Below are positions 1 to 17,893 of a DNA stretch of 17,893 nt, one piece after another. The stretch is from assembly GCA_001915545.1 (NCBI GenBank), contig MNQS01000209.1:1-17893 (forward strand), read 5' to 3'. The notes below the pieces were generated by a model, which worked only from the letters and a program-made list of their open reading frames with translations, was not told where the DNA came from and searched no databases. The first letter of the stretch is position 1, and every line of letters begins with the position of its first letter. The stretch comes from Bacteroides sp. 43_108 (lineage in GTDB: Bacteria > Bacteroidota > Bacteroidia > Bacteroidales > Bacteroidaceae). The position numbers were made by a program, and so were the translations under genes.

Positions 1-4
1 CGAT

Positions 5-159
5 GCAGGTAAATACAATGCAAGCATTGCAGTTAAGAGCTATTACCTCGCGAAGCGTTTTAACTAGTAGAAGCTCTGCTTCACGTTTAACTTGCGAGCA
101 CGCTCGCATTTTACCTAGCGGATTAATTCGCGTTTTACCTTGTGAAGTTGCGCTTCACA
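5..159 (-). repeat. Hairpin array A (six short inverted repeats joined by GGTAAA-type linkers)
   Basis: Read on the minus strand from 159 leftwards, short inverted repeats alternate with a linker close to AGGTAAAAC. The hairpins are TGTGAAG/CTTCACA (141-159), a near-palindrome GCGGA/TTCGC (118-131), GCGAGC/GCTCGC (94-107), GAAGC/GCTTC (70-82) and CGC/GCG (49-57). The linkers between them lie at 132-140, 108-117, 85-93, 57-66 and 42-48. At the left end the polarity flips: a plus-strand linker GGTAAA (8-13) is followed by CAATGC/GCATTG (16-29). The first bases of the window resemble the end of another hairpin, so the array probably continues to the left. A leader-like sequence shared with array B lies at 160-175 on the minus strand. 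The function is unknown to me; the structure itself is directly visible. Confidence 0.8.
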
Positions 160-217
160 CATGTTCTTCTGTCTGAAAGTAAGCGAACACCCACGAAATT
201 GCACAATGTTTATGACA

Positions 218-243
218 CGTCATCCCTGGCCAGGACCAGGGAA
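218..243 (-). repeat. REP-like palindromic element, copy 1
   Basis: Arms TCCCTGG (223-229) and CCAGGGA (236-242) are perfect complements around a 6-base loop. Read on the minus strand the palindrome is followed by TGACG. Three further copies lie at 14365-14391, 14673-14699 and 14844-14870. This copy is about 50 bases from the leader-like end of array A, the same arrangement as the second copy and array B. The shape resembles dispersed REP/dRS-type palindromes of other bacteria, but I do not recognise this exact family. Confidence 0.7.
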
Positions 244-322
244 CTAATCTCAACATACTGCATAATGCATCATTAAAAGTGCATCTAATACAAACCAAGT
301 AAACCCATTAAATACCAGAAAT

Positions 323-1465
323 ATGGAATTCAAACGCAATATAATGATTACCGGCGGTGCCGGTTTCATCGGAAGCCACGTAGTAAGACTTTTCGTAAAC
401 AAATACCCAGACTACCGCATCATCAACCTTGACAAGCTCACATACGCAGGCAACCTTGCCAACCTCAAGGACATTGAGGACAAGCCGAACTACACATTCG
501 TCAAGGCCGATATCTGCGACTTCGAGACAATCCAGAAGCTGATGTCAGACTACAATATCGACGGAATCATTCATCTTGCGGCAGAGAGTCATGTCGACAG
601 AAGTATCAAGGACCCATTCACATTCGCACGTACAAACGTGATGGGTACTCTTTCGCTCCTTCAGGCTGCTAAGCTCTATTGGGAAAGTCTTCCTGAGAAA
701 TACGAGGGCAAGCGCTTCTACCATATTTCCACAGACGAGGTTTACGGCGCACTCGAACTGACACATCCTGATGGCATCGAACCGCCGTTCACTACAAAGG
801 CTTCATCAGGTAAGCACCACCTTGCATACGGCGACAAATTCTTCCTTGAAACGACAAAGTACAATCCACACAGCCCGTACAGTGCCAGCAAGGCCAGCTC
901 AGACCATTTTGTACGTGCCTTCCACGATACATACGGCATGCCGACGATTGTAACCAACTGCTCGAACAACTACGGTCCATACCAGTTCCCAGAGAAACTA
1001 ATACCACTCTTCATCAACAATATACGCCACCGCAAACCATTGCCGGTATACGGCAAGGGCGAGAATGTACGCGACTGGCTGTATGTAGAAGACCATGCAC
1101 GTGCCATCGACGTAATCTTCCACAACGGCAAGATTGCTGAAACCTACAACATAGGTGGTTTCAACGAATGGAAGAACATCGACATCATAAAGGTTGTCAT
1201 CAACACCGTTGATCGTCTGCTCGGACGCAAGGAAGGTGAAGATATGAACCTCATTACTTACGTTACAGACCGAGCCGGTCATGACCTGCGTTATGCCATA
1301 GATTCAAGTAAGCTTCAGAAAGAACTCGGTTGGGAACCAAGCCTGCAGTTCGAGGAAGGAATTGAAAAGACTGTACGCTGGTATCTTGATAATCAGGAAT
1401 GGATGGATAATGTGACTTCTGGGGATTATCAGAAGTATTATGAGAGTATGTATAAGAATAGATAA
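323..1465 (+). CDS. rfbB: dTDP-glucose 4,6-dehydratase
   Basis: This cytoplasmic short-chain dehydrogenase/reductase-family enzyme converts dTDP-glucose to dTDP-4-keto-6-deoxyglucose, the branch point to dTDP-L-rhamnose and other deoxysugars. The 380-residue product has the NAD-binding GGAGFIG loop at 11-17, AESHVDRS at 87-94, the catalytic T137-D138-E139 within STDEVYG, and the Y186-x3-K190 pair. NNYGPYQFPEKLIP follows at about 215-228. A long insert between the TDE and YxxxK motifs (about 143-184), reading PPFTTKASS and HHLAYG, is as I recall it in Bacteroides/Prevotella RmlB, so the protein appears full length. The ATG at 323 places the glycine loop at the usual distance from the N-terminus. 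The gene is more G/C-rich than the run that begins at 1518. The rmlA, rmlC and rmlD genes are not in the window. Confidence 0.97.
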   Translation: MEFKRNIMITGGAGFIGSHVVRLFVNKYPDYRIINLDKLTYAGNLANLKDIEDKPNYTFVKADICDFETIQKLMSDYNIDGIIHLAAESHVDRSIKDPFTFARTNVMGTLSLLQAAKLYWESLPEKYEGKRFYHISTDEVYGALELTHPDGIEPPFTTKASSGKHHLAYGDKFFLETTKYNPHSPYSASKASSDHFVRAFHDTYGMPTIVTNCSNNYGPYQFPEKLIPLFINNIRHRKPLPVYGKGENVRDWLYVEDHARAIDVIFHNGKIAETYNIGGFNEWKNIDIIKVVINTVDRLLGRKEGEDMNLITYVTDRAGHDLRYAIDSSKLQKELGWEPSLQFEEGIEKTVRWYLDNQEWMDNVTSGDYQKYYESMYKNR

Positions 1466-1487
1466 AATCACTATAAAACATATTTTA

Positions 1488-1501
1488 ATCTACTAGTAGA
1501 T
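1488..1501. other. 14-bp perfect palindrome between rfbB and the flippase gene
   Basis: ATCTACTAGTAGAT is self-complementary over all 14 bases. It lies in the 52-base gap between rfbB and the flippase gene, 17 bases before the flippase start. It could be an operator or a weak hairpin. It sits exactly where base composition changes from the rfbB style to the A/T-rich cassette. The function is not known and a chance palindrome is possible. Confidence 0.4.
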
Positions 1502-1517
1502 CTATCCAAAATAAAAC

Positions 1518-3056
1518 ATGACGGATACAACACAAAACAATAAAAGAATTGCCAAAAATACGCTGTTACTGTATTTTAGGATGCTTCTGACAATGGCTGT
1601 AAGTATTTACACCAGTCGTGTTGTCCTGAGCACTTTAGGTGTTGAAGATTATGGTATTTACAATGTTGTTGGTGGCGTCGTTGCTATGTTTTCTGTTATA
1701 TCAGGTTCTCTTTCTGCCGCAATAAGCAGGTTTATAACATACGAACTTGGTAAAGGTGATAAGAAAGTTCTTGAAAATATTTTCTCTTCTGCTGTCACTA
1801 TACAGCTTGCATTAGGATTAATAATTTTTATTCTTGCGGAAGCCGTTGGAGTATGGTTTCTGAATGCCAAAATGAATATTCCAGAAAGTCGCATGTATGC
1901 TGCAAATTGGGTTTTCCAATTGTCAATGGTTACATTTATCATTAATCTTATAAGTGTACCATATAATGCAGCTATCATTGCTCATGAACGTATGTCTGCC
2001 TTTGCATACATAAGTATACTTGAAGTTTCAGCAAAACTGCTTATTGTATATTTACTTCTCATATCTCCGATTGACAAACTCATTTTTTATGCAATCTTGA
2101 TGACCCTTGTTGCACTTATCATAAGGTTTGTATATGGATATTATTGTAAACGCCATTTTGAAGAGTGTACCTATCATTTTATATTTGATTCTTCTCTACT
2201 GAAACGAATGTTTGGTTTTGCTGGATGGAATTTCATTGGAGCGTCATCTGCGATATTACGCGATCAAGGCGGGAATGTTTTGATGAATTTGTTTTGTGGA
2301 CCAACAGCGAATGCAGCCAGAGGAATTGCTAATCAAGTAAACGCTGCCGTTCAAGGCTTTGTTACGAATTTTATGACAGCTCTTAACCCTCAGATAACTA
2401 AATCATATGCTTCTGGGGAAAAGGAATATATGAAGACGCTTATATATCAAGGTGCAAGGTTGTCTTTCTATATGCTTTTCTTTCTGTCCGCACCTATAAT
2501 TATAAACACACATTATGTATTGGAGATATGGCTGAAAACTGTTCCGGAACATACTGTGCTATTTATAAGACTGATTTTAATTTTTACCATGAGTGAGTCC
2601 ATATCAAGTCCAATTGTAACAGGTATGTTGGCAACTGGAAATATAAAAAAATATCAAATTGCGGTTGGATCTTTACAGATGATGAATTTGCCGATTTCGT
2701 ACATCTTATTATATAATGGTTTTGGTCCACAAGTTGTTTTTATTACTGCAATATTTATTTCTCAATGTTGTCTGATTGCAAGATTGTGGATTGCCCACTA
2801 TGCTTTAGAACTTCAAATATTACAATATATCTACAGAGTATATATAAATATACTGCTTGTATCGTCAACATCGCTCATTATACCATTTATAATAGTTAAT
2901 TTTATACAAGAATCATTCTTTTGTTTTTTGTTATCATCTGTTGTTTCTGTTATATGTACATTTTTATCAATTTATTTTATTGGATGTAACAAAAATGAGC
3001 GAGTCTTCATCAATGAGAAAGTGTTTAAATTCTATCATAAAATAATAAAAAAATAA
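1518..3056 (+). CDS. wzx: Wzx-type polysaccharide flippase (MATE/MOP superfamily)
   Basis: The 512-residue product is almost entirely hydrophobic, with roughly twelve or more candidate membrane segments. It fits an inner-membrane transporter that flips lipid-linked oligosaccharide units to the periplasm. The N-terminal region, with RIAKNTLLLYFRML (about 10-23), SRVVLSTLGVEDYGIYNVVGG (about 34-54) and SRFITYELGKGD (about 70-81), is the usual start of Bacteroidetes lipopolysaccharide flippases. The C-terminus is lysine-rich, as if cytoplasmic. It is the first gene of the A/T-rich run and ends 4 bases before the pyruvyl transferase gene, which suggests co-transcription. The family is clear from the membrane topology and N-terminal wording. 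The substrate cannot be read from sequence. Confidence 0.92.
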   Translation: MTDTTQNNKRIAKNTLLLYFRMLLTMAVSIYTSRVVLSTLGVEDYGIYNVVGGVVAMFSVISGSLSAAISRFITYELGKGDKKVLENIFSSAVTIQLALGLIIFILAEAVGVWFLNAKMNIPESRMYAANWVFQLSMVTFIINLISVPYNAAIIAHERMSAFAYISILEVSAKLLIVYLLLISPIDKLIFYAILMTLVALIIRFVYGYYCKRHFEECTYHFIFDSSLLKRMFGFAGWNFIGASSAILRDQGGNVLMNLFCGPTANAARGIANQVNAAVQGFVTNFMTALNPQITKSYASGEKEYMKTLIYQGARLSFYMLFFLSAPIIINTHYVLEIWLKTVPEHTVLFIRLILIFTMSESISSPIVTGMLATGNIKKYQIAVGSLQMMNLPISYILLYNGFGPQVVFITAIFISQCCLIARLWIAHYALELQILQYIYRVYINILLVSSTSLIIPFIIVNFIQESFFCFLLSSVVSVICTFLSIYFIGCNKNERVFINEKVFKFYHKIIKK

Positions 3057-3060
3057 AATA

Positions 3061-4215
3061 ATGAAAGTAGCTATTCTAACATTTGCACGTACAAATAATT
3101 ACGGAGCAACGTTACAATGTTATGCCCTATCAAAGTTTATTGAACAATGTGGACATCAGACTTCAATCATTAACGTTCCATTAATGAAAGCCGGTGCACC
3201 GAGAAAAAAATCATTTGTTGAGAAGCTGATGTCGAAAATGCATGGTTATTTCCATCAATATGAGAAAAGGTATCATAGGACGACTGAAGAATTACAAAAA
3301 GACCGAGAGTATGATAGACAGAATATGTTACTTTTTGATGATTTTCGTTCTGTTTACTTTCCAAACTTGACGCATGAATATCTGACGGAAGCAGATTTCG
3401 AGAAAGATTTTCCACAGGCCGACTTATATGTCGTGGGGAGTGATCAAGTGTGGAACCTTTGGGTCACTAATATACAATACCCTTTGTTTTTTTTCTCATT
3501 TTTGAAACATAGAGAGAAAAGAATTTCTTATGCTGCTTGCTTGGGGGGGGACAGAAACTTTAAGTTTGAAAATGAAGAATTAAATTCAATAAGGAATTTG
3601 TTAGCTGATTTCAATGGTATTAGTGTACGTGACACGACAGGTCTTTCAATATTAAAAGAAAAATTTAATATTGATGCCACACAAGTACTAGATCCTACTT
3701 TTTTAATAAATTCATACGACGAATTATTAAAAGACTCTTCGGTTGATGCAAGCTGTAGCTTGTTCAGTTTTAAATTTATAATTAATGATGAATGGGTAAA
3801 AGTTATCAAATATTTAGCTGAAGAACTGTCTTTGAACATACGGATGGACACTTGCTTGATACACATTAAGGGATTACCGTTTAAGCCTTTATGCACAGTA
3901 CAGGATTGGTTGAAACTTATCAAGACTTCTGATTTTGTATTTACAGATTCTTTTCACGGTATGGTATTTTGTATCATTTTTAAAAAGCAGTTTATTGTCA
4001 CGCCGTCCTATAAAGGTGGAGAAGAAAGATATATGGATTTGGCTTTAAAACTCGGATTGGAAGAAAGGGTATATACATCGCCTAAGGAGATATTTCTCAG
4101 CAATAAGTGGAAAAATGTCATTGATTATGATGCGGTCTATAAAAAACTTGACGTACTAAGGGAGAACTCAAAGAAATTTCTCACCCAATATCTCATTCAA
4201 AATATTAACCCTTAA
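3061..4215 (+). CDS. Polysaccharide pyruvyl transferase family protein
   Basis: The family transfers pyruvate from phosphoenolpyruvate to a sugar as a ketal, adding a negative charge to the polymer. The 384-residue product shows the family landmarks: TNNYGATLQCYAL (11-23), DLYVVGSDQVWN (121-132), ISYAACLGG (155-163) and TDSFHGMVFCIIF (295-307), the last being the strongly conserved D-S-F-H-G block. Length is normal for the family. Codons 161-164 contain a run of eight G (3543-3550), striking in such an A/T-rich gene. The frame is open here, but a gain or loss of one G would truncate the protein soon after residue 164. It starts 4 bases after the flippase gene and ends 6 bases before the next gene. 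The acceptor sugar is unknown. Confidence 0.9.
   Translation: MKVAILTFARTNNYGATLQCYALSKFIEQCGHQTSIINVPLMKAGAPRKKSFVEKLMSKMHGYFHQYEKRYHRTTEELQKDREYDRQNMLLFDDFRSVYFPNLTHEYLTEADFEKDFPQADLYVVGSDQVWNLWVTNIQYPLFFFSFLKHREKRISYAACLGGDRNFKFENEELNSIRNLLADFNGISVRDTTGLSILKEKFNIDATQVLDPTFLINSYDELLKDSSVDASCSLFSFKFIINDEWVKVIKYLAEELSLNIRMDTCLIHIKGLPFKPLCTVQDWLKLIKTSDFVFTDSFHGMVFCIIFKKQFIVTPSYKGGEERYMDLALKLGLEERVYTSPKEIFLSNKWKNVIDYDAVYKKLDVLRENSKKFLTQYLIQNINP
3543..3550 (+). repeat. G8 homopolymer tract inside a pyruvyl transferase gene
   Basis: Eight consecutive G lie in frame across codons TTG GGG GGG GAC. Long G tracts are classic sites of slipped-strand mispairing in phase-variable surface genes of other bacteria. 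The present length keeps the gene open. Whether this tract varies is inference. Confidence 0.6.
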
Positions 4216-4221
4216 TATTTT

Positions 4222-5157
4222 ATGGAAGCAATCAAGACGTGTGTACGCAATATCATATCCGTATTAGGCAATATACTTTTTTCTATAATATTCTTATTGT
4301 CTCGCTCTCCTAAACTCAAAGACACAAAATATTATGTTTCTATATGCGCTATATTCAAAGATGAGGCCAGATATTTAGTTGAATGGATTGAATATCATCG
4401 GTTAGTAGGAGTTGACCATCTATATTTGTACAATAACTTTTCTTCAGACAATTATCAAAAGATACTGAAGCCATACATTGAAGACGGCTATGTCACTTTG
4501 GTGGAATGGCCATATGAGTTGGCTCAGATTCCCGCATATCAGCATTGTTATGATAAATTCGGCAGTGAAACCTATTGGTTGATGTATATTGATATAGATG
4601 AGTTTATTTGTCCGTTGTATAGTGCAGACATTAAGGATTGGATTAAAAGGTATGAAAAGTATCCATCCATCATAATGTATTGGTTGATGTTCGGTACTAA
4701 CGGCTTGATTGATTATGATCCCACTAAATTAGTGATAGAACAATACACTTGTTCTTGGAGGAACATCAGAAATGTTGGAAAAATAGCTTTAAACACTAGG
4801 TTCAAGCCTGTAAAAATGTATCATCACTATATATTTTGCTGGGTGAAATTCATGGGAATAAAGTTTAAAGTGCCTTCCATCAATGAAACTCGCAAATTTA
4901 TCTTCTACTATAATGACCATAAGATACCAAAGACAAACTCTATTCAAATTAATCATTACTGGAGTAAGTGCCTTTCTGAATACGTAAGGAAAATTGACAA
5001 AGGCGATATGTTCAGCAAGGGTAATGACCAGATTAGAAAGCGGATGGATTTTTTCTATTGGCATGAACGTCAAAATGTATCGGAAAACAAGGTTATATAC
5101 AGATTTCTTGCAGAACTCAAAATTCAGCTTAAACATATAAATATTAAATTTAAATAG
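4222..5157 (+). CDS. Glycosyltransferase, GT92-like / GT2-like
   Basis: The 311-residue product starts with a hydrophobic stretch (about 9-27) that could anchor it to the inner membrane. A compact GT-A-like catalytic region follows. YYVSICAIFKDEARYLVEWIEYHRLVGVDHLYLYNN (about 37-72, given in full only to mark the typical opening) leads to YIDIDEFI at 122-129, whose D124-x-D126 would bind the metal and nucleotide-sugar. This wording matches the glycosyltransferase family 92 / Glyco_tranf_2_4 group. A conserved-looking INHYWSKCLSEYVRK block lies near residue 243. The gene sits 6 bases after the pyruvyl transferase and 5 bases before the next GT4. Sugar specificity cannot be inferred. Confidence 0.85.
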   Translation: MEAIKTCVRNIISVLGNILFSIIFLLSRSPKLKDTKYYVSICAIFKDEARYLVEWIEYHRLVGVDHLYLYNNFSSDNYQKILKPYIEDGYVTLVEWPYELAQIPAYQHCYDKFGSETYWLMYIDIDEFICPLYSADIKDWIKRYEKYPSIIMYWLMFGTNGLIDYDPTKLVIEQYTCSWRNIRNVGKIALNTRFKPVKMYHHYIFCWVKFMGIKFKVPSINETRKFIFYYNDHKIPKTNSIQINHYWSKCLSEYVRKIDKGDMFSKGNDQIRKRMDFFYWHERQNVSENKVIYRFLAELKIQLKHINIKFK

Positions 5158-5162
5158 ATATA

Positions 5163-6416
5163 ATGAGAGTCCTTTGGTTTTCAATAAATTCAGGCTGTTA
5201 TAGCTCAAAGATTTCTACAGCACATAATGGTGGTGGATGGGTATCTTCTTTAGAAAAAATAGTCAGTAAGCGCAAAGATATTCAATTGGGAATTGCGTTC
5301 GAATATAATTCCAAGAAGTTCAAAGATACAATTGATGGTATTGACTATTATCCCATTAGCGTGTGTTGCAATAGGAGGGAAAAACTAAGGAAAGAGTTTA
5401 CTTTATCCCATGAAGAGAAATTGATCATACCTGAATGTATTAAAATTATAGAGGACTTTAGGCCTGATATCATACAATGTTTTGGATCGGAATGGTGTTA
5501 TGGTCTTGTGGCTCAGTATACGCAAGTACCTGTTGTGATACATATACAAGGGTCGATGCCTTCATATTTCAACGCTTTGTACCCGCCCAGATATTCAAAA
5601 CAAAGTAAGATAATTTACGATTTTTTGCATTTGCACTTGAAAGATGTTATACGAGGTTTGTTTGGTGAGAAGAATAATAGAATGAGAGCAGAACGAGAAA
5701 TAAGAATATTGAAAGCAAATCGCTATTTTTTTGGACGTACAGATTGGGATAAGTCAATAACGAAATTGTTTTCTCCGCAATCTAAATATTTTATCTGTAA
5801 TGAGGCTCTTCGAGATTCATTCCAACTAGCTCATGAAAAATGGAAACCTAACAAGCATGATACAACGACATTATGTACAGTAGGTAGTGGTAGCTTGTGG
5901 AAAGGGTTGGACGTAATACTCAAAACGGCTTCAATACTCAAAGAATACACAAATTTGCATTTTAAATGGATTATGGTGGGAAAGGTTGACAAAAAGGAAT
6001 ATATAGAATGGATGGAACATAAGCGTTTTGAGGAAAGCTGTGTGGATTTTGTAGGTGTACTGGATGAGGCTCAAGTGAAGGACGTTCTTCTCACATCGGA
6101 TATCTATATACATCCTGCCTATATTGATAACAGTCCTAATGCATTGTGTGAGGCCATGCTGTTGGGTATGCCGTGTATAGCAAGTTATGTGGGTGGAATT
6201 CCATCTTTGATTGAAGATGGTGTCTCAGGTATTTTGGTCCCAGTGAATGAGCCTTATTATTTGGCGGAAAAAATAGTGTCATTGGCAAAAGACAAAGATC
6301 TTCAGCAAAGTCTTTCTAATGCAGCAATAGAAAAATCGCGAGAAAGGCATTTTCCGGAAAATATTGAGAATGAATTGATTACTGCGTACAATCAGATATT
6401 AGGAAGTAGAATATGA
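5163..6416 (+). CDS. Glycosyltransferase family 4 (GT-B fold)
   Basis: The 417-residue product has GT-B organisation. The N-terminal acceptor domain contains HNGGGWVSSL (21-30) and FGSEWCYGLVAQ. The C-terminal nucleotide-sugar domain begins near TVGSGSLWKGLDVIL and ends with NSPNALCEAMLLGMPCIAS and GGIPSLIEDGVSG. The usual E-x7-E pair appears in the D-x7-E form (DNSPNALCE), a variant often seen in GT4 enzymes. It probably adds one sugar of the repeat unit on the cytoplasmic face of the membrane. Its stop codon overlaps the start of the acyltransferase by four bases (ATGA at 6413-6416), implying translational coupling. Confidence 0.92.
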   Translation: MRVLWFSINSGCYSSKISTAHNGGGWVSSLEKIVSKRKDIQLGIAFEYNSKKFKDTIDGIDYYPISVCCNRREKLRKEFTLSHEEKLIIPECIKIIEDFRPDIIQCFGSEWCYGLVAQYTQVPVVIHIQGSMPSYFNALYPPRYSKQSKIIYDFLHLHLKDVIRGLFGEKNNRMRAEREIRILKANRYFFGRTDWDKSITKLFSPQSKYFICNEALRDSFQLAHEKWKPNKHDTTTLCTVGSGSLWKGLDVILKTASILKEYTNLHFKWIMVGKVDKKEYIEWMEHKRFEESCVDFVGVLDEAQVKDVLLTSDIYIHPAYIDNSPNALCEAMLLGMPCIASYVGGIPSLIEDGVSGILVPVNEPYYLAEKIVSLAKDKDLQQSLSNAAIEKSRERHFPENIENELITAYNQILGSRI

Positions 6417-7033
6417 AACAATTGATAAATTTTGTAATGAGAATTTTTCATTTTTTTGTGCCCTATTCTTTCTTAAATTTATGTAACAAAATATCGAAGG
6501 TTGTTTACACTGCATGGATGAAAAATGAATTCAAGCAAACTGGTGATATAAGTATTGAAAAAGGATTAAGACTTGTTGGTGGAAAAAGTATTATAATTGG
6601 TAATAAAACAGGATTTGGAAAGAATGGAATACTCCAGGCATGGCACAGTTACAAGGGTGATTTGTTTACACCTTCTTTAATAATAGGTGATAACTGCTGG
6701 ATTGGTGATTATTTTAATATTAGTGCAATCAATTCTATCACTGTCGGTAATGGTGTGTTGATGGGGCGTTGGGTTACTATATTGGACAATGCACATGGTA
6801 AGACCGATTATACGTCTTTGAAAGTTCCTCCTTGTGAAAGACGGTTGTATACCAAATCAGATGTAAAGATCGACAACAATGTATGGATTGGAGATAAAGT
6901 GACTATATTGCCAGGAGTTCACATAGGAGAAGGTGCTGTGATTGGGGCTAATTCTGTTGTTACAAAAGATATTCCTGCATATTCTGTTGCTGCCGGAATA
7001 CCAGCTAAAGTGATAAAGGTATATGGTATATAA
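6413..7033 (+). CDS. Left-handed beta-helix (hexapeptide repeat) acyltransferase
   Basis: The 206-residue product carries hexapeptide repeats typical of acetyl-CoA-dependent O- or N-acyltransferases, such as IIGDNCWIGD (90-99), ITVGNGVLMG (109-118) and VKIDNNVWIGDKVTILPGVHIGEGAVIGANSVV (151-183). H128 within DNAHG is the likely catalytic histidine. The ending IPAYSVAAGIPAKVIK (187-202) is characteristic of this family. The first 35 residues are hydrophobic and could associate with the membrane. It overlaps the preceding GT4 by 4 bases and the following polymerase gene by 11 bases, so all three are likely translated together. It probably acetylates a sugar of the repeat unit. Confidence 0.9.
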   Translation: MKQLINFVMRIFHFFVPYSFLNLCNKISKVVYTAWMKNEFKQTGDISIEKGLRLVGGKSIIIGNKTGFGKNGILQAWHSYKGDLFTPSLIIGDNCWIGDYFNISAINSITVGNGVLMGRWVTILDNAHGKTDYTSLKVPPCERRLYTKSDVKIDNNVWIGDKVTILPGVHIGEGAVIGANSVVTKDIPAYSVAAGIPAKVIKVYGI

Positions 7034-8144
7034 TTTGTTTGTTATAGCATCAGCTTTTATTTTATATGGTTATTATCATAATAAATATAGAGATGATAGA
7101 TATATCAACGCCATATTTATTTTGATGTGGATAATTTTTTCTATTGAGTTTTATACAACAAAGGACTATCCGGTTTACTACAAAGGGTTTTATAATTTGG
7201 AGAATAATGAAAATTGGGAACCGGTTTATAAATTCCTTGTTGAAGCATTTCAGCCTGTTGGATTTATCGTGTTCAATGCTGTTGTTGTTGCATTTGAAAT
7301 ATTTACTCTTTGTTTCTTTTTTAAGAAGGTTGTTCCTCCTAAATACAGATGGTTATCATTGACAATATTAATGTTGGACACTGGAAACTTATTCCTCTTT
7401 ATGAATTTAAAGCGACAATTTTTTGCAATGATGGTTGCAATATGGATCGTTTATTTTTTACTTTATTCGCAACATAAATATCGGTATTTATTTTCTATTT
7501 TTGCTTTTTTAGTTGCTATAAATATCCATTCGTCAGCATATATTGCAATCGGATATTTCTTACTGCCTTTTATTAAAGTTCGGTTAAATAAAGTTGCCAT
7601 ACTGTCAATATTATTAGTATATATTGCGAGTTATACATTTAGGCTGTCATCATTCTCAGATCAATTGTTTTTATTGCTTTCATCTACAGGAAGTAATGCT
7701 GATTATTATGATGCTTACATTCTTCAACAAGAAGACTATGAAGGCACATCCAGCGGTATGGGTAATTTTGTTCTTTTATATAATTTATCCATGTTTTTGT
7801 TACTTTTATTCTTAAATAAAAAATTCACCGAACAGCAATACAAGCTTGTTTTATGTTCCATATTAAGCTTTATTTTGATGAATATTTTAAAGGGAAATTT
7901 CTACAGATTGTATTTTTACTATTCTATCTTTAATATATTTAATATTTCAGTTTTGTTGATGACATTGTTCAAACAAAAGAGAACACTATTTTTGGTCTAT
8001 TTGATTTGTTTGGCGTTTGCGTTACCAATAAAATCATACTATAATGCATTTTTCGGAGAGAAAATATCATATATGACCATAAAATACAGACATTTTTATA
8101 CTATTTTTCACACAAATCCAGATAAAAGAGATTATTTGTTTTAG
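7023..8144 (+). CDS. EpsG/Wzy-like polysaccharide polymerase
   Basis: The 373-residue integral membrane protein has about nine or ten hydrophobic segments. Its N-terminal pattern is that of the EpsG family: a short TM, YHNKYRDDRYINAIF, IEFYTTKDYPVYYKGFYN, then WEPVYKFLVEAF. A later block, LFLFMNLKRQFFAMMVA, contains the R-Q-F motif common in this group. EpsG-like proteins are the usual Wzy equivalents in Bacteroidetes and Firmicutes polysaccharide loci, so this is the best candidate for the repeat-unit polymerase. The start at 7023 lies inside the acyltransferase gene (11-base overlap). Its composition is extremely A/T-rich. Confidence 0.85.
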   Translation: MVYNLFVIASAFILYGYYHNKYRDDRYINAIFILMWIIFSIEFYTTKDYPVYYKGFYNLENNENWEPVYKFLVEAFQPVGFIVFNAVVVAFEIFTLCFFFKKVVPPKYRWLSLTILMLDTGNLFLFMNLKRQFFAMMVAIWIVYFLLYSQHKYRYLFSIFAFLVAINIHSSAYIAIGYFLLPFIKVRLNKVAILSILLVYIASYTFRLSSFSDQLFLLLSSTGSNADYYDAYILQQEDYEGTSSGMGNFVLLYNLSMFLLLLFLNKKFTEQQYKLVLCSILSFILMNILKGNFYRLYFYYSIFNIFNISVLLMTLFKQKRTLFLVYLICLAFALPIKSYYNAFFGEKISYMTIKYRHFYTIFHTNPDKRDYLF

Positions 8145-8195
8145 CTGAGATTTGGAAGCATGTTATGGACAAAATAATTTTATTAAAACGATAAA

Positions 8196-9302
8196 ATGGA
8201 GAAAAAAGCACGTGTAATAGCATTTTACCTTCCTCAGTTTCATCCGACACCGGAGAATGATAAGTATTGGGGAAAAGGATTTACAGAATGGACTAATGTA
8301 GCCAAGGCCAAGCCATTGTTTCGTGGACATTACCAGCCGAGAGTTCCGGCAGACTTAGGTTTTTATGATCTTAGATTGCCAATTATAAGGGAACAACAAG
8401 CTGAAATGGCGAAAAATGCTGGAATTGAAGGCTTCATGTATTGGCATTATTGGTTTGGGAATGGAGTGATGACACTTCAAGATATCTTTGAAGATGTGTT
8501 AGTTTCAGGGAGGCCGGATTTCCCGTTTTGTTTAGGTTGGGCTAATCATTCATGGAGCAATAAGACTTGGACCAAAAACAAAGCATTTCAAAAGGATGTA
8601 ATGATATTTGAAATGAAATATCCAGGAGAAGAAGATTGGATCAAGCATTTCAATTATTGTTTACCAGCGTTTAAAGATAAGCGTTATATAACTGTTGATG
8701 GTAAGCCTTTGTTTTTTATTTGGCACGCTAAAGGTATGCCAGATTGTAAGGCGTTTATTAATAAATGGCGTGAATTGGCTAAAGATGCAGGACTTAAAGG
8801 TATACATTTCTGTACGATTCGTTATGGAGCTAAAACGACAATAGACGAGTTAAAATCTATGGGATTTGATTCCATAAATAATACGGAGCAGTATGAAGCT
8901 GAAAACAGAGCGTTAGGGTTAATTGCAATAAAGAAATTACGTGCTTTGTTGACGCGTATAACTGGTGGTCGAGTGTTAAGGAAATACAATTATTCCCAAA
9001 TCATCAAAAGTTTAACTAGTGAAAATGACAAACGTGAAGATGTATTTCCTACCATTATTGCAGGCTATGACCGGACAGCTCGTGCAGGACGATTAGCTAC
9101 CATCTACCATCATTTTACCCCTGAGAAATTTGATGAGCATGTAAGTCAAATTATTGATGAAGTAAAAGATAAAATGGATGAACACAAAATCATTTTTTTG
9201 AAGTCTTGGAATGAGTGGGCTGAAGGTAATTATGTAGAACCAGATCTTAAATATGGACACGCTTTCCTTGATGTGTTGAAAAGAAATATCTATAAAAGAT
9301 AG
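8196..9302 (+). CDS. WbsX-type glycosyltransferase (GH99-like domain protein)
   Basis: The 368-residue product matches the WbsX / glycoside hydrolase 99-like family found in O-antigen and capsule loci. It opens with VIAFYLPQFHPTPENDKYWG (7-26) and GFTEWTNVAKAKPLFRGHYQ (28-47), followed by PADLGFYDLR (51-60). FMYWHYWFGNG comes later, and SWNEWAEGNYVEPD lies near the C-terminus (about 337-350). These are the family's most conserved blocks and the length is normal. No signal peptide is visible, so it is probably cytoplasmic. Members are thought to act as glycosyltransferases, but the activity is poorly established, so the role is inference. A 51-base gap separates it from the polymerase. Confidence 0.9.
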   Translation: MEKKARVIAFYLPQFHPTPENDKYWGKGFTEWTNVAKAKPLFRGHYQPRVPADLGFYDLRLPIIREQQAEMAKNAGIEGFMYWHYWFGNGVMTLQDIFEDVLVSGRPDFPFCLGWANHSWSNKTWTKNKAFQKDVMIFEMKYPGEEDWIKHFNYCLPAFKDKRYITVDGKPLFFIWHAKGMPDCKAFINKWRELAKDAGLKGIHFCTIRYGAKTTIDELKSMGFDSINNTEQYEAENRALGLIAIKKLRALLTRITGGRVLRKYNYSQIIKSLTSENDKREDVFPTIIAGYDRTARAGRLATIYHHFTPEKFDEHVSQIIDEVKDKMDEHKIIFLKSWNEWAEGNYVEPDLKYGHAFLDVLKRNIYKR

Positions 9303-9383
9303 ATTGATAGTTTTATCAATTTAAGAATTTTTAATTTATTAAAGAAAAGCTTTTTTGTACAATAATTATTATTCATTATTCAA

Positions 9384-10546
9384 ATGCTTGAGATTTGTCC
9401 CTCATCCAAATGTACAGGTTGTGCGGCTTGTGCTCAATCATGTACACATGATGCAATAACAATGTGTATAAGCGCAAACGGTTTTCTATATCCGGAAATA
9501 GATAATGCCGTTTGTGTTGATTGTGGATTGTGTAGTAAGGCGTGTCCTGTTAATAATAAACCATTGTGTAATAATCCGAATAGAGTCTATTTGTGTTGGA
9601 ATAAGCAAGATGACATCAGACTTAAGTCTTCGTCTGGCGGATTGTTTACGGCAATCGCTTCATGGGTCATTAAACAAAATGGTATCGTTTGTGGTGCTAC
9701 GTATGACAAAGAAATGAATGTAATTCATTTAATTGTTGACAATGAGGAAGACTTAAAAAAACTACGTGGTAGCAAATATGTACAAAGTAATGTTGGTGAC
9801 AGCTATAGACATATTAAGTGCGCTTTAAAAAAAACAAATGGGTTTATTTCGTAGGGACACCTTGTCAAGTAGCAGGACTTCGTAATTATTTACGACATGA
9901 CTATGATATGCTTTTGACTTCAGATTTGATTTGTCATGGAGTTCCATCAAATGATTTGTTCATCAAACAAATCAGAAAGTTGGAAAATATAAATGCTTGT
10001 AAAATTGAAGAATTCTTATTCAGGTCAAAAGCACGTTTTGGTCAAGGATGTGATATACAGGTAATCTCATGTGAAGGTAAAAGTCGTTTTTACAATGCAG
10101 AATTATTACCTTACTTTTATGGTTTCTGGAATAATATCACATTACGTCCCAGTTGCTTTGTTTGTGGTTTTGCCCAGACTCAAAGGGCTGGTGATATAAC
10201 ACTTGGAGACTATTGGCTGGCGAAGAAGGAATTTCCCGATGTAAAAATGTCGAAAGGATTGTCACTTGCGTTGGTTAATACAAATAAAGGAGAGGAACTA
10301 TGGTACAAAATTAGTAATAACTTAGAGTATAGAGAAAGTACACTTCATCAAGCTGAACGCGGACAAGGGCAACTTAAAGCTCCTGTCTGTAGACCACAAG
10401 CAAACATTGACTTTCTTTATTCATATGGTGATATGGATTTTGTATCATGTTGCAAAAATTTCCTTACCCCACCATTGAAATACAAGCTAAAATGCCATAT
10501 TAAAAATATAATAAAGTTAATTATTGGGTTTAAATATTGGAAATGA
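9384..10546 (+). pseudogene. Frameshifted Fe-S / coenzyme F420 hydrogenase beta-subunit-like protein
   Basis: Two overlapping frames make up one protein. The first (9384-9854) has two 4Fe-4S motifs, C10-x2-C13-x2-C16-x3-C20 and C44-x2-C47-x2-C50-x3-C54, then the SSGGLFTAIASWVI and LRGSKYVQS blocks. The second (beginning within 9818-10546) continues with FVGTPCQVAGLRNYL, LICHGVPSN and RPSCFVCGFAQTQRAGDITLGDYW, typical of the FrhB/FdhB C-terminal domain. The frames join if one base is added to an A8 run at 9827-9834, giving about 387 residues, near the usual length. Relatives occur in polysaccharide loci next to pyruvyl transferases, as here; their reaction is not established. The break could be a mutation, slippage, programmed -1 shifting or an assembly error. 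The stop overlaps the next gene's ATG (ATGA at 10543-10546). Confidence 0.8.
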
Positions 10547-11673
10547 AAAATTTAATTTTTTATAAAACGACTGCTGACTTTGACAATACAGGTAAGTCTT
10601 GATATATAAGTCTTTGTTGCAGTTCCTTAGACTTTATGGAGATGTTATAATCAATGATGACGTTTCCATTCAACCTTTGTTCCTGAATCGGATAGGTGTA
10701 GCCGATAATGAGCGTATAAGCAGTCGTACGCGAATACCTTTTATTGTATATCTGCTTCTTTCTGGTTTACGATCTTGTTTTTCCAACAGACGTGTATATT
10801 TTGTGACAGGAGTGGGCGAACATGCACTAAAAGGGATGAAAAGTGTTGTTAGGAATATTGTTGCTTTTGCGTTTACAGCTTTATTAAGACTATGTGGCGT
10901 AAAAGTCGTAAGAATTGGTATGAGTATACGTTTTGGTGGAAGATTGGAACAAATTTCTGAAAAAATTTTGTCTTTTGCATTTAATCATTATTATGTTCGT
11001 GATAGTATTTCATTTACTTATTGCCATAATGCAGGAATAGACAAATGTAGACTTGCTCCAGATTTATCATGGGGATATAAAATTCCCACTCAAATGTCGA
11101 ATATTAAATGGGGTGGAAACCGTACATTGGTTTTTAGTTTTCGTGATTTTTGTGAATCTGATATGGATAATGTTGTATATAAAGAGAAACTTACAGCAAA
11201 GCTAATAGCGATAGTGCCAATTCTAGCTCGTAAATATAAAATTCTATTTACTCATCAGTGTAATGAAGATTTTGTTTATATGAAATATCTGTATGGGCGA
11301 TTGTCCGTGACAGATAATGTTAAAATTGTTGACGAACTGATAACATTAGACAATGGTTACGAATATTATGGTCAGGCTGTTATGACTTTTTCCAACCGTC
11401 TGCATGTAATGCTTTTGGCTTATAAGTTCGGTTCTCCAACTGTTTGCATAACAGATGTTAAAAAAACATCGCAAAATTTCAGGCATATTTCATGATAATT
11501 CCTTGGATAATGTTTTGGTGGATATTAATCAGTCTAATAACAATATATTAATGGCAATCAATAATTTGTTAGATGAAAGGGATTTAGTGGAAAGCCGGAT
11601 ACGAGAACGTGAAGGTCGTAATTATAGTGAGCTTTCTTACATTTTTAAGGGTATATTTGAAAAGAAACCATGA
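10543..11673 (+). pseudogene. Frameshifted polysaccharide pyruvyl transferase family protein
   Basis: The original start is probably the ATG at 10543, overlapping the previous stop. It encodes MKNLIFYKTTADFDNTG before a TGA at 10600. The protein resumes in another frame from about 10599 (IYKSLLQFLRLYGDVI), so one base seems missing near 10591-10598. A second shift lies in an A7 run at 11460-11466, where A6 would join ...VCITDVKK to HRKISGIFHDNSLDNV in the frame ending at 11673. The middle part has RDSISFTYCHNAGIDKCRLAPDLSWG and TFSNRLHVMLLAYKFGSP, the family's C-terminal S-x-R-x-H block. The restored length is about 376 residues. The four-base overlap with the next gene (11670-11673) supports the stop at 11673 as ancestral. 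With two breaks it is probably inactive unless these are sequence errors. Confidence 0.78.
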
Positions 11674-12779
11674 ATATATTGATATTGAATAGTATCCTTT
11701 ACACTTCAGAATCAGATGTTATTCCCAAAGTTAAAACGATAAAAGATACAATGATTTATGGTATGTGTCTCGGTTTCGTGAATTTGGGGCATAAAATAAC
11801 GTTAGGAGCGTTGGAAGATTATAGGCCAACTGAAAATGAACATTATGATTTTCCCATTATTTTTTTCAAATCCGATTTGAAAAAAATTTATAAACCTTCA
11901 GTATTGCCTTATTCTTCAGAAATGAAGTCTTATTTGAGGAAACATTGCCAAGATTTTGATATTGTAATAACTAGTGAGGTATTCCAATTCCAATCTTTGT
12001 ATGCTGCATCAATATGTCCGCGAAAAACCATAATATGGCAAGAATTGACATCGCATCAAAATAAGTTTCATGGAATTCCATCAAAAATCTGGCATAATAT
12101 AGTAGCAAGGTTGTTTATGAAGAATGTGGGATGTGTTGTAGCGCGTTCACAAAAAGCTGCTAATTTTATAAGTAAATATATGCTTAATGTGTCAAGTACA
12201 ATTATTGATCACGGTATAAATATTGATAAATTCAAATATTCTGACAAGAAAAAACGACAACTTATAAGTTCTTCACAATTGATTTATAGAAAGAATGTTG
12301 ATGGAATAATTCGTAAATTTGCTAAATTTCATATGCTGAAGGGATATGAAGATATACGTTTAATTATAGCTGGGCGTGGTGAAGAAGAGCATAATTTAAA
12401 GGTATTAACGATAGAATTGGGAATACAAGATTTTGTTGTTTTTGTAGGCTTCTTATCTCAGACTGAACTAAATGATTATATACGTTGCTCGTGTGCATTT
12501 CTTGTCAATACACGTAAGGATCTGAATATGGTTTCCATACCAGAATCTATTGTTTCTGGTACACCGATATTAACAAATCGCCAACCTGCATCATCGGATT
12601 ATATTGATAAATATTCTTTAGGAGTTGTCAAAGACAATTGGGACGAGCATGATATAAAAGATATAGTTGATAACAATAGTATTTATGTAGAAAATTGCAT
12701 AAGATATAGAGAAAAATTGACGAGCAAATATGCTGCACAGCAGTTTGTTGATTTATTTAAAAAAGAAGTAAGACAATGA
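11670..12779 (+). CDS. Glycosyltransferase family 4 (GT-B fold)
   Basis: The 369-residue product is recognised as a GT4 mainly from its C-terminal half: SSSQLIYRKNVDGIIRKFAKF, LIIAGRGEEEHNLKVL, VVFVGFLSQTELNDYI and SIPESIVSGTPILTN. The donor-site glutamate would lie within SIPESIVSG; the usual first glutamate of E-x7-E is not clearly preserved. The N-terminal half is more divergent, with VITSEVFQFQSLYAA and TIIWQELTSHQNKFHG resembling acceptor-site loops. It overlaps the preceding broken pyruvyl transferase by four bases (ATGA) and is the last gene of the A/T-rich run. It probably adds a sugar to the repeat unit; specificity is unknown. Confidence 0.85.
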   Translation: MNILILNSILYTSESDVIPKVKTIKDTMIYGMCLGFVNLGHKITLGALEDYRPTENEHYDFPIIFFKSDLKKIYKPSVLPYSSEMKSYLRKHCQDFDIVITSEVFQFQSLYAASICPRKTIIWQELTSHQNKFHGIPSKIWHNIVARLFMKNVGCVVARSQKAANFISKYMLNVSSTIIDHGINIDKFKYSDKKKRQLISSSQLIYRKNVDGIIRKFAKFHMLKGYEDIRLIIAGRGEEEHNLKVLTIELGIQDFVVFVGFLSQTELNDYIRCSCAFLVNTRKDLNMVSIPESIVSGTPILTNRQPASSDYIDKYSLGVVKDNWDEHDIKDIVDNNSIYVENCIRYREKLTSKYAAQQFVDLFKKEVRQ

Positions 12780-13144
12780 GCTAACGCTACGGCTCTCTAG
12801 GCTGTTTGTGTGCATACACCGTATTCGGCATTGTTATGAAGTTTGTATTGGCCAAACATTGTAGTAATCTTAGATAATTATTTGACTAATACGATAATAC
12901 CTTATTTCACTAAATTCACTCTGCTGTTTATGATGATCAGTGCGTTTTCAGTAAGTGTCCAATTATGATGTATTGCTCAAATCAATGATAAAGCTGATAT
13001 TCACCACTGTAATCAAAACTTGTAAAGAATGTACAGTTGTGATTTTGAGCATTTGTTCATCTGCTACAAAGCGGAGGCGATGTCGCTAGACGAGTCCATT
13101 TTGGACTTTTGTTTAAGAAACAAAGTATTTTAGTATAATAATTA
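12780..13144. other. 365-base intergenic region at the end of the A/T-rich gene run
   Basis: I see no convincing gene on either strand. The region is rich in stop codons in all frames. Near the right end, 13063-13089 contains GCTACAAAGC and then GCGA-TG-TCGC-TAG, which resembles worn units of the hairpin arrays elsewhere in the window. A terminator-like hairpin follows at 13093-13114. The segment at about 12950-13060 could be a remnant of an insertion or older gene, but I cannot identify one. Confidence 0.5.
13093..13114 (+). terminator. Possible intrinsic terminator upstream of the GT4 at 13145
   Basis: AGTCCA (13093-13098) pairs perfectly with TGGACT (13102-13107) around a TTT loop and is followed by TTTGTTT. 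The stem is short. It could end transcription from the 1518-12779 operon. Confidence 0.4.
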
Positions 13145-14305
13145 ATGAAAATCTTATTATCCAATAAATTCTACTACCGTCGTGGTGGTGATTGTATATA
13201 TATGCTCAACCTTGAGCAGTTACTGAAAGAAAATGGTCACGAGGTTGCTGTGTTCGCGATGGATTATCCTGAGAACTTGGATACACCTTGGAAAAAGTAT
13301 TTTCCTTCGAACATGAGTAAGCTGATGGCTTTTTCACGTCCTTTCGGTTCGAGTGAGGTGAAGAATAAGTTTTCGGCTTTGTTGAATGACTTTAAGCCCG
13401 ATGTTGTTCATCTGAACAATATACATACGCAACTGTCGCCTGTTATTGCTGAGGTGGCTCACAAAAAGGGTATTAAGGTCGTTTGGACGCTTCATGACTA
13501 TAAACTGCTTTGTCCACGTTATGACTGTCTAAAAGACGGCAAGGATATATGTGAGCTTTGTTTCAATGGTGATAAGACTCCTTGTAAAACATACAGGTGC
13601 ATGAAAGGTTCAAAGTTGGCTTCGATAATAGGATATAAAGAGGCTGTAATGTGGAACCGTGAACGATTGGAGGCATGCACCGATGTGTTTGTTTGTCCAA
13701 GCAGGTTTATGGCTGACAGGATGGTGCAGGGCGGTTTCAAAAAGGATAAGATGAAGGTGCTGTGCAATTTCATAGATGTACAGAAATGCAAGCGTGATGA
13801 ATTCACGAAGGATGATTATTATTGCTTTATAGGACGTCTGTCGCATGAGAAAGGTGTGAAGACTCTTATTGAGGCAGCAAATAAACTGCCTTATAAACTT
13901 GTGATTATCGGTGGTGGACCGATGGAAGAAGAGCTGAAGGCTGTTGCCGGAAAGAATATTGAGTTTGTCGGTTTCAAACAGTGGAACGAAATTAAAGAAC
14001 TTGTCGGCAATGCAAGATTCAGTGTCATTCCTTCGGAGTGGTACGAGAACAATCCTCTATCTGTAATTGAAGCTCAGTGTCTGGGTACTCCAGTGCTTGG
14101 TGCAAGAATCGGCGGTATACCCGAACTTATAAATGAAGGTGTTACCGGTATGACATTTGAAAGCCGTAATGTGGACGATTTGGCAAAGAAAATTGAAGGC
14201 ATGTGGAAGCATGATTTCGATTATAAGGCTATTGCTGAAATGTCCCAGAAGCAGTATAATGCCGAAAACTATTATACTGAAATAATGAAGGTATATAAAG
14301 GCTGA
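13145..14305 (+). CDS. Glycosyltransferase family 4 (GT-B fold) with a cysteine-rich insert
   Basis: The 386-residue product opens with MKILLSNKFYYRRGGDCIYM, the R-G-G loop being typical of GT4 enzymes. VVWTLHDYKLLCPRYDC (112-128) starts a cysteine-rich stretch with C123, C128, C136, C139, C147 and C152 that may bind metal. The donor domain has FIGRLSHEKGVKTLIEA (228-244, with R231 and K236), LVIIGGGPMEEEL, then SEWYENNPLSVIEAQCLGTPVL with E301-x7-E309. Length is normal and the gene appears intact. Its base composition is closer to rfbB and the downstream genes than to the 1518-12779 run. It stands alone after a 365-base gap, so it probably has its own promoter. It likely acts in the same polysaccharide pathway. 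Confidence 0.93.
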   Translation: MKILLSNKFYYRRGGDCIYMLNLEQLLKENGHEVAVFAMDYPENLDTPWKKYFPSNMSKLMAFSRPFGSSEVKNKFSALLNDFKPDVVHLNNIHTQLSPVIAEVAHKKGIKVVWTLHDYKLLCPRYDCLKDGKDICELCFNGDKTPCKTYRCMKGSKLASIIGYKEAVMWNRERLEACTDVFVCPSRFMADRMVQGGFKKDKMKVLCNFIDVQKCKRDEFTKDDYYCFIGRLSHEKGVKTLIEAANKLPYKLVIIGGGPMEEELKAVAGKNIEFVGFKQWNEIKELVGNARFSVIPSEWYENNPLSVIEAQCLGTPVLGARIGGIPELINEGVTGMTFESRNVDDLAKKIEGMWKHDFDYKAIAEMSQKQYNAENYYTEIMKVYKG

Positions 14306-14364
14306 TATAAGAGGTTATGTGGTCACTATGCTGTCTAGGCACTTGGTGACATCGATAAAAATAA

Positions 14365-14391
14365 GATCCCTGGTCCTAGCCAGGGATGACG
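14365..14391 (+). repeat. REP-like palindromic element, copy 2
   Basis: TCCCTGG (14367-14373) and CCAGGGA (14380-14386) are perfect arms around a six-base loop, followed by TGACG. It lies about 50 bases before the leader-like end of array B, matching the relation of copy 1 to array A. Confidence 0.7.
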
Positions 14392-14443
14392 AGTCGTTGG
14401 CACTGTGCTTGTTTAATGGATGCAAACGTTTTAAAAGACACAA

Positions 14444-14613
14444 GAACATGTGTGAAGCTGACTTCACAAGGTAAAACGCAGTCTGCGCCTGCAAGGTAAA
14501 CGCGCAAGGCGCTAGTTAAATGCGAACAAGTTCGTGATGCTTTTACCTGCACAGCAAGGCTGTGTCATTTACCTGCATCACATATGTGATGTTTTTACCT
14601 GCAACTTTGTTGC
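14444..14613. repeat. Hairpin array B (two convergent half-arrays, seven hairpins)
   Basis: The plus-strand half starts with a leader AGAACATG (14444-14451) shared with array A. It runs through TGTGAAG/CTTCACA (14451-14468), GCAG/CTGC (14478-14492), GCGC/GCGC (14502-14512) and GCGAAC/GTTCGT (14522-14535, one G-T pair), with linkers AGGTAAAAC, AAGGTAAAC and TAGTTAAAT. From there the linkers read in the opposite sense (TTTACCT). The minus half holds CACAGC/GCTGTG (14550-14564), a perfect 16-base palindrome (14576-14591) and GCAAC/GTTGC (14601-14613). A second leader-like stretch (about 14619-14636) then reads inward from the right. The array is entirely non-coding. Confidence 0.8.
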
Positions 14614-14712
14614 TGAAGTTCTTTTGTTCTTCTGTCTTGATTAATTGCTGCATCCTACTTGGTGTCTGATTAGATCCCTGGTCCTTGCCAGGGATGACGT
14701 GTTGGGGCACGT
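14601..14712 (+). repeat. 112-base duplicated unit, copy 1
   Basis: This segment and 14774-14885 align end to end with few gaps. Each begins with GCAAC/GTTGC, then the AAGTTCTTTT and TTCTTCTGTCT leader text, then CATCCT-x-CTTGG, and ends with the REP-like palindrome. The match shows that the terminal hairpin, leader and palindrome travel as one block. It contains no gene. Confidence 0.65.
14673..14699 (+). repeat. REP-like palindromic element, copy 3
   Basis: Perfect arms TCCCTGG (14675-14681) and CCAGGGA (14688-14694) flank a six-base loop, with TGACG following. It is the outer end of the first 112-base unit. Confidence 0.7.
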
Positions 14713-14730
14713 GTAAGATGAGAGAGTGAT

Positions 14731-14786
14731 AGGTAAAAAACAAGCACGCTTTGCTAGCTATTACCTCTTACCTGCAACTATGTTGC
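14731..14786. repeat. Hairpin array D (short, two hairpins, convergent)
   Basis: A plus-strand linker AGGTAAA (from 14731) is followed by an imperfect inverted repeat around CAAGC...CTTTG (about 14741-14753). The polarity then flips: CTATTACCT and TTACCTG lead to GCAAC/GTTGC with a TAT loop (14774-14786). The AGGTAATAGC text at the flip (minus strand) also occurs at the flip point of array A. Confidence 0.6.
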
Positions 14787-14885
14787 TAAAGTTCTTTTAT
14801 TCTTCTGTCTGAATATTTGCAACATCCTGCTTGGAATGAATAAGATACCTGGTTTTGGCCAGAGATGACGGGGTGCCAACATTGT
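14774..14885 (+). repeat. 112-base duplicated unit, copy 2
   Basis: This is the second copy of the block at 14601-14712, with the same order of hairpin, leader-like text and palindrome. It is more diverged at its right end. Confidence 0.6.
14844..14870 (+). repeat. REP-like palindromic element, copy 4 (degenerate)
   Basis: TACCTGG (14846-14852) and CCAGAGA (14859-14865) keep five of seven pairs, and TGACG follows. The two mismatches suggest an older, decaying copy. Confidence 0.5.
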
Positions 14886-14974
14886 GATTTATTTTTTGTG
14901 TAACACAGACTTTTATATACCATATATAGAGATATTCAATTGATTAATATTTAAAATTCAAAACATATTTAATT

Positions 14975-16171
14975 ATGAGTAACGTATCTACACCTACGGA
15001 CGCAAGTATTATTTTGACTTACCGCTGTCCGATGCGTTGTGTGATGTGCAACATCTGGAAAAATCCTACTGACAAGAAACAGGAAATCAAGGCCAGTGAC
15101 CTGAGGTCGCTGCCGAGATTGAAGTTCATTAATCTTACAGGTGGTGAACCGTTCATTCGTGAGGATCTGGATGAGATAGTAGAGGAGTGCTACAAGCATA
15201 CTGATCGTATTGTAATATCTACATCGGGGTGGTTTCAGGAACGAGTAATAGCTTTGGCTAAGAAATTTCCTAACATAGGTATTCGCATATCTATAGAAGG
15301 ACTTGCTGAGAAGAATGATGAGCTTAGAGGTCGTCAAGGTACTTTTGACAAAGCTATCAAAACGTTGAAAACTCTACAGAATATGGGTTTGAAGGATATT
15401 GGGTTTGGTTGTACTGTGAGCAACTATAACTCTGGAGATATGCTCAAACTCTATCAACTCTCTTTGTCCATGGGACTGGAGTTTGCGACAGCAGCTTTCC
15501 ACAATTCTTACTATTTTCATAAGGGAGATAACGTTATTACCAATCATGATGAGGTGTGCGGAAACTTCAGGCAACTCATCGAGTGGCAGTTGAAGGAGAA
15601 GAGCCCGAAGAGTTGGTTCCGTGCGTGGTTCAACATGGGACTGATAAATTATATCGAGGGCAACAGACGTATGCTTCCTTGCGAGGCCGGTACTGCAAAC
15701 TTCTTTATTGACCCATGGGGCGAGGTGATGCCTTGCAACGGCCTTGAGAGTCGTATGGACGACAAGTATAAAGAAAACAAAATGAAAATGGACGGCGACG
15801 ACATGACGGTTGCTGAATATAACGAGAAACTGGCGTCTGACCCTAACAATGTATCAAACGATAAATTGAAACCTGCTGAAAGTGATACGCCTAAGTCTTG
15901 GAGTATGGGTAACATACATGATGCTGACTTTATGACAATCTGGAACAGTGAACAGGCTGCAAGAGTACGTGCTAAGGTGCGTAAGTGTCCTAAGAACTGC
16001 TGGATGGTCGGAACTGCCAGTCCTGTAATGCACAAGTATATCAAATATCCGCTGAAGTGGGCGTTGAAGAATAAACTGCGCTCGATACAGGGCAAACCGG
16101 CATGTCTGGACTTCAAATACTGCAATGTGGGACAGGACCCTCAACAAGGTGACTTGAACTTTGACAGGTAA
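14975..16171 (+). CDS. Radical SAM / SPASM domain protein
   Basis: The 398-residue product has the radical SAM cluster motif C18-x3-C22-x2-C25 in LTYRCPMRCVMC, the SAM-contacting GGEP at 56-59 (LTGGEPFIRED), and RISIEG near 104-109. The C-terminal part has a SPASM-like cysteine set: C236 (LPCEAG), C254 (DPWGEVMPCNG), C338 and C342 (CPKNC), likely holding one auxiliary 4Fe-4S cluster, plus extra C377 and C383. Such enzymes use a 5'-deoxyadenosyl radical for C-H chemistry. Position among glycosyltransferase genes suggests sugar, lipid-carrier or peptide modification, but the substrate is unknown. The start at 14975 follows an A/T-rich stretch without a Shine-Dalgarno motif. The non-coding block upstream implies its own promoter, and a hairpin at 16192-16233 follows. 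Confidence 0.92.
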   Translation: MSNVSTPTDASIILTYRCPMRCVMCNIWKNPTDKKQEIKASDLRSLPRLKFINLTGGEPFIREDLDEIVEECYKHTDRIVISTSGWFQERVIALAKKFPNIGIRISIEGLAEKNDELRGRQGTFDKAIKTLKTLQNMGLKDIGFGCTVSNYNSGDMLKLYQLSLSMGLEFATAAFHNSYYFHKGDNVITNHDEVCGNFRQLIEWQLKEKSPKSWFRAWFNMGLINYIEGNRRMLPCEAGTANFFIDPWGEVMPCNGLESRMDDKYKENKMKMDGDDMTVAEYNEKLASDPNNVSNDKLKPAESDTPKSWSMGNIHDADFMTIWNSEQAARVRAKVRKCPKNCWMVGTASPVMHKYIKYPLKWALKNKLRSIQGKPACLDFKYCNVGQDPQQGDLNFDR

Positions 16172-16191
16172 TCATAAATTGATAGGTATTG

Positions 16192-16233
16192 CTTAAATGG
16201 CAATATATGTATATGCGTGTATTGCTATTTAAG
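16192..16233. terminator. Hairpin between convergent genes, probable terminator
   Basis: CTTAAATGGCAATA (16192-16205) pairs with TATTGCTATTTAAG (16220-16233) over 14 bases with a single G-U pair, leaving a 14-base loop. On the plus strand it is followed by TATTTTG. It lies 21 bases after the radical SAM stop and between that gene and the minus-strand ORF at 16267-16380, so it may serve both directions. Confidence 0.55.
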
Positions 16234-16266
16234 TATTTTGATATGCTGGTAAATTGTACTTTAAAA

Positions 16267-16380
16267 TTATTTCTGTCTTTTCCCTCTAATCAACAACCAT
16301 AGAGCGGAAAGGCACGAGATAAGTATGATGCCTGCATATAGTATATGTTCCTTGATATTGCTTAATATATTATTTGACAT
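16267..16380 (-). CDS. Small single-pass membrane protein (37 residues), unrecognised
   Basis: I do not recognise this protein. The 37-codon ORF begins with ATG at 16380 and ends with TAA at 16267. It has a short polar N-terminus (MSNNILSNIKEH, 1-12), one clear membrane segment (ILYAGIILISCLSALWLLI, 13-31) and a strongly basic tail (RGKRQK, 32-37). This is the layout of a small inner-membrane protein with the tail in the cytoplasm. A Bacteroidetes-type promoter lies just upstream on the same strand (16408-16439), giving a leader of about 20 bases. It is convergent with the radical SAM gene and divergent from the last GT4. A chance ORF is possible, but the amphipathic design, exact -7 box and neat placement argue for a real gene. 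Confidence 0.55.
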   Translation of the reverse strand: MSNNILSNIKEHILYAGIILISCLSALWLLIRGKRQK

Positions 16381-16407
16381 GGCTTTTGCTGGATGATGAT
16401 GTGAGGG

Positions 16408-16439
16408 CAAAAGTAGTGATTTAGATTCAATTCTGAAAA
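16408..16439 (-). promoter_or_regulatory. Bacteroidetes-type promoter for the 37-residue ORF
   Basis: On the minus strand TACTTTTG (16415 to 16408) matches the Bacteroidetes -7 consensus TAnnTTTG exactly. TTTTC (16439 to 16435) lies 19 bases upstream and approximates the -33 TTTG box. The start codon of the small ORF is 27 bases beyond the -7 box. Confidence 0.5.
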
Positions 16440-16442
16440 TTT

Positions 16443-17522
16443 ATGAAGATTGTGGTGACCGGTACTCGTGGCATTCCTAATGTCATGGGCGGTGTGGAGA
16501 CGCACTGTGAGGAACTGTTTCCGCGTATTGCCGAGCGTGGGTTTGATGTGACTGTGATAAGACGAAAGAGTTATGTCAACGATGCGCTGAAGGAGTACAA
16601 GGGCGTGAAACTGGTGGACATTGAGACTCCTAAGAAGAAGTCGTTCGAGGCGATAATCCATACTTTCAGGGCTGTGAACAGGGCCAAGGCGTTGGGGGCT
16701 GATGTGCTGCATATACATGCCATAGGACCAGCACTGCTCGTTCCGTATGCCAAGATGTTGGGAATGAAGGTGGTGTTCACGCACCACGGGCCTGACTACG
16801 ACCGTGACAAGTGGGGACGTGCAGCGAAGATGGTGCTGAAGATGGGTGAACGTATGGGATGTATGTTTGCCGATGAGGTGATAGTTATCTCTGAGGTCAT
16901 CCGCAATCTGATAAAGGATAAGTACGGCAGGACGAAGAATGTGCATCTGATATACAACGGTGTGTCGAAGCCTGAGATATGCGACTATCCGGAGTATTTC
17001 GAGCAACTGGGCATAGAGAAGGGCAAGTATATATTGGGTATGTGCCGTTTCGTGCCGGAGAAGAATCTGCATCATCTTGTCGAGGCTTTCGGCAAGGTGA
17101 CGGATAAACACGGATGCAAGCTGGTTCTGGCGGGAGATACGGATTTTGAGGATGATTATTCTCTTGGACTGAAAAAGATGGCGCGGGAGAATGGGGTGGT
17201 GCTGACTGGTTTCGTGAAGGGACGCAAACTGCATTCTCTGTTGACGAACACGAGGTGCTTCGTCCTGCCGTCGTCGCATGAGGGTCTGCCGATAGCTCTG
17301 CTTGAGGCAATGAGCTACGGGGTACCTGTGATTGTCAGTGACATTCCTGCGAATCTGGAGGTTGGACTGGCCAAGGACCGGTATTTCAGGCTTGGGAATA
17401 TCGGGCAGCTGGCGACGAAGCTTCAGGAGAATATCAACGGCGATTGTGTCCATGTGGACTATGACATGTCCAAATATGATTGGGACAGGATTGCTGATCA
17501 GGTAGCAGAGCTTTATTCATAA
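16443..17522 (+). CDS. Glycosyltransferase family 4 (GT-B fold), rhamnosyltransferase-like N-terminus
   Basis: The 359-residue product opens with MKIVVTGTRGIPNVMGGVET (1-20), the G-T-R-G-I-P-x-x-x-G-G-x-E-T pattern of GT4 enzymes with a DUF1972-type N-terminal domain, several of which are rhamnosyltransferases. HIHAIGPALLVPYAKM (90-105) and THHGPDYDRDKWG (113-125) follow in the acceptor half. The donor half has GMCRFVPEKNLHHLVEAF (199-216, R203 and K207) and SSHEGLPIALLEAMSYGVPV (277-296) with the E280-x7-E288 pair. It is intact, ends in FYS-like AELYS, and is followed 35 bases later by a strong terminator. It is one of the more G/C-rich genes here. Use of dTDP-rhamnose would fit the rfbB gene upstream, but that is inference. 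Confidence 0.93.
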   Translation: MKIVVTGTRGIPNVMGGVETHCEELFPRIAERGFDVTVIRRKSYVNDALKEYKGVKLVDIETPKKKSFEAIIHTFRAVNRAKALGADVLHIHAIGPALLVPYAKMLGMKVVFTHHGPDYDRDKWGRAAKMVLKMGERMGCMFADEVIVISEVIRNLIKDKYGRTKNVHLIYNGVSKPEICDYPEYFEQLGIEKGKYILGMCRFVPEKNLHHLVEAFGKVTDKHGCKLVLAGDTDFEDDYSLGLKKMARENGVVLTGFVKGRKLHSLLTNTRCFVLPSSHEGLPIALLEAMSYGVPVIVSDIPANLEVGLAKDRYFRLGNIGQLATKLQENINGDCVHVDYDMSKYDWDRIADQVAELYS

Positions 17523-17557
17523 ATATGGATATTGTTTAAAATTATCAAGAAAGGAGG

Positions 17558-17590
17558 ATGCAGGCGATTTTCGCCTGCATTCTTTGTTTT
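17558..17590 (+). terminator. Strong intrinsic terminator after the last GT4
   Basis: ATGCAGGCGA (17558-17567) and TCGCCTGCAT (17571-17580) form a perfect ten-base-pair stem with a TTT loop, followed by TCTTTGTTTT. It lies 35 bases after the GT4 stop. Confidence 0.85.
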
Positions 17591-17604
17591 AGGGGGATTG
17601 GGCT

Positions 17605-17787
17605 ACAAAGCAGGGCTTTGTTAGGTAAACGCAGGCAGGGCCTGCTAGGTAAATCGCGAATACTCGCGAGGTAAAACGTGAAGCGTGGCTTCACTAGGTA
17701 AAACGCGCGATGCGCTAGGTGGATGCGAGCTGAGCTCGCTAGGTAAACGCAATGGAGTTGCTAGGTAAACATGAAGCACGGCTTCAT
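17605..17787 (+). repeat. Hairpin array E (eight inverted repeats with constant TAGGTAAAC linkers)
   Basis: Eight consecutive inverted repeats, nearly all with 3-base loops, are separated by an almost invariant nine-base linker. The arms are ACAAAGC/GCTTTGT (17605-17621), GCAGGC/GCCTGC (17631-17645), CGCGA/TCGCG (17655-17668), GTGAAGC/GCTTCAC (17678-17694), GCGC/GCGC (17705-17715), GCGAGC/GCTCGC (17725-17739), GCAAT/GTTGC with one G-T pair (17749-17761) and ATGAAGC/GCTTCAT (17771-17787). The linkers are TAGGTAAAC, TAGGTAAAT, AGGTAAAAC, TAGGTAAAAC, TAGGTGGAT, TAGGTAAAC and TAGGTAAAC. Units are 20-27 bases long. All linkers point the same way, unlike arrays A, B and D. It lies between two terminators, so it is probably not part of a coding transcript. 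The function is unknown. Confidence 0.85.
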
Positions 17788-17816
17788 TAGGGATATTCAG
17801 TAAATAGAATAAAATT

Positions 17817-17863
17817 AGCCAACTAATTCATACACAAAGTATTGCGAATTAGCTGGCTTTTTT
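17817..17863 (+). terminator. Intrinsic terminator at the right end of the window
   Basis: AGCCAACTAATTC (17817-17829) pairs with GAATTAGCTGGCT (17846-17858) with one G-U-type mismatch, followed by a T6 run (17858-17863). An A4 run on the left arm side makes it plausible in both directions, so it may also serve a convergent gene beyond the window. Confidence 0.7.
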
Positions 17864-17893
17864 GTATCTTTAGGTATTCCCCCGAAAATAAGG

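Follow-up and report, generated by a model that had tools for sequence, protein, structure and literature searches.

The intergenic array at positions 17605-17787 of the window (the whole 17,893-nucleotide stretch of Bacteroides sp. 43_108, contig MNQS01000209.1) is a chain of eight short hairpins joined by a constant linker, in which the hairpin arms differ from unit to unit and remain paired. The window holds three such arrays within 17.9 kb, here named A, B/B2 and C (the array at 17605-17787), which lie on both strands. The arrays appear to be a type of repeated hairpin element without a name, akin in style to bacterial palindromic repeats. Our leading but tentative reading, to which we give slightly less than even weight, is that array C is one member of a dispersed, composite, BIME-type intergenic repeat whose units would be read on single-stranded DNA, as a fold plus a linker, by an enzyme acting in trans.

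Under this reading, the repeat is a chain of short hairpins with a fixed linker of 7-9 nt, to which two of the three arrays add an end motif at their boundary and CGTC-type REP palindromes alongside. On single-stranded DNA, each hairpin would present its flanking linker to the trans-acting enzyme, probably a HuH (Y1) nuclease from the TnpA/RAYT superfamily, and nicking and rejoining at the linkers would allow units to be copied, inverted, lost and exchanged. Since only folding would count inside a hairpin, the letters of the arms would be free to turn over and the linker would stay fixed.

Structure of the array

The extent given by the initial annotation is exact, with hairpin 1 beginning at 17605 and hairpin 8 stopping at 17787, and its description as eight hairpins with constant linkers and arms unlike between units was confirmed by both sequence and folding. 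On the plus strand (arm, loop and arm separated by points), the hairpins are located at 17605-17621 (ACAAAGC.AGG.GCTTTGT), 17631-17645 (GCAGGC.AGG.GCCTGC), 17654-17669 (TCGCGA.ATAC.TCGCGA), 17678-17694 (GTGAAGC.GTG.GCTTCAC), 17705-17715 (GCGC.GAT.GCGC), 17725-17739 (GCGAGC.TGA.GCTCGC), 17749-17761 (GCAA.TGGAG.TTGC) and 17771-17787 (ATGAAGC.ACG.GCTTCAT). Their strict Watson-Crick stems are 7, 6, 5, 7, 4, 6, 4 and 7 bp in that order (46 pairs); units 5 and 7 thus have stems of only 4 bp, and the loop of unit 7 is 5 nt long. The seven linkers resemble TAGGTAAAC, which is the sequence of the first (17622-17630, plus strand); six contain AGGTAAA and one reads TAGGTGGAT. In the third linker the first A of AGGTAAA, which is the final A of hairpin 3, doubles as a paired base of that hairpin.

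The arms of array C stay complementary well beyond chance: the 46 observed pairs compare with 20.6 +/- 2.3 in shuffled units (0 of 2,000 shuffles reached 46) and with 28.1 +/- 3.6 when the 3' halves were dealt among the units (best 42; 0 of 5,991 sampled permutations reached 46). The window contains 17 AGGTAAA sites vs 2.8 expected, a count reached in none of 200 shuffles, and ten runs of a first-order Markov control of the window gave no chain of at least three hairpins. A chance origin was rejected on the AGGTAAA excess, the pairing excess and the Markov controls. Loops and stems were surveyed in 13 linker-defined units of the window, 12 of which have a stem of at least 4 bp. Among these 12, loops measure 3-4 nt in 11 (triloops in eight) and a GC step lies under the loop in seven, whereas the loops of background hairpins are spread over 3-6 nt.

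Arrays A, B/B2 and C overlap no open reading frame (ORF) of at least 80 amino acids, as had been claimed for array C. The further claim that array C sits between two terminators held on one side, where a terminator scan called 17580-17558 on the minus strand, but the hairpin at 17812-17863 was detected solely as an inverted repeat, the arms of which are 16 nt apart. Neither of the two features that accompany the other arrays, the end motif and the CGTC palindrome, was found for array C within the window.

The arrays are located at the edges and in one gap of a polysaccharide cluster (323-17522) that encodes an RmlB-like dehydratase, a MatE-type flippase, a pyruvyl transferase, WbsX-type and family-4 glycosyltransferases, and a radical SAM/SPASM protein. 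A glycosyltransferase of the window scored at best 75% across 295 genomes of the order of G001, and RmlB at best 92% across 393 genomes (81% as DNA). At 9384-10546, FrhB/FdhB N- and C-terminal domains are encoded in two overlapping frames, and the gene looks split.

Additional arrays in the window

The initial annotation treated the array as one without relatives in kind, a view not supported by the repetition within the window and by the recurring CGTC-flanked ends of A and B. Eleven of the 17 AGGTAAA sites lie outside array C, and nine of these 11 are in A and B/B2, both of which are intergenic. Array A (1-160, mostly minus strand, truncated by the window start) joins unlike hairpins, some of them imperfect units, by AGGTAAA/AGTTAAA linkers. 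Array B (14436-14637) consists of a forward half with AGGTAAA followed by an inverted half with TTTACCT; its boundaries carry inverted AGACACAAGAAC / AGACAGAAGAAC motifs, and an outer inverted repeat (14418-14448 / 14625-14655, 71%) encloses it. In array B2 (14731-14810), the right end of B is present a second time, in part.

The end motif AGACAGAAGAAC, never with more than one mismatch, marks the outer ends of A (163-174, minus strand) and B2 and each end of B. When two mismatches are allowed, the bare pattern reaches four matches in 8 of 200 shuffles, and because four bare matches are not rare, the evidential weight of the motif comes from its positions. CGTC-tagged palindromes lie beside A (start at 218-229, plus strand; end estimated by eye at ~243), to the left of B (14366-14391, minus strand), between B and B2 (14674-14699, minus strand) and to the right of B2 (14845-14870, minus strand, one core mismatch). 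These palindromes start with CGTCATCCCTGG, one of them with a mismatch; four were found vs 0.5 expected, and none of 200 shuffles contained four.

Motif and palindrome recur at fixed distances. Left-type ends have 43 bp (A) or 44 bp (B) between the two, and the palindrome turns its CGTC end towards the array. Right-type ends have 36 bp (B) or 34 bp (B2), and there the non-CGTC end points towards the array. The right ends of B and B2 align, and since the alignment continues into the CGTC palindrome, the array end and the palindrome were duplicated together. The left ends of A and B are likewise homologous, with the motif, the first stem and the first linker aligned. Further inward, in this one pair of copies, the linkers remain in register and hairpins 2 and 3 are unlike; the strict stems of hairpin 3 are 6 and 4 bp, so both versions pair, whereas hairpin 2 has a stem of 2 bp in A (poor pairing) vs 4 bp in B. 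The inverse repeat logic described initially for array C, a constant linker with changing arms, is therefore also visible between copies A and B, again in one pair. The recurring ends, with their motif and CGTC palindromes, identify A and B as parts of a composite intergenic repeat.

Occurrence in other genomes

The same organisation was found in two other genomes. A contig scan with a three-linker pattern gave at least 118 stretches, and among the 80 matches listed, unlike hairpins with one linker were recognised by script and by eye at five loci, three of them in G004, a Clostridia MAG from goat caecum that is unrelated to the window genome. The remaining listed stretches were simple or near-identical tandem repeats (e.g. 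L003, L092) or single stretches.

In G004, a two-linker AGGTAAA pattern matched 55 times (31 forward, 24 reverse) vs once for the reversed pattern. A detector blind to the linker, applied to a 137.8 kb sample for which 12 of 20 contigs had been picked for AGGTAAA, reported 21 chains of at least three hairpins, and one first-order Markov control run reported none. On 28 contigs of the same genome not picked for AGGTAAA (144 kb), it reported four chains of at least three hairpins (one no better than chance-like) and, with the minimum set at two hairpins, 26 chains vs 9, 6 and 6 in Markov controls. At least six linkers are used (ATTTACC, ATATCGA, GCTTCAT, TATATCA, ATTTCGC and ATTTAGC), and 19 of the 21 chains overlap no ORF of at least 90 codons, the other two overlapping the start-proximal part of an ORF.

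Pairing is kept while arms vary in G004 too, where units were defined by linkers and without reference to pairing. The mean best stem is 5.5 bp for 34 distinct AGGTAAA units and 6.2 bp for 26 ATATCGA units, vs 3.0 and 2.8 bp for swapped halves, respectively, and none of 300 shuffles reached the observed mean for either linker; stems likewise exceed swapped halves for four further linkers tested. C-GNA-G loops, which form stable DNA mini-hairpins (PMC4686876, excerpt), are present in 9 of 22 ATATCGA units with a stem of at least 5 bp, but in none of the 13 window units, and this loop is therefore not a common hallmark.

A further case was met by chance in G100, a genome from the family of G001, where TAGAAGTTAAC-linked hairpins occur at several places in 350 kb. 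The linker-blind detector gave four chains here, one of them clear, vs 3, 0 and 1 in Markov controls; because this count is near that of the controls, the case rests on the repeated linker as read by eye. When sets of 399, 7, 56 and 393 genomes were searched by pattern, inspection by eye of the places listed (for the set of 393, the first places) showed no succession of AGGTAAA hairpin units. Four patterns matched 16, 9, 0 and 7 stretches in IMG/VR viral contigs, none of which was an array of unlike hairpins on inspection; two protein scans of viral contigs found no relative, and plasmids gave no match. Two small loci were noted in passing: L120 (IMG/VR) carries two identical hairpin units with a CTAGGTAAAC linker at a gene end (~2527-2557), and L239, in a genome from the family of G507, carries three ACACG..CGTGT hairpins joined by taacgctg (551-611); the stems are alike, and this is possibly another small array.

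A broader proposal, which we consider doubtful, is that these arrays represent a general and undescribed class of repeat spanning at least two phyla, with many linkers per genome, in which the linker would be the identity of the element, the hairpins would be continually renewed, and a dedicated enzyme would recognise the fold and linker on single-stranded DNA. Known palindromic repeats have usually come to light through conserved arms, an approach that could overlook elements in which the linker is kept and the arms are renewed. If general, such a class would be a natural experiment in how pairing persists as hairpins change, and would mark an activity in Bacteroidales and Clostridia that processes single-stranded DNA.

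Predicted folding and maintenance of the hairpins

Folded as single-stranded DNA (z = -5.45), array C forms eight separate hairpins, the first of which gains a few outer pairs. Across nine array segments from three genomes, DNA z-scores range from -6.30 to -1.98 (eight of nine at -3.59 or lower), and RNA z-scores of the same segments range from -5.19 to -0.97. The possibility that the array acts as RNA, its transcript forming a chain of hairpins that would serve in protection, pausing or the recruitment of a protein while selection keeps the pairs, is in our judgement unlikely. It agrees with the minus-strand RNA of array C, which forms eight hairpins in the centroid (z = -5.26), with the five G004 array segments that fold well as RNA (z from -2.69 to -4.65), and with the location of some G004 arrays just upstream of a gene (L313 3995-4103, 2419-2480). 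The plus-strand RNA of array C, however, fails to form the chain (z = -1.64), and orientation relative to genes varies: A is unlike C, B runs both ways, and the G004 families occur both ways. By eye, array C also lies beyond a terminator-like hairpin that follows a glycosyltransferase gene. An argument from folding as DNA only is itself weakened, as the minus-strand RNA of array C also folds, three of the nine DNA segments (L306, L397 and window 14530-14625) adopt partly longer-range pairing and no plain chain, and the riboswitch control was weak (DNA z = -0.70, RNA z only -1.17).

The pairing may be kept by selection or by a copying mechanism, the two options of the initial annotation. Mutational upkeep without function is in our judgement unlikely. 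Intrastrand template switching at stalled forks would perfect palindromes by altering both arms at once, and recombination would grow the arrays. Hairpins of 15-20 nt are of plausible size for quasipalindrome mutation. Such a process would fit the unit-by-unit covariation of arms in the window and in G004, and a balance of decay and repair would be expected to leave imperfect units, such as those with 2-3 bp stems found in both. Left unexplained by it are the conservation of the linker, the presence of several linkers per genome, each with its own arrays, and the recurring ends at fixed distances.

Comparison with repeat families

The initial annotation knew of no named element with this grammar, and in this respect it stands in part: the window has no Rfam match at gathering score, and the open-access literature searched contains no description of this combination of hairpin and linker, but the arrays resemble BIMEs and clustered REPs. 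At the five G004 loci, Rfam identified one riboswitch, which is outside the arrays. Among the candidate RNAs of a human-microbiome survey are palindromic ones, in part from Bacteroidetes, which might be REPs (PMC8040213, excerpt).

Like BIMEs and clustered REPs, the arrays are groups of short hairpins between genes that occur in either orientation and several times per genome (PMC3733652 and PMC6006769, excerpts). The mosaic organisation is seen in the window as three arrays on both strands, two of them with CGTC palindromes. In BIMEs the hairpin sequence is the conserved part, whereas here the linker is constant, the hairpin is variable and there is no GTAG foot. A REPIN comprises two similar REPs, but each half of array B comprises several unlike hairpins; the inverted pairing of hairpin units in array B is nonetheless REPIN-like.

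The arrays were compared with other known elements by their feet, arms and spacing. At the 5' foot, the GT[AG]G of GTAG REPs is absent and the feet of the array are TAGGTAAAC or its complement GTTTACCTA. CRISPR arrays consist of identical direct repeats of ~21-48 nt with non-palindromic spacers, whereas the arrays have a constant stretch of 7-9 nt and vary in their palindromes. As intrinsic terminators (a GC-rich hairpin with a T tract), one of the eight hairpins passes a simple scan (17678-17694, minus strand) and the arrays as such do not. The CGTC REP superfamily, the phyla of which include Bacteroidetes, has a CGTC end and an 8-9 bp stem beginning with AT (Di Nocera et al. 2013, PMC3733652, excerpt). 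The palindromes CGTC-ATCCCTGG..CCAGGGAT beside A and B agree with that description, but the hairpin arrays themselves are without a CGTC end and depart from it. Nor are the arms conserved between copies as in REPs, since they vary from unit to unit and, at hairpins 2 and 3, between A and B; the first stem is common to these homologous copies. By its foot and by the conserved-arm criterion, the array falls outside the GTAG and CGTC REP families, and the notion of an unrecognised, merely different-looking member, favoured by the CGTC palindromes adjoining A and B, is most improbable given the missing foot motif and the variation of arms between units and copies.

Associated proteins

The single-strand nuclease invoked by our preferred reading would resemble TnpA-REP/RAYT enzymes and those acting on IS200/IS605 ends, which recognise a hairpin structure together with a short foot sequence (Quentin et al. 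2018, PMC6006769, excerpt); the arrays differ in having no such gene beside them in the window, and in other genomes the link is weak. In favour of such an enzyme, known TnpA-REP enzymes depend on a guide sequence where the hairpin has its foot (PMC6006769, excerpt). Against a HuH nuclease counts the linker TAGGTAAAC, which is neither GTRG nor CGTC. In the window, neither a Pfam scan of eight proteins nor the ORF list revealed a Y1 gene. G004 has five Y1 matches, four above the cut-off, and by inspection one of the five is directly adjoined by an array: L299, a RAYT-like gene with an ATATCGA array just upstream. GTAG-type palindromes were seen by inspection in or beside the RAYT-like genes L299, L300 and L301, and look like the genes' own cognates. 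We infer the nuclease only, because none is present in the window and the association in other genomes is weak. Hairpin arrays with other linkers also occur near L299 and L300.

It is very unlikely that the arrays are the ends of a mobile element of the PF05635 four-helix-bundle protein (23S rRNA intervening-sequence protein), a candidate for ownership of the arrays that is suggestive in G004 and unsupported in Bacteroidales. In G004, a chain of at least two hairpins lies within 400 bp of four of six PF05635 matches vs 129 of 1,090 random placements, chains flank both sides of two of the six vs no random placement, and one PF05635 gene sits between two inverted ATATCGA arrays (L313 3426-4103), but the numbers are small and the gene ends approximate. 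Among Bacteroidales, where 147 of 198 genomes have a PF05635 match, 30 PF05635 loci gave one chance-like chain of at least three hairpins in 94 kb, compared with three in 408 kb of control loci, and none of the eight window proteins scanned matched PF05635.

In G100, the single Y1 match is flanked on each side by GC-rich hairpins with other linkers, and not by the TAGAAGTTAAC arrays of that genome. This Y1 gene (L398) encodes a YIKNQQEHH motif, like subclass 1.2 of Quentin et al. 2018 (PMC6006769, excerpt), and by inspection is framed by inverted motifs and GC-rich hairpins.
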